DNA of 64,000 nucleotides, from assembly GCF_008107625.1 (NCBI RefSeq), contig NZ_SDKK01000004.1:183276-247275 (forward strand), in the 5' to 3' direction. Both the position numbers and the translations under genes were made by a program. Origin of the DNA: Zoogloea oleivorans. GTDB taxonomy: Bacteria; Pseudomonadota; Gammaproteobacteria; Burkholderiales; Rhodocyclaceae. The notes under the pieces were generated by a model that saw nothing but the letters and a program-made list of their open reading frames with translations, was not told the origin of the DNA and made no database searches. This document shows, piece by piece, positions 1 through 64,000 of this stretch (position 1 is its first letter; each line of letters starts with the position of its first letter).

Positions 1-2
1 CC

Positions 3-524
3 ATCTGCGGCGGCTACCAGATGCTCGGCACCCAACTCCACGACCCACTGGGACTGGAAGGCGCCCCGGGCAGCATCGATGGTCTCGGCCTGCTCGATCT
101 GGAAACCGTGCTGGAAGCCGAAAAGCAGCTCCACAACATCACCGGTACCCTCGCCCTGCCCGGCCACGCCCCGGTGTCCGGCTACGAAATCCACATGGGC
201 ATCACCCGCGGCCCGGCACTGGAACACCCGAGCACGCTTCTGGCCGATGGCCGCCCCGACGGCGCCCTGTCGGACGACGGGCAGATCCTCGGCAGCTACC
301 TGCACGGACTCTTCGATCACCCGGACGCGCTCGCCGCCCTCCTCGCCTGGGCCGGCGTGACCGACGCCGAGCGCATCGACCTGTCCGCCCGGCGCCAGGC
401 CGATCTCGAGCGACTCGCCGACAGCATCGAAGCGCACATGGACTTGCCGCGTCTGGCCGACTGCTTCGGCCCCGGCGCCGCCGCCGACGCCTTGCGGGCG
501 CCATCCATGGACAAGCTTGCTTGA
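3..524 (+). CDS. cobQ: Cobyric acid synthase, C-terminal part
   Basis: The frame is open from the window edge (codon 1 at base 3), so the 5' part lies outside. The product is the C-terminal glutamine-amidotransferase domain of CobQ/CbiP, which amidates adenosylcobyrinate a,c-diamide in cobalamin synthesis. Seen: the nucleophile region ICGGYQMLG at the very start, then GYEIHMG and GSYLHGLFD, the late type-1 amidotransferase motifs with the catalytic His. The tail after residue 150 is unremarkable. The next gene starts 32 bp downstream on the same strand. The family call is strong; only the missing N-terminus limits it. Confidence 0.9.
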
Positions 525-556
525 CCGCTTCCCCGCCCCTCTCTAACATTCCCGCA

Positions 557-751
557 ATGGACGCCGAACTCGCTTCTCTCGAACAAAAACTCGACCTGCT
601 GATCAGCAAATGTGTTGCTGCGCAGGCCGAGAACCGCAACCTGCGGGCGCAGATCACGACCCTCGAAAACGCCAACCGCGAACTCACCGACAAGGTCGGA
701 CTCGCCGGTAGCCGCCTCGAGGCCTTACTTGCCCGCATCCCCGAGGCCTGA
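557..751 (+). CDS. Small coiled-coil protein next to zapA (TIGR02449-like)
   Basis: A 64-residue protein starting MDAELASLEQKLDLLISKC, almost wholly a heptad-patterned coiled coil (leucines at regular spacing, many E/K/R/N). A longer frame opens at 521, but the family-like start is ATG 557. The stop at 751 is 1 bp before the zapA start, so the two are probably cotranscribed. Short coiled-coil proteins in this position are conserved beside zapA in gamma- and betaproteobacteria and are thought, by analogy with ZapB, to work with the division apparatus; that role is inferred, not seen. Confidence 0.7.
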   Translation: MDAELASLEQKLDLLISKCVAAQAENRNLRAQITTLENANRELTDKVGLAGSRLEALLARIPEA

Positions 752-752
752 C

Positions 753-1034
753 ATGGAACAGCTCGACATCAAGCTCCTGGGCCGCGAATACCGCGTTTCC
801 TGCCGGCCCGAAGAAAAAGACGGCCTGCTCGCCGCAGTCACCTATCTCGACGACAAAATGCGCGACCTCGCCGAAAAAACCAACTCGGCCGGCGAGCGTC
901 TGGCGGTCATGACCGCCCTCAACGTCACCCACGAATTTCTACAATTTCAGCGTGCCGGCGGGTTTGACATCCCGACACTCAAGCGTAGAATCGAGTCCAT
1001 CAACAGCCGTCTGGACGGCGCCCTGGCAGAGTAA
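753..1034 (+). CDS. zapA: Cell division protein ZapA
   Basis: A 93-residue protein with the ZapA layout: an N-terminal beta strand unit (LDIKLLGREYRVSC), a central helix beginning AAVTYLDDKMRDLAEK, the conserved ERLAVMTALNVTHEFL stretch, and a C-terminal coiled coil. ZapA binds FtsZ and bundles protofilaments at the Z ring. The start at 753 is chosen because it matches the family N-terminus and follows the upstream stop by one base. 6S RNA lies directly downstream, the usual proteobacterial zapA-ssrS order. Confidence 0.93.
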   Translation: MEQLDIKLLGREYRVSCRPEEKDGLLAAVTYLDDKMRDLAEKTNSAGERLAVMTALNVTHEFLQFQRAGGFDIPTLKRRIESINSRLDGALAE

Positions 1035-1085
1035 AAACGCTTCCGGGCCCCTTTAAAACAGCGGCTGAAACAAGGTTTGATTAAT

Positions 1086-1264
1086 CCCCTGCGGTGTTGG
1101 TTAAGGCTGTAAATTCCTTGAACCAATGTCTTCGTGACATGGGTCGCTGCCCATAGAAACTGCTGGTGTGCGCGCTCCTCGTCGAGTGTGCCTGATGCGG
1201 AAGGAATGCGACCTCCCTGAACTCCGGTTCAGGATGAAAGCCTGACGGCATGCGCGGGGGACCC
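1086..1264 (+). ncRNA. ssrS: 6S RNA
   Basis: About 180 nt between zapA and a strong terminator. The closing stem pairs CCCCTGCG (1086-1093) with CGCGGGGG near 1253-1260 allowing G-U, followed by a large central bubble and internal arms such as CATGGGTCGCTGCCCATG-type pairing near 1138-1156. 6S RNA mimics an open promoter and sequesters sigma-70 RNA polymerase. Position after zapA and size fit the family; ends are approximate. Confidence 0.85.
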
Positions 1265-1274
1265 TACAAAAAAA

Positions 1275-1302
1275 GCGCAGACATGATGTCTGCGCTTTTT
1301 TT
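1275..1302 (+). terminator. Rho-independent terminator after 6S RNA
   Basis: Perfect 9-bp stem GCGCAGACA / TGTCTGCGC with a TGA loop and seven T. The A-run on the other side could make it work for the convergent cytochrome gene as well. Confidence 0.92.
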
Positions 1303-1368
1303 ACGTCCGTAGCCGGCGTCCTGCTCCGGCCCGCGCCCCCAGGGGCGCCGGACCGGAAGAACCCGTAC

Positions 1369-1824
1369 TCAGTCCGGAGCCTTGAAACCGGCACCCGCCT
1401 TGTTGGCCAGGAAAGCCACGGCGCGCTTCAGCTCGTCGTCGGTCAGATCGGCCGCGCCGCCCTTCGGGGGCATTGCATTCTTGCCAGCCGCAGCCGACTT
1501 CACCAGACCGTCGAAGCCCAGCGCAAGACGCGGCGCCCAGGCAGCCTTGTCGCCAGCCTTCGGCGCACCGGCAGCACCACTCTCGTGACAGGCACCGCAC
1601 ACGGAAGCGTAGATGTCCTCACCCTTGCGGCTGCCCGGCGCGACGGCAGGCGCAGCGGCCAGCACGACACTGGCAACCGGCTGAATCAGCTTGGCGGCGA
1701 GCTCTTCGTCGACGGCAGCTTTCTTGCCGCAACCCACAAGCTGAGTGGCCAGGGCTGCAACACCAATGGAAAGCGCGATCCGCGCGTAGGAACGAACGGG
1801 GGCAGAGCGACGAAAATCCGACAT
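1369..1824 (-). CDS. Lipid-anchored c-type cytochrome (c5-like)
   Basis: 151 residues. The start MSDFRRSAP at 1824 is preceded by GAGGAA at good spacing; a longer frame to 1863 has no such site. A hydrophobic signal ends in LVGC (lipobox), so the protein is probably a lipoprotein facing the periplasm. One heme site CGACH and a downstream Met ligand in NAMPPKGG with a leucine-rich last helix give a class I cytochrome c close to cytochrome c5/c555. It is an electron carrier; the partner is not indicated by neighbours. It converges on the 6S terminator. Confidence 0.85.
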   Translation of the reverse strand: MSDFRRSAPVRSYARIALSIGVAALATQLVGCGKKAAVDEELAAKLIQPVASVVLAAAPAVAPGSRKGEDIYASVCGACHESGAAGAPKAGDKAAWAPRLALGFDGLVKSAAAGKNAMPPKGGAADLTDDELKRAVAFLANKAGAGFKAPD

Positions 1825-1966
1825 GCTGAATTCCTCGAGTACGGGCAAGATTGAATAAGGCATTGATTATAGCGGGGCTATTCAACTTCTGTCAGGACAA
1901 GCATGGACTCCGCCGCCGAATCGCGCTATCCTGCGCGCCGCACAACGCAAAGTTGTCATCAACCGC

Positions 1967-2043
1967 GCGCCCGTAGCTCAGCTGGATAGAGTACTGCCCT
2001 CCGAAGGCAGGGGTCACTGGTTCGACTCCAGTCGGGCGCGCCA
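1967..2043 (+). tRNA. tRNA-Arg (anticodon CCG)
   Basis: 77-nt cloverleaf: acceptor GCGCCCG / CGGGCGC, D arm with AGCTCAGCTGGATAGAG, anticodon stem CTGCC/GGCAG enclosing CTCCGAA (anticodon CCG, 2001-2003), T arm GGTTCGACTCC, encoded CCA. Its 3' end is the attachment site of the island; integration keeps the tRNA intact. Confidence 0.96.
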
Positions 2044-2044
2044 A
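2011..2044 (+). repeat. attL, 34-bp direct repeat in tRNA-Arg 3' end
   Basis: The 34 bases from GGGTCACTGG to GCGCGCCAA occur identically at 54145-54178. The repeat covers the variable region, T arm, acceptor 3' strand and CCA of the tRNA. The integrase gene lies just inside, the standard layout for tRNA-targeting islands. Confidence 0.9.
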
Positions 2045-2053
2045 ACAAATCAA

Positions 2054-2084
2054 TGGGTTAGATCGAAAGATCTGGCCCATTTTT
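2054..2084 (+). terminator. Terminator at left end of island 1
   Basis: TGGGTTAGATC, loop GAAA, GATCTGGCCCA (two G-U pairs), then T4. The equivalent in island 2 is a perfect stem at 54187-54212. It probably ends tRNA transcription and shields the island genes. Confidence 0.8.
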
Positions 2085-2156
2085 GTTTCTACTCCCCGCC
2101 GTGACCATTCTGTGACCAAAGTGCGACCAGCCTGTGACTGGTCGCTCGCCCTGGTC

Positions 2157-2420
2157 TCACCGCTCCCCGTGCTTTTGAGTTGTGCTTCCCGTGACCTGAT
2201 CGTCAGGGATGTGCTCGACCAGTTGCTCGATACGACAACGGAAGTAGGTACAGAGCTTGTCCAACACATCCCCCGTCGGGTTGTACCCACGGTGGTTGGC
2301 AAGCTTGGAGAGGGTCATCCGGTGCACTCCGGTTGCCGCAGCGATCTCGACGAGCGTAACGACCCTGTTCTCCCGAAATTCTTTTTCTGCGATCAGCTCC
2401 TTGAGCCTGAACCTGAGCAT
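2157..2420 (-). CDS. Small HTH repressor, island 1
   Basis: 87 residues starting [15 protein letters not shown] at 2420 (ATG). An XRE/HTH_26-type DNA-binding domain: [23 protein letters not shown] is the helix-turn-helix, followed by [21 protein letters not shown]. It is divergent from the excisionase-integrase operon and separated by a promoter flanked by two 18-bp palindromes, so it most likely represses that operon and itself. A homologue sits at 54357-54605. Starting at 2462 is less likely because the two homologues match only from MxRFRLKE. Confidence 0.8.
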
Positions 2421-2443
2421 GACTGTGGCTCCATAGCTGCATG

Positions 2444-2524
2444 TGATGCGTAAGAGTATCAAAAAAACTTGACAGGCTTCACGATATGCCTACAATGAGC
2501 TTTGTGTGATGCTTATACGCATCA
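2444..2524 (+). promoter_or_regulatory. Operator/promoter of alpA-int operon, island 1
   Basis: Near-consensus promoter TTGACA (2469-2474), 16-bp spacer, TACAAT (2491-2496). Two related 18-bp sites flank it: 2444-2461 (TGATGCGTAAGAGTATCA) and 2507-2524 (TGATGC, 6 bp, GCATCA, a perfect 6-bp inverted repeat). They are the likely binding sites of the divergent repressor. Confidence 0.7.
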
Positions 2525-2556
2525 TACGAACTCAACAAACAACATGAGGTGAAGCC

Positions 2557-2790
2557 ATGGACAACAAAACCTACCTGACAACTGACGAGTTGTCGGAGCG
2601 CATCAAGTACGACTCCCGCACGATCAGAGAACGCTTGAAGGACAGCGTTCTGCTCGAAGGCATCCACTACTTTCGCCCTTTCGGCGGCCGGAAGATTCTG
2701 TACATCTGGGAAACGATCGAGCGCGACATGCAGCTTGCTGCCCCGGCCTTCGGCATCCCCATGGCAAACGGAGATGTGTGCCATGGCTAG
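2557..2790 (+). CDS. AlpA-like excisionase / DNA-binding protein, island 1
   Basis: 77 residues. YLTTDELSERIKYDSRTIRERL is a winged-helix/MerR-type recognition helix region, followed by a wing-like FRPFGGRKILYIWETIERDM. AlpA/Xis-type proteins set the direction of integrase action or activate its gene. GAGGTG precedes ATG 2557. The stop overlaps the integrase start by 8 bp, so the two are translationally coupled. The island 2 copy (54749) is nearly identical over the first 60 residues and diverges after that. Confidence 0.75.
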   Translation: MDNKTYLTTDELSERIKYDSRTIRERLKDSVLLEGIHYFRPFGGRKILYIWETIERDMQLAAPAFGIPMANGDVCHG

Positions 2791-4021
2791 TATTCAAATC
2801 CGCAAGGAGACGGGCTGCCTGATCATGGACTTCTACTTTCAAGGCTTCCGGTGCCGTGAGCAAACCGCTCTCCCCGATACAGCTACCAACCGGAAGAAAG
2901 TCCAGAAGGTTCTCGACCGCATCGAAGCCGACATCGCTGCCGGCACCTTCGACTACCGACGCTACTTCCCGGCCAGCAAGAACGCCGCACGCTTCGACGC
3001 CGCACCGGCGGTCAGCGTGGCCGTGACGGTGACCGCACCAAGCGCACCCGCGGTCGCCCCGACGCCCCTCTTCAAGGACTTCGCGGAGACCTGGTATCTG
3101 GAGAAGGAGGTGGAGTGGCGCAAGTCCCACCGGATCACCGTCCGCCGGGAACTCGACAGCCTGATTTCCCGCTTCGGGGAGAAGGCGGTCGGCCAGATCA
3201 CCAAGGCTGACGTACTTGCCTACCGCGCCGAACTCGGCAAAGTGACTGCGCGGGGCAAGGAAACGAAGTTGTCTGCTGCACGGATCAACAAGATGCTGAA
3301 CCCGCTCAGGCAAATCCTCAACGAAGCGGCCGACCGCTTCAATTTTCCCACGCCTTGCCAGAACATCAAACAGCTGCGCATCAAGCGCACCGATGTGGAT
3401 CCGTTCTCCCTCGAGGACGTGCGCGCCATCCTCGCCACGGTGCGGGAGGACTTCCGCGACTACTTCACCGTGCGCTTCTTCACCGGAATGCGTACTGGCG
3501 AGGTGGATGGGCTGAAGTGGAAGTACGTGGATTTCGAGCGCCGGCTGATCCTGGTGCGGGAAACGGTGGTCCTTGGCGACGAGGAGTACACCAAGACCGA
3601 CGGCTCGCAGCGGGACATTCAGATGAGCCAGCTCGTCTTTGAGGCCTTGAAGCGTCAGCAGGCGGCGACAGGGAAGGTTTCGAGCTTCGTGTTCTGCAAT
3701 CGGCTCGGCAAGCCGCTGGATCACAAGAACGTGACGAACCGGGTCTGGTATCCCCTCCTCCGTCACCTGGGGCTCAAGAAGCGGCGGCCCTACCAGTGCC
3801 GGCACACAGCGGCAACCCTGTGGCTGGCCGCCGGCGAGGCGCCGGAGTGGATCGCGCGGCAGCTCGGCCACACCACGACCGAGATGCTGTTCCGGGTCTA
3901 TTCCCGCTACGTCCCCAACCTGACCCGCCGGGATGGTTCGGCCTTCGAGCGTCTGATCACCCAGTCGATTGCCGACACCCCGTTGCCTGTGAATCCCGTC
4001 GAGGAGAGCCGCCATGTCTGA
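2783..4021 (+). CDS. int: Tyrosine integrase, island 1
   Basis: 412 residues from ATG 2783. N-terminal arm-binding domain (Arm-DNA-like, ending TFDYRRYFPASKNAARF), core-binding SAM-like domain from about FKDFAETWYLEKEVEWR, and a catalytic domain with Arg in GMRTGE, RPYQCRHTAATLW (box II, first His replaced by Tyr as in many relatives), LGHTTTEMLF and the nucleophile in VYSRY. It should catalyse recombination between the tRNA-Arg att sites. It overlaps the upstream and downstream genes by 8 bp each. The copy at 54978 is highly similar. Confidence 0.92.
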   Translation: MASIQIRKETGCLIMDFYFQGFRCREQTALPDTATNRKKVQKVLDRIEADIAAGTFDYRRYFPASKNAARFDAAPAVSVAVTVTAPSAPAVAPTPLFKDFAETWYLEKEVEWRKSHRITVRRELDSLISRFGEKAVGQITKADVLAYRAELGKVTARGKETKLSAARINKMLNPLRQILNEAADRFNFPTPCQNIKQLRIKRTDVDPFSLEDVRAILATVREDFRDYFTVRFFTGMRTGEVDGLKWKYVDFERRLILVRETVVLGDEEYTKTDGSQRDIQMSQLVFEALKRQQAATGKVSSFVFCNRLGKPLDHKNVTNRVWYPLLRHLGLKKRRPYQCRHTAATLWLAAGEAPEWIARQLGHTTTEMLFRVYSRYVPNLTRRDGSAFERLITQSIADTPLPVNPVEESRHV

Positions 4022-4988
4022 TGTCCGCCAAACTGTGTTTTCCGTGAATCAGCTGCCCCAGCCGGATCACGTCATCGACCGCCTGCCGCCGGTCTTCCGG
4101 ATCCAGTCGATCGAGCGCCTGCCCTTCGACGAGCGCAACCTGCTCAATGTGGCGGTCGTCTTCCACCAGCGAGCGGTGCTGCGGGTGGAATGGCTGTGCC
4201 GGCATCCGGATAGCCGCCTGACCGTCGGCAGCCTCGTGTCGATCCGCTGGCTGGGTCGGCCGACCAGCACCCTGGGGGCGATCCGGATCGCCCGGCTCGT
4301 GAAGCTCGAACGGCCCGAGGCGAGCCTCAACCCCTTCGATACGGTGCCCCATGCCTGGGTCCGGGATCGTGAGCTCGTCGCGCGGGCGGGACGTTTCTGG
4401 GAGGGCCTGGGCCGGCCGCTGCAGCATCTCTTCAACGCGGTGTTCTGGGATCCGCGGCGCTTTCAGCGTTATCTCGAGGGGCCGAGTTCGCTCCAGGGGC
4501 ATCACAACGGCCGCAACGGTAACTTCCGCCATGCGCTGGAGGTCGCGGAGCGGGCGCGGACCCTGGGTTGCCATCACGCGGAGGTGCATCTGCCGGTGTT
4601 GATCGCCGGGAGCCTGCTGCACGACGCGGGCAAGGCGGAGGAGTACCAGTTCAATCCGGTGCGGGGCCGCTACGAGATGACGGAGCGCGGAGCGCTCTTG
4701 GGCCACAAGCATACGGTCCTCGAATGGATCGCCGCCGCCCGGGCCCAGCATCGGGTGATCATCCCCGAGGCCCATTACCTGGCGCTCCTCCACGCCATCA
4801 CCGCCGCCAAGGGGGCGCCCGACTGGCTGGGGCTGCGGGAGCCCCTGAGCCTGGATGCCCACATCCTGTCGACGGTGGATCGCCTCTCGGGTCAGGCCGA
4901 CCTCCTCAGCCGCCACGCGGCGCGGGACGGGGGCTTCGGTGCCTATCACCGCCACCTGGGCGGGCGGCCTTACGTCGTGCGGGAGTGA
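4014..4988 (+). CDS. YhaM-like HD-domain nuclease/phosphohydrolase, island 1
   Basis: 324 residues. An N-terminal OB-like region (about 50-110, with LTVGSLVSIRWLGRPTSTLG) precedes an HD domain: GHHNGRNGNFRHALEVAE, SLLHDAGKAEEY (the HD metal pair), GALLGHKHTVLEWI and LLHAITAAKGAPDW. This layout matches YhaM/CBF1-type 3'-5' exoribonucleases, which also act on single-stranded DNA; substrate here is not known. It is translationally coupled to int (8-bp overlap) in both islands, so it probably serves the recombination or maintenance cycle. Confidence 0.75.
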   Translation: MSDVRQTVFSVNQLPQPDHVIDRLPPVFRIQSIERLPFDERNLLNVAVVFHQRAVLRVEWLCRHPDSRLTVGSLVSIRWLGRPTSTLGAIRIARLVKLERPEASLNPFDTVPHAWVRDRELVARAGRFWEGLGRPLQHLFNAVFWDPRRFQRYLEGPSSLQGHHNGRNGNFRHALEVAERARTLGCHHAEVHLPVLIAGSLLHDAGKAEEYQFNPVRGRYEMTERGALLGHKHTVLEWIAAARAQHRVIIPEAHYLALLHAITAAKGAPDWLGLREPLSLDAHILSTVDRLSGQADLLSRHAARDGGFGAYHRHLGGRPYVVRE

Positions 4989-5045
4989 GGCAGGCCGGGC
5001 CGCCGCAATCCACCGCGGCGGCGCCGGTCGCTCGCTTTGAAAGTC

Positions 5046-5084
5046 GGGACGTTTCGGTATGCTGTTTCTGACAGCGGACGTCCC
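5046..5084 (+). promoter_or_regulatory. Conserved stem-loop upstream of the 5120 gene
   Basis: Outer arms GGGACGT / ACGTCCC enclose an inner hairpin GCTGT-TTCTG-ACAGC (5061-5075). Island 2 keeps the inner arms exactly at 57246-57260 although the flanks have diverged. It could be an operator or an RNA structure in the leader. Confidence 0.5.
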
Positions 5085-5119
5085 GTCATTCCCATCCCCC
5101 AAATTGCTTGGAGATTCTC

Positions 5120-5698
5120 ATGGATCAACATGATGGCTTCGCTCGTCCTGAAATACGTCCTCCAGATCGGACGCTGCGTGGCACCTGCATCACCCGAACC
5201 GTCGATCTGGCCAATCCGCGTCTGATCGGTGTCTGGAAGTGGAACTTCGAAGAGGCCAGTTGCCGCTTGTACGCGGTGTGCGTCTATGCCCCCAACGTTC
5301 TGCGGGATGCCTATCCCCTGGAGGAACTGCAGCATCTAAAGGACTGCGTCGCGCAGCAGGCGCACAAGGTCGAGAAGATGATCGACTGGACGCGGGCCCA
5401 GCTCGACGCCGCCGGCCTCAATTCGGGCGAACCGGGCCGGGTCGAGCCCTTGAGTGCGGATATCCGCACGCCGCTGGCGAGCGCGTATGTGGACCTCTTC
5501 GTTCGCGCCGATCTCGCCATTCAGTTGCTGGACGCCCTGTGGTTGCAGGGTGAATTGACCGACGCTGGCCACGCGGAGCGGACCGGGGCGATGCGCCGGG
5601 CGCCGCTCAGTGTGCTGGGCGGGATCCAGCGGGCGCATGCGCAGTGCCGGGAGCGTATCGAGGCGCTGTATCGACAGCGTGATGCGGGGCCGCAGTAG
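5120..5698 (+). CDS. Conserved island protein, possibly DUF1845/PFL_4669-like
   Basis: 192 residues from ATG 5120, preceded by GGAG six bases upstream; the earlier TTG at 5108 lacks such a site. Mostly helical. The middle (SADIRTPLASAYVDLFVRADLAIQLLDALW) and the C-terminal RRAPLSVLGGIQRAHAQCRERIEALY resemble, by eye, the AcaB/DUF1845 and PFL_4669 proteins of integrative conjugative elements; that link is tentative. A copy with clear similarity lies at 57305-57874. Its role is unknown. Confidence 0.65.
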   Translation: MDQHDGFARPEIRPPDRTLRGTCITRTVDLANPRLIGVWKWNFEEASCRLYAVCVYAPNVLRDAYPLEELQHLKDCVAQQAHKVEKMIDWTRAQLDAAGLNSGEPGRVEPLSADIRTPLASAYVDLFVRADLAIQLLDALWLQGELTDAGHAERTGAMRRAPLSVLGGIQRAHAQCRERIEALYRQRDAGPQ

Positions 5699-5714
5699 GC
5701 GGGTGTCGTCAGGT

Positions 5715-6020
5715 TCAGGGCGTCTGGAGCTGCGCGATCAACTGGTGGCGCTGGTCCCGGGAGCACGCTCCCAGGAGTCGGATCAGCTGCGCCAGGTCGT
5801 CATCCGGCTCGTACAGGTAGGAGACCGGGACATTCAGTTCCGCGGCCAGCCGCTGTGCGGTGTGCAGGTCCGGCACATGCTTGCTCCGCTCGTACTGGTT
5901 GATCCGCGCACTGGCGACGAACTGGTCGATCCCGGCCAGGATGCCGAGCTGCTTTTGCGACACGCCCCTCGCCTCCCGGGCCGCTCGTAGCCGCCTGGCA
6001 AACACTGACCTCTCTTCCAT
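5715..6020 (-). CDS. XRE-family regulator, island 1
   Basis: 101 residues with a textbook lambda-repressor-like HTH: FARRLRAAREARGVSQKQLGILAGIDQFVASARINQYERSK is the five-helix core. The C-terminal tail (LAQLIRLLGACSRDQRHQLIAQL) may dimerise. It is divergent from the lipoprotein gene, and the gap holds two CTAAG-N5-CTTAG palindromes. A copy with matching operators lies at 57892-58197. Likely an autorepressor that also controls the lipoprotein/membrane-protein pair. Confidence 0.85.
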   Translation of the reverse strand: MEERSVFARRLRAAREARGVSQKQLGILAGIDQFVASARINQYERSKHVPDLHTAQRLAAELNVPVSYLYEPDDDLAQLIRLLGACSRDQRHQLIAQLQTP

Positions 6021-6041
6021 CCCCGTCCTCCGTGCTGAGGA

Positions 6042-6090
6042 CTAAGAGATTCTTAGGAAGGACAGCTATGGCATACTAAGGAATCCTTAG
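6042..6090. promoter_or_regulatory. Paired operators of the XRE regulator, island 1
   Basis: Two 15-bp inverted repeats, CTAAGAGATTCTTAG (6042-6056) and CTAAGGAATCCTTAG (6076-6090), 34 bp apart start to start. Island 2 has both sites at the same spacing (58220-58234, 58254-58268). Confidence 0.75.
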
Positions 6091-6185
6091 CTTTACGGTC
6101 GCAAGACCCACCGAACCCCGGCCGCCGCGGTGTTTCAGACGCTGCGCAGACGGCCCACAAATCGAATTTGAATAAGGAACAAACC

Positions 6186-6839
6186 ATGTACAAGATGACT
6201 ACTGCACTGGCACTCGGCCTGGCGCTGACCGGCTGTGCCTCGATGAAACCCTCGGTTCACACCGAATCGACCTTCGTGATCTACGACGTCAAACCCGCCA
6301 CGCTGGATCGGAACCAGTTTCTAAAGGCGGTACTCGACGCCGTGCAGACGAGTGCCAGCAAGCTGCGGGTGAACCGGGAGATTCCCCCCGCGGAACTGCC
6401 GGCGACGCCGGGGCGCTTCGAGCTCCAGGATCCGTTTGCGAATTCGAAGATGGGGGCGCTGCTGGCCTCCCAGGCCCAGAACATCCGTGTCCCGGTCTGC
6501 AAGAACGCGCTGATGACGGTCTCCACCGAAAACACCAGCATGGCGCAGTATGGTGAGCAGACGACCTTCTTCCTGTGCGTCCTGCCCTACAAGGATGGCT
6601 ACCACATCGATATCCACGCGACCTTCGTGCGGGCGAGCAGCGGCTTGACCCCGCAGGGGATCAGCGCTGCGGTCGGGCGCTCGCTGATCGGCGATTCGAG
6701 CCAATTCATTCCGCGCACGATGAATAACGTCCGCGCCGCGGCCGAATCGGTCGGCGGGAAGGTGACGGTGGTGGACAGCTACATCCCGGAGGATTTCAAA
6801 GGGGCGTTTGTGAACCAGGCCGAGCGTGCCGGCAAGTAA
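6186..6839 (+). CDS. Island lipoprotein of unknown function, island 1
   Basis: 217 residues from ATG 6186 (AAGGA upstream). Signal peptide with lipobox LTGC about residues 16-19, so the mature protein is a membrane lipoprotein. Conserved blocks FVIYDVKPATLDRNQFLKAV, ELQDPFANSKMGALLASQAQ and GDSSQFIPRTMNNVRAAAES carry no motif I recognise. It is kept at high identity in island 2 (58363), which argues that it is under selection. It is followed 22 bp later by a small membrane-protein gene. Controlled, probably, by the divergent XRE protein. Confidence 0.75.
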   Translation: MYKMTTALALGLALTGCASMKPSVHTESTFVIYDVKPATLDRNQFLKAVLDAVQTSASKLRVNREIPPAELPATPGRFELQDPFANSKMGALLASQAQNIRVPVCKNALMTVSTENTSMAQYGEQTTFFLCVLPYKDGYHIDIHATFVRASSGLTPQGISAAVGRSLIGDSSQFIPRTMNNVRAAAESVGGKVTVVDSYIPEDFKGAFVNQAERAGK

Positions 6840-6861
6840 GCCCAGAAAGGAGACACCTCAA

Positions 6862-7224
6862 ATGGACAAACGCGTCGTTGGAACACTGCTGGGGATCGCC
6901 GGCGTGCTGTTGTGGTTCATGCCCTGGATGGCGTTCTCGATGGGGGAGATGGAATTCCACCAAACCGGAAGTCACATTGGCGGGATCGCCTACGTCCTGC
7001 TGATGAGTTCGCTGGCCTCTGCGATCCTGTCCTGGGTCCCGCAGCCGGTGCCACGCATCATCGTGGCGGCGCTGTCGACACTGCTCAGCGGGTTCTTCTG
7101 GCTGAACGCGGGGGAGGCTGCTGGGTGGGGTCTGATCTGGCTGTGTACGGTGAGCGGCCTCAGCCTGCTGCAGGCGATCGAGAGGAATAGCGCGGAACGG
7201 AAGATCGAGCCGCAGGCTGAATAG
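6862..7224 (+). CDS. Small integral membrane protein, island 1
   Basis: 120 residues with four predicted membrane segments: VVGTLLGIAGVLLWFMPW, GGIAYVLLMSSLASAILSWV, RIIVAALSTLLSGFFWL and GWGLIWLCTVSGLSLLQA. AAGGAG precedes ATG 6862. It forms an operon with the lipoprotein and is duplicated in island 2 (59039). Family not recognised. Confidence 0.7.
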   Translation: MDKRVVGTLLGIAGVLLWFMPWMAFSMGEMEFHQTGSHIGGIAYVLLMSSLASAILSWVPQPVPRIIVAALSTLLSGFFWLNAGEAAGWGLIWLCTVSGLSLLQAIERNSAERKIEPQAE

Positions 7225-7237
7225 TTTTGCATCGGGG

Positions 7238-7267
7238 CGGGACGAGGGAGCGTGACCCCTCGTCCCG
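7238..7267 (+). terminator. Strong hairpin after the left-end module
   Basis: 11-bp perfect GC-rich stem CGGGACGAGGG / CCCTCGTCCCG with an 8-nt loop, 13 bp after the membrane-protein stop. No T-run follows, so termination may be weak or factor-assisted. Confidence 0.6.
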
Positions 7268-7561
7268 ATATCTGCCCCCTTTCATAGGTACGATGAAAAG
7301 GTACCGGCTTGACGGCCGTGGCCCACGCGCATGCCGCCGACGGAGCAGGTGGAGAGGTAACGCCCCCACCCAGCCAGGCCGCGATCGGCCGTCTTGCAAC
7401 TACGCCGCAAGCCATCGCCAATGGTCTTGAGGATCTGCAGCGACAACCGCCCAAACTCTACGACCTTGTGCGCACCGGGCACGAGCGAGTCTATACAGCA
7501 GCACACATGACTTCCGCTCATGAGTCCGTTAACGCTGTTGGAGACTCAACATTCAGGCACG
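7268..7561. other. Intergenic stretch between left-end module and BREX
   Basis: About 290 bp with no convincing gene. A minus-strand open frame across 7282-7521 ends in a transposase-like tail but I could not place it in a family. This marks the point where the shared left end gives way to island-specific cargo. Confidence 0.4.
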
Positions 7562-7583
7562 CACATCAAATCATTTTGATGTG
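7562..7583. promoter_or_regulatory. BrxR-type operator palindrome
   Basis: CACATCAAA-TCAT-TTTGATGTG, a perfect 9-bp inverted repeat with a 4-bp spacer, 50 bp upstream of brxR. BrxR proteins bind inverted repeats ahead of their own operon, so this is the likely autoregulatory site. Confidence 0.7.
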
Positions 7584-7633
7584 ATAAGTGTTCCTGTCGG
7601 ATACACTGAGCTCAGAGTTTTGTCTTTGCTTGG

Positions 7634-8545
7634 ATGTCGCCCACCATGAACGCCGAATCGCTTGCGCACTTGCCACTTCCACAGAAGGATCGGCTCAAGC
7701 ACATCGAGCTGAGGTTGCGTTTCCTTGGGGAGGTCCGTCGCCCTGACCTAATGCAGAGGTTCGGCATCCAGTCGGCTGCGGCCTCACGTGATCTAGCGCT
7801 CTACAAAGAACTGGCGCCGAACAACATTGACTACGAAAGTCGAGGCAAGCGATACCTGCTGGGTGCCGAATTTGCACCGCTATTCCAGACACCTTCATCT
7901 CAAGTATTGAGCTGGTTGGGTGAGCAGCTGGGCGATGCCACTGCGCCATCTTCTGATGCGCTCCTCCCATGTCTCGCACCATCGCGGCTCTCATCCCCCG
8001 GGCTGGACGTGCTGGCATGCATTACCCGGGCCATTCACCTGGGGCAGGTACTCAGCATCCGCTATCACTCCATTAGCAGCGGCGAGTCATCCCGTGAGAT
8101 CGCTCCCTTCGCGCTGCTCGACACCGGGCTGCGATGGCATGTGCGCGCTTTTGACCGCAAGTCCCAAGAGTTTCGTGATTTCGTGGTCACGCGCATCAGT
8201 GATCCGACTCCCTGCCCCAAAGATACGCCATTGCGCCACGAGCGGCCTGAGCACGACGTGCAGTGGACGCGCATCGTGGAGTTGGATCTCGTGCCACATC
8301 CGGATCAGCCGCGTCCCGACATCACCCTTATGGACTACGACATGCTTGGTGGTGTACTGCGTCTCAAACTGCGCGCGGCACTAGCTGGCTACGCGCTGCG
8401 CAAGTGGAGCGTGGATTGCTCGCCAGAACATTGCTTGCGCGGCCCCGAGTATCGCCTTTGGCTGAAAGATCATCTGGCCCTGTATGGCGTCGAGACAGCC
8501 ATCCTGGCACCGGGCTACCCACCGGGCAAGGAGCAGGCTACATGA
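7634..8545 (+). CDS. brxR: BREX WYL-domain regulator BrxR
   Basis: 303 residues. N-terminal winged HTH (IELRLRFLGEVRRPDLMQRFGIQSAAASRDLALYKEL), then a WYL-type sensor domain (VLSIRYHSISSGESSREIAPFALLDTGLRWHVRAFDR) and a C-terminal WCX-like region. It is the first gene of a type I BREX operon and overlaps brxA by 4 bp (ATGA). BrxR is the known transcriptional repressor of BREX operons. ATG 7646 is an alternative start. The palindrome at 7562 is its probable operator. Confidence 0.85.
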   Translation: MSPTMNAESLAHLPLPQKDRLKHIELRLRFLGEVRRPDLMQRFGIQSAAASRDLALYKELAPNNIDYESRGKRYLLGAEFAPLFQTPSSQVLSWLGEQLGDATAPSSDALLPCLAPSRLSSPGLDVLACITRAIHLGQVLSIRYHSISSGESSREIAPFALLDTGLRWHVRAFDRKSQEFRDFVVTRISDPTPCPKDTPLRHERPEHDVQWTRIVELDLVPHPDQPRPDITLMDYDMLGGVLRLKLRAALAGYALRKWSVDCSPEHCLRGPEYRLWLKDHLALYGVETAILAPGYPPGKEQAT

Positions 8546-9153
8546 CAGAACGCTATCAACTGTCCTTCACGACCGGCGGTCTCTTCCTACAAGAGGCATC
8601 CACCGTCGCCGAATGCTATCTGCGGCTCGGCGATTGGCCAGCCACACGCGCTCTGGTGCGGCAAGAGAACCTCCTGCAGGTACGCACCGCTGCAGCGGCC
8701 ACCCGCATCAGCAAGGAGATCACTGCACGCCTGCAGCAATTGAACGAAGTCGAACTTCAGACTTTGCTGGAGTCAGGCCTCCGGGATCAGGCCTACCTAC
8801 TGTGGGTGGCAGCCTGCCGGCGGTACGCGCTCATCCGCGATTTCGCCATTGAGGTGCTGCGCGAACAGTATGTGCTACTGCGCCGCCAAGTGTCATTCGC
8901 TGACTACGATAGCTTCTACAACGGCAAGGCGCTCTGGCACGCAGAACTCGATGAGATCGCACACTCCACACAGTGCAAGCTGCGGCAGAACCTGTTTCGC
9001 ATGCTTCGCGAAGCAGATCTGGTGTCAGATCAGCACGCGATCCACCCTGCCCAGCTCAGTTCGCACCTCGCACAACTCCTGGCCAGACGTGGGCTTCAAG
9101 AACTCCTTATCTTCCCGGCCACAGAAAACGACATTCAGAGATGGCTTCAATGA
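8542..9153 (+). CDS. brxA: BREX protein BrxA (DUF1819)
   Basis: 203 residues, the usual size. YQLSFTTGGLFLQEASTVAECYLRLGDW at the N-terminus and the middle YLLWVAACRRYALIRDFAIEVLREQY are typical of the all-helical BrxA fold, a DNA-binding protein needed for BREX defence. AAGGAG lies before ATG 8542. The stop overlaps the brxB start. Confidence 0.9.
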   Translation: MTERYQLSFTTGGLFLQEASTVAECYLRLGDWPATRALVRQENLLQVRTAAAATRISKEITARLQQLNEVELQTLLESGLRDQAYLLWVAACRRYALIRDFAIEVLREQYVLLRRQVSFADYDSFYNGKALWHAELDEIAHSTQCKLRQNLFRMLREADLVSDQHAIHPAQLSSHLAQLLARRGLQELLIFPATENDIQRWLQ

Positions 9154-9806
9154 ACCAGAAGATCAGTCAACAACCTCTATCCAACCGCTTTGAGCATTTG
9201 ATTGAGGTGATCGGCGGTGAGCGCTTCTTGCAGATGCGTGGGCTGAACAACGATCTGCCCTTCTATATCTGCGAGTTTCGCGCCAGCGAAGCCTTTGAGA
9301 TGCAACGCTTGCAACGTCATCTCATCAGCTCGTTGGCCAATCTCAGTGTGCCATGCCTGGGTGGGCGCGGTGTGAGGGTGCTGGACATCAATCTGTACGA
9401 CGTCAGCATTAAGTTGCTGCAAGCTCGCGAAGGCAGCAGGGAAGGTAGCCGGCTCTGGGATGAACTCATTGCTGTCGAGACCGATGTCGAAAAGGACAAC
9501 CTGCTCGAACTGCTGCAGAACGTGCTCGGTGTCGAGGATTACCTGATCCCCGCTATTGGCGAGCGACTGCAGCAGACCGATTTTGACGTGCTGTTCCTGT
9601 CCGGCATCGGGGAAGTCTTCCCCTACATCCGATCGCACAACGTGCTCAATAACCTTCAAAGCACCGCGAAAGACAAGCCCACCGTGCTGTTCTTCCCTGG
9701 CGAGTACCGTCACTCGCTTGAGCAAGGGGCGTCGCTGGAGCTGTTCGGACTGTTGCACGACGACAAGTACTACCGCGCTTTCAATATTTTCGAGACCCAG
9801 GTTTGA
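9150..9806 (+). CDS. brxB: BREX protein BrxB (DUF1788)
   Basis: 218 residues from ATG 9150, which overlaps the brxA stop (ATGA); ATG 9141 is an in-frame alternative. LSNRFEHLIEVIGGERFLQMRGLNNDLPFYICEF is the DUF1788 signature region, with DVLFLSGIGEVFPYIRSHNVLNNL and VLFFPGEY later. BrxB is essential in type I BREX; biochemical role unclear. brxC begins 11 bp after the stop. Confidence 0.88.
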   Translation: MNQKISQQPLSNRFEHLIEVIGGERFLQMRGLNNDLPFYICEFRASEAFEMQRLQRHLISSLANLSVPCLGGRGVRVLDINLYDVSIKLLQAREGSREGSRLWDELIAVETDVEKDNLLELLQNVLGVEDYLIPAIGERLQQTDFDVLFLSGIGEVFPYIRSHNVLNNLQSTAKDKPTVLFFPGEYRHSLEQGASLELFGLLHDDKYYRAFNIFETQV

Positions 9807-9817
9807 GGAAAGACCCG

Positions 9818-12800
9818 ATGGAACTCAACCGCATTTTTTTGCACCCGGTCAGTCGCCCGATAGAAGGCGTCATCAAGGCCGACGACGAGTCGAGCCTCTA
9901 TGTTGAGCTCAACGAATATGTGCTGACAGACGAAGTGGCCAAGCGACTGGCGCACTTTCTTGATGCCTACAACGACTACCACGGTGCGAACGGCGTCTGG
10001 GTCTCGGGCTTCTTCGGCTCGGGCAAGTCACATCTCTTGAAGATGCTGGCCTTGATGCTGGAGAACCGCAGCATCGATGGCAGCTCCGCGCTCGACATCT
10101 TCCTGCCCAAGATCCCGAAGGAGGATGAGCTGCTACGCGCAGCACTCAAAAAGGCCGCGTCAATCCCTTCGAAGAGCATCCTGTTCAACATCGATCAGAA
10201 GGCCGACATTATCAGCAAGAGTCAGGCTGACGCCTTACTCTCGGTCTTCGTCAAGGTCTTCAACGAGACGTGTGGTTACTTCGGCAAACAGGGCTACATC
10301 GCGCAGTTCGAACGAGACCTGGACAGTCGGGAGCAGTTGGATGCGTTCAAAGACGCCTACCAGCGCCTGGCCAACAAACCCTGGGAGCGTGGCCGAGAAC
10401 AGGCGCTGCTGGAGTCGGGCAACATCGCCCGCGCCTATGCAGAGATCACCGGGGAAGACCCGGTACTGGCCAAAGGCATTCTGGACAAGTACCGCGCGCA
10501 GTACAGCGTGTCCATCGAGGACTTCAGCGAGCAAGTGAAGGCTTGGCTGGACAAGAAGCCCGCCAACTTCCGCCTCAACTTCTTCGTGGACGAGGTGGGG
10601 CAGTACATCGCCGACAACACCAAGCTGATGACCAACCTGCAGACGGTCGCCGAGAGCTTGGCGACCAAATGCCAGGGCCGCGCCTGGATCATCGTTACCG
10701 CCCAAGAGGACATGAACTCCGTCTTGGGGGACATGAACAAGCAGCAAAGCAACGACTTCTCGAAGATCCAAGCCCGCTTTGCCAACCGGCTCAAGCTCAC
10801 CAGTGCCGACGTGGCTGAGGTCATCCAGAAGCGCCTGCTCACCAAGAACAAGATCGGTACCGAGCTGCTTGCCACTACCTACGACCAGCAACTCAACAAC
10901 TTCAAAACCCTGTTCGAGTTCGCAGACGGCGGTCAGCAATATACGAACTTCCGAGACGCGGAACATTTCACCTACTGCTACCCCTTCGTGCCGTACCAGT
11001 TCCCGCTGTTTCAAGCAGCCATCCGTGGCATCTCGCTGCACAACGGCTTCGAAGGCAAGGCGAACTCGGTGGGCGAGCGCTCCATGCTCGGCGTGTTCAG
11101 GGAAGTCGCGATCGCGATTGATCAGGAGCCAGTTGGCCAGCTCGCCACCTTCGACCGCATGTTCGAGGGCATCCGAGGCGCGCTCAAGAGTGCGATTCAG
11201 AGCGCCATCAACAATGCCGAACGCCACCTGGGCGTCCCCTACGCTGTGCGCGTGCTCAAGGCGCTCTTCCTGGTCAAGTACGTCAAAGAGTTCAAAACCA
11301 CGCTACGCAACCTCAGCGTGCTGATGCTTGAGCGCTTTGGCGACGACCTGCCCGCGCAGCGCAAGCGGCTTGAAGCTGCACTCAACCTGCTGGAGCAACA
11401 GACCTACATCCAGCGTAATGGTGATGTCTACGAGTACCTGACCGACGAAGAAAAAGACGTCGAAGAGGAAATCAAGAACACCGAGGTTGAGAGCGCAGAC
11501 ATCCTGAAAGAGCTGGAGACGCTGCTGTTCGATGGCGTTATCAAACAGCGCAAGATCCGCCACAGCAACGGTCAGGACTACGCCTACACCCGCAAGATGG
11601 ATGACCGCGCGCTGAGCCGTGAGCACGAGCTGGCCATCCACATCGTCACGCCACTCTCGGACAACTTCGACAACGTCACCCTGCAGCGCATGCAAAGCAT
11701 GGGGCGTGATGAGCTACGCGTCGTCTTGCCAGCCGATGTGCGCTTCATGCAAGACCTGACGATGTACAAGCGCACCGAGAAGTACATCCGCCAGAATAGC
11801 AACACCCCCCAAGAGGCCGTCAAACGCATCCTGGATACCAAGGGCTTCCAGAACACCGAGCGCTTGAACGACCTGCAAGTGCGTGCCAAGGCGCTGCTAG
11901 GCAAGGCGACGCTCATCATCAATGCCGCAGATATGGACGTCAGTACCGAAGACGGCCAGACACGAGTGCTCAAAGGGTTTGAGCATCTGCTTCAAACCAC
12001 CTACCCCAACCTGCGCATGCTGCGCGACGTACCGTTCAATGAGGCGGACATCGGCAAGCATTTGCGCATGATGGAAGACGGGCTGATCGCCAACGACGCC
12101 ACCAGCCTCACCGAGCCCGAACAAGAACTGCTGGCCTTCATTCAGGGCAACGCTCGGGGCGGCGTGCGCACCACCGTCAAGAGCTTGATTGAGCGTTTCG
12201 AGCGTAAGAACTACGGCTGGTACTACGCCGCCATCCTGTGCAACCTGGCCCTGTTGTGTGCACGGGGCAAGGTCGAGGTGCGGCAAGACAGCAATCCGCT
12301 GGAGCATGACGCTCTGGAGCGCAGCCTGCGCAATACCAATGCCCATGCCAAGTTAGTGCTTGAGCCACAGGTGGAATTCAGCGCCTCGCAAGTGCGCACG
12401 CTTAAAGAGTTCTTTGCCGACTTCTTCGACAAGCCGGCCAGCAGCAACGAGGCACGGGCACTTGCTCGTGAGGCCATCGACGCGCTGAAGGATCTGGAGA
12501 TCGAACTGGCCGACCTGCACGGCCAGAAAGCGCAGCTGCCATTCCTGAGCGTGCTCACGCCGGTACTGGCCACCCTGAAGGACGTGGCGAGCAAGAACCC
12601 TAATTGGTTCTTGACCGACCTTGCCCGTGCCGAAGACGCCTTGCTCGACACCAAGGAAAACATCATCGACCCGTTGCGGCGCTTCATGAACAGCCCGCAG
12701 CGCGCCATCTTTGAGCAGGCCCGCTTGTTGGTTGCCGAGCAGGAGGACAACTTTGCCTATGTGGGCCCAGCTGAAGTGGAGGCTGTTCGCAACCTGCTGG

Positions 12801-13378
12801 CCGACAGCAAACCTTGGCAAGGCAACCGCTTGCAGCAGCTCAAACCGCAGCTTGATGCCCTGCAACAAGCCATTGCCAACCAGTTGGCCAGTGAAAAGGA
12901 GGCCGCCTCCAGCCGCCTTGCGGAGCTGGAACAAAGGCTGCAAGCCACCGAGGAACATGGCCGTCTCGGCTCCACTCAACAGGCGCAGCTGACCCAGCCC
13001 TTTGCAGATGCCCGCCTGGCGCTGCAAGGCCAGAAGCGCATTGCCATGATCCGTGATCAGCTGCGGTACTTCGAGGACAGCCGCTTCCCCCAGTTGCTGG
13101 TGCAACTGGAGCAATGGGCCAAGCCCGAGAGGCCTGCGTCGCCTGGTTCCACCCCGGATGCAGCTGTCAGGTCTTCCGTTGGCGAAGGAATGCCCCCGGC
13201 CAGCACGACAGCCACCAAGCCCGCGTCACCCGAGCCCAAACTGGTGCCCGCCCGCACCATCAAGGTCAGTTACGCCAAGCCCTGGCTGACCAATGAGGCC
13301 GAGCTCGACGACTACCTGAACAAACAGCGCGAAGCCTGGCTGAAGGAAATCCTGGCCGGCAACCGCGTGCAGATCTGA
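9818..13378 (+). CDS. brxC: BREX AAA+ ATPase BrxC
   Basis: 1186 residues, normal length. Starts MELNRIFLHPVSRPIEGVIK. Walker A GFFGSGKS at residues 64-71, acidic FFVDEVGQYI as Walker B, long helical middle and a coiled-coil C-terminal third (about 1000-1080). BrxC/PglY is a large ATPase of the BREX defence and methylation complex. The four-base-scale spacing to its neighbours places it in one operon with brxB and pglX. No frameshift or truncation seen. Confidence 0.92.
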   Translation: MELNRIFLHPVSRPIEGVIKADDESSLYVELNEYVLTDEVAKRLAHFLDAYNDYHGANGVWVSGFFGSGKSHLLKMLALMLENRSIDGSSALDIFLPKIPKEDELLRAALKKAASIPSKSILFNIDQKADIISKSQADALLSVFVKVFNETCGYFGKQGYIAQFERDLDSREQLDAFKDAYQRLANKPWERGREQALLESGNIARAYAEITGEDPVLAKGILDKYRAQYSVSIEDFSEQVKAWLDKKPANFRLNFFVDEVGQYIADNTKLMTNLQTVAESLATKCQGRAWIIVTAQEDMNSVLGDMNKQQSNDFSKIQARFANRLKLTSADVAEVIQKRLLTKNKIGTELLATTYDQQLNNFKTLFEFADGGQQYTNFRDAEHFTYCYPFVPYQFPLFQAAIRGISLHNGFEGKANSVGERSMLGVFREVAIAIDQEPVGQLATFDRMFEGIRGALKSAIQSAINNAERHLGVPYAVRVLKALFLVKYVKEFKTTLRNLSVLMLERFGDDLPAQRKRLEAALNLLEQQTYIQRNGDVYEYLTDEEKDVEEEIKNTEVESADILKELETLLFDGVIKQRKIRHSNGQDYAYTRKMDDRALSREHELAIHIVTPLSDNFDNVTLQRMQSMGRDELRVVLPADVRFMQDLTMYKRTEKYIRQNSNTPQEAVKRILDTKGFQNTERLNDLQVRAKALLGKATLIINAADMDVSTEDGQTRVLKGFEHLLQTTYPNLRMLRDVPFNEADIGKHLRMMEDGLIANDATSLTEPEQELLAFIQGNARGGVRTTVKSLIERFERKNYGWYYAAILCNLALLCARGKVEVRQDSNPLEHDALERSLRNTNAHAKLVLEPQVEFSASQVRTLKEFFADFFDKPASSNEARALAREAIDALKDLEIELADLHGQKAQLPFLSVLTPVLATLKDVASKNPNWFLTDLARAEDALLDTKENIIDPLRRFMNSPQRAIFEQARLLVAEQEDNFAYVGPAEVEAVRNLLADSKPWQGNRLQQLKPQLDALQQAIANQLASEKEAASSRLAELEQRLQATEEHGRLGSTQQAQLTQPFADARLALQGQKRIAMIRDQLRYFEDSRFPQLLVQLEQWAKPERPASPGSTPDAAVRSSVGEGMPPASTTATKPASPEPKLVPARTIKVSYAKPWLTNEAELDDYLNKQREAWLKEILAGNRVQI

Positions 13379-13386
13379 GGCAGGCC

Positions 13387-15216
13387 ATGGATACCAGCAA
13401 ACTCAAAAAATTCGCCCAGTTCGCCCGTCGCACCCTGGGCAAGCAAGTGAGCGCCAAGCTGACCTTGGTGCTGTCGGAAGGCAGTGCAGCGCGTCGCGAA
13501 AGTGCGTCGACCGTCAAGAAGCTGGAAGACGCTATCAAGAGCTACGGCAAGGAACAGGTCATCGACCGAGTGGCCTACACCTGGTTCAACCGTTTCTGCG
13601 CGCTGCGTTTCATGGACGTGAACCGCTACACGCGCATCGGCATCGTGTCACCTGCCGAAGGTCAGTTCCAGCCGGAAATCCTGCTGGAAGCCAAGATGGG
13701 CCACATCGAAGAGGAGATGGTGCCCGCCAAGACGCAGCAACTCGTGGCCGATCTGCTGGCGGGCAAGAGCCCCAGCCATGATCCGCAAGGCGAGGCCTAC
13801 CGCCTGCTGGTGGTGGCTGCCTGTAACGCGTGGCATCAGGCAATGCCCTTCTTGTTCGAGCGCATCGACGACTACACCGAGTTGTTGATGCCCGACGACC
13901 TGCTCTCGGGCAACTCCATCTTGGCCTACACCCGCGAGGCCATGACGCCTTCAGCCTGCAAGGACTTGGCTACGGGCGAGCCAATTGTCGAAGTCATCGG
14001 CTGGCTATACCAGTTCTACATCTCCGAGAAGAAGGATGCCGTCTTCGAAGGGCTGAAAAAAAACCAGAAGATCACCCCCGAGAACATCCCGGCCGCGACC
14101 CAGCTGTTCACGCCGCATTGGATCGTGCGCTACCTGGTGGACAACTCGCTTGGGCGCCTGTGGCTGCTCAACTGCCCCAACTCAAAGTTGGCCGAGCAGA
14201 TGGCCTACTACATCCCGCCCGAGAAGCCGGAGACCGACTTCCTTCGCATCAATGGGCCCGAAGACATCAAGGTCTGCGACCCTGCCTGTGGCTCTGGCCA
14301 CATGCTCACGTACGCCTTTGACCTGCTGTACGCCATCTACGAAGAAGAGGGTTACGACGCAGCCGAGATCCCGGAAAAGATCCTGACGCACAACCTTTAC
14401 GGCATTGAGCTCGACGAACGTGCCGGCGAATTGGCCGCCTTCGCCCTGACCATGAAGGCACGCGCCCGCCAGCGTCGCTTCTTTAACAAGCGCGTCAAGC
14501 CCAACATCACCGTGCTGGAGAAGGTGGAGTTCAGCCGCCAAGAACTAGACGAGTACATGGGCCATGTAGGCCGCGACCTGTTCACCTACGGCCTGCGCGA
14601 AACGTTGCAGCAGTTCAGCGAGGCCGACAACTTCGGCTCGCTGATCGTGCCCAAGGTGGGCAACGTCGCCGACGTGTTGGCCACGCTGGAAACCAAGGAC
14701 ATGGCCGGCAACCTCTTTCTGGCCGAAACACATCAGCGCGTGCTCAAGGTGCTGCGCATGGCCGAAGCCCTGGGCCCTCGCTATGCCGTGGTGGTGGCCA
14801 ACCCGCCCTACATGGGCGGCAAAGGGATGAATGGACGGCTGAGCACATGGGCCAAGGAGAACTACCCAAACAGCAAGTCCGACCTGTTTGCCATGTTCAT
14901 CGAGCGCAATCTGGATCTGACGGTGAAAGCTGGCGAGGTTGCCATGATCACCATGCAGAGCTGGATGTTCCTGTCGTCCTTCGAAGCTTTGCGCAGTCGC
15001 ATCCTGGACCAGCACACCATTCTCTCGATGGCCCACCTGGGTGCCCGGGCCTTCGACAGCATCGGCGGTGAAGTGGTGTCCACGACCGCCTTTGTGCTGG
15101 AGAACACGCACAAGCCGGAGTACCGAGGAGCGTATCTGCGCCTGGTGGACGGCAACTCGGAAGCGGAAAAGATGGAGATGATGGTCAAGGCCATCGCTCA
15201 AGGCAGGGCGGCATGA
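13387..15216 (+). CDS. pglX: BREX methyltransferase PglX, N-terminal half (catalytic domain)
   Basis: 609 residues where family members are about 1200. It contains the whole class I adenine-N6 methyltransferase core: SAM motif DPACGSG at 298-304 and catalytic NPPY at 472-475, preceded by the helical N-terminal domain. It ends LRLVDGNSEAEKMEMM then KAIAQGRAA, the point where an intact PglX runs on into its target-recognition domain. That domain is encoded separately at 20357-22141. The stop TGA overlaps the ATG of the next gene (ATGA), so the end is integrated into the operon rather than random. It methylates host DNA to mark self, presumably only with the other half. Confidence 0.9.
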   Translation: MDTSKLKKFAQFARRTLGKQVSAKLTLVLSEGSAARRESASTVKKLEDAIKSYGKEQVIDRVAYTWFNRFCALRFMDVNRYTRIGIVSPAEGQFQPEILLEAKMGHIEEEMVPAKTQQLVADLLAGKSPSHDPQGEAYRLLVVAACNAWHQAMPFLFERIDDYTELLMPDDLLSGNSILAYTREAMTPSACKDLATGEPIVEVIGWLYQFYISEKKDAVFEGLKKNQKITPENIPAATQLFTPHWIVRYLVDNSLGRLWLLNCPNSKLAEQMAYYIPPEKPETDFLRINGPEDIKVCDPACGSGHMLTYAFDLLYAIYEEEGYDAAEIPEKILTHNLYGIELDERAGELAAFALTMKARARQRRFFNKRVKPNITVLEKVEFSRQELDEYMGHVGRDLFTYGLRETLQQFSEADNFGSLIVPKVGNVADVLATLETKDMAGNLFLAETHQRVLKVLRMAEALGPRYAVVVANPPYMGGKGMNGRLSTWAKENYPNSKSDLFAMFIERNLDLTVKAGEVAMITMQSWMFLSSFEALRSRILDQHTILSMAHLGARAFDSIGGEVVSTTAFVLENTHKPEYRGAYLRLVDGNSEAEKMEMMVKAIAQGRAA

Positions 15217-16358
15217 TCACTCAACTGCAGCTCAAGAATTTCACCGCCTTCACTGAGTTGGCCATCGACTTCTCGCCTGGCATCAACATCATCATCGGCG
15301 AGAACGGCACTGGGAAAACTCAGCTTCTTAAGGCCATTCGCGCTTTGAGCGGAGCGTGGGCGCATGGGGAAAATGCAGATGAGCAGTTAGCGCAGAAGCT
15401 CTGCCGACTCTATCTTCCGCTTAGCGAGAAAGTGGGAGGGCTGCGTCGCTCTGGGTCACGTAGAAAAGCCTTGCTCAGTGCCAACTTTAATTCGGGGCGG
15501 GATGTTACTGCGGCCTTTGGAGGATCTGATACTGCAGTCCGTATCACAAGCAATGGGAACATCACTCCTGCCGAAGCACTCTTCATCCCAACGAAAGAAG
15601 TGCTATCCCTAGCTCGTGGCTTGAATTCTGGCAAGGCAGATGACGAGACTATCAATTTAATCTTCGACGACAGCTACATCGATTTAGCTAAGCTACTTTT
15701 CAATAGAGTTGAAGGAAACCTATCCAAAAGGATTCAGGAGGACCCTCGCCTCTCCAGCATCGTACCAAGGATAACCAAATTGATTGGAGGGAGGTACATT
15801 CTCAAGAAGGGCCATATCTGCTTTCAGGCTGGCCAGTATGAGGAAAAGGTTGGCCAATCCGTACAGAACGAAGAAACATCAGCACAGGTATTCAAGAGCT
15901 CCAAAATTCAATTCACTCCTTCAGAGTCGGCATTAGTTTCTAGCGCAATGACTGCTGAGGGATTTAGAAAAATTGGGATGCTGCAGCGCCTGCTCAGCAA
16001 CGGCAGCCTCAACCCTGGCACCACCGGCCCGCTGCTGTGGGACGAGCCTGAATCCAACCTCAACCCCAAGCTGATGCGGGATCTGGTGCAGGCCCTGCTG
16101 GAACTCGCCCGCAACGGGCAGCAAGTCATCCTGGCCACACACGACTACGTGCTGCTCAAGTGGTTCGACCTGCTGATGGACAAGGGTAAGGGCGATCAGG
16201 TGCGTTTCCATGTGCTGTCCCGCGATGCCGACACCGGCCAGGTGCGTCGCGACAGCATGGACGACTACCGCGCCATTGAGCCGAATGCCATCGCCGAGAC
16301 CTTCAATGAGCTGACCAAGGAACAGGTCGCTCGCAAGATGGGAGGTCTGGGCAAATGA
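15213..16358 (+). CDS. AAA ATPase (OLD/RecF-like) nested in pglX
   Basis: 381 residues. N-terminal MITQLQLKNFTAFTELAIDF with Walker A GENGTGKT (29-36) is the AAA_15/AAA_21 pattern of OLD, RecF and PARIS AriA-type ATPases; late LLWDEPESNLNPK is Walker B and ILATHDYVLLK the switch. No TOPRIM domain is fused. The start overlaps the pglX N-half stop and the stop overlaps the next start by 4 bp, so it pairs with the downstream nuclease-like gene. Codons 50-245 look richer in A/T than the rest. Likely the sensor/motor of an ATPase-nuclease defence pair; exact system not recognised. Confidence 0.8.
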   Translation: MITQLQLKNFTAFTELAIDFSPGINIIIGENGTGKTQLLKAIRALSGAWAHGENADEQLAQKLCRLYLPLSEKVGGLRRSGSRRKALLSANFNSGRDVTAAFGGSDTAVRITSNGNITPAEALFIPTKEVLSLARGLNSGKADDETINLIFDDSYIDLAKLLFNRVEGNLSKRIQEDPRLSSIVPRITKLIGGRYILKKGHICFQAGQYEEKVGQSVQNEETSAQVFKSSKIQFTPSESALVSSAMTAEGFRKIGMLQRLLSNGSLNPGTTGPLLWDEPESNLNPKLMRDLVQALLELARNGQQVILATHDYVLLKWFDLLMDKGKGDQVRFHVLSRDADTGQVRRDSMDDYRAIEPNAIAETFNELTKEQVARKMGGLGK

Positions 16359-16870
16359 AGCTGCGCGAGCGCGACTTGGAAATCGACTTCACCGATGCCA
16401 TTGACGCAATTGTCTTTGACCAGATGAAAGCCGATCAGCCGGGCTATCACGGCATCGGACAAATGCACCGCGTCGATTTTGTGGTCGAGCTTGAGGCTGC
16501 CATTGTCTTCGTCGAGGTGAAGGACCCGGGCAACCCCAAGGCTCAGGCTGAGGGTTTGGCAAAGTTTCATGGCGAGCTGCAAGACGGAACGCTCAGCGAC
16601 ACCTTTGCCGCCAAGTTCATCGACACCTTCCTGTACCGCTGGGCCGAGGAGTGCCTGCAAAAGCCGGTTCACTACGTCAGCCTGGTCACGCTCGAAGACA
16701 ACGAGCTTCTGCCGAACTTCTCGGACGAGATCGCCAAGAAGCTTCCACCGATGGGCAAGTCTGTTCCGCGCTGGAAACGCCAGCTGGTGGAGAACTGCCA
16801 GGTGTTCAACATCGAGCTTTGGAACGCGAGCTTTCCGAAATGGCCGGCAGCGCGCGTCGCGAAGGTGTAG
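16355..16870 (+). CDS. Small PD-(D/E)XK nuclease-like protein
   Basis: 171 residues. HRVDFVVELEAAIVFVEVKD gives Asp41 and Glu54-Val-Lys56, the D...ExK pattern of the PD-(D/E)XK nuclease fold, with Gly33/35 and His39 upstream. The rest (AKFIDTFLYRWAEECLQKPVHYVSLVTLED) fits the later strands of that fold. It overlaps the ATPase gene by 4 bp and ends 27 bp before the SIR2 gene. Probably the effector of the ATPase; family not identified. Confidence 0.65.
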   Translation: MKLRERDLEIDFTDAIDAIVFDQMKADQPGYHGIGQMHRVDFVVELEAAIVFVEVKDPGNPKAQAEGLAKFHGELQDGTLSDTFAAKFIDTFLYRWAEECLQKPVHYVSLVTLEDNELLPNFSDEIAKKLPPMGKSVPRWKRQLVENCQVFNIELWNASFPKWPAARVAKV

Positions 16871-16897
16871 CAACAAATCAAGCCCAGGGAGAGAAGA

Positions 16898-18259
16898 ATG
16901 ACTGTCAACACGCTCAAGATTCGCGATGACCATCAGCCGCTGAGGTTCACGGCAGAAGGTGACGCGTTCAAGCTCCAAGATGGCTCGCAAGCCGCTTGGC
17001 TCACCGGCAAGACTTTCGGGCGCAAGGAGCTCCGCAACCGTATAGAGCCGTGGCTGACATCGTTGTTCCAGTCAGAGCATCTGTCGCTGCTCGCTGGTTC
17101 GGGCCTCACCCACGCAGTGCATTACCTGGCAGCTGGCAAGGGTGCCGCAGGCATGGGCGCCTTGGCGCTAAGTCACCATCAAACCGAAATCAATCAGGCT
17201 GCCGCGAAAGCAGCAGAAGCCGCCGGGCGTGAGAAGGGCAATTTAGAGGACCAGCTACGCGTTGCCAACGAGCTGTTGCGTGGTCTGGAGATCCTGCAGC
17301 AGAAGACAGAAGCCGAAGCTCTGCGCACTGAGCTTCAGACCGGCATGCGGGACTTCGCCAAGTCGATCCTGAAGAGCGAAGAAGGAATTGCCGGGGCTGC
17401 TGAGGACAAGCGCGAGGAGGCGTTCAACACCCTCGTCACCTTCCTGATGAGCTTCGCCAGTCGCACCGGGGTGCGTGACCGGCTGAACATCTTCACCACC
17501 AACTACGACCGGCTGATCGAGGCGGGGGCGGAGTTGGCCGGGCTGCATCTGCTGGACCGCTTCCTGGGCAAGCTGATGCCCATCTTCCGGTCTTCTCGCC
17601 TGGATCTGGACATGCACTACAACCCGCCCGGCATCCGTGGTGAGCCGCGCTATCTGGAAGGGGTGGCCCGCTACACCAAGCTGCATGGCTCGGTGGATTG
17701 GGTGCAGACGGGCAAAGACATCCGCCGTATCGGTTTGCCGTTCGGAGCCGCCAGCGTTGAACCCTATCTGCAGGCGCCCGGCCTGAGCGAAGCCTCGGCG
17801 CACGAGCTGATGATCTACCCCAACGCTGCCAAGGACAGGGAAACGGCGGACTACCCCTATGTAGAGCTGTTCCGCGACCTCGCGGCAGCGGTGTGCCGCC
17901 CGAACAGCACGCTGGTGACCTACGGCTACAGCTTTGGCGATGAGCACATCAACCGCGTCATCCGCGACATGCTCACCATCCCCTCGACGCATCTGGTGGT
18001 GATCTCGTATGACGATCCATTGGGTCGGATCATGCAGACGTACCAAGAGCTGGGCCGGCCCTCCCAGATCAGCCTGTTGATCGGCCCGGCATTGGCAGAC
18101 CTAACCACGCTGACCGAGCACTACTTGCCTAAGCCTGCCATCGACAAGACCACCTTCCGCATGAGCGAACTGCTCAAGCAGCGCATGGGAACAGAGCCTC
18201 AATCTGCCAAAACCGCAGCCCCAGAGGTGGGTGCGTCTGACGAGAGTGACCTCGCATGA
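16898..18259 (+). CDS. SIR2-domain protein (SIR2-HerA system)
   Basis: 453 residues. SIR2 motifs: LSLLAGSGLT (nucleotide-binding start, about 63-72), FTTNYDRLIE and KLHGSVDW, then VTYGYSFGDEHINRVI near 350. A coiled-coil insert spans about 95-150. In defence proteins this domain hydrolyses NAD+ (or acts with a nuclease) on phage infection. The start of the HerA gene overlaps its stop by 4 bp, the composition of the known SIR2-HerA (Nezha-type) antiphage system. GGGAGAG precedes ATG 16898. Confidence 0.85.
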   Translation: MTVNTLKIRDDHQPLRFTAEGDAFKLQDGSQAAWLTGKTFGRKELRNRIEPWLTSLFQSEHLSLLAGSGLTHAVHYLAAGKGAAGMGALALSHHQTEINQAAAKAAEAAGREKGNLEDQLRVANELLRGLEILQQKTEAEALRTELQTGMRDFAKSILKSEEGIAGAAEDKREEAFNTLVTFLMSFASRTGVRDRLNIFTTNYDRLIEAGAELAGLHLLDRFLGKLMPIFRSSRLDLDMHYNPPGIRGEPRYLEGVARYTKLHGSVDWVQTGKDIRRIGLPFGAASVEPYLQAPGLSEASAHELMIYPNAAKDRETADYPYVELFRDLAAAVCRPNSTLVTYGYSFGDEHINRVIRDMLTIPSTHLVVISYDDPLGRIMQTYQELGRPSQISLLIGPALADLTTLTEHYLPKPAIDKTTFRMSELLKQRMGTEPQSAKTAAPEVGASDESDLA

Positions 18260-20364
18260 GCATGTCCCCTCTGGCTTATGCCGACTCGCTACGCATCGGC
18301 ACCATTGACTTCGTCTCTCCGGACGAAATCAAGGTGCTGCTCGACATCGAGGCGCCCGATGGCGTGGCTCTCAATACCGGCACGCCGCGTCCTTTCCCAC
18401 GCATCAACGGCTATGTGTTGATCCCCAGTGACGAAGGGCATCTGGTCGCTCAAGTCGAGTGGATCACCATCGAGCGTTCGCAATACCCCAAGCGCAAAGG
18501 CATGCAGGACTTCGGGCTGGTGGACTTGCCCTACCCCTTGCGGAAGATGAGCCTTAACCCGCTGGGGGTGCTGGCTTACGAGCGCCAAGACGCTCACGGC
18601 CATGACATTTATCGCTTCCGGCGCGGCGTCGAAAGTTACCCCACCGTCGGCGATGCAGTGCTACTGCCTACGCAAAGCCAGCTACGCGCCATCGTCGAGT
18701 CCGGTGACAACCGCCAAGTGCTGATTGGCACCAGCCCGCTAGCAGCCAATGCCGAGGTCAAGATCGACCCGGACCGCCTGTTTGGCCGCCATCTGGCGGT
18801 ACTGGGCAACACCGGCAGCGGTAAGTCCTGCTCGGTCGCAGGCTTGATCCGTTGGTCGATGGATGAGGCCCGCAAGGCCCGTGGCGGCTCAGACCCCAAT
18901 GCCCGCTTCATCGTGCTCGACCCCAATGGCGAGTACGCCAACACCTTCCGCGACATGAGCAAGGTGCGGGTGTTTGCCGTCGAGCCTAGCGCAGGCGTTG
19001 AACAGCTGCAGATCCCGCTGTGGTTCTGGAACAGTGCCGAATGGGGGGCTTTTACCCAGGCGAGCGCCAAGACGCAGCGGCCGACCTTGGTGCAGGCGCT
19101 TCGATCAGTCCGCGACGGCGTGTTCGGCGCGACGGTGACACCTAGCCATGAGATGCGCCGCTATCTGCGCACGCTCGTTTCGGCGATTCAAATCGAAAGA
19201 AATTCGGGGAACCCGTGGAAAGGTGCTGGGCCTGCAAAAGGCTTCCGTGATCGATTGATCCGATGGAAAGAGGGCTTGGCCGACAACGCTTCCTTCGATG
19301 CGGCGGAAAGCTCTGCGTTGAATGGTTTGATTCAACACATCACCACGCTCTTGGCTGCACATGGAGGGGATTGGCCAGCAATTTTCACCCCTCAAGAGAT
19401 CGGCGCACTAATCGGCGTGCTGAGCAGCACGCATTCTGTGTTTGGTGGCAGCGACACCGACATCCTCCCGATCGACGCAGACGTGCCGCGCCCCTTCACC
19501 GGCGACCAGCTTCTCCGCAGTGTTGAAGCCACGGCCGAACTGCTCGGTGTCTCCGATTACGTCGAGACCATGCAGATGCGCATTCGCACCCTGCTGTCGG
19601 ACAGCCGCATGAAGATCGTTTCGGGCACCTCCCAGGACCTCACGCTGGACGACTGGCTGCGCAACTACATCGGCGACAACCAGGCGTCGAACGGCTCGGT
19701 CACCGTCATCGACCTCTCGCTGGTACCTGCCGAGGTCGTGCACATCATCACGGCAGTGATCGCACGCATGACGCTGGAGGCGCTCCAGCGCTACCGCAAG
19801 CTGCACCACGGCAAGACCTTGCCCACCGTGCTGGTGATGGAAGAGGCGCACACCTTCATCAAGCGCTACCACGACGACGCGGAGAACCAGAACTCGGCCG
19901 CCATCTGCTGCCAAGTGTTTGAAAAAATCGCCCGAGAAGGGCGCAAGTTCGGGCTGGGCCTGGTGCTGTCCTCCCAGCGCCCCAGCGAGCTGTCGCCCAC
20001 GGTGCTGTCCCAGTGCAATAGCTATCTGCTGCATCGCATCAGCAACGACCGCGACCAGGAACTGGTGCACAAGCTGGTGCCCGACAACCTGCGCGGCCTG
20101 CTGCGCGACTTGCCCTCGCTGCCTTCCCGTCACGCCATTTTGCTTGGCTGGGCGTCGGAACTGCCGGTACTGGTGCAGATGAACGCGCTGCCCGAGCAGC
20201 ATCGGCCGAAATCGGATGACCCAGACTTCTGGGCGGTGTGGTCAGGCAAGGACACTAAAGGCGAAGCGGTCGAGCGCGCTGTGGATTGGAAAACGATTGC
20301 CAATGACTGGCAGCAGATTGGTACGCCAGTCGAGGAACAAGATTTGGAGAATACAAATGAGTAA
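18256..20364 (+). CDS. HerA-family ATPase (SIR2-HerA system)
   Basis: 702 residues. N-terminal HAS-barrel-like region (1-170), DUF87/HerA motor with Walker A LGNTGSGKS (183-191), LDPNGEYAN, Walker B VLVMEEAHTF near 533, the arginine-finger region REGRKFGLGLVLSSQRPSEL, and ISNDRDQELV. Hexameric HerA acts with nucleases or SIR2 effectors. It is coupled to the SIR2 gene (4-bp overlap) and to the pglX C-half (8-bp overlap), so all these genes are cotranscribed. Confidence 0.87.
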   Translation: MSMSPLAYADSLRIGTIDFVSPDEIKVLLDIEAPDGVALNTGTPRPFPRINGYVLIPSDEGHLVAQVEWITIERSQYPKRKGMQDFGLVDLPYPLRKMSLNPLGVLAYERQDAHGHDIYRFRRGVESYPTVGDAVLLPTQSQLRAIVESGDNRQVLIGTSPLAANAEVKIDPDRLFGRHLAVLGNTGSGKSCSVAGLIRWSMDEARKARGGSDPNARFIVLDPNGEYANTFRDMSKVRVFAVEPSAGVEQLQIPLWFWNSAEWGAFTQASAKTQRPTLVQALRSVRDGVFGATVTPSHEMRRYLRTLVSAIQIERNSGNPWKGAGPAKGFRDRLIRWKEGLADNASFDAAESSALNGLIQHITTLLAAHGGDWPAIFTPQEIGALIGVLSSTHSVFGGSDTDILPIDADVPRPFTGDQLLRSVEATAELLGVSDYVETMQMRIRTLLSDSRMKIVSGTSQDLTLDDWLRNYIGDNQASNGSVTVIDLSLVPAEVVHIITAVIARMTLEALQRYRKLHHGKTLPTVLVMEEAHTFIKRYHDDAENQNSAAICCQVFEKIAREGRKFGLGLVLSSQRPSELSPTVLSQCNSYLLHRISNDRDQELVHKLVPDNLRGLLRDLPSLPSRHAILLGWASELPVLVQMNALPEQHRPKSDDPDFWAVWSGKDTKGEAVERAVDWKTIANDWQQIGTPVEEQDLENTNE

Positions 20365-22141
20365 CAGCCAAGCCCACACTGCTGAGCAGTGTATGAAGAA
20401 GTATTTCTTTCGAGCTTCATCCCTAGATTTCAGAGTGATCCCGGGAAACCCAATTGCATACTGGATAAACGATCAGCTTCGCAATATATTTAATGGAGCA
20501 TCGTTGTCGGAGCACTTCCAAACTCGCCTTGGCTTATCAACTGCAAATAATGATCGTTTCTTGAGAAATTGGCATGAAGTGAATTTCGCGGCTATTTTGT
20601 TTGACTGCCCAAGCAGAAATAGGGCGCTCGAGAGTGGTATCACGTGGTTTCCCTATGAAAAGGGTGGCTCCTTTAGAAAATGGTTTGGAAACCACGACCT
20701 CCTTGTCAACTGGAGAAATGACGGCGAAGAAGTAAGAAACTTCGGTGCCGACGAAGGGAAAATTAGATCCCACAATTACAACTTGGATTTTATCTTCAAA
20801 GAGGGCATAACCTGGTCTGATGTAACATCGGGAACCAATGCATTTAGGCTTATGCCAGAAGGCTTCTTATTTGATGGCCGGGGGTCGTCTGGATTTGTCC
20901 GGGAGCGTCAGTTCACCAATAGGATTTTAGGTCTATTGAATTCGACCGTATCGACTTACGCGATATCGGTAATAAATCCTACCATTGCTGTAAACGTTGG
21001 GGAGATTGCGAAACTTCCGTTTCCGAGCTTGGATGGAGATGCAAGCGCGCATGTTGATAAGACTGTACGCATGCTTACGAGGGTACATCGAGCAGATTGG
21101 GACAGTTATGAAACTTCCTGGGACTTCACTAGCCTCCCGCTGCTGCATTCCGATTACTGCCTCCCCAAGCTGAAGGGTAGCTACCAGAAGCTCCGCGCCC
21201 ACTGGCGCGAGATGACACTGGAAATGCAGCGCCTGGAGGAAGAAAACAACCGCATCTTCATCGACACCTACGGCCTCCAGGAGGAACTGACGCCCGAAGT
21301 GCCCTTGAACGAAATCACGCTCACCTGTAACCCGCATTACCGCTACGGCGGTGACAAGAGCGAGGAAGAACTGGAATCCCTGCTGCTGGCCGACACCTTG
21401 CGAGAGCTAGTGAGCTATGCCGTGGGCTGCATGCTCGGCCGCTACAGCCTGGACAAGCCGGGGCTGATCCTGGCCAACCAGGGCGAGACGCAGGCCGACT
21501 ACCTGGCCCAGGTGCCGGAGCCTAGCTTCCCGGTCGATGACGACAACGTGATCCCGGTGCTGGATGGTGATTGGTTTGCCGACGACGTCACGCTGCGCTT
21601 CCGCCAGTTCCTGCGCGTGGCGTTTGGCGAAACGCATTACGAAGACAATCTGGCTTTCATCGAGCAGGCGCTGAACGTCAAGGGCAAGCGCAATTACGGC
21701 TTGCGCGACTACTTCCTGAGCGAGTTCTATACCGACCATGTGAAGCGCTACAAGAAGCGGCCCATCTACTGGCTGTTCAGCAGCCCCAAGGGCAGCTTCA
21801 ACGCGCTGATCTACATGCACCGCTACCGCCCGGACACGGTGAGCGTGGTACTGAAGTACCTGCGCGACTATCGCGAAAAACTTGTTACCGAGAAGGAGCG
21901 TCAGGCCTCGACGAGCATTAACCCCGCCACCAGCCAGGGCGACAAGACCCGCGCATTGAAGGAAGCCGACCGCCTGGCCAAGGTGCTGGCTGAGTTGGAG
22001 GACTACGAGCGCGATGTGCTCTACCCGCTGGCCACCGAGCAAAAGGCCATCGACCTGGATGACGGCGTGAAGGTGAACTACCTGAAGTTCGGCGCGGCAC
22101 TCAAGAAGATCACCGGGCTGGATGCCAAGGAAGAGGATTGA
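20357..22141 (+). CDS. pglX: BREX methyltransferase PglX, C-terminal half (target recognition)
   Basis: 594 residues from ATG 20357, with GGAG seven bases upstream; the start overlaps the herA stop by 8 bp. From residue 14 (KKYFFRASSLDFRVIPGNPIAYWINDQLRN) it matches the second half of PglX, including the conserved IPGxPIAYW block, and it has the conserved C-terminal helical part (ENNRIFIDTYGLQEELTPEVP). No SAM or NPPY motif is present, so it cannot methylate alone. N-half plus C-half equals about 1200 residues, a complete PglX. The recognition part (to about base 21120) is visibly more A/T-rich than what follows, as expected for an exchanged specificity domain. Confidence 0.87.
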   Translation: MSNSQAHTAEQCMKKYFFRASSLDFRVIPGNPIAYWINDQLRNIFNGASLSEHFQTRLGLSTANNDRFLRNWHEVNFAAILFDCPSRNRALESGITWFPYEKGGSFRKWFGNHDLLVNWRNDGEEVRNFGADEGKIRSHNYNLDFIFKEGITWSDVTSGTNAFRLMPEGFLFDGRGSSGFVRERQFTNRILGLLNSTVSTYAISVINPTIAVNVGEIAKLPFPSLDGDASAHVDKTVRMLTRVHRADWDSYETSWDFTSLPLLHSDYCLPKLKGSYQKLRAHWREMTLEMQRLEEENNRIFIDTYGLQEELTPEVPLNEITLTCNPHYRYGGDKSEEELESLLLADTLRELVSYAVGCMLGRYSLDKPGLILANQGETQADYLAQVPEPSFPVDDDNVIPVLDGDWFADDVTLRFRQFLRVAFGETHYEDNLAFIEQALNVKGKRNYGLRDYFLSEFYTDHVKRYKKRPIYWLFSSPKGSFNALIYMHRYRPDTVSVVLKYLRDYREKLVTEKERQASTSINPATSQGDKTRALKEADRLAKVLAELEDYERDVLYPLATEQKAIDLDDGVKVNYLKFGAALKKITGLDAKEED

Positions 22142-22143
22142 GC

Positions 22144-23184
22144 ATGAGCCAGCCACCTTTGCCTGCCCCGGCATTACCAGCCGACTATGCCCCTCTGCTG
22201 AGTGCGCTGAAAGAACGGGTTCGGGCCGCGCAATACGCGGCGCTGAAGGCGGTCAACACCGAGCTGGTGGGTCTGTACTGGGATATTGGACGCGTGCTGG
22301 TGGAGCGGCAGGCTGGCGATACCTGGGGCAAGGGCGTGGTGCAACAGTTGGCGACCGACTTGCAGCTGGCGTTTCCGGGTGTGAGCGGCTTCTCGGCCTC
22401 CAACCTGTGGCGCATGCGGGCGTTTTTTGAAGCGTACCAAGGCCTCGAAAAACTCGCACCACTGGTGCGAGAAGTGGGCTGGAGCCACAACCTGGTGATT
22501 CTGGAGCGTTGCAACAACGCGCTCCAACGCGAGTTCTACCTGCGCATGACGCGCAAGATGGGCTGGTCCAAGAACGTGCTGATCCACCAGATCAACAACC
22601 AAAGCTACGAGAAGTCGCTGCTGGGCCAGACCAACTTTGATCAGGCGCTGACCGCCGAGCTGCGCGCCCAGGCCAAGCTGGCGGTGAAAGACGAGTACAC
22701 CTTCGACTTTCTGGAGCTGGGCGCCGAGCACAGCGAGCGCGAGCTGGAGCGGGCGCTGATTGGCCGCATCGAGGACTTTCTGCGGGCCATGGGCAGCATG
22801 TTCGCCTTCATGGGCAGCCAGTATCGGCTGGAGGTGGATGGGCGCGAGTTCTTCATCGACCTGCTGCTTTTCCATCGCCGCCTGCGCTGCCTGGTGGCCA
22901 TTGAGCTGAAGGTGGGGGAATTCCAGCCCGAGTTCGTCGGCAAGATGCAGTTCTATCTGGCGGCGCTCGACCGGCAACTCCGCCAGGCGGATGAGAACCC
23001 GTCGATCGGTATCATCCTGTGCAAGGAAAAGAGCCGCACCATTGTGGAATACGCCCTGCACGATGCCAACAAGCCCATCGGCGTAGCCACCTACCAGATC
23101 ACCAGCACGCTGCCGCAAGACCTGGCCGGGCAATTGCCCCCGCCCGAGGCCATTGCCGCGCTGCTGGAAGGAATCGAGAAATGA
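22144..23184 (+). CDS. DUF1016/YhcG-type PD-(D/E)XK nuclease
   Basis: 346 residues. DUF1016_N helical domain (LVGLYWDIGRVLVERQ, TDLQLAFPGVSGFSASNLWRMR), then the nuclease domain with YRLEVDGREFFIDLLLFHRR and LVAIELKVGEF (D...ExK) and MQFYLAALDR. YhcG proteins are predicted or shown nucleases that turn up beside restriction and BREX genes. The start lies 2 bp after the pglX C-half stop; its stop overlaps pglZ by 4 bp. It may be an accessory effector or nuclease subunit of this BREX; that is inferred from position. Confidence 0.85.
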   Translation: MSQPPLPAPALPADYAPLLSALKERVRAAQYAALKAVNTELVGLYWDIGRVLVERQAGDTWGKGVVQQLATDLQLAFPGVSGFSASNLWRMRAFFEAYQGLEKLAPLVREVGWSHNLVILERCNNALQREFYLRMTRKMGWSKNVLIHQINNQSYEKSLLGQTNFDQALTAELRAQAKLAVKDEYTFDFLELGAEHSERELERALIGRIEDFLRAMGSMFAFMGSQYRLEVDGREFFIDLLLFHRRLRCLVAIELKVGEFQPEFVGKMQFYLAALDRQLRQADENPSIGIILCKEKSRTIVEYALHDANKPIGVATYQITSTLPQDLAGQLPPPEAIAALLEGIEK

Positions 23185-25691
23185 GCAATGCCAAGATCCA
23201 GCAGGCGCTGGGCAATCTGTTTGACAAGCAGCGCATCGTGTTCTGGTACGACACGCGGCGCGAGTTTCGCGCTGACTTCGAGGCACTGAGCCTGCCCGGC
23301 GTGGAAAAGATCGAGCTGGCCAACAACGAGTTTGGCGTGAAGTACCGTGTGCTGCGTGAGCAGCCGGAGCAGAAGTTCCTGTTGTTCAAAGACGGGCCAG
23401 AACCGGAGTTCCTGGCGAACTGGCTGCTGGATGTGCAATTGGCCAGCGGTAGCACCTTCCGCACCGATCAGGTGGCCTTATGGCTGGCCGAGCTGGGGTT
23501 GGGGCCCGATGCCTACCCCTTGCTGGAGGCTCATGTTGCCTTCTTTGAGGCCACCAAGCGGCGTGAAAGACTGAAAGAGTTGCTGGAGCCTGGTGACAGC
23601 GACAATACCGTGCGCCAGAAGATGCTGGCCGTGTGCGTGGGGAACGATGACCCGCGCCTGGACGAGATGCTGGAAGTCCTGTTGGCCGAACTGGCCAGCG
23701 GCTCCGATACACGCAGCAAGCTGATGGAGCGCAGCGGCCTGAACGAGCATTTCTGGGAGTTGATGAAGCGTGCCTACGGCTACATCAGTGAGCAACCGGG
23801 CTTGCAGGATTTTGTGATCGAACTCTTCAAGAGTTGCTTCCTCAGTGAGGTGGATGTCGAGTTCAAACCCCGCCTTACATCAGAGGCAAAGGTGTTCATC
23901 CGGCGCTGGAAAGACAGCCGCTCGCACGCGCAGGCTTTCGAGGCGCTGTCTGCCCAGTGTGCCGACATCCTTCAGATCGAGGACAAGCTTCAGGGTCTTG
24001 AATACCGTGCGCTGATGTCTGTGGATGAGTTCGAAACCATAGACCGCAAGATCCTGAGCGAGCTGGTGCGTGAGGTGAACTCTCGCACGGTCAGCGCGCA
24101 AGAGGTGGAGCAATGGGTTCGCCAGCGTCGGCAAGGGCACTGGTTTGAACGATACCAGCATGTGTACCAGGCCATCGAACACGCGGCGCAGTTCGTGCAG
24201 GCGCTGGAGCTGACGCAACTGGAGATGGACTCCCTGGCGGACGGCATTCACAAGTATACCCAAAGCTGGTTCCGACTCGACCAGCGCTACCGCAAGTTCA
24301 TTCACCATGCGCGCGAATCGGGTCAGGCCTCGCTGTTGCAGGCACTGAGCCAACAGGTGGAAAACCTGTACACCAACAACTTCCTGTCGCACCTGAACGT
24401 GCGCTGGCAACGCTTTGTGGACGCTTGCCAGCAGTGGGAGGCCGCCCCGGTGGTGAGCCAGGCCACTTTCTTTGGGCGCTTTGTGCAGCCCTATCTGGAG
24501 CGCAAGGGCAAGGTGTGCGTGTTGATCTCTGACGCCTTCCGCTACGAGGTGGGGGAAGAGCTGCAAAGCCTCATTCGCCGCGAAAACCGGTTTGATGCAG
24601 AGCTGACGCCAGCTCTGTCCCGCCTGCCGAGTTACACCCAGTTGGGCATGGCATCCCTGCTACCGCACAAGACACTGCAGATCGTAGAGGAAGGTAGCGG
24701 CGAGGTCATGGCCGATGGCATCAGCGCTACCGGCACCGCCAACCGCGCCCGCATCCTGGCTCAGACGGTGGCCTCATCCACTGCCGTGCTGGCCAAAGAT
24801 GTCCTCGCCATGGGCAAGGAGGATTCACGGGCCTTGGTGCGCGACCATGATGTCGTGTATGTCTATCACAACCTGATCGACAAGACTGGCGACACGCGGG
24901 ACACGGAAGAGCGCGTTTTTGGAGCGGCAGAAGAAACACTGGAAGAGTTGCTGCGGGTGATCAAGAAGCTAGCCAATGCTAATGCCAACAACATCGTAGT
25001 AACCGCAGACCACGGCTTCATCTACCAGCATCACCCGCTGCAGGACAGCGACTTCCTCAGCACAGAACCCAGCGGCGACGAGATCCTCTACACCGATCGG
25101 CGCTTTGTGCTTGGGCGAGGTCTGCGCGAAAGCAGCAGCTTCAAGACCTTTCAGCCCGATCAACTGGGCCTGGCTGGCAACTTGCAGGTACAGATCCCGA
25201 AATCGATCAATCGCTTGCGCCTGAAAGGCTCGGGCAGCCGCTTCGTGCATGGCGGCGCCACCTTGCAAGAAGTGGTGATCCCGGTCATCAGCATCAACAA
25301 GAAGCGCCAGAGCGATGTGGGCAAGGTGGAGGTGGAGTTGATTGGCGGCGGCGGCAAGACCATCACGACGGGGCAGCTGGCTGTGGTGCTGTACCAGACC
25401 GAACCCGTCACCGACAAACGCCATCCGCGCCGCTTGCGTGTCGGCCTGTACTCGCTGGCAGGCGAGGCGATTTCGGACGTGCAGGAGTTGGGCTTCGACA
25501 TGGCGTCCGGCAACCCGCGTGAACGGGAGGTCACGGTGCGCTTCATCCTCAGTCGCAAGGCCGACGACTACAACAACCAACAGGTGGAGCTGCGCATGGA
25601 CGAGCCGGTGGACGGCACATCCCACTACACGCGCTACCAGTCCGCGCGGTACACGATTCGCCGCTCGTTCACCTGCGAGTTCGATTTCTAA
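23181..25691 (+). CDS. pglZ: BREX alkaline-phosphatase-like protein PglZ
   Basis: 836 residues from ATG 23181 (overlaps the previous stop). N-terminal GNLFDKQRIVFWYD is typical. The PglZ alkaline-phosphatase-superfamily domain has VCVLISDAFRYEVG (metal-binding Asp), YVYHNLIDKTGD and VVTADHGFIYQ (late metal His/Asp). A beta-rich C-terminal domain follows from about 640. PglZ is required for BREX methylation and defence. brxL begins 21 bp after the stop. Confidence 0.92.
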   Translation: MSNAKIQQALGNLFDKQRIVFWYDTRREFRADFEALSLPGVEKIELANNEFGVKYRVLREQPEQKFLLFKDGPEPEFLANWLLDVQLASGSTFRTDQVALWLAELGLGPDAYPLLEAHVAFFEATKRRERLKELLEPGDSDNTVRQKMLAVCVGNDDPRLDEMLEVLLAELASGSDTRSKLMERSGLNEHFWELMKRAYGYISEQPGLQDFVIELFKSCFLSEVDVEFKPRLTSEAKVFIRRWKDSRSHAQAFEALSAQCADILQIEDKLQGLEYRALMSVDEFETIDRKILSELVREVNSRTVSAQEVEQWVRQRRQGHWFERYQHVYQAIEHAAQFVQALELTQLEMDSLADGIHKYTQSWFRLDQRYRKFIHHARESGQASLLQALSQQVENLYTNNFLSHLNVRWQRFVDACQQWEAAPVVSQATFFGRFVQPYLERKGKVCVLISDAFRYEVGEELQSLIRRENRFDAELTPALSRLPSYTQLGMASLLPHKTLQIVEEGSGEVMADGISATGTANRARILAQTVASSTAVLAKDVLAMGKEDSRALVRDHDVVYVYHNLIDKTGDTRDTEERVFGAAEETLEELLRVIKKLANANANNIVVTADHGFIYQHHPLQDSDFLSTEPSGDEILYTDRRFVLGRGLRESSSFKTFQPDQLGLAGNLQVQIPKSINRLRLKGSGSRFVHGGATLQEVVIPVISINKKRQSDVGKVEVELIGGGGKTITTGQLAVVLYQTEPVTDKRHPRRLRVGLYSLAGEAISDVQELGFDMASGNPREREVTVRFILSRKADDYNNQQVELRMDEPVDGTSHYTRYQSARYTIRRSFTCEFDF

Positions 25692-25712
25692 GAATATGGC
25701 GAGGGGGCAGAC

Positions 25713-27830
25713 ATGAGCCAACTGGACGACAAGATCAATCAACACTTCGCTGGGCTGGTGGTTCGCAAGGACCTTGTCAAGATGGTGAAGGGCAACGCCA
25801 TCGTGCCCACCTACGTGCTGGAGTACCTGCTCGGCCAGTATTGCGCAACCAACGACGAGACCACCATTCAGGCGGGCATCGACACGGTGCGCGAAATCCT
25901 GCGCAAGCATTATGTGCATCGCAACGAGGCGGGGCTGGTGCGCTCCACCATCAAGGAGAAGGGGCGGCATAAGGTCATCGACCGCATCAGTGTGGCGCTG
26001 AACGACAAGTCGGATGCCTATGAGGCCGAGTTTGCCAACCTGGGCATCAAAAAGGTGATCATCGACTCAGCCACGGTGAAGGCCCACCCCAAGCTACTTG
26101 TGGGCGGCGTGTGGTGCATCGCCGAGCTGGAGTACCTGTTCACCGAAGACAAGAATGCGACGCCTTGGGTGCTGTCCTCCATCAAGCCGATTCAGCTCTC
26201 GCACTTCGACTTCCATGGCTATGTGGAGGCCCGCAAGCAGTTCACCACGGACGAGTGGATTGACCTGCTGATCCAGAGCGTGGGCTTTAACCCGCAGATG
26301 TTCGGCAAGCGCAACAAGCTCAGCCAACTGGTGCGGCTCATTCCCTTCTGCGAGCGTAACTTCAACCTGATCGAGCTGGGCCCCAAGGGCACTGGCAAGT
26401 CGCACATCTACTCGGAGTTTTCACCGCACGGCATTCTGATCTCCGGTGGTGAGGTGACCGTGCCTAAGCTGTTCGTACACAACGGCACGGGCAAGTTGGG
26501 CCTGGTGGGCTATTGGGACGTTGTGGCCTTTGACGAATTCGCCGGCAAGCAAAAGCGCGTGGACAAGGCGCTGGTGGACATCATGAAAAACTACATGGCC
26601 AACAAGTCGTTTTCGCGCGGGGTGGAAACGCTGGGCGCGGAGGCCAGCATGGTTTTCGTGGGCAATACCGACCACACGGTGCCCTATATGCTCAAGCATT
26701 CGGACCTCTTCGACCCGCTGCCCGAGAAGTTCCATGACTCGGCCTTTCTGGATCGCATCCACAGCTACATCCCGGGCTGGGAGGTTGATGTGATTCGCGG
26801 GGAGATGTTCTCCAGCGGCTACGGCTTCGTGGTGGACTACTTGGCTGAGATTCTTCGTTCCTTGCGCAGCCATGACTTCTCTGACCGGTATAAGGCGCAC
26901 TTCCGGCTGTCGGATGACATCTCAACCCGTGACCGCGATGGCATCAACAAGACCTTCTCGGGTCTGATGAAAATTCTGTACCCGCAGGGCGATGCGAGTG
27001 TCGAAGAAATCGAAGAGCTGCTTCGGGTCGCGATCGAGGGACGCAAGAGAGTCAAGGATCAGCTCCTGCGCATCGATGCAACTTATCCCGCCGTTCGTTT
27101 TGCCTACTTCGATCCACAAGGGGCAGAGCGCCTGGTGACGACGCTCGAAGAACAGGAGTACCCCGGCGCCTACCATCGCAAATTGGCGGACGACGGTGCG
27201 GCTGAGCCCGCACCTGACCTGACAGTGCCATCTGGGGGAGCCGCTGCCATTTCCCAAGCGCGCACCCAAGAAAGCGCCAATCCAGATCAGACGCCCGAGC
27301 CCACGCTCAAGGAGCAGCACCGGGTCTTTCAGGAAAACCAGCGTGGGGTGACGTTCGACCAGTTGTTTGGCCCCTATTTGGTCGGCGCAAAGCGCATCAT
27401 CGTGACCGACCCTTATTTGCGTACTTTCTATCAGCAACGCAACCTGATGGAACTACTAGAAACAATCAGCCGATTTGCTCGTCCGGAAGATGAAGTGGCT
27501 GTTCATGTTGTCACCGTCGAAGACGAATTCAATGGCGAGCGCCAGACCGAGAACTTTCAGAAGATGTCTGATGCCTGCGCCAGCATCGGCATCCAGTTTT
27601 CTTGGGCCTTCGACACCACCGGCACCAAGCACGACCGCGACATAACCACTGACCATGGTTGGAAAGTCGTGCTCAGCCGGGGACTCGATGTGTTTCAGCG
27701 CTGCGAACTGAACGACGCCTTCAGCTTTGCCAACCGTATGCAGCAACATCGTCAGTGCAAGGAGTTCAATGTGACGTTCGTGAAATTGCAATGCCAAGCA
27801 CCGGCGAACCCATCTTCCCCGGCTTTTTAG
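25713..27830 (+). CDS. brxL: BREX Lon-like ATPase BrxL with C-terminal PLD-like domain
   Basis: 705 residues. AAA+ core: Walker A ELGPKGTGKS (221-230), Walker B WDVVAFDEFAG, sensor-1 MVFVGNTDH. After a low-complexity linker (about 485-530) comes a C-terminal domain with GVTFDQLFGPYLVGAKRIIVTDPYL and ITTDHGWKVVLSRGLDVFQ, which I read as the MIT_C phospholipase-D-like domain found on some BrxL. BrxL forms DNA-binding ring assemblies and acts in defence but not in methylation. It is the last gene of the BREX operon. Confidence 0.9.
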   Translation: MSQLDDKINQHFAGLVVRKDLVKMVKGNAIVPTYVLEYLLGQYCATNDETTIQAGIDTVREILRKHYVHRNEAGLVRSTIKEKGRHKVIDRISVALNDKSDAYEAEFANLGIKKVIIDSATVKAHPKLLVGGVWCIAELEYLFTEDKNATPWVLSSIKPIQLSHFDFHGYVEARKQFTTDEWIDLLIQSVGFNPQMFGKRNKLSQLVRLIPFCERNFNLIELGPKGTGKSHIYSEFSPHGILISGGEVTVPKLFVHNGTGKLGLVGYWDVVAFDEFAGKQKRVDKALVDIMKNYMANKSFSRGVETLGAEASMVFVGNTDHTVPYMLKHSDLFDPLPEKFHDSAFLDRIHSYIPGWEVDVIRGEMFSSGYGFVVDYLAEILRSLRSHDFSDRYKAHFRLSDDISTRDRDGINKTFSGLMKILYPQGDASVEEIEELLRVAIEGRKRVKDQLLRIDATYPAVRFAYFDPQGAERLVTTLEEQEYPGAYHRKLADDGAAEPAPDLTVPSGGAAAISQARTQESANPDQTPEPTLKEQHRVFQENQRGVTFDQLFGPYLVGAKRIIVTDPYLRTFYQQRNLMELLETISRFARPEDEVAVHVVTVEDEFNGERQTENFQKMSDACASIGIQFSWAFDTTGTKHDRDITTDHGWKVVLSRGLDVFQRCELNDAFSFANRMQQHRQCKEFNVTFVKLQCQAPANPSSPAF

Positions 27831-27938
27831 TCGCCCCTGAGCAACCCGCCGGCCCCTTTCCCCGCGCAGGCTGAGGCCCCATGAGGCCTTGCCGAACCCT
27901 CCAGCATCCAGTGCAATGGCATTCACTTTCTGGAAGAT

Positions 27939-28070
27939 TTGGAGCGCAGGTTTTCAACGACGACCCCGGATTCTTTCCGCGCCCGGCCGGACGTGATGCT
28001 CGATCTACGTCACCCGCTGGCGGTGTTGGCCACCCGCATGCCGTGGACCGGGATCGAATGGCGCTGGCGC
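27939..28070 (+). pseudogene. IS5-family transposase, N-terminal fragment
   Basis: The translation includes SFRARPDVMLDLRHPLAVL and ATRMPWTGIE, resembling the N-terminal block of the IS5-family group whose C-terminus reads RHAVEPVIGHLK, and it then loses similarity. The matching C-terminal fragment is at 34308-34823 on the same strand. No intact frame. The identification rests on a short stretch. Confidence 0.4.
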
Positions 28071-28074
28071 CGTG

Positions 28075-28282
28075 CTTTGCCCTCAAGGGATCGCCAACCC
28101 AAGGGCGCCCGATCGAAGGTCTGGATCTGTTCGGCCCAACACTGCAGGTGGCGCCGCTGACCTGTGTGCCCGACCTCGAAATCGATCCGCCGCTTGTCGG
28201 TGTTCAGCTCGACCTTGATGACCTGCCACAGCGCTTGCAGCCCAAGGGATGCAGTGAAAAGGGCTTCGACCTGAAGACTCAT
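28075..28282 (-). pseudogene. ISL3-family transposase, N-terminal remnant
   Basis: The minus-strand frame ALFTASLGLQALWQVIKVEL then RRIDFEV, HLQCW and WRSLE corresponds to the zinc-ribbon N-terminus of ISL3 transposases, with the usual cysteines mostly lost. It stops abruptly at the IS5-type fragment. The 170 bp from 28283 to 28451 holds no gene I can see. Confidence 0.45.
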
Positions 28283-28451
28283 TGCAACGTCTGGAATGCT
28301 GAGGAGAGTGGCGTTGAACCACCGATCACGCCGACCGGAAACCTGTCAAGCTCCACAGTTTTTGTAGGGTTTTACCACCATAATGTGGCCGGGCTCCGCC
28401 CTCTCACGCCTCTTATCACCTCGACGGCATGAATAGGCGGCCCCGTGGATA

Positions 28452-28937
28452 CTAGGCGCTGACTAGTATGCACCGTTCGATCTCCACTCCTCCCGACAGA
28501 CCCAGCCACAATTCGCCGCTCCACCCCACGATCAAGAACGCCATGGGCGTTTGCCGCTGACGACAGATCTTGTGCCACTCGTTGAGATCGGTCGCAGATG
28601 GGCTGGGATGGTGCTCCGGATGTGTATGCCATTCGCCCAAATAGTCCATCTTCCTGTCACTGGCGTTCCACTGGTGAAGGGCGATCTCCTGGTGATGGCG
28701 TGCGGAACGCTTGAACAGGTAGCGCCAGCCGCGATCACCGGCCTGCGGTGCTGTAGCCATGGTCACGTGCAAATGGGCACCGCGCCGGTACCCCAGCAGG
28801 ATGCCACCGGATTCAGGCTTGCCGGTGCTGTCCTGCCAGTGCTTGTCCATCAACGCCAAGGGCTCGGCCTCGACGAGGACCAGCCCAGCGGTAAGGTGCA
28901 GGCCATGCCAGACTAGGGCCGAGCGCATGCTGGACAT
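28452..28937 (-). CDS. cap3: CBASS 1 deconjugase Cap3 (JAB/JAMM)
   Basis: 161 residues from ATG 28937 (ATG 28928 possible). JAMM metalloprotease motif EWHTHPEHHPSPSATD with an upstream ESGGILLG. Cap3 removes the CD-NTase from targets to which Cap2 has conjugated it. It overlaps the cap2 stop by about 25 bp, the last gene of a minus-strand type II CBASS operon. The larger open frame upstream to 29228 runs inside cap2 and is not used. Confidence 0.87.
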   Translation of the reverse strand: MSSMRSALVWHGLHLTAGLVLVEAEPLALMDKHWQDSTGKPESGGILLGYRRGAHLHVTMATAPQAGDRGWRYLFKRSARHHQEIALHQWNASDRKMDYLGEWHTHPEHHPSPSATDLNEWHKICRQRQTPMAFLIVGWSGELWLGLSGGVEIERCILVSA

Positions 28938-30580
28938 CCAGCCATCCGGGTCAGGTTTTGGCTCTTCACCTTGTATACATCCGCGTTTTCTTGGCTGCGC
29001 GTGCGAAAGCGCGGGGATGGATCCCCTTGAAGCCAGGCGCAAACCATATCGCTGGCAAGGGCCGCCGCGTGCATCGGGGCCGACACCGCATAAGGCGTGT
29101 ACGCGCGGCATCCATCCGTGCGCCGCAAGGGCTCCGTCTTGAGCAAAGGAAACCGTTCCTGGCGATGGACGCGTGCGTTGGGAACGAGGAGACAGCGGTA
29201 GCAGGCCCCGCCTTCTGAATCTGCCCACAAGGCTTGCACAGACTCCCCATTGCCACGAATCCAGACGTGCAGCAGGGGTGTTGGGGTCCCGCGCTGTAGC
29301 CGTAGTCTATTGAGGTACTCGCTCACCGACTCCTCGCCCGTCGCATCGACGATCAGTTCAGCCGCGAACAGTTGCGAATGATCAAACGCGCTGCAGGCAT
29401 GGGCTTCGATGGCCGAGTGGGGAAACTGGCGAAGTAGTTCGTCCGTCAAGGCTCCGGCCTTGGTTTGCATCAATGCGGGGTAGCCCAGAACATGACGTCC
29501 CAGGTTCTCCGGCCCAAGGTCATCGGGATCAATAAGTTTGAGTCGTCCGAGCTTGCCCGTGCCGGCGCCCAATCGCACCAGCGCGGCTGCAACGAACGAG
29601 CCGATTGCGCCGCATCCCACCACGGTTACCCGCTGGTTGTAGAGGTCCTTGTAGCTGAGGTTCCTGTTGTGCACGAAGCGACTGCCCACCTCGCGAAGCG
29701 CCATGCGGAACAGGTGCTGGGCGCCACCGGCGTTGTGCAGGTAATTCCGGTAGCGCTTGGGGCTGTTGGCGTATCCCAGCCGTTTGAGCTGATCCAAGTC
29801 GAAGCCAAAACCGAGCCACCCCACCAGAGTTTTCACCGCAAAGGCGGCATAGGTTTGCTGCAGGTAATCCTTCTCGCCGAGCGCTTTCTGGATCCCCGCA
29901 TACAGGGTACAGTCCCAGCTCCGGACCCAAGCGAAGAGCTCCTTCACTGTCCGGGGCATCTGCGCCGGTACGCGCGGAGGGACAGTGGTCTGGAGCAACC
30001 AGCATCGATATCGTGATGCCGTCACGGCGGCCCCCAGTGTCCGAGCCAGCCGATGCGCTTCGTCCGGATCGCAGGATACGAGGGCATGCTTTCGTTCCCC
30101 CTGCCTCATGATGAAATACTTGGCGGTCGTTGCCTGCGGTTGGATGTCGCCCAGGAAAACGGTCCACGGCAAGGACAACTGCCCGTACTCCCAATGAGCC
30201 GGGAACTCGCTCTGGATGTCGTCGATGCGGTACTCCGGATCGGCGGCGATCCGGTCCAGCATGACAGTAGCTTGGTCCAGACATTGCGCCAACGCTATGG
30301 CGGGATCGTAGCTATCCAAGGTCACGGCGCCCGGCGCGAAGTAGCACAGATGGCCGAGGACATCGACGTGAGGCATAAGTGCGGGGAGAAAGGCCGGGCG
30401 CTCAGCCAACGAGATCCGAGGATATTCCAGGAAATTCCAGTCCTCGATGGTTAGTTTGACGGGCACCGGCCCTTTGGTGCACGGCAGCGAGCCCATAAAG
30501 ACGCGACGAGGCGTCCGCGCGGCCACAGGATGAAATCCACGGCTTCGCAGCAGCCTCAGCGATTCACCCAACGCCGTCAC
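28913..30580 (-). CDS. cap2: CBASS 1 E1-E2 conjugating enzyme Cap2
   Basis: 555 residues. N-terminal E2-like domain with the likely catalytic Cys79 in HLCYFAPGAVTLDSYDP. C-terminal ThiF/E1 domain: VTVVGCGAIGSFVAAALVRLGAG (ATP site), LIDPDDLGPENLGRH, and the E1 cysteine about Cys491 in GCRAYTPYAVSAP. The protein ends in a CPAC motif also present in CBASS 2. Cap2 primes the CD-NTase by linking its C-terminal glycine to targets. It starts 12 bp after the CD-NTase stop. Confidence 0.9.
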   Translation of the reverse strand: MTALGESLRLLRSRGFHPVAARTPRRVFMGSLPCTKGPVPVKLTIEDWNFLEYPRISLAERPAFLPALMPHVDVLGHLCYFAPGAVTLDSYDPAIALAQCLDQATVMLDRIAADPEYRIDDIQSEFPAHWEYGQLSLPWTVFLGDIQPQATTAKYFIMRQGERKHALVSCDPDEAHRLARTLGAAVTASRYRCWLLQTTVPPRVPAQMPRTVKELFAWVRSWDCTLYAGIQKALGEKDYLQQTYAAFAVKTLVGWLGFGFDLDQLKRLGYANSPKRYRNYLHNAGGAQHLFRMALREVGSRFVHNRNLSYKDLYNQRVTVVGCGAIGSFVAAALVRLGAGTGKLGRLKLIDPDDLGPENLGRHVLGYPALMQTKAGALTDELLRQFPHSAIEAHACSAFDHSQLFAAELIVDATGEESVSEYLNRLRLQRGTPTPLLHVWIRGNGESVQALWADSEGGACYRCLLVPNARVHRQERFPLLKTEPLRRTDGCRAYTPYAVSAPMHAAALASDMVCAWLQGDPSPRFRTRSQENADVYKVKSQNLTRMAGCPACARP

Positions 30581-30592
30581 GTGATCGTGCCT

Positions 30593-31765
30593 TCAGCCGG
30601 CCTTGGTGGAAGGGATTACCGGCGCCACCACGCGCGATGCGGGTGTGTTGCGGATGGTGTCCGAATCGCTGTCGAACTCCACACGCGTACTGTCCATCGG
30701 CAGACGCTCACCGAACTGCTGACGCAATCGGGCAACCACTACCTCCTTCTCGTGCAGTGCCGACTCGCGCGCCTGGAACAATTGCGCGGCCAAGCGACCG
30801 AAGAGCTGGGCGGCCGCCTCACGGTCGGCTTCCTGGAGTCGGTTGAAATCCTCCACGCCGTCATCGATTCCCGGCTCGCGGATTTCACCTAGGAAGGCGC
30901 GGCTTAGGCGCCGGGCGGCATCCTCCAGCGCACGATCGTCGCGGCCAGCGCGTGGTTCGAACCCCTGCGCCACTGCGATCATGATCGATACCGAGGTGGG
31001 GCCGCCCTGCTGCCACTGGTAGTCACGCCAAGCCTTCAGGCAGCGGCAGACCCGGCGCAGTTGCGGGCCGTGTTCCTCGAATCGGTCCATAAACCAGTTA
31101 GCGACGACCTCGGGGTCCGACGGCTTCCATTCACCCTTGCGCGTAGCCATGACCACGCTGTCCAAGTCTTCCCACTGTTGTCGGGTCTCAATGGCCTCCG
31201 CGAAATCGATGCTTTCCACGCTGGCGGAGTCGTACGAGGCATGGGCTTTGGCCAAGGCCACCGATTCGGTGATCTTCTCGAACTCCTCCATAGGTGCCGC
31301 ATACAACGGGACATCAATGTGCGCCCAAGGGGCCACCTGGATGCGAATGCAAGTGGCCTTGCCGGGAAGCAGTTCCCACTCCTCCTTGTCGCAGAGCTCT
31401 TCTAAGAGTTGCTCGACCAAGACGAAGTAGGCCTTGGCCATGTCATGGGGCGGCCCGTTCTCCTCCCACACTGTGACCGGCAGATAGACCCCATAGTCCC
31501 AGTCCATTTCCTGGGGTGGCATCATGGCCGGCACGACGCATGTGTCGTAGGACCATGAGCCTTGCGTCCGGAAACGCGGCGTCACGCTGCGGTCCATACC
31601 AAGGACGGTTTTGGTGGCCAGGCTGATGCGCGGCTTGAGGTGGCTCTCGATCTTTTTGACACACGACCGCAGATAGCGGCGCTGCTCCATGTCAGGACGA
31701 ATACGACTCTCGAACGCATCCGCATCCACGCCGCTTTGGAAGAATAGCTTGGGGAACTTTAGCAT
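30593..31765 (-). CDS. CBASS 1 DncV-like cyclic nucleotide synthase
   Basis: 390 residues. Nucleotidyltransferase core: TPRFRTQGSWSYDT (GS at 69-70), metal ligands Asp88 and Asp90 in QEMDWDYGVYLP, third Asp151 in HIDVPLYA, then WFMDRFEEHGPQLRRVCRCLKAWRDYQW and GGPTSVSIMIAV. This closely tracks Vibrio DncV (clade A), which makes 3',3'-cGAMP. The C-terminus STKAG ends in glycine, the residue Cap2 conjugates. The start overlaps the capV stop by 7 bp. Confidence 0.92.
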   Translation of the reverse strand: MLKFPKLFFQSGVDADAFESRIRPDMEQRRYLRSCVKKIESHLKPRISLATKTVLGMDRSVTPRFRTQGSWSYDTCVVPAMMPPQEMDWDYGVYLPVTVWEENGPPHDMAKAYFVLVEQLLEELCDKEEWELLPGKATCIRIQVAPWAHIDVPLYAAPMEEFEKITESVALAKAHASYDSASVESIDFAEAIETRQQWEDLDSVVMATRKGEWKPSDPEVVANWFMDRFEEHGPQLRRVCRCLKAWRDYQWQQGGPTSVSIMIAVAQGFEPRAGRDDRALEDAARRLSRAFLGEIREPGIDDGVEDFNRLQEADREAAAQLFGRLAAQLFQARESALHEKEVVVARLRQQFGERLPMDSTRVEFDSDSDTIRNTPASRVVAPVIPSTKAG

Positions 31766-32781
31766 TGGGTTTCTCGGGCGGCGTTAGGGCCGTAGTAGAA
31801 CTTCGGGGGAGCGCAGTGGTGGTGGAGAAACGCCTGACAGTCCTCGCGGCCCAGGCAAATCTTTGATTTCTCGGAGGCTGCGCCGATCAGCACTTCGCGC
31901 GCGGGCCCATTGGTCTTGTCCAGCGCAACAGCCCCGGCCCGCTCGTCGGTCAGCACATCATCCAATGGCACGTAGCGAGCTCCCAGACGATGCTGGAGCA
32001 TGAAGTCACAGAGCGACTCCTGGACCGAGATCGACAGCCCAAACAGCCGCTTTGGCATATTGGCGGGATGGATGCCACCCCAGTCGTAGGTTCCTCCATT
32101 GCGGTTGCGGCAAGGGTCCGCCGTAAACTTCGAGGACATTGTGCCAATTGACATCATGTGCACGGACTCGGGCTGTTGCCCGAGAAAGGTCTGGGCCTCG
32201 TGAAGAGCCAGCAGCCCGGGTGCATTGGCGTAAAGGCCGCCATCCACGTACTGGTTGTTGTTGAAAGTGTGCCTGGGAAAATATGCGGGGGCCGCACTCG
32301 TCGCTAGGGCAACATCCACCAAGCGGAACTGATGGTCGCGCTTGAACGACGCGTGATGGGGCGTCTTGAACAGTTGCGGCTGTCCCGCCGAATAGTTGAT
32401 CGCGGGCACAATGACCGGATGCTTGCAGGCGCCCAGCGTCTTCTCGCCGAAAAGTTCCGTTGCGCTCAGTAGTCGCTTCAGGGGCTCCGGGGAGTATGGG
32501 GCGCGCACGATCCCCCACAGTGAGAAGCGGCGTCTGAAGATCTCCTGCCCATGTTGCTCGAAGAGTTTGACCATCTGCTCGGCGGGAATCTCCATAGCGA
32601 CCGCCAGGGCCAGGATTCCGCCAATGGACGTGCCAGCGATCAAGTCGAACCGCCGGGCGATGGGGCCACCGATATCCTCTTCAAGATCAGCCAGGATCTT
32701 GGCCGTGTAGAGCCCACGATAGCCCCCTCCGGAAAGCGCCAGTACCTGAAAGCGCGCTTGTTCTGAATCCATCTTTTGCAT
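31759..32781 (-). CDS. capV: CBASS 1 patatin-like phospholipase effector CapV
   Basis: 340 residues from ATG 32781, which overlaps the upstream stop (TAATG). Patatin motifs: oxyanion SGGGYRG (17-23), nucleophile GTSIG with Ser52, and catalytic Asp180 in YVDGGLYANAP. CapV is switched on by cGAMP and degrades the inner membrane, killing the infected cell. Directly upstream of the CD-NTase, as in the V. cholerae system. Confidence 0.92.
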   Translation of the reverse strand: MQKMDSEQARFQVLALSGGGYRGLYTAKILADLEEDIGGPIARRFDLIAGTSIGGILALAVAMEIPAEQMVKLFEQHGQEIFRRRFSLWGIVRAPYSPEPLKRLLSATELFGEKTLGACKHPVIVPAINYSAGQPQLFKTPHHASFKRDHQFRLVDVALATSAAPAYFPRHTFNNNQYVDGGLYANAPGLLALHEAQTFLGQQPESVHMMSIGTMSSKFTADPCRNRNGGTYDWGGIHPANMPKRLFGLSISVQESLCDFMLQHRLGARYVPLDDVLTDERAGAVALDKTNGPAREVLIGAASEKSKICLGREDCQAFLHHHCAPPKFYYGPNAARETQC

Positions 32782-33059
32782 TAGGCCTCGATGGTGTGGG
32801 TCCAAACAGGAAGCCCACTTTCAGATAGGTATTCCACCAGCGGCGGACTACCAAAGAACTGAACTCGGCCACCGGACATAAAAGCCAGGGCCGACTGATC
32901 GACTCGTAGATTGGCACGCCTGGCTTTGGCAGTCAGTTCTGCGAGAAGCTGGGCGTTGTCATCGCGTGCGCCGGATGAGGACCGCGCCTCGAAGACAGCA
33001 AAATTAATCCAACCGCCGCTACGGGCATGCTCACGAAGATGGGCGAGATTGACCCTCAT
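32781..33059 (-). CDS. Unknown 92-residue protein in CBASS 1 operon
   Basis: Start MRVNLAHLREHARSGGW at 33059 with AGGAGG just upstream; the longer frame to 33101 lacks support. INFAVFEARSSSGARDDNAQLLAELTAKARRANLRVD and SALAFMSGGRVQFFGSPPLVEYL suggest a small alpha/beta protein. It is coupled to capV by a TAATG overlap and lies between the CapW regulator and the effector. I do not recognise the family; it is not a standard cap gene known to me. Confidence 0.7.
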   Translation of the reverse strand: MRVNLAHLREHARSGGWINFAVFEARSSSGARDDNAQLLAELTAKARRANLRVDQSALAFMSGGRVQFFGSPPLVEYLSESGLPVWTHTIEA

Positions 33060-33131
33060 TGATTCCTCCTTGTCCAAATCTATCCCGAACATGAAGGGCA
33101 TTATTACGCCGGTAGTAGCTCAATTAGTGAC

Positions 33132-34124
33132 CTAGTAACTTTCGAGTAGCGAATTTCTTGTTGCTGCGGCGCACAGCAAGACGTGTAATTTGCGTCGCAA
33201 TTCGGGGGGACCAAGCACCTCTACTTCCGGGCTGTGGCGCAGGAGGTCCATGATCAGTTCCTGATCATTTGAGTAGGGTACCTCTAGCATATAGCTGCCA
33301 TCTTCTAGGTAGGAGCTCGTCTGGTCATGGTGCCAGGTCTCCTTACCAACCCATTGGGCGCGATCCGAAGTGAATTTCAAGAGTGCTCGGTGCGCGGCTG
33401 CTCCGGCGAAGATCCCATAGCCGCTGCGAAAGTGCTCTTGCATCTCCTTGGGACTAACCTCAATGGCAAGTTCGTCGAGTACTCGAATGGACTGAATTGC
33501 ATCGAGCGCAAACGAGCGGAGTGCGTTCTTACTGTGGCACCAAGCGTCGAGGATCCAGTTCTCTCGATAGTGCACCAGTTGCTGCGGAGAAATGACTCTT
33601 CTTGTGCTCTCCTTGCGGTCCCGATTCCAATACTCTATGTACAGGCGCTTGCCTTCCACCAGTCCGCTAGCTATTTGCTGGAAGTGCTTTGACTCGACCT
33701 TACGCGGTGCGAAATGAATTAGACGAAGTTTGTGCTCGATAGAGTGTTCTGAAATGGTGCCTTCTGCCAGCATGCTGCGAAGCCGCGATTTCAGAGGAGC
33801 GACATGCTCCTTGAGCAGACCAGGCTGAACACCTTCGACAAGGTGCAACATAGTTAAAAGTGCGATGACTTCTGATGAGTCGAACCAAACTCCCGGTAGT
33901 TCAAATCTACCTCCTTCAGCCAGATCGTCCCGAATGACCCATCCGCGTTTAGTCCTATCCCATTCGAGCGGGCATCCAACACGGTCTCGAAGAAAGTCAA
34001 AGTCCCGCTTGAGCGTTGCCTCTGAAACTTCCAGTTCCTCCTTAAGGAACGACATTGAAGCCGAACCGCGCTGGCGTATGAAGCTGACAATTTTCGTGAT
34101 GCGCTCTATGCAAACCTTGGACAC
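33132..34124 (-). CDS. capW: CBASS-associated WYL regulator CapW
   Basis: 330 residues. N-terminal winged HTH (ITKIVSFIRQRGSASMSFLKEELEVSEATLKRDFDFLR), WYL domain (KRLYIEYWNRDRKESTRRVISPQQLVHYRENWILDAWCH) and WCX-like C-terminus (SYMLEVPYSNDQELIMDLLRHSPEVEVLGP). CapW repressors sit upstream of CBASS operons and derepress them under stress. Here it is on the same strand, 72 bp upstream of the next gene, and probably controls it. A different WYL protein, BrxR, controls BREX in the same island. Confidence 0.85.
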   Translation of the reverse strand: MSKVCIERITKIVSFIRQRGSASMSFLKEELEVSEATLKRDFDFLRDRVGCPLEWDRTKRGWVIRDDLAEGGRFELPGVWFDSSEVIALLTMLHLVEGVQPGLLKEHVAPLKSRLRSMLAEGTISEHSIEHKLRLIHFAPRKVESKHFQQIASGLVEGKRLYIEYWNRDRKESTRRVISPQQLVHYRENWILDAWCHSKNALRSFALDAIQSIRVLDELAIEVSPKEMQEHFRSGYGIFAGAAAHRALLKFTSDRAQWVGKETWHHDQTSSYLEDGSYMLEVPYSNDQELIMDLLRHSPEVEVLGPPELRRKLHVLLCAAATRNSLLESY

Positions 34125-34307
34125 TCTCCCTCCCTTGGACAGATATCGCTGCGTCCGCTAAGCCCTTGAGGCGGAGTAGAATTATGCCTGAAAAATACAC
34201 TTGAGGCCCGAGAGCTAGATCAGTGGCGAGTTGCAGCGTAAGCACCCGGCCAACCCATCTTGCCCATGCTCTTCAGGGCTTAGCTGCGTCAGCCCGCTTC
34301 CAGCGAT

Positions 34308-34823
34308 GGGGCATCCGGCATTGCCACCACCGAGAAAGGCAACCTGATCGTCGGCGCCCGGGCCTTTCCCGGCAATCCCTACGACGGCCACACCCTCGCC
34401 GAGCAGATCGAGCAGGCGACGATCCTGATGCAGGACGTCAAAGACGCCCCGAAGCCCCACACCACCATCGTCGATCTGGGCTATCGGGGTGTCGAAGTGC
34501 CGGGGGTCGAGATCATCCACCGCGGCCGGATCAAGAGCCTGAGCGCCAAGGCCCGCCGCCTGCTTAGACGGCGTCATGCAGTCGAGCCGGTGATCGGGCA
34601 TCTGAAGGACGACCGCGGACTATGGCGGAACTGGCTGAAAGGATCGGAAGGGGATGTGCTGAACCCGGTGCTGTGTGCCGCCGGGTACAACCTGCTCTGG
34701 TTGATGCGGGCCATTGCCCGGCTGGGGCTGAAGGCCCTTTTTGCGCTCTGCGTGCTGGTCGGGATGCGTCGAAAACTGAGCAGCTGCAGGCTCGCAAACT
34801 GGGCGACCAGCTGGACAATATAG
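34308..34823 (+). pseudogene. IS5-family transposase, C-terminal fragment
   Basis: Open translation from IATTEKGNLIVGARAFPGNP through GYRGVEVPG to RRHAVEPVIGHLKDDRG and CAAGYNLLWLMRAI: the last third of an IS5-family DDE transposase, with the Glu of the triad in AVEPVIGHLK. The N-terminal two thirds and any start are missing. A fragment of the same type of transposase lies at 27939-28070. Bases 34125-34307 hold no gene. Confidence 0.75.
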
Positions 34824-34878
34824 TCGAAAGCAGGTTGCGTCATCGAGGCCTACCCAGCCACCAAGTTGCGCAGAGCCG

Positions 34879-36072
34879 TCACACCCTCTCGAACACCCCC
34901 GCCGCCCCCATCCCGGTGCCGATGCACATCGAGATCATCCCGACCCGCGCCTGCCCCCGCTGCATCGCGCTCATCAGCGTGGCCGCGCGGATCGCGCCGG
35001 TGGCGCCCAGCGGGTGGCCCAGCGCGATGGCGCCGCCCTGGGGGTTCACCTTGGCCGGGTCAAGATCGAGCTGCCGCGCCACCGCCAGCGCCTGGGCGGC
35101 GAAGGCCTCGTTGAGCTCGATCCAGTCGAGCTCGCCCTGCCCTATGCCCGCCGCCTTGAGGGCCCGCGGGATCGCCTCGACCGGGCCGATGCCCATGATC
35201 TCCGGCGGCACGCCGGCCACCGCGTAGCTGCGGAAGCGGGCGATCGGCGTCACGCCGTAGCGCTTCACCGCCGCCTCCGACATCAGCAGCACCGCGCCGG
35301 CACCGTCCGACATCTGGGAGCTGTTGCCGGCCGTCACCGAACCGCGGGCGGCGAACACCGGCTTCAACTTGCCGAGGGTCGCCGGCGAGGCATCGGCCCG
35401 CGGGCCTTCGTCGGTGTCGCACAGGCGCTCCGTCACGCGCACCGCGCCGCCCTCGCCCGGCTTATAGCTGCTCACCAGGTAGGGCGTGATCTCGTCCTTG
35501 AAGGCACCGGCGGCAATCGCGGCCACTGCGCGCCGGTTGGACTCGGCCGCGAAGGCGTCCTGGTCCTCGCGGCTGACTTTCCATTGCTGGGCCACCTTCT
35601 CGGCGGTGAGGCCCATGCCGTAGGCGATGGCGAGGTTCTCGTCGTGGGCGAAGATGGCCGGGTTCAGCGAGATCTTGTTGCCCATGATCTGCGGCATCAC
35701 GCTCATGCTCTCGGTGCCGGCGGCGATCATCACATCGGCCTCGCCCAGGCGGATGCGCGCCGCGGCATCGGCCACCGCCTGCAGGCCCGACGAGCAGAAG
35801 CGGTTGATGGTGATGCCCGGCACCGTGTTGGGCAACCCGGCCAGCAGCAGGCCGATGCGCGCCACGTTCATGCCCTGCTCGGCCTCGGGCATCGCGCAGC
35901 CGACGATCACGTCGCCGATCTCGCTGGCGTCGAGGCCCGGCACCTTGGCGACGACGGCCTTCAGCACGTGGGCCAGCATGTCGTCGGGGCGCACGCTCTT
36001 GAACATGCCGTTGCGCTTGGCGACCGGGGTGCGGGTGGCGGCGACGATGTAGGCGTCCTGGATCTGTTTCAT
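34879..36072 (-). CDS. Thiolase (acetyl-CoA C-acyltransferase)
   Basis: 397 residues from ATG 36072 with AGGAG upstream. Thiolase landmarks: active-site Cys in NRFCSSGLQAVADA, GTESMSVMP, NEAFAAQALA, GGAIALGHPLGATGA (catalytic His) and CIGTGMGAAG (second Cys). It cleaves 3-ketoacyl-CoA in beta-oxidation, or condenses acyl-CoAs. It follows a FadB-like gene on the same strand 140 bp away, making a fadB-fadA-type pair. Intact, high GC, unlike the defence genes around it. Confidence 0.92.
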   Translation of the reverse strand: MKQIQDAYIVAATRTPVAKRNGMFKSVRPDDMLAHVLKAVVAKVPGLDASEIGDVIVGCAMPEAEQGMNVARIGLLLAGLPNTVPGITINRFCSSGLQAVADAAARIRLGEADVMIAAGTESMSVMPQIMGNKISLNPAIFAHDENLAIAYGMGLTAEKVAQQWKVSREDQDAFAAESNRRAVAAIAAGAFKDEITPYLVSSYKPGEGGAVRVTERLCDTDEGPRADASPATLGKLKPVFAARGSVTAGNSSQMSDGAGAVLLMSEAAVKRYGVTPIARFRSYAVAGVPPEIMGIGPVEAIPRALKAAGIGQGELDWIELNEAFAAQALAVARQLDLDPAKVNPQGGAIALGHPLGATGAIRAATLMSAMQRGQARVGMISMCIGTGMGAAGVFERV

Positions 36073-36212
36073 GGAGTTCTCCTGGTTCAGTAAGGAGTAA
36101 GAGGTGAAGAGTGAGGAGATCGGCCACAACGCGCCTGCGCTGACGATCGCAAGTGCACAAGACCCAAACAAGGCCTCCTATCTCCTAACTCCTTCCTCCT
36201 CACTGCCTCAAA

Positions 36213-38597
36213 TCAGTTGCGCAGCGGCTTGCCGGTTTCCAGCATGTGCAAGATGCGTTGCTGGGTCTTTTCGGTCTTCAGCAGGTCGACGAAGAGCGCC
36301 CGCTCCACGTCCAGGAGCCACTGCTCGGGCACCCGGGCGTTGCTGTCGACTTCGCCGCCGCACAGGGCGGTGGCGGCAGCCTTGGCGACGCGGTAATCCC
36401 AGGCCGAGATGAAGCCGCCTTCCTGCATGTTGATCAGCATCATCTCGCATGTGGCGATGCCGTTACGGCCGGCCACCGGCACCGCGCGCTGCACCGGGGT
36501 CGGCTGCCAGCCGGCCTCGGCGAGGGCCCGGGCACGGTGCAGGGCGACGTGCAGCAGCTCGCGGGCGTTGAAAACGATGTCGTCGGAGGGCTTGGCAAAG
36601 CCCAGCTCAACCGCCTGCAGCGCACTCTTCGAGACATTGGCCATGGCGATGGTCTGGAAGCTGTTCTGGATGAAGGGGAAGACGTCACCACCGGCGGCCC
36701 GGGCGGCCAGCGCCGCGGCCTGCAGCGCGAACTCCTTGCAGCCGCCACCGGCCGGGATCAGCCCGACACCCGCCTCGACGAGGCCGACATAGCTCTCCAG
36801 CGCCAGCACCCGATGGCTGGCGTGCATCACGAACTCGCATCCGCCGCCCAGTGCCATGCCCTGCACCGCGGCGACGGTGGGCACGGCGGAATGCTTCAAG
36901 GCCATCGAGACCTGCTGGAACTTGGCGACGGTCTTTTCGAGGAGGTCGAACTGGCCGGCCTGGCAGGCCTCGGCGACCTGCTGCAGGTTGGCGCCCACCG
37001 CGAAGGGCGCGTCGTGCCAGATCACCAGGCCGTCCAGGTCGCGCTCGGCGCGGGCGATGGCTTCGAGCAGGCCGTCCATCACCTCGTTGCCGATGGCGTG
37101 CATCTTGGACTTGAAGGAGACGATGCCGATGCGGGCGTCCCGCGCCGGCAGGCACCACAGGCGCACGCCCTCGTTCTCCCACAGGGTGAGGCCGGCATCG
37201 GGCGCGGCTTCGCCGAGCACCTGCTCGGGGTAGAGCTGGCGGCCATACACCGGCAGGTCCCGCCGCGGCTTGAGGGTGGATTCCGCGGCGCTCCACGAAC
37301 CCTCGGCAGCATGCACACCCTGGCGGCCGTCGAAGACCCAGGCCGGCAACGGCGCGGCGCTCATCGCCAGGCCGGCGTCGATGTCGGCCTGGATGGCCTC
37401 GGCGGTGGCCTGCCAGCCGGCGGCCTGCCAGGTCTCGAAGGGGCCCTGCGCCCAGCCGAAGCCCCAGCGCATGGCGAGGTCCACGTCACGGGCGTTGTCG
37501 GCGATGGCGCCGAGCTGCACCGCGCAGTAGTGGAAGACGTCGCGGAAGATCGCCCACAGGAACTGCGCCTGGGGGTGCTGGCTGGCGCGCAGCTGGGCGA
37601 ACTTGTCGGCCGGGTTGCGGTTCTTGAGGATCGCCAGCACCTCGGGGGCGACTTCACCGGCGCTGGGGCGGTAGGCCTGGGTGGCGAGATCCAGCACGGT
37701 GATGGTCTTGCCGTCCTTCTTGTAGATGCCGCCGCGGGTCTTCTGGCCCAGCGCACCCTGGGCGATGAGGCCGGCGAGCCAGTCGGGGTTCTTGAAGTGG
37801 GCGTGCCAGGGGTCGTCCGGCAGGGTAGCCTGCATGGTGCCGACGACGTGGGCCAGGGTGTCGAGGCCGACCACGTCGGCGGTGCGGTAGGTGGCGCTCT
37901 TGGGGCGGCCGATCAGCGGGCCGGTGAGGGCGTCGACTTCGTCGAAACCCAGGCCGAGGCGCGCGGTGTGGTGCATCACCGCCAGGATCGAGAACACGCC
38001 TACACGGTTGGCGACGAAGTTGGGGGTGTCCTTGGCGCGGACGATGCTCTTGCCGAGCCGGGTGGTGAGCCAGGCTTCCAGGTCGTCGAGCATGGCCGGC
38101 TGGGTGCGGGCGGTGGCGATCAGCTCGACCAGCGCCATGTAGCGCGGCGGGTTGAAGAAGTGGATGCCGCAGAAGCGGTCGCGCAGGGCTTCGGGCAGGC
38201 CGGCGTCGAGGGCGGCGATGGAGAGCCCTGAGGTGTTGGAGGCGAAGATGGCGTCCGGGCGGATGAAGGGGGCGACCTTGGCGTAGAGGTCGAGCTTCCA
38301 CTCCAGCTTCTCGGCGATGGCCTCGATGATGAGGTCGCAGCCACGCAGCTGTTCGAGGCCATCGCCGTAGTTGGCCACGTCGATGAACTGGGCCCTGTCC
38401 TTGGTGGCGAGGGGCGCCGGATCGAGCTTTTTAAGGCCGTCGATGGCCTTCCTGGCGATGCCGCTGGGGTCGCCCTCCTTGGCCGGCAGGTCGAACAGGA
38501 CCACCGGCACGCCGGCGTTGGCGCAGTGGGCGGCGATCTGTGCCCCCATCACGCCGGCGCCCAGCACCGCCACTTTGCGAATGATCAGTCTGCTCAT
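36213..38597 (-). CDS. 3-hydroxyacyl-CoA dehydrogenase / enoyl-CoA hydratase
   Basis: 794 residues. N-terminal NAD-binding domain (KVAVLGAGVMGAQIAAHCANAG), SNTSGLSI, GIHFFNPPRYMALVELI and dimerisation domains, then a C-terminal crotonase domain from about 480 with AVQGMALGGGCEFVMHASHRVLA and GVGLIPAGGGCKE. The order (dehydrogenase first, hydratase last) is that of the FadN-like type found in betaproteobacteria. It performs the two middle steps of beta-oxidation; the thiolase downstream completes the cycle. Intact. Confidence 0.92.
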   Translation of the reverse strand: MSRLIIRKVAVLGAGVMGAQIAAHCANAGVPVVLFDLPAKEGDPSGIARKAIDGLKKLDPAPLATKDRAQFIDVANYGDGLEQLRGCDLIIEAIAEKLEWKLDLYAKVAPFIRPDAIFASNTSGLSIAALDAGLPEALRDRFCGIHFFNPPRYMALVELIATARTQPAMLDDLEAWLTTRLGKSIVRAKDTPNFVANRVGVFSILAVMHHTARLGLGFDEVDALTGPLIGRPKSATYRTADVVGLDTLAHVVGTMQATLPDDPWHAHFKNPDWLAGLIAQGALGQKTRGGIYKKDGKTITVLDLATQAYRPSAGEVAPEVLAILKNRNPADKFAQLRASQHPQAQFLWAIFRDVFHYCAVQLGAIADNARDVDLAMRWGFGWAQGPFETWQAAGWQATAEAIQADIDAGLAMSAAPLPAWVFDGRQGVHAAEGSWSAAESTLKPRRDLPVYGRQLYPEQVLGEAAPDAGLTLWENEGVRLWCLPARDARIGIVSFKSKMHAIGNEVMDGLLEAIARAERDLDGLVIWHDAPFAVGANLQQVAEACQAGQFDLLEKTVAKFQQVSMALKHSAVPTVAAVQGMALGGGCEFVMHASHRVLALESYVGLVEAGVGLIPAGGGCKEFALQAAALAARAAGGDVFPFIQNSFQTIAMANVSKSALQAVELGFAKPSDDIVFNARELLHVALHRARALAEAGWQPTPVQRAVPVAGRNGIATCEMMLINMQEGGFISAWDYRVAKAAATALCGGEVDSNARVPEQWLLDVERALFVDLLKTEKTQQRILHMLETGKPLRN

Positions 38598-38650
38598 GCG
38601 TTTCTCCTTTTGGCTCGCCCCGTAAGCGGGCCATCGTTATGGTTCATCCC

Positions 38651-39130
38651 TCAGCCGACGCGGCTCTTGGGGCGAAGGTTCTCGTCAAAATCTGCCATCG
38701 AGGGAAAGACCAACGGCGGGCGCGCATCCAGGGTCAGCAAATGCCGGCGATAGCCCTCGAGGACTTCGGCCCGGGCCTCCGGACTGATATAGGGCACATG
38801 GTAGGCCGCAAAGGGAGGAAGGACAGTGAGCCCCACATAGGCGAGCATGCCGCGCAGGATGGGCTGGAGCATCACTTCCAGTTCACCGTGGATCGCCCCC
38901 GGCCCGAACATGTGCGGCTGCCCGCCAAGCGAGAAAGCCAGCATCGCCGACTTGCCCTCCAGTCCGCCCCGGTCGTAGATACGCTTGCCGCCATAGCAGA
39001 AGCCTGAGATGAAGACCCGGTCGATCCAGCCTTTCATGATCGCCGGCATGCTGTACCAGTAGATCGGAAAATTGAAGATGATCAGGTCGGCCCACTTGAC
39101 CTTCTCGATCTCCGCCGCAATGTCGGGCGC
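38651..39130 (-). pseudogene. NAD(P)H oxidoreductase (flavodoxin-fold), 5'-truncated
   Basis: PDIAAEIEKVKWADLIIFNF then YWYSMPAIMKGWIDRVF and FSLGGQPHMFGPGAIHG are the central and C-terminal parts of a Flavodoxin_2/MdaB-type quinone reductase. The first ~60 residues, including the FMN phosphate loop, are gone; the upstream bases are the 4-hydroxy-2-oxovalerate aldolase fragment. Junction near 39130. Confidence 0.75.
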
Positions 39131-39458
39131 CACCGGCATCGTAGGCCGACTGCAGCTCGCGCATGGTGCCAAGGCCCGGCACGAGGAGGATCGAAATCTT
39201 GGCCTGCTTCATCCTGGACGCAACGGCGTTGATGTATTCCTCGTTGCTGGCCAGCGCAAAGCCGTGCTGCAGGGAGTTGCCGCCCAGGCCGGCGCCGTGG
39301 GTCACCTGGATGTAGGGCATGCCGGCCTCGTCAAGCGCGGTGCCAACCTTGACCATCTGCTCGACGCTGATCTGTTCGCGCTTGGCGTGCATGCCGTCGC
39401 GCAGGCACATGTCATGCAGAACGACCTTGCGGCCCTTGAGGTTGAGGGTGCTGTTCAT
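39131..39458 (-). pseudogene. 4-hydroxy-2-oxovalerate aldolase, N-terminal fragment
   Basis: KGRKVVLHDMCLRDGMHAKR is the metal- and substrate-binding start of the DmpG/BphI aldolase; similarity runs through VTHGAGLGGNSLQHG to GTMRELQSAYDAG and stops. About 110 of ~340 residues remain; the frame then runs out of phase into the flavodoxin fragment. Its ATG overlaps the stop of the upstream acetaldehyde dehydrogenase fragment, the normal dmpF-dmpG arrangement. Confidence 0.8.
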
Positions 39459-39899
39459 CAGACGGACTCCACGGCTTTGAGTTGGATCTTTCCGGCAAGG
39501 ATCTCCTCGGCGAACATTTCGGCCGTGCGGGTGGCCGCAGCGGTCATGATGTCGAGGTTGCCTGCGTACTTCGGCAGGTAGTCGCCCAGGCCGGCGACTT
39601 CCATGAAGACCGAAACCCGGTGGCCGCGCGGGGTTTCATCGAAGATCGGGCCATTGACCAGGCGATAGCCGGGCACGTATTTCTGCACTTCCTTGATCAT
39701 TTCCAGCACCGAGGCGGTAATGCGGGCTTCGTCGGGGGCCTCGTCGGTGACGCAGAAGATCGTGTTGCGCATGATCAGCGGCGGCTCGGCAGGGTTGATC
39801 ACCGCCAGGGCCTTGCCAGTGCGCGCCCCCCCCACCACCTTGATGGCGTTGGAGGTGGTGTAGGTGAACTCGTCGAGGTTGGCGCGCGTATCCTGGCGT
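39458..39899 (-). pseudogene. Acetylating acetaldehyde dehydrogenase, C-terminal fragment
   Basis: Reads [20 protein letters not shown] then [20 protein letters not shown] and [20 protein letters not shown], the C-terminal half of DmpF/BphJ. The NAD-binding half with the catalytic Cys is absent; coding stops at a junction with an oppositely oriented LysR fragment near 39899. With the aldolase fragment this is the remains of a meta-cleavage (aromatic degradation) operon. Confidence 0.82.
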
Positions 39900-40441
39900 G
39901 AAGGTGGTGCTTCACACCATGACCAAGGCCGAACAGCTCGAAGCCCTGCGACAACGCCGCATCACCGTGGGATTCAATCGGATGCTGGCACCGGAACCCG
40001 ACTTCGGCACGGAACTCGTGACGACTGAGAAGCTACTGCTGGCGGTCAATGAAAGCGATCCTCTCGCCGACTGCCAGGAGATTCCCTTTTCGGAACTGGC
40101 TCACCACCCGCTGGTGGTTTTTCCGACTGGCGCGCGACCGAACTTCATCGACAAGGTGATGGCGCTCTGCAACGAATGCAAATTCACGCCCAACATCTCC
40201 CAGGAGGTGGGAGACGCGGTGACGGGGGTGGCCTTGGTGGCCAGCGGCTTCGGAGTGTGCCTGGTCCCCGAGTCAGCCACCACCCTGCAACTTCCGGGCG
40301 TCGTTTATCGCTCGCTGCGGGACGTTCCGCCCCAGGGTCGGTGTCGTCGACCTGACCTGCATCTACCGGCTGGACGACCAGTCTCCGCTACTGGGCGCCT
40401 TTCTTGAGACAGTCCGCGCTTTTCGCGAGGAAACCGCCTGA
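39899..40441 (+). pseudogene. LysR-type regulator, ligand-binding domain remnant
   Basis: [37 protein letters not shown] and ALVASGFGVCLVPES belong to the effector-binding domain of a BenM/CatM-like LysR protein. The HTH is missing. A frameshift near 40335 separates the body from the tail LLGAFLETVRAFREETA, which ends at 40441. Non-functional. Confidence 0.8.
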
Positions 40442-40483
40442 TTGGTATCCTTAACCCCCAAAACCTAGATAGGGAGAGAAAGT

Positions 40484-41482
40484 ATGTCGTGGACCAAGGA
40501 TCGGCCCTTTCAGGCGTTGGCATTGACCGGCGGAGGCTATCGAGGCCTGTTCACGGCGCGCGCACTGCAGGAGATGGAAGATCATGTCGGCGAGCCCATC
40601 GGCCGACGGTTTGACCTGTCTTATGGCACCTCGATCGGCGGGATCATCGCGCTGGCCGTGGCGTTCGAAGTCCCAATGCAGAAGGTGGTGCAAGCCTTCG
40701 AGAAGTCAGGAGAAAGGATCTTCCCCCCGCGCGAAAAGCCTACAACGCGCATCGGCAAAGGCTGGGACATCGCAAAGCACTGGAACCGGCCGCGCTACCG
40801 CTCCCAGGCCCTGCGTGAAGTGATCACGAGCCTGATCCCCGAGGAGGCCACCCTCAACGACGCCAAACACGCCGTCGGCATCCCCGCAGTAAATGTCACC
40901 AGCGGCCGGCCGCAGGTCTTCAAGACCCGGCACAAGGCCGAGTGGACTCGCGACTGGAAGTACCGGGCGGTGGACGTGGCCCTGGCGACCTCAGCAGCCC
41001 CGACGTTCTTCGAGCTGGCTGAGCTCGACGGCCACCGCTACGCCGACGGTGGCCTGTATGCCAACGCGCCGGATTTGTTGGCGCTTCACGAGGCCGAACA
41101 TTTCTTCAGCGTGCCTAGTGACGCCGTCCGCATCCTCAGTGTAGGCACGACGACCAACATGTACTCCCTGTCCTTCGAGTCTGGCTGCGAGTTGGGCATT
41201 CAAGGTTGGATGGATGACAACCGCCTCTTCTCCGTCACGATCTCATCGCAGCAGCAGTTGGTGGACCAGCTGATGCAGCACAAGCTCGGGGATCGGTATT
41301 TCCGCCTCGACGCGCTCCCGTCCAACGAGCAGGCCAAGGATCTCGGCCTGGACGTAGCCACCGGAGCTGCACGGCGCACGCTGTTGGCCTTGGGCAAGAA
41401 AGCGGCTAGTGACATACTTAACACGAAGTTGGCGCCATTCCTTGAGCACGAACCCCAGTTGACCCTGGTCCGGGGAGGCTGA
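40484..41482 (+). CDS. capV: CBASS 2 patatin-like phospholipase effector (CapV type)
   Basis: 332 residues, AGGGAG before ATG 40484. Motifs TGGGYRG (15-21), GTSIGG with Ser50, and Asp188 in YADGGLYANAP. It resembles the CBASS 1 CapV but is clearly diverged. It points toward the minus-strand CBASS 2 genes (convergent) rather than leading them, so whether it is the effector of CBASS 2 or of a lost system is open; a CD-NTase-like scrap lies just downstream. Confidence 0.88.
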   Translation: MSWTKDRPFQALALTGGGYRGLFTARALQEMEDHVGEPIGRRFDLSYGTSIGGIIALAVAFEVPMQKVVQAFEKSGERIFPPREKPTTRIGKGWDIAKHWNRPRYRSQALREVITSLIPEEATLNDAKHAVGIPAVNVTSGRPQVFKTRHKAEWTRDWKYRAVDVALATSAAPTFFELAELDGHRYADGGLYANAPDLLALHEAEHFFSVPSDAVRILSVGTTTNMYSLSFESGCELGIQGWMDDNRLFSVTISSQQQLVDQLMQHKLGDRYFRLDALPSNEQAKDLGLDVATGAARRTLLALGKKAASDILNTKLAPFLEHEPQLTLVRGG

Positions 41483-41594
41483 AGTAGGTCACACCAGTTC
41501 GCTGTTCAACGGCGCAGCAGCGCGGGTTCTTGCAAGCCAGTTGGAACGACCTAGCCGAGCACCGACAGGCTCGTTCAAGGTCAAGCGCAGCTAG

Positions 41595-41727
41595 TCAATT
41601 TCCACGTGGCTTCAAGGCCCCTACAAGTACGGCACGCTGATCAAGCCCGTCCACCCGGGCAAAGAATACGACGTCGACCTTGGCATCATCTCCCCGCTCC
41701 CGCACGGCCGGTGGACACTAGTTTGAG
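41595..41727 (+). pseudogene. Possible CD-NTase N-terminal remnant
   Basis: A short frame after a stop at 41592 reads TWLQGPYKYGTLIKPV and then KEYDVDLGI, which fits the G-S/P...DxD nucleotidyltransferase core of CBASS synthases, and stops at 41727. Only ~43 codons survive and the usual Ser is Pro. It is distinct from both intact synthases and suggests a third, lost CD-NTase behind the patatin gene. Confidence 0.45.
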
Positions 41728-41757
41728 CATGAAGCGCCGACGTTGATCCGGCAGCCT

Positions 41758-42228
41758 TCAGTAAGGCCTGAGCAGTTGCCGGCGACCGTTGCCGTGCGTC
41801 AACTCCACATGCAAGCTGTGTCGACCCACGATAACCGCCAGCAGCGGACGCTTGTCGGCGCGCGCCTTGGCCAGTTTTCGCCACTCTTCCAGGTCGATGG
41901 CTGAGGGTGTGGGAATGTCTTGCGGGTGCGTATGCCACTCGCCGATGTAGCGTGTCGTGCCTCCAGTGGAGCGCCAGAGTCGTTTCGCCACTGCGCGGTG
42001 CCCGAACGGCAACCGTTCGAAGAGATAGCGGAGCTGGCGGTCCAGACGCGTGGGCGTGGTGGCCACAGTAACCAGCAGGCCGCGCTCGTGGACGGTCCCC
42101 AGCAGCACGCCGCCGCTCTCCGGGAGATCGCCCGACTGGACGTTCCTCTCGAACACGCCGCGGACGTTGTCGGAGAAGTTCAGCAGGACGCTGCCGTCGG
42201 GCAGCGACCAGTCACTCACGTGGCGCAT
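41758..42228 (-). CDS. cap3: CBASS 2 deconjugase Cap3 (JAB/JAMM)
   Basis: 156 residues from ATG 42228 (AAGGA upstream; ATG 42237 possible). JAMM motif EWHTHPQDIPTPSAIDLEEW with ESGGVLLG upstream. Overlaps the cap2 stop by 13 bp, as in CBASS 1. Reverses Cap2-made conjugates. Confidence 0.88.
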   Translation of the reverse strand: MRHVSDWSLPDGSVLLNFSDNVRGVFERNVQSGDLPESGGVLLGTVHERGLLVTVATTPTRLDRQLRYLFERLPFGHRAVAKRLWRSTGGTTRYIGEWHTHPQDIPTPSAIDLEEWRKLAKARADKRPLLAVIVGRHSLHVELTHGNGRRQLLRPY

Positions 42229-43832
42229 GCGGGGCATCCTTCGTACCTTTGGGGCGAGCAATCCTTGAAATGGACCTCGCGAGACTGATCAAGCACGCGC
42301 GTTCTAAAGCTGGGTGAGTCGGCGCCATCCAGCCAGGCCTGCACCATCTCCATTGCGAGAGCAGCCGCCTGCACGGACGCTGAAGCAGGGAAGGGAACGT
42401 ACAGGCCTTCGCAGCCATGCCCCTTCATGATGACCTCCGGCGGCACGTCGAACACGCGATACGGGTCTCTCAGGGGCGGTTGTGACACGCAGCGAGCACA
42501 GGCGTGCTCTGGCTTGGCCTTCAGCAGAGCACGGACGGCCAAGCCAGAGCCTTCTACCCAAGCCGACAAGAACGGCACCTTGTCCGCGTACTTCCACGTG
42601 AGCCAATCAGTCAGGCCCTGCTCCCCGGTGGCGTCAATCAGCAGATCCAGCGGCCCCATGTTCGCAGCCTTGACATCCCCCACGACGGCCGCCGCGTCGA
42701 TCCCCGGCGCCACACGCCTGAGCTCATCGCACATCGCCTCCGCTTTCTTCTTGATCAGGGCGTCGAAACCGAGGCGATGGCGTCCAAGGTTGCCAGGCTC
42801 AAGCGAGCCCATGTCCACCAACGTCAGCTTCCCGCCGATCGTGCCCGCGCCTGCCTTCGCAAGCATCTCGGCGAGGTAGCCACCGATGGTTCCGCACCCA
42901 ACCAGCCCGACCTTGAGCCCAGCAAGGGTCTTTGAGCCGGGGAGGTTGCGCTCAGCAAGGTACCGGTCGTCGATGCGGCACACCAAAATTCGGTGGATCG
43001 GCAGGCGGTAGAGTATCTCGCGCAGCGACGACTTGTTGTCCGTTCCGGCGGGATCGCGCTTGAGGGTCACCGCGACACCGTACTGAACCTGTGGAGAATC
43101 AATCAGAACCAGCACCCGGGGTACCTTCACCCGAAACATCTCCATGAGGCGTTGCTCGATCTTCTTCCGGCACGTCGAGTCCAGCGTGTTTTGCCACTTC
43201 AGGAAGGCCTGCATGGTCTTGGGCGGCCAGCTTTCCTGCAACGGCATCGGTCTTGCCTTGGTGCGCACGCGAAACGCAGGCAACTTGACCTTGGGCAAGT
43301 CAAGGCCGATGGTTTCCAGCTTTGCGTGAGTACGAGCCCTGTCGTCCGTGACGATGCTCGTCTTTCCTCCGAACGTGTAGGCGTCCAGACTGCCGGGGCG
43401 ACGCTCATCGACGTCCAGCATGCACCAGTCTCGGCCCCATGTGATGTGAAACTCCTCCGCCAGATCCTCGACCATTTTGCCGGCCAGAATGTCTTCCAAG
43501 ACTTGTTCAGCACGGTCAAGGCAAGCCATCGTCTGGCGGATCGGATCAAAGAAATCGAAGATGACTGAGCCCAGCGCCAGATAGCACAGGTACCCGTCCC
43601 CGCTGAGGTGCGGCTGCAGTTCAGGGCGTCCCGGCGGAACCGGCGTCAGCCAGACACGGGGAAACTCATCGAGCCCCGGCGAGACAGCCAGCTCACAAGG
43701 GTAGTTCTTCGCCTTCAATCGCAGCTCGCCGGCAAACCTCATCCAGCCGCGCCCATCACGCCTCATATACGAAAAGCCGCGCTGGTGCAGCGCTGCGGTC
43801 AGGTCCGGAATCGCGATCTTGGCGAATTTCAT
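42216..43832 (-). CDS. cap2: CBASS 2 E1-E2 conjugating enzyme Cap2
   Basis: 538 residues. E2-like part with likely catalytic Cys83 in [19 protein letters not shown]1 part with [21 protein letters not shown] (ATP site), [15 protein letters not shown] and E1 Cys474 in [12 protein letters not shown]. Both E1 cysteines (491 and 474) lie 65 residues from the end in the two Cap2 proteins, and both proteins end with CPAC. The start overlaps the CD-NTase stop (ATGA). Confidence 0.9.
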
Positions 43833-44992
43833 CCGGCGCGTGTCCGCCCAACCAGTTCGGACGGGCCGGCGATCGCTGGGGAGGAGGCGATAGCAGCCGC
43901 CACTGCCGAAGCCACCGTGCCCACCTTCACGCGGTCGGGACGGTTAGGAAAGCGCGGCCCGAAAAGGCCCTGCAACCACGCGCATGCCTGCTCTGCGTTG
44001 CCGGCGTCCAGGGCCGCCTGGAGTCGGCGGCCCAAATCCTCGAACCGCAGCGCCGCCTGTTCGACCATGTCCACGTCAGTGCTTGATGCCCTCAGGCGGT
44101 CGGTCAGCGACTCCTTCGGGTTGACGGGGTTGCTGACACCCTTGCGCAGCGCCGCCGGCAGCTGCTTCACGACGTCAACCAGCGCCTGATCATCACGACG
44201 ATCCTGCTTCACGAACAGCGGTGCCGCCGCCGCCATCAGCAGGATTGAGCTGGGGCCGCCCGACTTCCAGGTCCAATCGCGATAGGCCTTGATGTAGCGC
44301 ACAACGCGGCGAAGCTGCTCGCCCTTGGTCTCGACTTGGTCGACGAACCACTCCTTCACCGGGCGGGGGTCGGAGTGCATCCAGCCTTCCTCGCGGTGCG
44401 CCAACAGCACCTTCGTCTTGGGCAGTTCTTCCCAGCTTTCCATCGCTGCTTCAGCGAAGTTGAGGGCGTCGAGGGCTGCGCGCTTGACGTTCTCCGCCTT
44501 GACGAGGGTCTCAAACTCGTTATCCGGAATCGCGTACAGGGGAATGTCGATGTGCGCGAGCTCGTTGATCTCCACCCGGATGCAGGTGGGTTTCCCGGAG
44601 AGCTTCCAGCCTCTCTTCTCCACCAGGTGAGCCAATGCCTTCTCGGCCACGCCGAAGAATACTTCCGCCGCGACGCTGGGGCTGTCGGTCTGGTTCAGGA
44701 AGCCTAGCGGCAGATAGCACCCGTCGTCGACGTCGGCCTGCTGGGGCCGCTGCGCGGGAGCATTCAGCGTCTTGTAGGCCCAGGAACCCTGGGTGAAGAA
44801 GCGTGGTTGCGGGACCTTGCCTGGGTGGCCTTCCGCCGCGTAGACGCGGGGAATGCCGTCCCGCAATGCCATTCTGACGTCATTCTTGGCAGCAGCGATG
44901 TCCTTGCGATCGTCGTCGCGCAGACTGAGGTTGTCGAAGAGACAGGGTTCAAATTCGACTTCGGTGTAGAAAAGGGCGCTCAGGTTCAGCAT
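43829..44992 (-). CDS. CBASS 2 DncV-like cyclic nucleotide synthase
   Basis: 387 residues from ATG 44992; an in-frame extension to 45064 lacks family similarity. [17 protein letters not shown] (GS at 69-70), metal ligands Asp87 and Asp89 in [27 protein letters not shown], then [18 protein letters not shown]. Clade A like DncV, with overall similarity closer to DncV than CBASS 1 shows. Expected product 3',3'-cGAMP. The C-terminus RTRAG ends, like CBASS 1, in Ala-Gly. Confidence 0.92.
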
Positions 44993-45282
44993 TGGCAGTC
45001 GGGCATGTTTGTGATTGACGGCGCGACGCGTGTCCAGACGCGTCGCCTGCAAGCGCCGAGCCACCCATTCCGCCCTTTAACCGGCAACTGCGCTAAAAGG
45101 TACTGAGGATTCGGCATGTCAGCATATGGTGTTGGGCTTATTTTTTTCAAGAGACCAACAGCGTAAAAGGTATAGTACCCAAAAAGCTCAGGCGAAACCT
45201 ACCAGTCAGCGCCAAAACAATACCCATAAAATATATATGACATTTAGGTGTACGGGCTGGCGCCTGTGTGGAGGTTAATCCT
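44993..45282. other. Divergent intergenic region between CBASS 2 and the DAC-like/Cap15 pair
   Basis: 290 bp, more A/T-rich than the genes. It should hold promoters for both directions. TAAAAGGTA occurs near 45092 and 45163, and GGTATAGTACC (45169-45179) is an inverted repeat; AATATATAT-like sequence near 45230 could be a -10 region. No regulator gene is adjacent. Confidence 0.45.
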
Positions 45283-45744
45283 TTGCATACTCCTGAAGCA
45301 TTCAGCGCTCTTCAACTGCTGCGTCACGCTGCCCCAAAACTCCCCAGCGACTTCGTGGGGCTGGGCATTGTGTTTTACGACTCGCTGATGTCGCTGCCTC
45401 ATCTTCAGCTTGAAGTCGTGGGAGATGAGCGTTTCGACCTGCCGGTACTAGGGCTCGAACTCATATGCGATGTGCTTGCCCGAACAGCGCGCCAGTCTTC
45501 TCCCTGGCACGACGGTTTCCACTTCGTGCACGCCAGCTCGGGGTCACTCACCCACCTCTGCCAGTTTATCGCACCGCCATTGCCCAACGCGTCAGACGCC
45601 ACGCCCCGTGCCAGCGGCGCTAGGCACATGACGGCGCTCCTGGCATCGCAGGTGGTCGGCATCGCGTCAATCGGGCTTCTGACCCACGAACACGCGGCTT
45701 CCATCTATGAGGCCGGACGACTGACTTGGAGCGAAATCCTCTGA
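45283..45744 (+). CDS. DisA_N/DAC-like nucleotide cyclase domain protein
   Basis: 153 residues. Likely start TTG 45283, eight bases after GGAGG (45270-45274); GTG 45268 is the alternative. The last 100 residues follow the diadenylate cyclase pattern: FDLPVLGLELICDVLARTAR, then SPWHDGF (family SPLHDGA), a beta hairpin, and SGARHMTALLAS (family LGTRHRAAxGIS), then GLLTHEHAASIYEAGRL (family VSEETGGVSVAxxGxL). The Asp of DGA and the Arg-His of RHR are kept; Ala and the last Arg are changed, so product and activity may differ from c-di-AMP. It is coupled to a Cap15-type effector by a TGATG overlap. Interpretation as signal synthase is inferred. Confidence 0.72.
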   Translation: MHTPEAFSALQLLRHAAPKLPSDFVGLGIVFYDSLMSLPHLQLEVVGDERFDLPVLGLELICDVLARTARQSSPWHDGFHFVHASSGSLTHLCQFIAPPLPNASDATPRASGARHMTALLASQVVGIASIGLLTHEHAASIYEAGRLTWSEIL

Positions 45745-46430
45745 TGCTGCCTGTTAGCCTGACCTACGCCGACTTGCTGCGGCTGCTCAAGTGCTGCAGC
45801 TGTGTTGTGGCGGCTGTGACCGCGCTCATAGTTTCCTTCCGTCTCACGGAACTGCAGCAGCATCCGTTGAAGGTCATGTGGCAAAGCATCACCACGGCGC
45901 TGGCTGTTCCGCCGCTGATGATCTGGGCTTTGTCGAACCTGCAGTGGAAATATCCAAAGTTGGCCCTCCTCATGGGCAAGCGCATGGTTCATGGACTATG
46001 GTGGGGAGAGTTGAAGTCCGAGTTCAAACCGTCCGAGGGGGCTGATCCGCTGCCGTCCATTCCGATCGCGTTCGTGGTCCAGCAGAGCTATTTCTTCTTG
46101 ACCATCCAGTCTTATACGCCTGGCCTACCGGCCAGATCCACGCTGGAAATCATGGCGGTGGACCCGCGGAGTTCAATAGGTCAGCTTCAGTACGTCTTTG
46201 AGATGCGGCGGATGCAGGATGCCGAGGACAAAATCACCATCGGCTACGGTGACCTTCAGCTTACTTCCGGTGACCAGCGGCTGGAGGGCTACTACTGGAC
46301 CAACTCGCCTACTCGGGGTCGCATTTCGCTGGATCTCCTGACGCGGGACTTCAACGGCATCGGCTCGTTTGCTGACGCCCAGAGAGCTCGTGCCGAGTTG
46401 CTGAAGATCGCGGGCTCAGCCGATATTTAA
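45744..46430 (+). CDS. cap15: Cap15-type effector (two TM helices plus beta-barrel)
   Basis: 228 residues from ATG 45744 overlapping the previous stop. Two N-terminal membrane segments (about 10-32 and 47-65), then HGLWWGELKSEF, IPIAFVVQQSYFFLTIQSYT, TLEIMAV, LQYVFEMRRM and the hallmark LEGYYWTNSPTRGRISLDLL, which together match the cyclic-nucleotide-binding beta-barrel of Cap15. Cap15 oligomerises in the inner membrane and kills the cell when the barrel senses a cyclic nucleotide; the related 2TM-beta effectors of Panoptes are instead held off by their nucleotide. The partner here is the DAC-like protein, not a CD-NTase. Confidence 0.83.
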   Translation: MLPVSLTYADLLRLLKCCSCVVAAVTALIVSFRLTELQQHPLKVMWQSITTALAVPPLMIWALSNLQWKYPKLALLMGKRMVHGLWWGELKSEFKPSEGADPLPSIPIAFVVQQSYFFLTIQSYTPGLPARSTLEIMAVDPRSSIGQLQYVFEMRRMQDAEDKITIGYGDLQLTSGDQRLEGYYWTNSPTRGRISLDLLTRDFNGIGSFADAQRARAELLKIAGSADI

Positions 46431-46897
46431 CAAATTCCGAGTGCTTTCGCTATCGCTCAGCATCTGGAACGGGTCGGTAGCACTGGTTTGCCGACGGATA
46501 CAGCGGTCGTTTAACCGACTTGGCCTGGTGTCTGCGCAGGTGACATCGGCTGCTCAAGCATAAGTGGTCAACCGAGCAAGGGTAGCGTTCTGATCAGTGT
46601 GCAAAAGCCCGGCCGGGCTTACAGAGTGGGTGGTCATGGTAAGAGGTTGATTGTGCAGATCGACCTTGATCCCTTGGGAGGGAAAACCATGACCACGAGC
46701 GAGACGGTAGGAGGGAGCTACGCTGAAAGACGAAATTCGGGGGGACAGCTCAAATCGTCGACTCGTCTGACTATTATTATAAACTGCATGAAATTTTTTC
46801 GTTTTTAGACGCGCACAAAGTAGCGCTGACTAAAAACAAACCACGCATGCAAGCATGGCATGATGGGTCATCGCATATTAATAAATCGGTGACATCA
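46431..46897. other. Intergenic region with a 16-bp palindrome
   Basis: 467 bp without a convincing gene. AAGCCCGGCCGGGCTT at 46605-46620 is a perfect palindrome. Bases 46690-46800 contain a short open frame (MTTSETVGGSYAERRNSG...) that I do not trust. It separates GC-rich defence genes from the A/T-richer gene that follows. Confidence 0.4.
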
Positions 46898-47728
46898 ATG
46901 CCCAACACCCACCCCCCCACATTCGACAACCCAACAGCCGACGTAAGCCCCAAACCAATCCTAATCGTTCAACAAAAGACTGCGATTTTCGCTCGGCGAA
47001 TTGACAGCCATATAATATCAGGAAACTTCGCAGGAATTGAATGGCGAAACCTTCGAGCAATCTCAGACGGAATAATAGAAACAATAGTATCCGCAAATAT
47101 AATTTCCGAAGAGGAAGTTGATGCAATTGAAACCTTGCACCTAGACATAACGAGCCAAACAATAAGTCCCTCCATACACCTATACTCTCGAGTAGCTCTG
47201 GACTCAGACAAAACAGGCGCTATCAACAAGCTTTGTCGAGCCCTCTCTGCTCGCATACTTAAATCATCTTGCAACCGATCAGAAACTGATGATTTATACG
47301 ACGACGCTCCTGAAAAAATCACCCTTACTGAAACTGAAGAGCTGGCAGTCAAGCAAGGATCAACGCGCACTTCGGCCACAATCGGCGCCAAAATCACTCA
47401 CCCCGTTGCCATTCTCGACGAGCAGACTCAGCAAATTTCCGCGCTAGCCGGAAAAACCCGAAAGCACACACGAGCGGTTGTCGGCACCGACAGGGATATC
47501 TATGTCAATGCCGTTATTGACGAACTGGGCTACAGCAAATTCAGCGTAAGATTAATTTGCGAAAACGGAGACGTGGTAGACGGTTACTATGGCAATCGCG
47601 AGCTTTTTTCGGAGTTCGCGAACGAATTAAAGAGCCAAAAATCTCATCACTTCCTTGTAAAAGAAACATTGACTGATGATGGAAAAAATATCCGGTCAGT
47701 TAGCTTTGATGGCGAAGCAAAGCCATAA
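46898..47728 (+). CDS. Unknown protein near the right end of island 1
   Basis: 276 residues from ATG 46898 (MPNTHPPTFDNPTADVS); ATG 46847 is an earlier option. Acidic, Ser/Thr-rich, no signal or membrane segment. The C-terminal 100 residues (YVNAVIDELGYSKFSVRLIC, GDVVDGYYGNRELFSEFANE, HFLVKETLT) look like a small beta-rich domain. A/T-rich codon use unlike its upstream neighbours. It converges on the double recombinase gene and overlaps its 3' end by 29 bp. Family not recognised. Confidence 0.6.
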   Translation: MPNTHPPTFDNPTADVSPKPILIVQQKTAIFARRIDSHIISGNFAGIEWRNLRAISDGIIETIVSANIISEEEVDAIETLHLDITSQTISPSIHLYSRVALDSDKTGAINKLCRALSARILKSSCNRSETDDLYDDAPEKITLTETEELAVKQGSTRTSATIGAKITHPVAILDEQTQQISALAGKTRKHTRAVVGTDRDIYVNAVIDELGYSKFSVRLICENGDVVDGYYGNRELFSEFANELKSQKSHHFLVKETLTDDGKNIRSVSFDGEAKP

Positions 47729-50700
47729 CCTCACTAACTACTATTGACGCCAGAAACTCAGCCGCATGACGTATTGCATGATCCGTCTCACGGATTAAAA
47801 ACGCGATTCTTTGGTCTACTAAAAACTCTCCATTCTCTCCAGTTCTAACTGCATCAATCTGAACTGGGGGATTGGATTTTCTCGGATCTTTCACCTTAAA
47901 TCCAATCGCTTCTGCCGCGCTCAATAATTTTTCGCCACACTTCGTCGAGTGCACGACAAGCAGTTGCTCGCTCCCAATCCCCCACCAGTCCAGATGTCTT
48001 TTAATCGACTCGAGATCCGCCGCACCCCACAGCACAAACTGCCTTGAGGTTGTAGCTTTCAAATATAGCGAGCTTTGGCCAGAAGGCATCGCCGCAGCTT
48101 TGCCCCGTATCCCCGCCCACTCAATCCACTCATTCCAGCCTCTATCACTGATACGCGCAATTAATTTACAAAGAGACGGATTATTTATTGATCTGGATAA
48201 AGGCAAGTCACGTGAGGAAACACTAAATCGAAACTTATTCGCTACAAGTTCAAGTCTTTCGTCAATCAGCTTGGCTGCCGTTTCATCAAAATCCAAAGCA
48301 TTCACCGCTTCCTCGCAGGCGAACCCTCGCGCCCGAAGCCGTAAGTACATTAATCCGTCTGCAACGGAAAGCCGGCGATCGGGACTATTTATTCGATCTC
48401 TCGTCAGCACTGCACAGTATCTTGGCGCGTCATCGAGATTCTTTAGCCCATCAATAGCCCGTAGCTTTTCAGTCGGCGCGATACTATTAAGCTGGTTCGC
48501 CCAAATGTCGAGCAAATGCAGATAGTACTCCTGCGTTGTTCCTGCACCTGCGTGGCCAAGGTATCGCTCAACAGCAGGCAAGGCTCTTCGGGTGACTTCA
48601 ATCCGACCTAACAATAGCGCCCTCGCCTGAGCCAGACTTACATCATCCAGCTTATGCAAGCCAATAAAATCAACATCAAAGAGACAAGCTGCAACCACAT
48701 TGCCAGCACTGTGTCGAGCTAGATGTAGGTTCGCCCTTGGGTTTCCCGTCACACATCTGATTATCGGGATCACAGTCCTTCGCAGACGAGCAACCGACAT
48801 TCTTCTCACTCGACCATTCGGACTCCCGAACTCCGAACCAAAAATAGGGTAGTTTAAATTACCCCCCGCCTGGGCCTCGGAACGAGCAATAAAATAATTA
48901 ACAAGTCTGATCTCGTTATTATTAAGCCGAGCAACAAGGGGAACCAAGCGCCGGGACGTTTTTTTTGTCTTGAGCTTTCTTAATCTATTGCTAGATACAG
49001 CGACAGCCATTTCGCCGTCAGGCGTTCCCAATACATCCCTTCTCAGCAGCCCGACACTCTCCCCGCTCCGCAGCCCGAATCTATAAACCAACAACAAGAG
49101 AAATGCAGACTGCTTATCAATCTCTCTGCTGGCAGTATCAAAAAGATGCTGCAGGGCTTTGAGATACTCAACTTCCGAGATCACGCCAGGATTGGCACTT
49201 ATAGCTTTTTCTGAACCTGGAACTAGCGACCAATCCGGATCCTCCACGGGTTTTTGCAATGAGAGCCACGAATGAAATTCTTCCAACCGGAGCCGGCTAT
49301 AGCGTTGCGACTTTTTTGGAACAACACCAACAACCTCAGCATATATCTCCGTGATTTCGTCTTCATCAAAACTCTCTACATCATCATGAGGAGCCAGTTC
49401 GGTGAAGCCCTTTGCAAGTGCGCCCAAATACCTTTCGATAGTCGCTAGACTTAAGTAATCTTCCCGACTTTTCTGATTGTGTCTGAGGATCAAATGAGAG
49501 ACCCAATGAGCGAGCAAGCACACCAAAGGATTGGCAGAATCGCAAGCCTGCCCAGCGAGCGCCTCAATCGCTTTCGAACGTTCCTCACGCGTTAGCGTAT
49601 TTTTTATGTTATTTTCGTTCAACTTACGGACTACGTCCCGCATGAGATTGCGGCTTGCCACTTCTCGCTGATCTGACCGAACGTCAAAGCCCTTAGCGGC
49701 AAAAGGAAAATTGGAGGTCAAATCCAATATACGTTTACTATCCCTCTCATCCGAAACGAGAAATCCAAAGTCGCGGGAATAGCCGTCTTGCAATCGAGTA
49801 AAATCGTACCAATTCAGTGAAAATGACTTCACACGCCCGGCGAGGAAGCCCGCAACGATCCCGGGCCGCGTTATCGCATTCAATTGGTCAACTAATGCTG
49901 CTATTGCAGAGACAAGTTGGGCAACCGTAGTGATCGTAACAGTGCCAAGCGAATGACTCTGAACGCATTGAGCCATCGATCGAAGGCTGCCATCGATCTT
50001 ACGTTTTCCAGCATCATTAGGCCGCGTACCTGCCAATGTGACGGAGAGCAGCCGAGCCGTAGCGTGGCTTACCTCGAGCCGACGGCATAAGCCAGAGGGT
50101 CCAGCGTCGGCAATCTTTTCCCCAAGTTCAATGTAAGTTCGATTTTTGAATCCAACCAGCCGAAAATCTCGGCCGGCAAGAATGCCCTTGAGTACGTTGA
50201 CATCGGTCAGCCGAGTCTCGAGAACCAGTCGCAGCACGCCAAGCGTCAAAGCTTTGCCCATTGCCCTAGGCAAGTATGCTGGGACCGGCACTTTCTCCAG
50301 AAGACCGAGAAGCTGCTGATGTGCCGCAATGGCTCCACTCGCCATGTGCGTAAATGTACTGGGCTCGTCGACAAAGGCTAGATAAACGTGGCGCACCCGC
50401 ACAGTTCGAGTTTTCTTTTCTTGGACACGCTCCAGCCGTCGCAAGAGGACCGAATACCGCAGAGCCCCCATGGAGTGGGGTATGCCATTTCTATTGAAAA
50501 CAAGCGAGCGACTCAACTGATCGATTTCATCGGCGTCAAGGTCGCCCAATTCACGTCCATGACAGAATCCATCAATCACCGCTCCAGCATTACGAACTGC
50601 AGCTCGAAAGCGCTCACCTCGAAGTCGGGCACGCTCTGCACGCCCGAATAGGGCTGGCGGCTGTTCAACTATTAGAATTGGCTCAAAATTCGAGAGCGGT

Positions 50701-52554
50701 ACCTCTTCGAGGATCTGAGCAATCCTGATCGGGCGAAAGCCCAAACTTGCAAAACACGCCTCCATGACAGGCCTTGCGCCCGCCATATCCTCAAGCCAGA
50801 CTCGAATAGATCGGTCACCGTATGTTGAGCTACCGCGTTCCGAGTGGCCAAGTATGCCATCGATGACTTCCGGGTCAATCAATGCAGTACGAAGCTTGCG
50901 GGCCAGACGGTGGCGAAAGTGCCGGAGCGGTAAAGGCCAGGCGAATAGCCCTAAACTCGCGATCATCACCTCACTGAAAGAAGTCCACCGAAGGTTTCGC
51001 CCATCCAACTGGAGAGAAAAGAAGAGCGGCATCGTGCCTGACGAAGCTCTATTAGTGCTGTTCCTCATACGCAGCCCTAGTTCTGAATCACCACTGCGCT
51101 CGATCCACGAAGCAAGTGAGCGGAGATAGGGAAGGTACTGCAAAGCTATAAAGTCAGACAGAGCTTTTGGTAATGGGACGAGACGACCAGACCGAGACAA
51201 GCCACTAAGCTTATCCGCGACAAAGACGAACCTCTCTTCAAAATCAAAATCGACCACTGACTCGAACGGTGCCCGAACTGGACGCGCGCCCGTAGCTGCT
51301 TGCAGAGCAACGAGTATGTAGCTCGTCAGGGCGTTGTGAAAATCGACGACACCGTTGTTGCGCTTACGACGAAGTGACGCTGCGGCCTGGCGAATTTCTA
51401 CACGTAGAAGAGCCTCAATCGGATCAAGTCGACTCCCTAGGACGTTGGCTGTGAGAGCGTTGTGAAGACTTGGAGCCGGCAGCCCCGATGTAAGGAGTAT
51501 GTTAGTAAGTTCTGCACCCGTCCAACTTGGGTACGCTGCTGCACCTGGCAGTCCCGTATTAGGGTGGCGCGCATAAAGCCGAGCGAGAACTGAGTCTCCG
51601 GTTGATGAGTAAATTTGCCAGGGAAGAAGATTGGTGAGCATCCCAGCAGTCACCCGAGGCGCAACCATTTCCATGACGTCGCGGAAGCGACTAAGGAGTA
51701 GCTTTGGCGCGAAGAGATCACCAAGGACAGTCGGTGAAGATGAATTCGGCACGAGCCGTGCCCTGAAGACTTCTGCAACATCGGCCGGCAAAGGCAACTC
51801 GTAGGAGTTGCCCAGTGGTCTAATCCAACGGTCGTGGCGTTCCTCCGGACGCCATGCTCGGCTGGGGCGAACAGCTTGGCGCAGTATCATTTCTGGGGTG
51901 ACCGACCATTCATCCTCGGGAATGTGTGAGATTTTTATCGTGAGCGCACGAGCCAAAGAGCGGCCGGTCGCCATGGCGATCCACAGCACAGCCGCGAGCA
52001 ACTGATCCTCTACGTCATCGACTTTGAGGGCTTTTGCCATCCATGCGTTGATGTTTCGCAACTCGCTAGGCGTGATCCGCGACCATGTCCAAGGCAAGAA
52101 CTGGTTTTCCTCGACGCTGTGCAGCAAAATCGACGAGGCGTACTTGATCTGGCCAGTGAGTGTGATGTCCTGAGGCACAGGGACACTCACAAGATAATCA
52201 TCTCCCAAATCCCCGACCATCTCGATCTCGACAGGAGTCTCATCGTCGTCAGGCATGACCAGTGACACAGGCTCTGCGGCGTTCGGCAGCACCACTCTTA
52301 TGTGCTTCGAGGCACCATTGAACAGCCGGCTGCGCGAACCGCTATCAACGGCACAGTCCTCGCGTAGAGCGACACTGCACAACGCCCTCAGAAAAGCTCG
52401 ATTACTTGGCTCAAGCCCTCGCTGTGACTGGATGAGAGTCGTTGTACGCCTAGATACTTGAGCATCGAGCCCGAGAAAGCTTCTGGCTGTCAGCCTTAAG
52501 GCGGCCAGAGTGTCCAGCCAAGTGACCTTGCCGTCACCCGCTAGTCTCAACTTA
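47700..52554 (-). pseudogene. Double tyrosine-recombinase gene, 3' part (IS-interrupted)
   Basis: About 1618 codons remain open. Two tyrosine-recombinase catalytic domains occur in one chain. Positions are counted in the open frame whose first codon lies in the IS end. First: ATGARPVRAPFE (Arg, ~422), SGLSRSGRLVPLPKAL, HFRHRLARKL (~550) and ILGHSERGSSTYGD (~572). Second: YRFGLRSGES (Arg, ~1165), KTKKTSRRLVPLV, LHLARHSAG (~1285) and YLGHAGAGTTQEYY (~1340). About 250 further residues follow. Without the IS and one CTAG copy the frame continues exactly into the 5' part at 53469-54051, giving 1813 codons plus stop. The gene reads inward from the right att site. Function as an element recombinase is inferred from motifs and position. 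Confidence 0.75.
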
Positions 52555-52571
52555 CTAGGGCCTGTTCTCAA

Positions 52572-52958
52572 TTACGCCAACCAGACGAAAGCACAAGCGA
52601 GATGAACGAAGGACAGGAATGACTGTGCGAGTTTGTCGTAGCGCGTAGCGATACGTCTGAATTGCTTGATCCGACAGAAGAAGCGCTCGATCAGATTGCG
52701 GTCCTTGTAGATATGGCGATCGAAGGTACGCGGGTTGAGTCGGTTGGCGCGAGGTGGAATGACCGCCTGGCTGCCTTGCGCCGTGATGGTTTCGATAAAG
52801 GCATCCGAGTCGTAGCCCTTGTCGGCCACAATGAACTCGGCGGGCTGATCTTTGATGAGTGCGCCCGCTTGTCCGATATCGGAGATCTGACCTGCCGTGA
52901 GAATGACTCGCACTGGATTGCCCAGGGAATCCACCGCCACATGCAACTTGGTGGTCAA
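52572..52958 (-). CDS. IS5-family transposase, second frame (OrfB)
   Basis: 128 residues. TTKLHVAVDSLGNPVRVILT starts the DDE domain; FIVADKGYDSDAFIE holds the second Asp and RNLIERFFCRIKQFRRIATRYDK the Glu with the Y-(2)R-(3)E-(6)K-type signature. It overlaps OrfA by 4 bp and is probably made as an OrfAB fusion by frameshifting on the A7 run (complement of 52995-53001). Confidence 0.88.
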   Translation of the reverse strand: MTTKLHVAVDSLGNPVRVILTAGQISDIGQAGALIKDQPAEFIVADKGYDSDAFIETITAQGSQAVIPPRANRLNPRTFDRHIYKDRNLIERFFCRIKQFRRIATRYDKLAQSFLSFVHLACAFVWLA

Positions 52959-53323
52959 TCCACCCCGCGAGCGGCCGATTTGCGGGTCGCCCGCTTTTTT
53001 TGGGCGCCGGCAGCGTGTTGGTGGGCGCGCACGATCGTCGAGTCGAGGAACAGATATTCCATGTCGGCCTCGCTACGCAGCGCTGTGGCAACCCGCTCCC
53101 ACACCCCTTTCTCGCGCCAGCGCGAGAAGCGAACGAAGGTCCGGTGCCAATGCCCCAGTTCCTCCGGGAGATCGCGCCACGGACTGCCCGTGCGCATGAT
53201 CCACAGCACCGCTTCGACGAAGCGCCGATTGTCCTTGGCCGTAACACCACGGTCGGTCGCCTTGCCGGGCAAGAGTTGTTCAATGCGCGCCCACTGGTCG
53301 TCGCGCAGCATCTTCCGATCCAT
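52955..53323 (-). CDS. IS5-family transposase, first frame (OrfA)
   Basis: 122 residues. MLRDDQWARIEQLLPGK and FVEAVLWIMRTGSPWRDLPE are the N-terminal DUF4096-like block of this group, and LFLDSTIVRAHQHAAGA contains the first catalytic Asp. The frame ends shortly after a seven-A slippery run in the coding strand. Confidence 0.88.
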   Translation of the reverse strand: MDRKMLRDDQWARIEQLLPGKATDRGVTAKDNRRFVEAVLWIMRTGSPWRDLPEELGHWHRTFVRFSRWREKGVWERVATALRSEADMEYLFLDSTIVRAHQHAAGAQKKRATRKSAARGVD

Positions 53324-53468
53324 CCTGAGCTCAGCCGAAAAATCAGGATATAAGCAGATTCAGACCGCTGTGAACAGCCCCCTTGCTATGTCATTGACCG
53401 TAAACAACTTTTTTGACACGGCTTCCATTTGGCATGCCGATGATTCAGCAATTGAGAACAGGCCCTAG

Positions 53469-54051
53469 CGACTTCTCGTAAGGCGGTGTCGAGGAGAATG
53501 CCTTGTTCAGCTCGCTCAACGGAGTGCACCAACGTCCAGAGTCGCAACCGGTCATAGTCTGCTCTTCCTGCAAGGTCGCCGGAGGCGTGAGGGTTGCGTG
53601 TCGCCAGCAGGGCAAATAGGTAGAGGTACTCGAGATCGCCAGCGAAGCGTGTACGGGCCGCTTGCGCATCCGGAAGTGGTCGATATAACTTCAGGACTTG
53701 TTCACCAAGCATCTTGAGCTTAGCTGCGATCTGATAAACAACATCAGCTGCAGCGCTCTCCACGGCCCAAAGCTCAAGCTCATCAAGTACGTTAGGCCGA
53801 TTGAGGAAGTGCAGGATCGATCCGATCGCGCCCGGCCGCACGACGGCTCCAGTTGCATCAAAGAGGAGCAACAGGGGAGCAAGCAGCTCCACTTCCTGTG
53901 CCCATGCGCATAGACGCTTCCATTCGTCGGGCAGGTGAGCAGGGGTCGTAAGGATGCGTGGCGAAGCCGGGGCAAGTGGATCGACTTGATCGGGATGTAG
54001 CGGCCTTGAGAGGGGCATGGCAGAGGGGGCTGTTTGCAGGCGACCCGGCAC
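53469..54051 (-). pseudogene. Double tyrosine-recombinase gene, 5' part
   Basis: 194 codons plus one base before the IS. Start GTG 54051 or ATG 54018 (PLSRPLHPDQVDPL); neither has a clear ribosome site, and an in-frame stop lies just upstream. The segment is helical (EWKRLCAWAQEVELLAPLLL, LEYLYLFALLATRNP), with no recombinase motif, as an N-terminal arm would be. It begins about 95 bp inside the right att site. The reading phase joins exactly to 52554 after removal of the IS and one target copy. Confidence 0.7.
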
Positions 54052-54144
54052 AGCCTATCAGACAAGCCACAAATATGCAGGTTTAAGACCCAATATCTCA
54101 ACTCCTGTACATACTACATGCACACAGTTGGCGTACCCTCCGAA

Positions 54145-54178
54145 GGGTCACTGGTTCGACTCCAGTCGGGCGCGCCAA
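54145..54178 (+). repeat. Internal att site (attR of island 1 / attL of island 2)
   Basis: Identical 34-bp copy of 2011-2044. Just upstream, CCCTCCGAAGG echoes the anticodon loop, but the rest of a tRNA is absent, so this is an att remnant and not a second tRNA. The following sequence matches the left end of island 1. Confidence 0.9.
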
Positions 54179-54186
54179 CAAATCAA

Positions 54187-54217
54187 TGGGTTAGATCAGT
54201 CGATCTAACCCATTTTT
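54187..54217 (+). terminator. Terminator at left end of island 2
   Basis: Perfect 11-bp stem TGGGTTAGATC / GATCTAACCCA with loop AGTC, then TTTTTG. Counterpart of 2054-2084. Confidence 0.9.
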
Positions 54218-54356
54218 GTTTTTGGCCCATCCTTGGCCCAAATTTAGCCCGCCTCTGGCCCACGGTTTTTTAGCCCCGCTTGGCAAAGGGACGGTTTGCC
54301 CCCTGCTTCCCTGGCCCACGATTCCGTGGGATTCGGACCGTTCGGCCCTCGCGTTA

Positions 54357-54605
54357 CTACTCTTTCTCGCCAGCAGGCTTACATTCGTTCGGTAGGTGCT
54401 CGGCGAACTGTTCGAGCCGACAACCGAAGTAATCACAAAGACGATCAAGATTGTCCGTCACGGTACTGTAGCCGGGATGGTTTGCGATCTTGGAGAGCGT
54501 CATCCGGTTGATCCCCGTCTGCGCGGCGACCTCCGTCATCGTGATCACGCGGCGTTCGCGAAACTCTTTCTCTGCAATGAGCTCCTTGAGCCTGAACCTG
54601 ATCAT
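54357..54605 (-). CDS. Small HTH repressor, island 2
   Basis: 82 residues from ATG 54605 ([15 protein letters not shown]). HTH: VITMTEVAAQTGINRMTLSKIAN, then LDRLCDYFGCRLEQFAEHLP. Homologue of 2157-2420, same place and orientation. Its recognition helix region differs (TGINRMTLSKIANHPGYS against [18 protein letters not shown]), and the putative operators differ too. Confidence 0.8.
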   Translation of the reverse strand: MIRFRLKELIAEKEFRERRVITMTEVAAQTGINRMTLSKIANHPGYSTVTDNLDRLCDYFGCRLEQFAEHLPNECKPAGEKE

Positions 54606-54634
54606 GACTTGCACCTGAGTGTGTTTAGTAGCGG

Positions 54635-54696
54635 GTGATTAAAAATATTATCGCCTGAGGTTGACATTGCGCATAGAGGTGATTAAATTTGTTATC
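54635..54696 (+). promoter_or_regulatory. Operator/promoter of alpA-int operon, island 2
   Basis: Promoter TTGACA (54661-54666), 17-bp spacer, TAAATT (54684-54689). Two 18-bp sites: GTGATTAAAAATATTATC (54635-54652) and GTGATTAAATTTGTTATC (54679-54696). They share no obvious sequence with the sites of island 1. Confidence 0.65.
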
Positions 54697-54748
54697 AGGC
54701 GATCACCAATAGCGACCGTCGATCCGATTAATAATCACGGAGAGCATC

Positions 54749-54985
54749 GTGGAACTGACTTACCTCACCACCGACGAATTGTCGGAACGCATTAAGTACG
54801 ACCCCCGGACGATTCGCGAGCGTCTGAAGGACAGCGTTCTGATCGAAGGTACGCACTACATCCGCCCTTTCGGCGGCCGGAAGATTTTGTACATCTGGGA
54901 GCACATCAAGCGCGACATGGGTTTGAGGTCTGCAGATACCAGCTTTGCCATTCCTATGGCGAACGGGGGGGTCTGCCATGGGTAG
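54749..54985 (+). CDS. AlpA-like excisionase / DNA-binding protein, island 2
   Basis: 78 residues. YLTTDELSERIKYDPRTIRERL and YIRPFGGRKILYIWEHIKRDM match the island 1 protein almost residue for residue; the tail differs. The stop overlaps the integrase start by 8 bp. GGAGAG lies upstream of the start. Confidence 0.75.
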   Translation: MELTYLTTDELSERIKYDPRTIRERLKDSVLIEGTHYIRPFGGRKILYIWEHIKRDMGLRSADTSFAIPMANGGVCHG

Positions 54986-56207
54986 CATCCGCAAGCACAG
55001 TCAGACCGGTGCATTGTTCTTCGATTTTCGGTACGACGCCGTCCGCTGCCGCGAATACACGACGCTGCCGGACACGGCAGCAAATAAGAAGAAGATGGAG
55101 AAAGTGCTGACGATGATTGAAGCGGACATCGCCGCAGGCACCTTCGATTACCGGCGTTACTTCCCCGCCAGCAAGAACGCCGCCCGCTTCGATGTAGCCC
55201 CGACCGTAGCAGTCTCGATCTCGGTTGCAGCTCCCAGTGTCCAGCCGACGCCCCTCTTCAAGGACTTCGCGGAAACCTGGTACCTGGAGAAGGAAGTGGA
55301 GTGGCGCAAATCCCACCGGATCACCATCCGTCGGGAACTCGACAGCCTGATCTCCCGCTTTGGGGAGCAGGCGGTCGGCCAGATCACCAAGGCTGACGTA
55401 CTTGCCTACCGCGCCGAACTCGGCAAAGTAACCGCGCGGGGCAAGGAAACAAAGTTGTCTGCTGCACGGATCAACAAGATGCTGAACCCGCTTAGGCAAA
55501 TCCTCAACGAAGCGGCCGACCGCTTTAATTTTCACACGCCTTACCAGAACATCAAACAGCTTCGTATCAAGCGCACGGACGTCTATCCGTTTTCCCTCGA
55601 CGAGGTGAAGTCGATTCTCGGGACGGTGAGGGAGGATTTCCGCAACTACTTCACCGTGCGCTTCTTCACCGGCCTGCGTACCGGCGAGGCGGATGGACTC
55701 AAGTGGAAGTACGTGGATTTCGAGCGCCGGCTGATTCTGGTGCGGGAAACCATCGTTCTGGGCGACGAGGAGTACACGAAGACCGACGGCTCTCAGCGCG
55801 ACATCCAGATGAGCCAGCTGGTTTTCGAGGCCCTCAAGAAGCAGTTCGAGGCCACCGGCAAGATCTCGGAGTTCGTCTTCTGTAACCGTCTGGGCAAGCC
55901 CCTCGACCACAAGAACGTGACGAACCGGGTCTGGTATCCGCTACTGCGGCATCTGGGCCTAGCCAAGCGGCGGCCCTACCAGTGCCGGCACACCGCCGCG
56001 ACGCTGTGGCTGGCGGCCGGGGAGGCACCGGAGTGGATCGCCCGCCAACTGGGGCACACGACGACCGAGATGCTGTTCCGGGTCTATTCGCGCTACGTCC
56101 CCAACCTGACGCGCAAGGACGGTTCGGCCTTCGAGCGTCTGATCACCCAGTCCATCGCCAGCGAGCCCCTGCCGATGAAGAACGTAGAGGAGAAATACGA
56201 TGCCTGA
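54978..56207 (+). CDS. int: Tyrosine integrase, island 2
   Basis: 409 residues from ATG 54978. Same domain order and catalytic residues as the island 1 enzyme: GLRTGE, RPYQCRHTAATLW, LGHTTTEMLFRVYSRY. The first 45 residues are the least conserved part. Nucleotide identity is uneven; the stretch around 55380-55560 is nearly identical to 3195-3375. Expected to act on the same tRNA-Arg site. Confidence 0.92.
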   Translation: MGSIRKHSQTGALFFDFRYDAVRCREYTTLPDTAANKKKMEKVLTMIEADIAAGTFDYRRYFPASKNAARFDVAPTVAVSISVAAPSVQPTPLFKDFAETWYLEKEVEWRKSHRITIRRELDSLISRFGEQAVGQITKADVLAYRAELGKVTARGKETKLSAARINKMLNPLRQILNEAADRFNFHTPYQNIKQLRIKRTDVYPFSLDEVKSILGTVREDFRNYFTVRFFTGLRTGEADGLKWKYVDFERRLILVRETIVLGDEEYTKTDGSQRDIQMSQLVFEALKKQFEATGKISEFVFCNRLGKPLDHKNVTNRVWYPLLRHLGLAKRRPYQCRHTAATLWLAAGEAPEWIARQLGHTTTEMLFRVYSRYVPNLTRKDGSAFERLITQSIASEPLPMKNVEEKYDA

Positions 56208-57171
56208 TTCCAAACTCACTTTTGAGGCAAATCGTCTGCCGGGTGCGGATCAGGTGGTGGACCGACTCCCCTCGGTGTTTCGTCTGCAGTCGATCGCCCG
56301 CTTTCCCTTCGATGAACGGCACACGCTGTGTCAGGCCGCCCTGTTCCATGAGCAGGCCAGCCTCAAGGTGGAATGGCTGTGCCGTCAGCCCGACAATCGG
56401 CTGACCGTGGGTGCCCTGGTGGCAATCCGCTGGCTGGGCCGTCCCGTGTCCACGATGGGCGCCGTTCGGATCTCCCGCCTGGTGAAGCTGGAGCGACCGG
56501 AGGCCAGCCTGGACCCCTTCACGACCGTCCTGCACAGCTGGGTCAAGGATCGGGCCCTGGTGGCACGGGCCACTCAACTCTGGGAGGAATTGGGACGGCC
56601 CCTTCAACACCTCTTCAATGCGGTGTTCTGGGATCACCATCGGTTCGAGCGCTATCTGGACGGACCGAGTTCGCTTGCCGGCCATCACAACGGGCGCAAT
56701 GGCAATTTCCGGCACGCGGTCGAAGTTGCCGAGCGCGCCCGGGCCCTCGCCAGCCATCATCCGGAGGCACATCTTCCCGTCCTGATCGCCAGCAGCCTGC
56801 TGCACGATGCCGGCAAGGCCGAGGAGTACCGCTTCAACGGTCGATTCCGCTGTTTCGAGATGACCGAGCGCGGCGCCCTCCTGGGCCACAAGCACACGGT
56901 GCTCGAGTGGATCGCGGCCGCCCGTGCCCAGCATCGGGTGATCCTGCCCGAAGCCCACTACCTGGCACTGCTTCACGCCATCACTGCCGCCAAGGGGGCG
57001 CCGGACTGGCTTGGCTTGCGGGAGCCGCTCAGCCTCGATGCCCACATCCTGTCGATGGTCGACCGCCTGTCCGGTCAGGCGGATCTGGTCGCCCGGAACG
57101 CCCCCGTGCGAGGTGGATTCGGTGCCTACCACCGGCATCTGCGCGGACGACCCTACGTGCTCAGGGAATGA
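56200..57171 (+). CDS. YhaM-like HD-domain nuclease/phosphohydrolase, island 2
   Basis: 323 residues, homologous to 4014-4988 throughout. HD pair in SSLLHDAGKAEEYRFN; GHHNGRNGNFRHAVEVAE and ALLGHKHTVLEWIAAARAQHR are unchanged. Overlaps int by 8 bp. Conservation of both the overlap and the metal ligands in two diverged copies indicates a functional link with the integrase. Confidence 0.75.
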   Translation: MPDSKLTFEANRLPGADQVVDRLPSVFRLQSIARFPFDERHTLCQAALFHEQASLKVEWLCRQPDNRLTVGALVAIRWLGRPVSTMGAVRISRLVKLERPEASLDPFTTVLHSWVKDRALVARATQLWEELGRPLQHLFNAVFWDHHRFERYLDGPSSLAGHHNGRNGNFRHAVEVAERARALASHHPEAHLPVLIASSLLHDAGKAEEYRFNGRFRCFEMTERGALLGHKHTVLEWIAAARAQHRVILPEAHYLALLHAITAAKGAPDWLGLREPLSLDAHILSMVDRLSGQADLVARNAPVRGGFGAYHRHLRGRPYVLRE

Positions 57172-57304
57172 GGTCTGTGCGAGCAGGATCCGCTGCACGG
57201 TAGCGGATCACAGCGTGCACTTAGGTAATTGGGACATTTCGCTATGCTGTTACTGACAGCGGACGCCCCGTCATTCCTACTCTCGCTATTGCTTGGAGAT
57301 TCTC

Positions 57305-57874
57305 ATGAATCAACATGAAGGCAGCGCTCGTCCTGCAAACCGGCCACAGCGTGGCACCCGCATCACTCGTACGCTTGATCTCGCCAATCCGCGCCTGATC
57401 GGGGTCTGGAAATGGAACTTCGGAGAGGTCAGCCGCCGCCTCTACGAGATTTGCGTCTTCGCCCCCACTGTCCTGCGCGAAGCCTATCCCCTGGATGAGT
57501 TGCAGCATCTGAAGGCTTACATCGAGCAGCAGGCACTCAAGGTGGAGAACATGATCGACTGGACCCGGTCGCAGTTCGATGCGACCGGCCTGCAGGAAGG
57601 CGAGCCTGGCTGGATGGAAGCGTTGAGTGCCGACATCCGGACACCTCTGGCAGGCGCTTACGCGGACCTTTTTGTCCGCGCAGATCTCGCCATCCGCCTG
57701 CTGGACGCCCTCTGGGTCCAGCAGGCGCTAACCGACGCGGGCCACGAAGAAAGAACAACGGCCATGCGTCGGGCTCCACTCAAGATCCTGGGCGAAACCA
57801 GAAAGGCACATGCGCGGTGCCAGAACAGCATTCAGGCGTTGTATCGCCAGCGGGAGTCGTCTGGCCTGCTTTGA
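57305..57874 (+). CDS. Conserved island protein, island 2
   Basis: 189 residues from ATG 57305 (GGAG six bases upstream). Homologue of 5120-5698: TRTLDLANPRLIGVWKWNF, LSADIRTPLAGAYADLFVRA and RRAPLKILGETRKAHARCQ are the conserved blocks. Family link to DUF1845/PFL_4669 is tentative. Confidence 0.65.
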   Translation: MNQHEGSARPANRPQRGTRITRTLDLANPRLIGVWKWNFGEVSRRLYEICVFAPTVLREAYPLDELQHLKAYIEQQALKVENMIDWTRSQFDATGLQEGEPGWMEALSADIRTPLAGAYADLFVRADLAIRLLDALWVQQALTDAGHEERTTAMRRAPLKILGETRKAHARCQNSIQALYRQRESSGLL

Positions 57875-57891
57875 CCGCTTGGAAGCCAGGC

Positions 57892-58197
57892 TCATCCTGA
57901 TTGGAACTGAATGATCAACTGGCGGAGTTGATCCCGGGAGTGACCTCCCAGTATCCGGATCAGCTCCGCCAGATCGTCATTCGGCTCATACAGGTAAGAG
58001 ACGGGGACATTCAGTTCTGCAGCAAGGCGCTGGGCCGTCTGCAAGTCCGGTAAATGTTTGCCGCGCTCGTATTGGTTGATCCGCGCGCTGGCAACGAACT
58101 GGTCAATGCCGGCCAGGATGCCGAGCTGCTTCTGCGATACGCCTTTCGCCTCGCGGGCTGTCCTTAGCCGCCTGGCAAATGCTGACTTCTCTTCCAT
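57892..58197 (-). CDS. XRE-family regulator, island 2
   Basis: 101 residues, nearly identical in its HTH (GVSQKQLGILAGIDQFVAS) to the island 1 protein at 5715-6020. The matching operators lie directly upstream. The two regulators can probably bind each other's sites. Confidence 0.85.
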   Translation of the reverse strand: MEEKSAFARRLRTAREAKGVSQKQLGILAGIDQFVASARINQYERGKHLPDLQTAQRLAAELNVPVSYLYEPNDDLAELIRILGGHSRDQLRQLIIQFQSG

Positions 58198-58219
58198 CCT
58201 AGCCCCCTACTGACGAGGA

Positions 58220-58268
58220 CTAAGAGACTCTTAGGAACTACACTTATGGCATACTAAGGAATACTTAG
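58220..58268. promoter_or_regulatory. Paired operators of the XRE regulator, island 2
   Basis: CTAAGAGACTCTTAG (58220-58234) and CTAAGGAATACTTAG (58254-58268), same spacing as island 1, one base off a perfect palindrome in the second. Confidence 0.75.
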
Positions 58269-58362
58269 CTTTTAGATCATCAGACCACGGCATTGAGGGC
58301 CGCTACGGTTCTTCACCTGCCACGAAGACATTCGTTTAGCCAATTCAAATAAGGATAAAACC

Positions 58363-59016
58363 ATGTACAAGAAAGCCATTTCACTGGCGCTCGGCATCAC
58401 GCTGACCGGCTGTGCCTCGATGAAGCCCACCTATCACACCGAATCCACCTTCGTCATTTACGACGTCAAACCCGCCACGATTGATCGGAATCAGTTGCTG
58501 AAGGCGGTGCTGGATGCCGTGCAGAAGAGCGCCAGCAAGCTGCGGGTGAACCGGGATATTCCCCCTGCAGAGCTTCCTGCCACCCCTGGTCGCTTTGAAC
58601 TTCAGGATCCGTTTGCCAACTCGAAAATGGGGGCGCTACTGGCCTCTCAGGCCCAAAATATTCGCGTGCCTGTCTGCAAGAACGCCCTGATGACCGTTTC
58701 AACGGACAACACCAGCATGGCCCAGTATGGCGAACAGACGACACTGTTCCTGTGCGTTCTCCCCTACAAGGAGGGCTACCAGATCGACATCTATTCGACC
58801 TTCATCCGGGAAAATGGCGGCATGACACCGCAAGGCATCAGTTCAGCGATCGGACGCTCGCTTATTGGCGATTCGAGCCAGTTCATCCCCCGGACCATGA
58901 ATGCTGTCCGGACTGCCGCCGAATCGGTTGGGGCGAAGGTGACCGTGGTCGACAGTTACATCCCGGAGGACTTCAAGGGGTCATTCGTGAATCAAACCGA
59001 GAGCGCCGGCAAGTAA
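58363..59016 (+). CDS. Island lipoprotein of unknown function, island 2
   Basis: 217 residues, same length as the island 1 copy. Lipobox LTGC after a short signal. The blocks ELQDPFANSKMGALLASQAQ and GDSSQFIPRTMNAVRTAAES are unchanged; variation is concentrated in the middle (about 145-165). Function unknown. Confidence 0.75.
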   Translation: MYKKAISLALGITLTGCASMKPTYHTESTFVIYDVKPATIDRNQLLKAVLDAVQKSASKLRVNRDIPPAELPATPGRFELQDPFANSKMGALLASQAQNIRVPVCKNALMTVSTDNTSMAQYGEQTTLFLCVLPYKEGYQIDIYSTFIRENGGMTPQGISSAIGRSLIGDSSQFIPRTMNAVRTAAESVGAKVTVVDSYIPEDFKGSFVNQTESAGK

Positions 59017-59038
59017 GCCCAGAAAGGAGGAAAACAAA

Positions 59039-59398
59039 ATGGACAAACGCGTCGTTGGAACACTGCTGGGTATTGCCGGAATATTGTTGTGGTTCATGCC
59101 GTGGACTCAGTTCTCCATGGGGGAGATGGAGTTTGCCCGGACCGGCAGTCACGTTGGCGGGATCGCTTACGTACTCTTGATGAGCTCACTGGCCTACGCG
59201 GTCCTGTCTTGGGTACCGGAGCCTGTGCCACGCATTATTGTGGCAGCGCTCTCGACACTCCTCAGCAGCATCTTCTGGCTGGATGCTGGAGAGGCCGCCG
59301 CCTGGGGCCTGGTTGGGCTATGCATGGTGAGCGGTATCAGTCTGCTACAAGCAATCGAAGAGAACCGTGCCTTCAAGCACGCAGAACAAGCCAAGTAA
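59039..59398 (+). CDS. Small integral membrane protein, island 2
   Basis: 119 residues, four predicted membrane segments, AAAGGAGG before ATG 59039. Homologue of 6862-7224. It converges on the helicase gene with a 39-bp gap. Confidence 0.7.
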   Translation: MDKRVVGTLLGIAGILLWFMPWTQFSMGEMEFARTGSHVGGIAYVLLMSSLAYAVLSWVPEPVPRIIVAALSTLLSSIFWLDAGEAAAWGLVGLCMVSGISLLQAIEENRAFKHAEQAK

Positions 59399-59437
59399 GC
59401 CTTAGGACCGAGGGGGCGTTTCAGTCACCCACCGCTA

Positions 59438-61681
59438 TCATCCAATCAGGTGGCTGAGCCCCGCAGCGAATCGTCGGGCCTCATTGAGTTCCAGGTTCAG
59501 AGACGCAAACGACTTTCTCAGAAGCTCCTCGGGCATCGCCCAGTCCCATTTTTCACGCAGGATGTTCTTCGCTTCGGCGAGTATACGGACGGGGTCAAGG
59601 TCGGTCATCTCGCCGACCCTTGCCACAGCATCAAGCAGTCGGTCCGTGGACACCCCCGGGACAGCCAAGGCAACACCCTCATTGTTGGCACGTAGCCCCA
59701 TCGTCGCGAGGAGCATGACCAAAGCATCATTCACGGCATCACCCAGCCACGTAACAAGCACCGCTTCGTGCCCCCACTGGAACACCTGGGACGTGTGCAG
59801 GTTCGTTCGACGATAGTAGTCCCGGGCCTCTGCCAGCAGGGCTGCGGCGCTTTGGTCGAGAAATGGTACCGGCGTGCTCTCGGCCAACACCGCCCGCATC
59901 TCTTGGCGGACGACGTCGTGCACCACCGCACCGCCACCATCGAAGGCTGGAGGCGCACCTCCTCTGTCAGGCGTAACCATGACCACCTTGTTCTCGGAGT
60001 CGACATCCAGCACCCGCCAGCGACGACCGGCGAAAATGACTCGCTGGTCGGGCAGCAGTGGATGTGAAACAGGAAGTGAGCCCAGAGTCTTGCCTTCGCA
60101 GAGGAGGCGAAACTCGTCGTCGGACGCAAAGGCGGCATAGAACTCGTAGCGGTTGACCAGCTTCTCACCCAGCTCACCGTGCAGCAGCAAACCGGAGCTA
60201 TCCTGGGTAAGCAATTGCTTGTCACCCATGTGCCGAAGCAGGGACACGAAATCAGTGCGGTCCAGTCCTTCAAACGGGCCCCCTTTCACAAGGAGCGCCC
60301 ATAGCTCACCTGCCATAGCCCCTCCACGCTCAGCAATGACAGAGAGAATCTGCTGGATGAGAGTCGAGCAGTGCAGACCACCGACTGAAGGTGGTTCAAA
60401 CCACCCGCGGAGAAGCAGGCGCACCATCGCGATCGTTTGGACAAGCCCTTCCCTGATCGAGTCAGACAATCCCGACTTCGGACCGAGCTCCGGCTCAATG
60501 CAGTAGCCTCGCAAAATCGCCGGCTCACCCTTTCGGCGCCCGGAGCGTCCCAATCGCTGCCGCAAGCTTGCGATGGAAGGAGGTGGGCCGATTTGGCTTA
60601 TGCTTTTCACGGCACCGATGTCGATGCCAAGCTCCAAAGTGGTGGTGCATATGGCGGTTGCCGGCTTGGAGCCGTCCTTCAGAGCTCTCTCGGCATCCTC
60701 GCGGAAGTCCTTCGATAGGCTGCCATGGTGTGCCCAGAACTCATTCGGCACACCTTGCTGCTCACAGCGCCGGCGCAGCAGATCCGAGTAAAGCTCGACT
60801 TGCCGACGGCTGTTTGGAAACACCAAATTATTCGAGCCCCGCAGCACCTTGTAGAGGTGCTCGGCCACCTCCAGGGTACTCCCAGGAACAAGGTCTTCCA
60901 CCTCGGGATCCCTGATCTCCGGCAGCCCCTCGGCTCGAGCAGGTTTCTCGACGTAGCCCTTGATGAGGATCTTGAGCTCTTGCCCACCACTCCCCGCCAC
61001 GATCAGATCGACGAGGTTTGGCTTGTCTGGGCGCAGGAACTGGGCAGCCAAACCCATGTCCCCGAGTGTCGCCGAGAGGCCTACCCGCGGCAGCCGCCGG
61101 TCGACCGTCCGCTCAAGGCGGCACATCAGCGACTGAAGCTGCTTGCCCCGCTCCGAGCCGATAAAGGCGTGCAATTCGTCCACGACGACATAGCGTAGCT
61201 TCGACATCAGCCCTGGCAGGGCCGTCCCACGCCGCACGAACAAGGCTTCAAGGGATTCAGGGGTGATCAGAAGCACGCCCCTGCCATCCTTGAGGAACTT
61301 GTGCTTCCGACTCACCGCTACATCACCATGCCATGCAACAACCGGAATATCGAGTGAGTCGCACAGCCCCGTGAGCCGCCCCCACTGGTCGTTGATGAGC
61401 GCCTTCAAGGGACTGATATAGAGCACTGAGCCAATGTGTGGCTCGTGACGCAGCATGTGCGTGAGGATGGGGAAGAACGCTGCCTCGGTCTTGCCCGCAG
61501 CTGTCGGAGCCGCAATGATGACATCCCGGTCCGCGTCGATAAGCGCGGGAATCGCTTTCTCTTGCGCATCACGGAGTGCGGTCCAGCCCTCGCTCCAGAT
61601 CCAACGCTGGATGCGTACATCCAGCAGAGCAAAACCTTGCGAGCCCCCGTCAGAGCTTGAAGCTGGTGAGTTCGTCGTCAT
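59438..61681 (-). CDS. Lhr-like DEAD/DEAH helicase (BrxHI type)
   Basis: 747 residues. Helicase motifs: IIAAPTAAGKTEAA (I), LYISPLKALINDQ (Ia), LLITPESLEAL, VVVDELHAF (II, DELH), GLSATLG (III), and GRSGRRKGEPA (VI). It is shorter than Lhr and matches the BrxHI-type helicases that accompany BrxD ATPases. Its start overlaps the brxD stop by 32 bp; last gene of a minus-strand operon. Confidence 0.87.
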   Translation of the reverse strand: MTTNSPASSSDGGSQGFALLDVRIQRWIWSEGWTALRDAQEKAIPALIDADRDVIIAAPTAAGKTEAAFFPILTHMLRHEPHIGSVLYISPLKALINDQWGRLTGLCDSLDIPVVAWHGDVAVSRKHKFLKDGRGVLLITPESLEALFVRRGTALPGLMSKLRYVVVDELHAFIGSERGKQLQSLMCRLERTVDRRLPRVGLSATLGDMGLAAQFLRPDKPNLVDLIVAGSGGQELKILIKGYVEKPARAEGLPEIRDPEVEDLVPGSTLEVAEHLYKVLRGSNNLVFPNSRRQVELYSDLLRRRCEQQGVPNEFWAHHGSLSKDFREDAERALKDGSKPATAICTTTLELGIDIGAVKSISQIGPPPSIASLRQRLGRSGRRKGEPAILRGYCIEPELGPKSGLSDSIREGLVQTIAMVRLLLRGWFEPPSVGGLHCSTLIQQILSVIAERGGAMAGELWALLVKGGPFEGLDRTDFVSLLRHMGDKQLLTQDSSGLLLHGELGEKLVNRYEFYAAFASDDEFRLLCEGKTLGSLPVSHPLLPDQRVIFAGRRWRVLDVDSENKVVMVTPDRGGAPPAFDGGGAVVHDVVRQEMRAVLAESTPVPFLDQSAAALLAEARDYYRRTNLHTSQVFQWGHEAVLVTWLGDAVNDALVMLLATMGLRANNEGVALAVPGVSTDRLLDAVARVGEMTDLDPVRILAEAKNILREKWDWAMPEELLRKSFASLNLELNEARRFAAGLSHLIG

Positions 61682-62945
61682 CCTCTACCGCCACATCCGT
61701 CGCACCACCGCTGTCCTGTTCCACTTCAACGTAGTTCACGAGCTCTCTCCAGTCGGCAGAACTGTTCTGCTCGAGTACAGCCAGCAAGTTGATGAACGCC
61801 GTGATCGTCGTCCGCGGCGTGCGAAAGTAAGCCTCTCCCAGCCTCTCCGCACAGTGCAACATGAACGCGGGGATGGCATCGTCAGGCAACAGATACCTGT
61901 TCTCATCCCCAGATGCATAAACATGCCGGAGCTTGTAGAGCAGCACATAGAAATCTTCGGGCGTAAGGCTGGCCAGGCGCAGCACCGGGCCGGAGTAATC
62001 CACCATTCCAGCCTTGGCAAAGGTGTTCTCCGCCAACCGGGACTGCAAGGCAGCGTAGCTATAGAGGCCTCGACGCGTGTCCAGGAGAAACTCCGGCGTT
62101 CCGCCCAGCACAATCCCCAGCCCCTCTGCTGAGCCCTGGAGGGAGTCGTTGAGAATGCGCAGGATCTGCTCGTAATTGGCGTTGCGCGCCTGAGTGTTGG
62201 AGAGCTTGTACAGGTTTACCAATTCATCCAGGCAGACCATCAATCCGCTGTAGCCGGCAAGGCGGACAAAACGCGCCAGGAGCTTCAACTGATCATAGAT
62301 GGAGGCGTCGTCAATGATGGTGCGCACACCCAGTGCTGCGCGCGCATCGGTCTTCGTCGTGAACTCGCCTCGCAACCAACGAACAGCATCAGCCTTGAGC
62401 TGCTCGTTGCCTTCGTCGAAGCCTCGGCAGTAAGCAGCGATGACCTCCGCAAAGTCATAGCCATTCACCATCTCTGCCAGATGGTCGAGCTTCTCTCGAA
62501 CAACGACTTCTGCTGACTTGCCGCTTGCTTTGGCCTCGGACTTCGCTTGTGAAATGAACTTCTCAACAACACCTGGCAGGGCCCCACCATCAGGCTTCGT
62601 GCGAGTCGCCAGATTCTTGGCCAGCTCGGCGTAAAGCGAACGCGCCTGCCCCCCCGTCGCATGAAGGCGCCGGTCAGGGGTCAGGTCTGCGTGCATGGTG
62701 ACGAGCTTCTTCTCCAGCGCGATGGCGCGTACCAGGTTGAGGAAGAAGGTCTTTCCGGAGCCGTACTCTCCAATGACGACCCGAAACCCCGAGCCCGCAT
62801 CAGCGACACGGTCGGCATCCTTCATCAGCGCTTCAAGCTCTTTGACTCGTCCGACTTGGATCAGATGCTGGCCTACACGCGGGACAACACCTGCACGAAG
62901 AGATTGAATGACCGCGTCGCGGTCTTTTGCGCGAATCGTGCTCAT
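61650..62945 (-). CDS. brxD: BrxD-like P-loop ATPase (DUF2791)
   Basis: 431 residues. FRVVIGEYGSGKTFFLNLVR is Walker A (about 55-65), GLMVCLDELVNLYKLSN the Walker B region, GIVLGGTPEFLLDTRRGLYSY sensor 1. This is the BREX BrxD/DUF2791 family, also found outside BREX together with a helicase and TerB-type proteins. Overlaps the upstream gene by 4 bp (ATGA). Confidence 0.87.
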   Translation of the reverse strand: MSTIRAKDRDAVIQSLRAGVVPRVGQHLIQVGRVKELEALMKDADRVADAGSGFRVVIGEYGSGKTFFLNLVRAIALEKKLVTMHADLTPDRRLHATGGQARSLYAELAKNLATRTKPDGGALPGVVEKFISQAKSEAKASGKSAEVVVREKLDHLAEMVNGYDFAEVIAAYCRGFDEGNEQLKADAVRWLRGEFTTKTDARAALGVRTIIDDASIYDQLKLLARFVRLAGYSGLMVCLDELVNLYKLSNTQARNANYEQILRILNDSLQGSAEGLGIVLGGTPEFLLDTRRGLYSYAALQSRLAENTFAKAGMVDYSGPVLRLASLTPEDFYVLLYKLRHVYASGDENRYLLPDDAIPAFMLHCAERLGEAYFRTPRTTITAFINLLAVLEQNSSADWRELVNYVEVEQDSGGATDVAVEDDDELTSFKL

Positions 62946-64000
62946 ACGGGGAGCGCCTCTAGAACTTCTTGGTTGATATCGATCGGGTCATCACCCTCGG
63001 TGAGCGGTGCATCGCAGGCATCCAAAGCAGCCTCGTTGATGTGCTCGAGCGCCCCATCGAGCATCAACTCCATATCCGAGGCGGCATCCGCCAGCTCATC
63101 CCGCAGCCAGGAACTACGGGTCACCAGCAAGCGCACAAAGGCTGAGTGGCTTGCATCCAAACCCAAGAGCCCGGTCTGCATCTGCTCGGCCTCTTCTTCC
63201 GGCAGCGCCGTAACGACCTCGGCGCTCTCCTGCCCACCCTCCTCCACAAAAACGTTCGCAAGCAGCGCAGCGACCTCCGCGGTTTCCTTCTGGAGCTGGG
63301 CGATACGCGCGGGATCGAGGCTGAAGCCCTGTGGCTTCAAATTCGCCGAGCCCACTTCAGCGGTCGCAGGCGCCGGTGCGTCATTTGCATGAAGATCGGC
63401 ATAGACGAGCTTGATATCGAGCCCCAGAGCTCGGTACGTCCGCTCAAGGAACTTCACTTCCGAGGGGCTGACAACGCCATCGGCCTGGGTAAGGTGAGCA
63501 AGGAAGCGCGCTATCGAACGACGGGCATTATCGGCCAGATGCTCAAACTTCTTCTTTACCCCTGCCAGGGTGGCGGGCTGCTCGATACCCAGCCTCAGGT
63601 GTGCCTTGAGACGCTTGCGATGCACCACACTGAGATGGCTCCATGAGTCGACATAACGCGTCAGGGTCAAGAGCTCTTGCGCAGAAGCGTCGCCATCGGC
63701 AAGTGCCACCATACAAGCCAGATCGAGAGTAACGGCTGCCGCCTGATAAACCGCCCCCTCACGCTGGCTTCCCTCGTCGGGAGACGCAGCAAAGAGGGCA
63801 ATCTTGTCCTCCGCCTTGGGGGGGCGGACACCTGCCAGCACATCCGGCTCCATGCCAAGCTGCAGATCCTGCAAGGCCCGTGCCAAACCGATCACCCTGT
63901 CACGCGACAGTGGCCCCGCGCTCTTGAGCCGCCCGGAAAGCTCCCCGAACGACATGACGACCATCCCGTCGCCCACCCGAGATTTCAGGTCATTGAGCTC
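62942..64000 (-). CDS. TerB-like domain protein (5' end outside window)
   Basis: At least 352 residues; the frame stays open through the window edge, so the N-terminus is missing. DLACMVALADGDASAQELLTL and ARFLAHLTQADGVVSPSEVKFLERTYRALGLD are the repeated TerB acidic helical motif (TerB_C type). A low-complexity linker follows, then a C-terminal segment ending DINQEVLEALPV. TerB proteins with BrxD and a helicase form a recurring defence-type gene set. Confidence 0.75.
   Translation of the reverse strand, partial: ELNDLKSRVGDGMVVMSFGELSGRLKSAGPLSRDRVIGLARALQDLQLGMEPDVLAGVRPPKAEDKIALFAASPDEGSQREGAVYQAAAVTLDLACMVALADGDASAQELLTLTRYVDSWSHLSVVHRKRLKAHLRLGIEQPATLAGVKKKFEHLADNARRSIARFLAHLTQADGVVSPSEVKFLERTYRALGLDIKLVYADLHANDAPAPATAEVGSANLKPQGFSLDPARIAQLQKETAEVAALLANVFVEEGGQESAEVVTALPEEEAEQMQTGLLGLDASHSAFVRLLVTRSSWLRDELADAASDMELMLDGALEHINEAALDACDAPLTEGDDPIDINQEVLEALPV

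Follow-up and report, generated by a model that had tools for sequence, protein, structure and literature searches.

A type I BREX operon with pglX in two genes

The type I BREX operon in the window, the 64,000-nucleotide stretch of Zoogloea oleivorans DNA analysed here, carries pglX as two genes with four cargo genes between them (ORFs plus PADLOC and Pfam matches; Table 1). We put at roughly 80% the probability that PglX is a two-subunit protein here and that the gap between its halves serves for the exchange of defence modules. An earlier note, made from the sequence alone, had described pglX as split around a four-gene cassette joined by 4- to 8-bp overlaps or short gaps. That description and its coordinates hold, and the junctions from N-half to C-half are overlaps of 4, 4, 4 and 8 bp with a single gap (27 bp, 5' of SIR2). 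By PADLOC, the cargo comprises a HEC-02 pair (HEC-02A ATPase plus HEC-02B) and a SIR2-HerA system with its two genes adjacent.

Table 1. Genes of the BREX operon in the window.
Feature	Coordinates	Strand	Evidence
WYL-type regulator, brxR-like	7634..8545	+	ORF; name from operon position
brxA, 203 aa	8542..9153	+	homologues 58% and 69% in two split loci
brxB, 218 aa, start MNQK	9150..9806	+	homologues in split loci
brxC	9803..13378	+	PADLOC BrxC E=0; Pfam BrxC domains
pglX N-half, 609 aa	13387..15216	+	PADLOC PDLC02525 3.5e-277; Pfam Eco57I; PDB 8c45
HEC-02A, OLD/AAA_15-type ATPase	15213..16358	+	PADLOC PDLC04213 1.6e-104; Walker A GENGTGKT
HEC-02B, PD-(D/E)XK-like nuclease	16355..16870	+	PADLOC PDLC04229 2.1e-68
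SIR2 (SIR2-HerA system)	16898..18259	+	PADLOC PDLC04079 2.4e-165; Pfam SIR2_2
HerA (SIR2-HerA system)	18256..20364	+	PADLOC PDLC04098 7.6e-263; Pfam DUF87; Walker A GNTGSGKS
pglX C-half, 594 aa	20357..22141	+	PADLOC PDLC02516 2.8e-210; PDB 8c45
YhcG/DUF1016 PD-(D/E)XK nuclease, pglX-pglZ slot	22138..23184	+	Pfam YhcG_C 1.6e-62; PADLOC PDC-S02
pglZ	23181..25691	+	PADLOC E=0; Pfam PglZ
brxL with C-terminal phospholipase-D-like domain	25713..27830	+	Pfam BrxL_ATPase, BrxL_N, MIT_C

The hallmark of type I BREX is m6A at a 6-bp non-palindromic site together with phage exclusion. Its gene set lies in one operon in the window, in the core order brxA-brxB-brxC-pglX-pglZ-brxL that is also seen where PglX/BrxX is contiguous (E. 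coli HS, E. fergusonii and Salmonella); brxC, pglX, pglZ and brxL were named by PADLOC or Pfam, whereas brxA and brxB were recognised only from their place in the operon and from homologues in other split loci. The difference lies in PglX, whose methyltransferase, TRD and CTD are all there, but on two chains instead of one. The locus is a variant of type I BREX and not a standard member. A second, divergent BREX in the same assembly has a contiguous PglX-like gene (1117 aa, 32% identity to the N-half) and a regulator 65% identical to the WYL-type regulator of the window. That PglX-like gene was the one other substantial match in a search of the assembly with the N-half, which turned up no contiguous copy of the split pglX.

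The cut lies at the hinge between the jaws of PglX

The N-half consists of the NTD and the adenine methyltransferase (motifs DPACGSGH and NPPY) and aligns with residues 71-638 of PDB 8c45; the C-half aligns with residues 639-1216, that is, with the TRD and CTD of PglX. Placed one after the other, they align with solved PglX/BrxX from end to end, in line with the earlier note's view that they make one full-length PglX. Both match PglX models in PADLOC, some of which are half-length (PDLC02525, 607 positions; PDLC02516, 593 positions), and the C-half had no match in Pfam. Within the C-half the TRD spans approximately 20405-21100, with a GC content of 45%, and the CTD approximately 21101-22138, with metal-site residues D394, D396, D409 and Y501. 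Modelled by itself with AlphaFold, the C-half gave a structure of such low quality (pLDDT 49.6) that it could not be used.

The earlier note had placed the cut at a domain linker, and the structures agree: the N-half ends at residue 638 of PglX (635 of BrxX), and the C-half begins at 639 (643 of BrxX). The hinge is given as residues 638-675 in one paper (PMC11842806) and as 654-659 in another (PMC11341690). Judged by alignment, the cut in the window coincides with the hinge of the solved proteins.

The split recurs in independent assemblies

The earlier note knew of no case of defence genes inside pglX, and proposed searching other genomes for PglX halves. The arrangement turned out not to be unique. 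There are 24 split loci including the window, of which 20 have both halves and 4 are truncated by contig ends; 19 of those with both halves are additional to the window. In a set of 80 loci, both halves are on one contig in 10 and span a contig overlap in one (Thauera), and another 4 stop at the hinge, their contigs ending within the slot. Three more split loci are G023, G1254 and G1416. A far lineage contributes five, three with cargo (G234, G158 and G355) and two in which the halves are adjacent without cargo (G086 and G657). The far-lineage cut is about 40 residues closer to the NPPF motif than that of the window, and so falls in the same region, perhaps at another residue. Of the 38 PglX loci sampled, 27 have an intact gene, 9 have a split one and 2 fall in neither class; the 9 include the five far-lineage loci, which were recognised through short-frame matches. 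On plasmids, pglX was contiguous in 6 of 6 PglX regions inspected (from 288 and 306 matching records).

On a tree that omits L087, L094, L108, L112, L159, G1254, G1416 and the five far-lineage loci, the split label requires 6 changes, at least 4 of them on starred branches, and two intact loci (L102 and L103) are nested within the main split clade, a placement compatible with change in either direction. The split loci come from isolate genomes and MAGs, with several of the relatives being MAGs, and five are in single-contig assemblies (G023, G1416, G086, G158 and G234).

Several candidates were rejected as broken genes or otherwise excluded: G056 has a transposase within pglX, G838 has several frame breaks, G330 has one frame break, and L087 has a frame break away from the hinge. 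A second G023 operon start, at a contig end, was not counted, being apparently an error-containing overlap left by a contig that was not circularised. We left out of the split count five loci truncated by contig ends (L094, L108, L112, L159 and G079), as well as G977, where a lone C-half lies behind a Fic-type gene near the contig start and no N-half was seen.

Both halves are maintained by selection

Both halves are under purifying selection in the window's group, where omega is 0.094 for the N-half, 0.090 for the CTD and 0.076 for brxC. Motifs I and IV were retained in all 17 N-halves checked, as were the metal-site residues in all 13 C-halves checked. Of the first 15 loci with both halves, 11 have a C-half start that overlaps the preceding gene by 4 or 8 bp; L085 and L088 are without tight coupling to the C-half. 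At four loci, scars of gene ends mark cargo that has been replaced. The earlier note preferred, over decay, a two-subunit methyltransferase that selection has kept and that has defence genes embedded in it. This view is supported: it fits better because 24 loci are split, the motifs are retained, omega is near 0.09, the genes are translationally coupled, and the cargo has turned over, leaving scars.

The slot holds varied cargo, exchanged with the TRD in the window

The cargo across loci includes SIR2-HerA, UG5-nitrilase RT, Shedu, DUF1016, Schlafen, PARIS-like and PDC-M28 modules, the window having HEC-02A/B and SIR2-HerA. The earlier note's label of PD-(D/E)XK for HEC-02B stands as regards the motif, since D41...E54-x-K56 is invariant in 26 of 26 homologues, but the fold gives weak matches only: an AF2 model (pLDDT 83.8) had no Foldseek match at E 0.001, its best match being BspD6I (E=0.0097), with restriction enzymes at that E-value or weaker and TM ~0.4, and there was no Pfam match.

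The window locus is a mosaic. It is Acidovorax-like in brxC, the N-half, the CTD and pglZ, and Pseudomonas benzenivorans-like from HEC-02A through SIR2-HerA up to the TRD. Sites at which the window agrees with L080 or with L082, respectively, number 896:186 in brxC, 221:51 in the N-half, 10:346 in TRD codons 1-240, 115:38 in the CTD from codon 301, and 638:119 in pglZ. The recombination joints are at about HEC-02A codons 60-120 on the left and C-half codons 240-300 on the right. This pattern, seen in one pair, indicates that cargo and TRD were transferred together in a single block. Among 13 C-halves the TRDs are only 30-44% identical, save for two pairs (96% and 74%), each of which shares the cargo gene adjoining the C-half. 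The earlier note had foreseen neither the recurrence of the split (9 of 38 sampled loci) nor the exchangeability of the cargo, nor its movement with the TRD in the window.

Alternative explanations

The slot could be a by-product of recombination, with a cut at the hinge being tolerated, cargo hitchhiking, and the link to PglX consisting only of linkage and shared transcription. We consider this a possibility of some weight, though short of an even chance. The cargo families are unrelated, and HEC-02A-like genes also lie 5' of intact pglX, after brxC, at 26 of 57 intact loci. The two far loci with adjacent halves indicate that the split needs no cargo. UG5-nitrilase RT stands alone on a S. meliloti plasmid, with no PglX beside it, and we therefore rejected it as a partner exclusive to split PglX (a search for UG5 in IMG/VR was without matches). 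What speaks against a by-product is that nearly all the cargo that could be recognised consists of defence modules, in most cases with short overlaps linking them to both halves, and that it includes a PARIS-like pair (inside the split pglX of G1254). In one account (PMC12839542), PARIS responds to Ocr, which inhibits PglX.

It is quite improbable that the C-half acts as a free-standing specificity subunit, serving the embedded effector as well as the methyltransferase half in the way that HsdS is shared in type I R-M. The joint transfer of cargo and TRD and the shared cargo gene in both similar-TRD pairs would fit, but these amount to one block transfer and two pairs, and linkage alone yields the same pattern; moreover, the UG5-type RT occurs without a neighbouring PglX, and two loci have a split PglX and no cargo. 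Insertional inactivation, by which the cassette broke pglX and BREX methylation was lost, has only a very small chance of being correct. Disrupted pglX genes do exist (the G056 and G838 cases above), but here motifs and starts are intact, omega is near 0.09 in both halves, hinge-region cuts occur in several lineages, no repeats of at least 8 bases common to both slot borders were found, and halves can be adjacent without any insert. Decay by insertion was rejected on the omega, motif and border-repeat checks. Chance or artefact is very unlikely because independent assemblies share the same kind of split; for an assembly or gene-calling artefact, which has nothing in its favour beyond the use of draft assemblies, the probability is negligible given the same structure in isolate genomes and in MAGs, with several single-contig assemblies among them.

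Discussion

Under the two-subunit reading, PglX would consist of two polypeptides that part at a flexible hinge, one forming the upper jaw (NTD and methyltransferase) and the other the lower jaw (TRD and CTD). The halves would come together as an active methyltransferase, probably as part of the BREX complex. The gap between them would be a slot of long standing that has repeatedly taken up accessory defence modules, in the window HEC-02AB and SIR2-HerA, with short gene overlaps coupling the module to both halves; the cargo may serve as a second line or guard once BREX is blocked. Homologous recombination in conserved flanks (on the left in the N-half or the first part of the cargo, on the right in the CTD) could swap cargo and TRD together.

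Accessory defence genes in or beside BREX operons have precedents. In Salmonella BREX, PARIS lies in the pglX-pglZ interval, and BrxU accompanies BREX in E. fergusonii (PMC9009780, PMC12707154). Those lie between genes, whereas the cargo in the window lies between the halves of one gene. Inversion of pglX of the Lactobacillus type is another specificity switch. Type I R-M has catalytic HsdM and specificity HsdS on separate polypeptides. It resembles the split PglX in its separate chains and, in EcoprrI, in an embedded guard gene, PrrC (PMC12707154). It differs in that the window has a PglX chain cut at the hinge, a single TRD in the C-half, and BREX partners replacing HsdR. The C-half aligns over its full length with the TRD and CTD of PglX and is not a two-TRD HsdS, and among the PADLOC matches listed for the 10 operon proteins scanned there was none to HsdR. 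At most, the split PglX works like M+S. A full M+S immune platform, with the C-half as an exchangeable specificity subunit, cargo and TRD as one cassette that is exchanged whole, and an effector matched to, and perhaps directed by, the recognition subunit that the methyltransferase also uses, seems unlikely to us.

A 2024 preprint by Payne et al. reportedly deals with defences genetically embedded in immune systems. The HEC names in PADLOC (HEC-02 family) presumably belong to this concept, which has in common with the present locus the idea of defence genes inside immune systems. The preprint is in the reference list of PMC12629846. The literature we searched, which did not extend to the preprint itself, held no description of a split PglX with an internal slot.

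A split PglX breaks the rule that the PglX of BREX is one chain, and it offers a naturally occurring case in which methylation is parted from recognition, in a protein reported to be without methylation activity in vitro (PMC12707154). The slot inside pglX is a place to look for new defence genes. Where cargo and TRD are replaced together, a single recombination event would alter both the presumed DNA specificity of the locus and its back-up weapon, offering a concrete route for changing the two at once.

The window's pglX is divided near the methyltransferase hinge

The type I BREX operon of the window contains pglX as two open frames: an N-half (NTD and methyltransferase) and a C-half (target recognition domain, TRD, and CTD). 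The slot between them holds, in order, HEC-02A (PADLOC family name; an OLD/AAA_15-type ATPase), HEC-02B (171 aa), SIR2 and HerA. The earlier note described tight gene joins, and we found 4-bp overlaps at N-half/HEC-02A, HEC-02A/HEC-02B and SIR2/HerA, an 8-bp overlap at HerA/C-half, and one 27-bp gap before SIR2. No direct repeat of 8 bases or longer is common to the two slot borders, which speaks against a transposon insertion. The Zoogloea genome also has a second, divergent BREX system with a contiguous PglX-like protein of 1117 aa.

The claim that the cut falls at the domain linker agrees with phmmer searches of the PDB. The N-half aligns with residues 71-638 of E. fergusonii PglX and 70-635 of E. 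coli BrxX, and the C-half with residues 639-1216 and 643-1196, respectively. These ends fall around the methyltransferase/TRD hinges published earlier (residues 638-675 of BrxX, PMC11842806; 654-659 of PglX, PMC11341690), and the N-half and C-half are thus the upper and lower jaws of the published Pacman-like structure.

Coordinates of features in the window and in other loci (L, locus; G, genome)
Locus	Position (strand)	Feature	Remarks
Window	7634-27830	type I BREX operon	brxC, pglX, pglZ, brxL confirmed by PADLOC or Pfam
Window	13387-15216	pglX N-half	609 aa
Window	20357-22141	pglX C-half	594 aa
Window	20357-21100	TRD part of C-half	GC 45%; operon mostly 54-62%
Window	28452-32805 (-)	CBASS-type operon adjoining brxL	patatin phospholipase, CD-NTase, E1-E2 and JAB proteins
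Window	42216-43832 (-)	second E1-E2 (Cap2-like) protein	apparently from another CBASS-type locus
Window	59438-61681 (-)	SngC/BrxHI-like helicase	additional defence gene of the island
L229	G000:C37:238000-257900	second Zoogloea BREX	contiguous PglX-like, BrxC-like and BrxL-like proteins; regulator 65% identical to window BREX regulator
L060 (Thauera)	323-1957 (-)	544-aa slot protein	weak PDC-S58 match; no Pfam match
L198 (G1254)	8289-10180	AriA-like and AriB-like (PARIS)	beside Schlafen-type gene, within split pglX
L233 (G234)	5466-8742	PDC-M28A/B/C candidate defence genes	between far-lineage PglX halves
L083; L088; L125	17996-19873; 15298-17190; 8621-10339	HEC-05 and HEC-06 candidate defence genes (the three loci taken together)	pglX-pglZ slot, split loci
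L230 (G086)	7259-11061	adjacent halves, cargo-free	1- to 4-bp overlaps
L231 (G657)	7237-11030	adjacent halves, cargo-free	1- to 4-bp overlaps
L041 (Methylomonas plasmid)	10634-12249	HEC-02AB-sized gene pair, by size only	between brxC and intact pglX
L034 (viral contig)	6584-8160	HEC-02AB-sized gene pair, by size only	between brxC and intact pglX

Split pglX genes recur

The earlier note proposed a search for separated or adjacent PglX halves elsewhere and knew of no defence genes inside another pglX; both kinds of halves exist in other genomes, and so does cargo between them. Three aligned N-halves served as query for a scan of the genome collection, and of 515 confirmed loci the best 80 were classified. 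In these 80, pglX is intact in 60 and has both halves, separated, on one contig in 10 (uncultured Acidovorax, Pseudomonas oleovorans, P. benzenivorans, Halopseudomonas oceani, Alloalcanivorax marinus, P. mandelii, an Alcaligenaceae strain, a Methylococcaceae MAG and two Chlorobiaceae MAGs). In Thauera butanivorans the split gene lies over two contigs with about 320 common bases, and in four loci (L084, L096, L106, L130) the N-half ends at the hinge and cargo follows to the contig end. Four other pglX genes are cut by contig ends, and L087 was rejected as a hinge split, its frame being broken elsewhere.

We also sampled 38 loci in which a single unbroken match spans 80% or more of the C-half, with the window and repeats excluded, the window's family over-represented, reading frames checked and minus-strand loci read on their own strand. 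Here 27 are intact, nine split (G312, G023, G086, G234, G158, G355, G657, G1254, G1416), one has a transposase (G056) and one is undecided at a contig end (G079). G023 belongs to the window's family. G1254 and G1416 came out of sampling the phylum evenly; their N-halves are 46% identical to the nearest reference N-half. Five of the nine form a far lineage, at 24-29% identity: G234, G158 and G355 carry three genes between N-half and C-half, and in G086 and G657 the halves are directly adjacent. Far-lineage N-halves end 98-101 residues from the start of NPPF, and the window's ends 138 residues after NPPY, so the cut lies in one shared region, perhaps at a different residue. The G086 halves correspond to residues 1-658 and 666-1311 of the full-length model PDLC02527.

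Among loci other than G1254, G1416 and the far-lineage ones, 17/17 N-halves carry both DPACGSGH and NPPY, and residues equivalent to the E. coli BrxX metal site (D997, D999, D1012, Y1113; PMC11842806), transferred by hand from the C-half/PDB alignment, are kept in 13/13 C-halves. Far-lineage N-halves have NPPF, with DPACGSG in G234, G158 and G355; a motif I pattern search found no match in G086 and no DPACGSG form in G657. Between the window and Acidovorax, omega (NG86) is 0.094 for the N-half, 0.090 for the CTD and 0.076 for brxC; C-half pairs with the TRD included gave 0.20 and 0.26.

Slot contents and their turnover

HEC-02AB, SIR2 and HerA fill the slot in the window, P. benzenivorans and the visible part of L084. 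HEC-02AB accompanies a UG5-nitrilase reverse transcriptase (RT) in G023 and Acidovorax, and is the sole cargo in P. mandelii. A HEC-02A-like ATPase occurs with a 189-aa ORF and UG5 RT in P. oleovorans, and with small ORFs in the Alcaligenaceae strain. The UG5 RT is paired with Shedu in Halopseudomonas and a DUF1016 nuclease in L125, and is alone in Alloalcanivorax and G1416. Thauera has DUF1016 and a 544-aa protein of no recognised family. Schlafen-type genes occur in L131, L130 (contig-cut) and L116, there with a DUF1016 nuclease, and in G1254 with AriA-like and AriB-like genes. The contig-cut slots of L096 and L106 hold DUF1016, by homology, and a 235-aa frame, respectively. G234 has PDC-M28A/B/C; G158 and G355 have genes alike by length only.

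HEC-02B, called a PD-(D/E)XK protein in the earlier note, is likely such a nuclease: D41, E54 and K56 do not vary across 26 sequences. Its AlphaFold model is good (pLDDT 83.8); the fold match is weak, with BspD6I restriction enzymes as best Foldseek hits (E 0.0097, TM ~0.4).

The N-half stop and an intact cargo gene share a 4-bp ATGA overlap in 12 of the 19 split loci outside the far lineage (window, G023, L080, L082, L084, L085, L086, L088, L096, L106, L198, L199). The overlap is 1 bp in L125 and L131 and 10 bp in L130, and L116 has a 3-nt gap. At the other edge, the C-half overlaps the upstream ORF by 4 or 8 bp in 11/15 non-far loci with both halves; G1416 has a 2-nt gap, and L085 and L088 wider ones. 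Remnants of former cargo were found at either edge: ATGA at the N-half stop opens a decayed HEC-02A 5' end in L081 and L083 and a decayed 5' end, Schlafen-like by eye, in L093, and in Thauera a UG5 RT 3' remnant, which the UG5 profile also matches, overlaps the C-half start.

Cargo and TRD have moved together

At codon sites where the Acidovorax (L080) and P. benzenivorans (L082) loci differ, we counted the window's agreement with each (L080:L082). The counts are 896:186 in brxC, 221:51 in the N-half and 20:8 in HEC-02A codons 1-60, then 68:147 in the remainder of HEC-02A; in the C-half they are 10:346 (codons 1-240), 5:31 (241-300) and 115:38 (from 301), and in pglZ 638:119. The L080 slot has the UG5 RT and no SIR2-HerA; SIR2 and HerA of L082 are 87% and 73% identical to those of the window, whose TRD is 96% identical to that of L082 and 40% to that of L080. 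Judged by these sequence comparisons, the window is a recombinant, and cargo and TRD were swapped as one block between otherwise different BREX loci. The low GC of the TRD part is consistent with foreign origin. By analogy with BrxX, for which it is established that the TRD sets the recognised site (PMC11842806), the exchanged part would be the site-setting one.

Origin of the split

On a quick LG+G4 tree of 84 N-half rows (17 split, 67 intact), the split label requires six changes, at least four of them forced by starred branches. Split rows fall into a main clade that contains the window and into groups that include Chlorobiaceae, and one is a Mariprofundaceae row. Two intact Pseudomonas rows are nested within the main clade, for which re-fusion and repeated splitting are both possible. 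Of the 57 intact loci in which brxC is visible, 26 have a HEC-02A-like ATPase between that gene and pglX (BLAST E cut-off 1e-3, at which other ATPases may be included), and 21 have both A and B; none of the 10 separated-half loci has one there. The cargo-free adjacent halves of G086 and G657 show that a split pglX can precede, or outlive, any cargo.

Prior descriptions and a proposed mechanism

The words 'split' and 'fragment' have no occurrence in the main text of a 2026 BREX survey (PMC12839542), and a pglX cut into two genes is undescribed in the titles, abstract openings and passages of the literature searched; the Payne et al. preprint on embedded defence could hold cases. PADLOC has two pairs of half-length PglX models, including a far-lineage pair (PDLC02526, 640; PDLC02532, 682), so the halves were clustered earlier, though perhaps without notice.

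An AlphaFold model of the C-half alone was too weak for use. We infer that the halves assemble and methylate and that the cargo guards them. Most likely, the two PglX jaws would meet within the BREX complex and work as one PglX. Ocr touches the TRD and CTD (PMC11842806) and PARIS is reported to respond to Ocr (PMC12839542); the embedded modules would most likely serve as back-ups once phage proteins block PglX.
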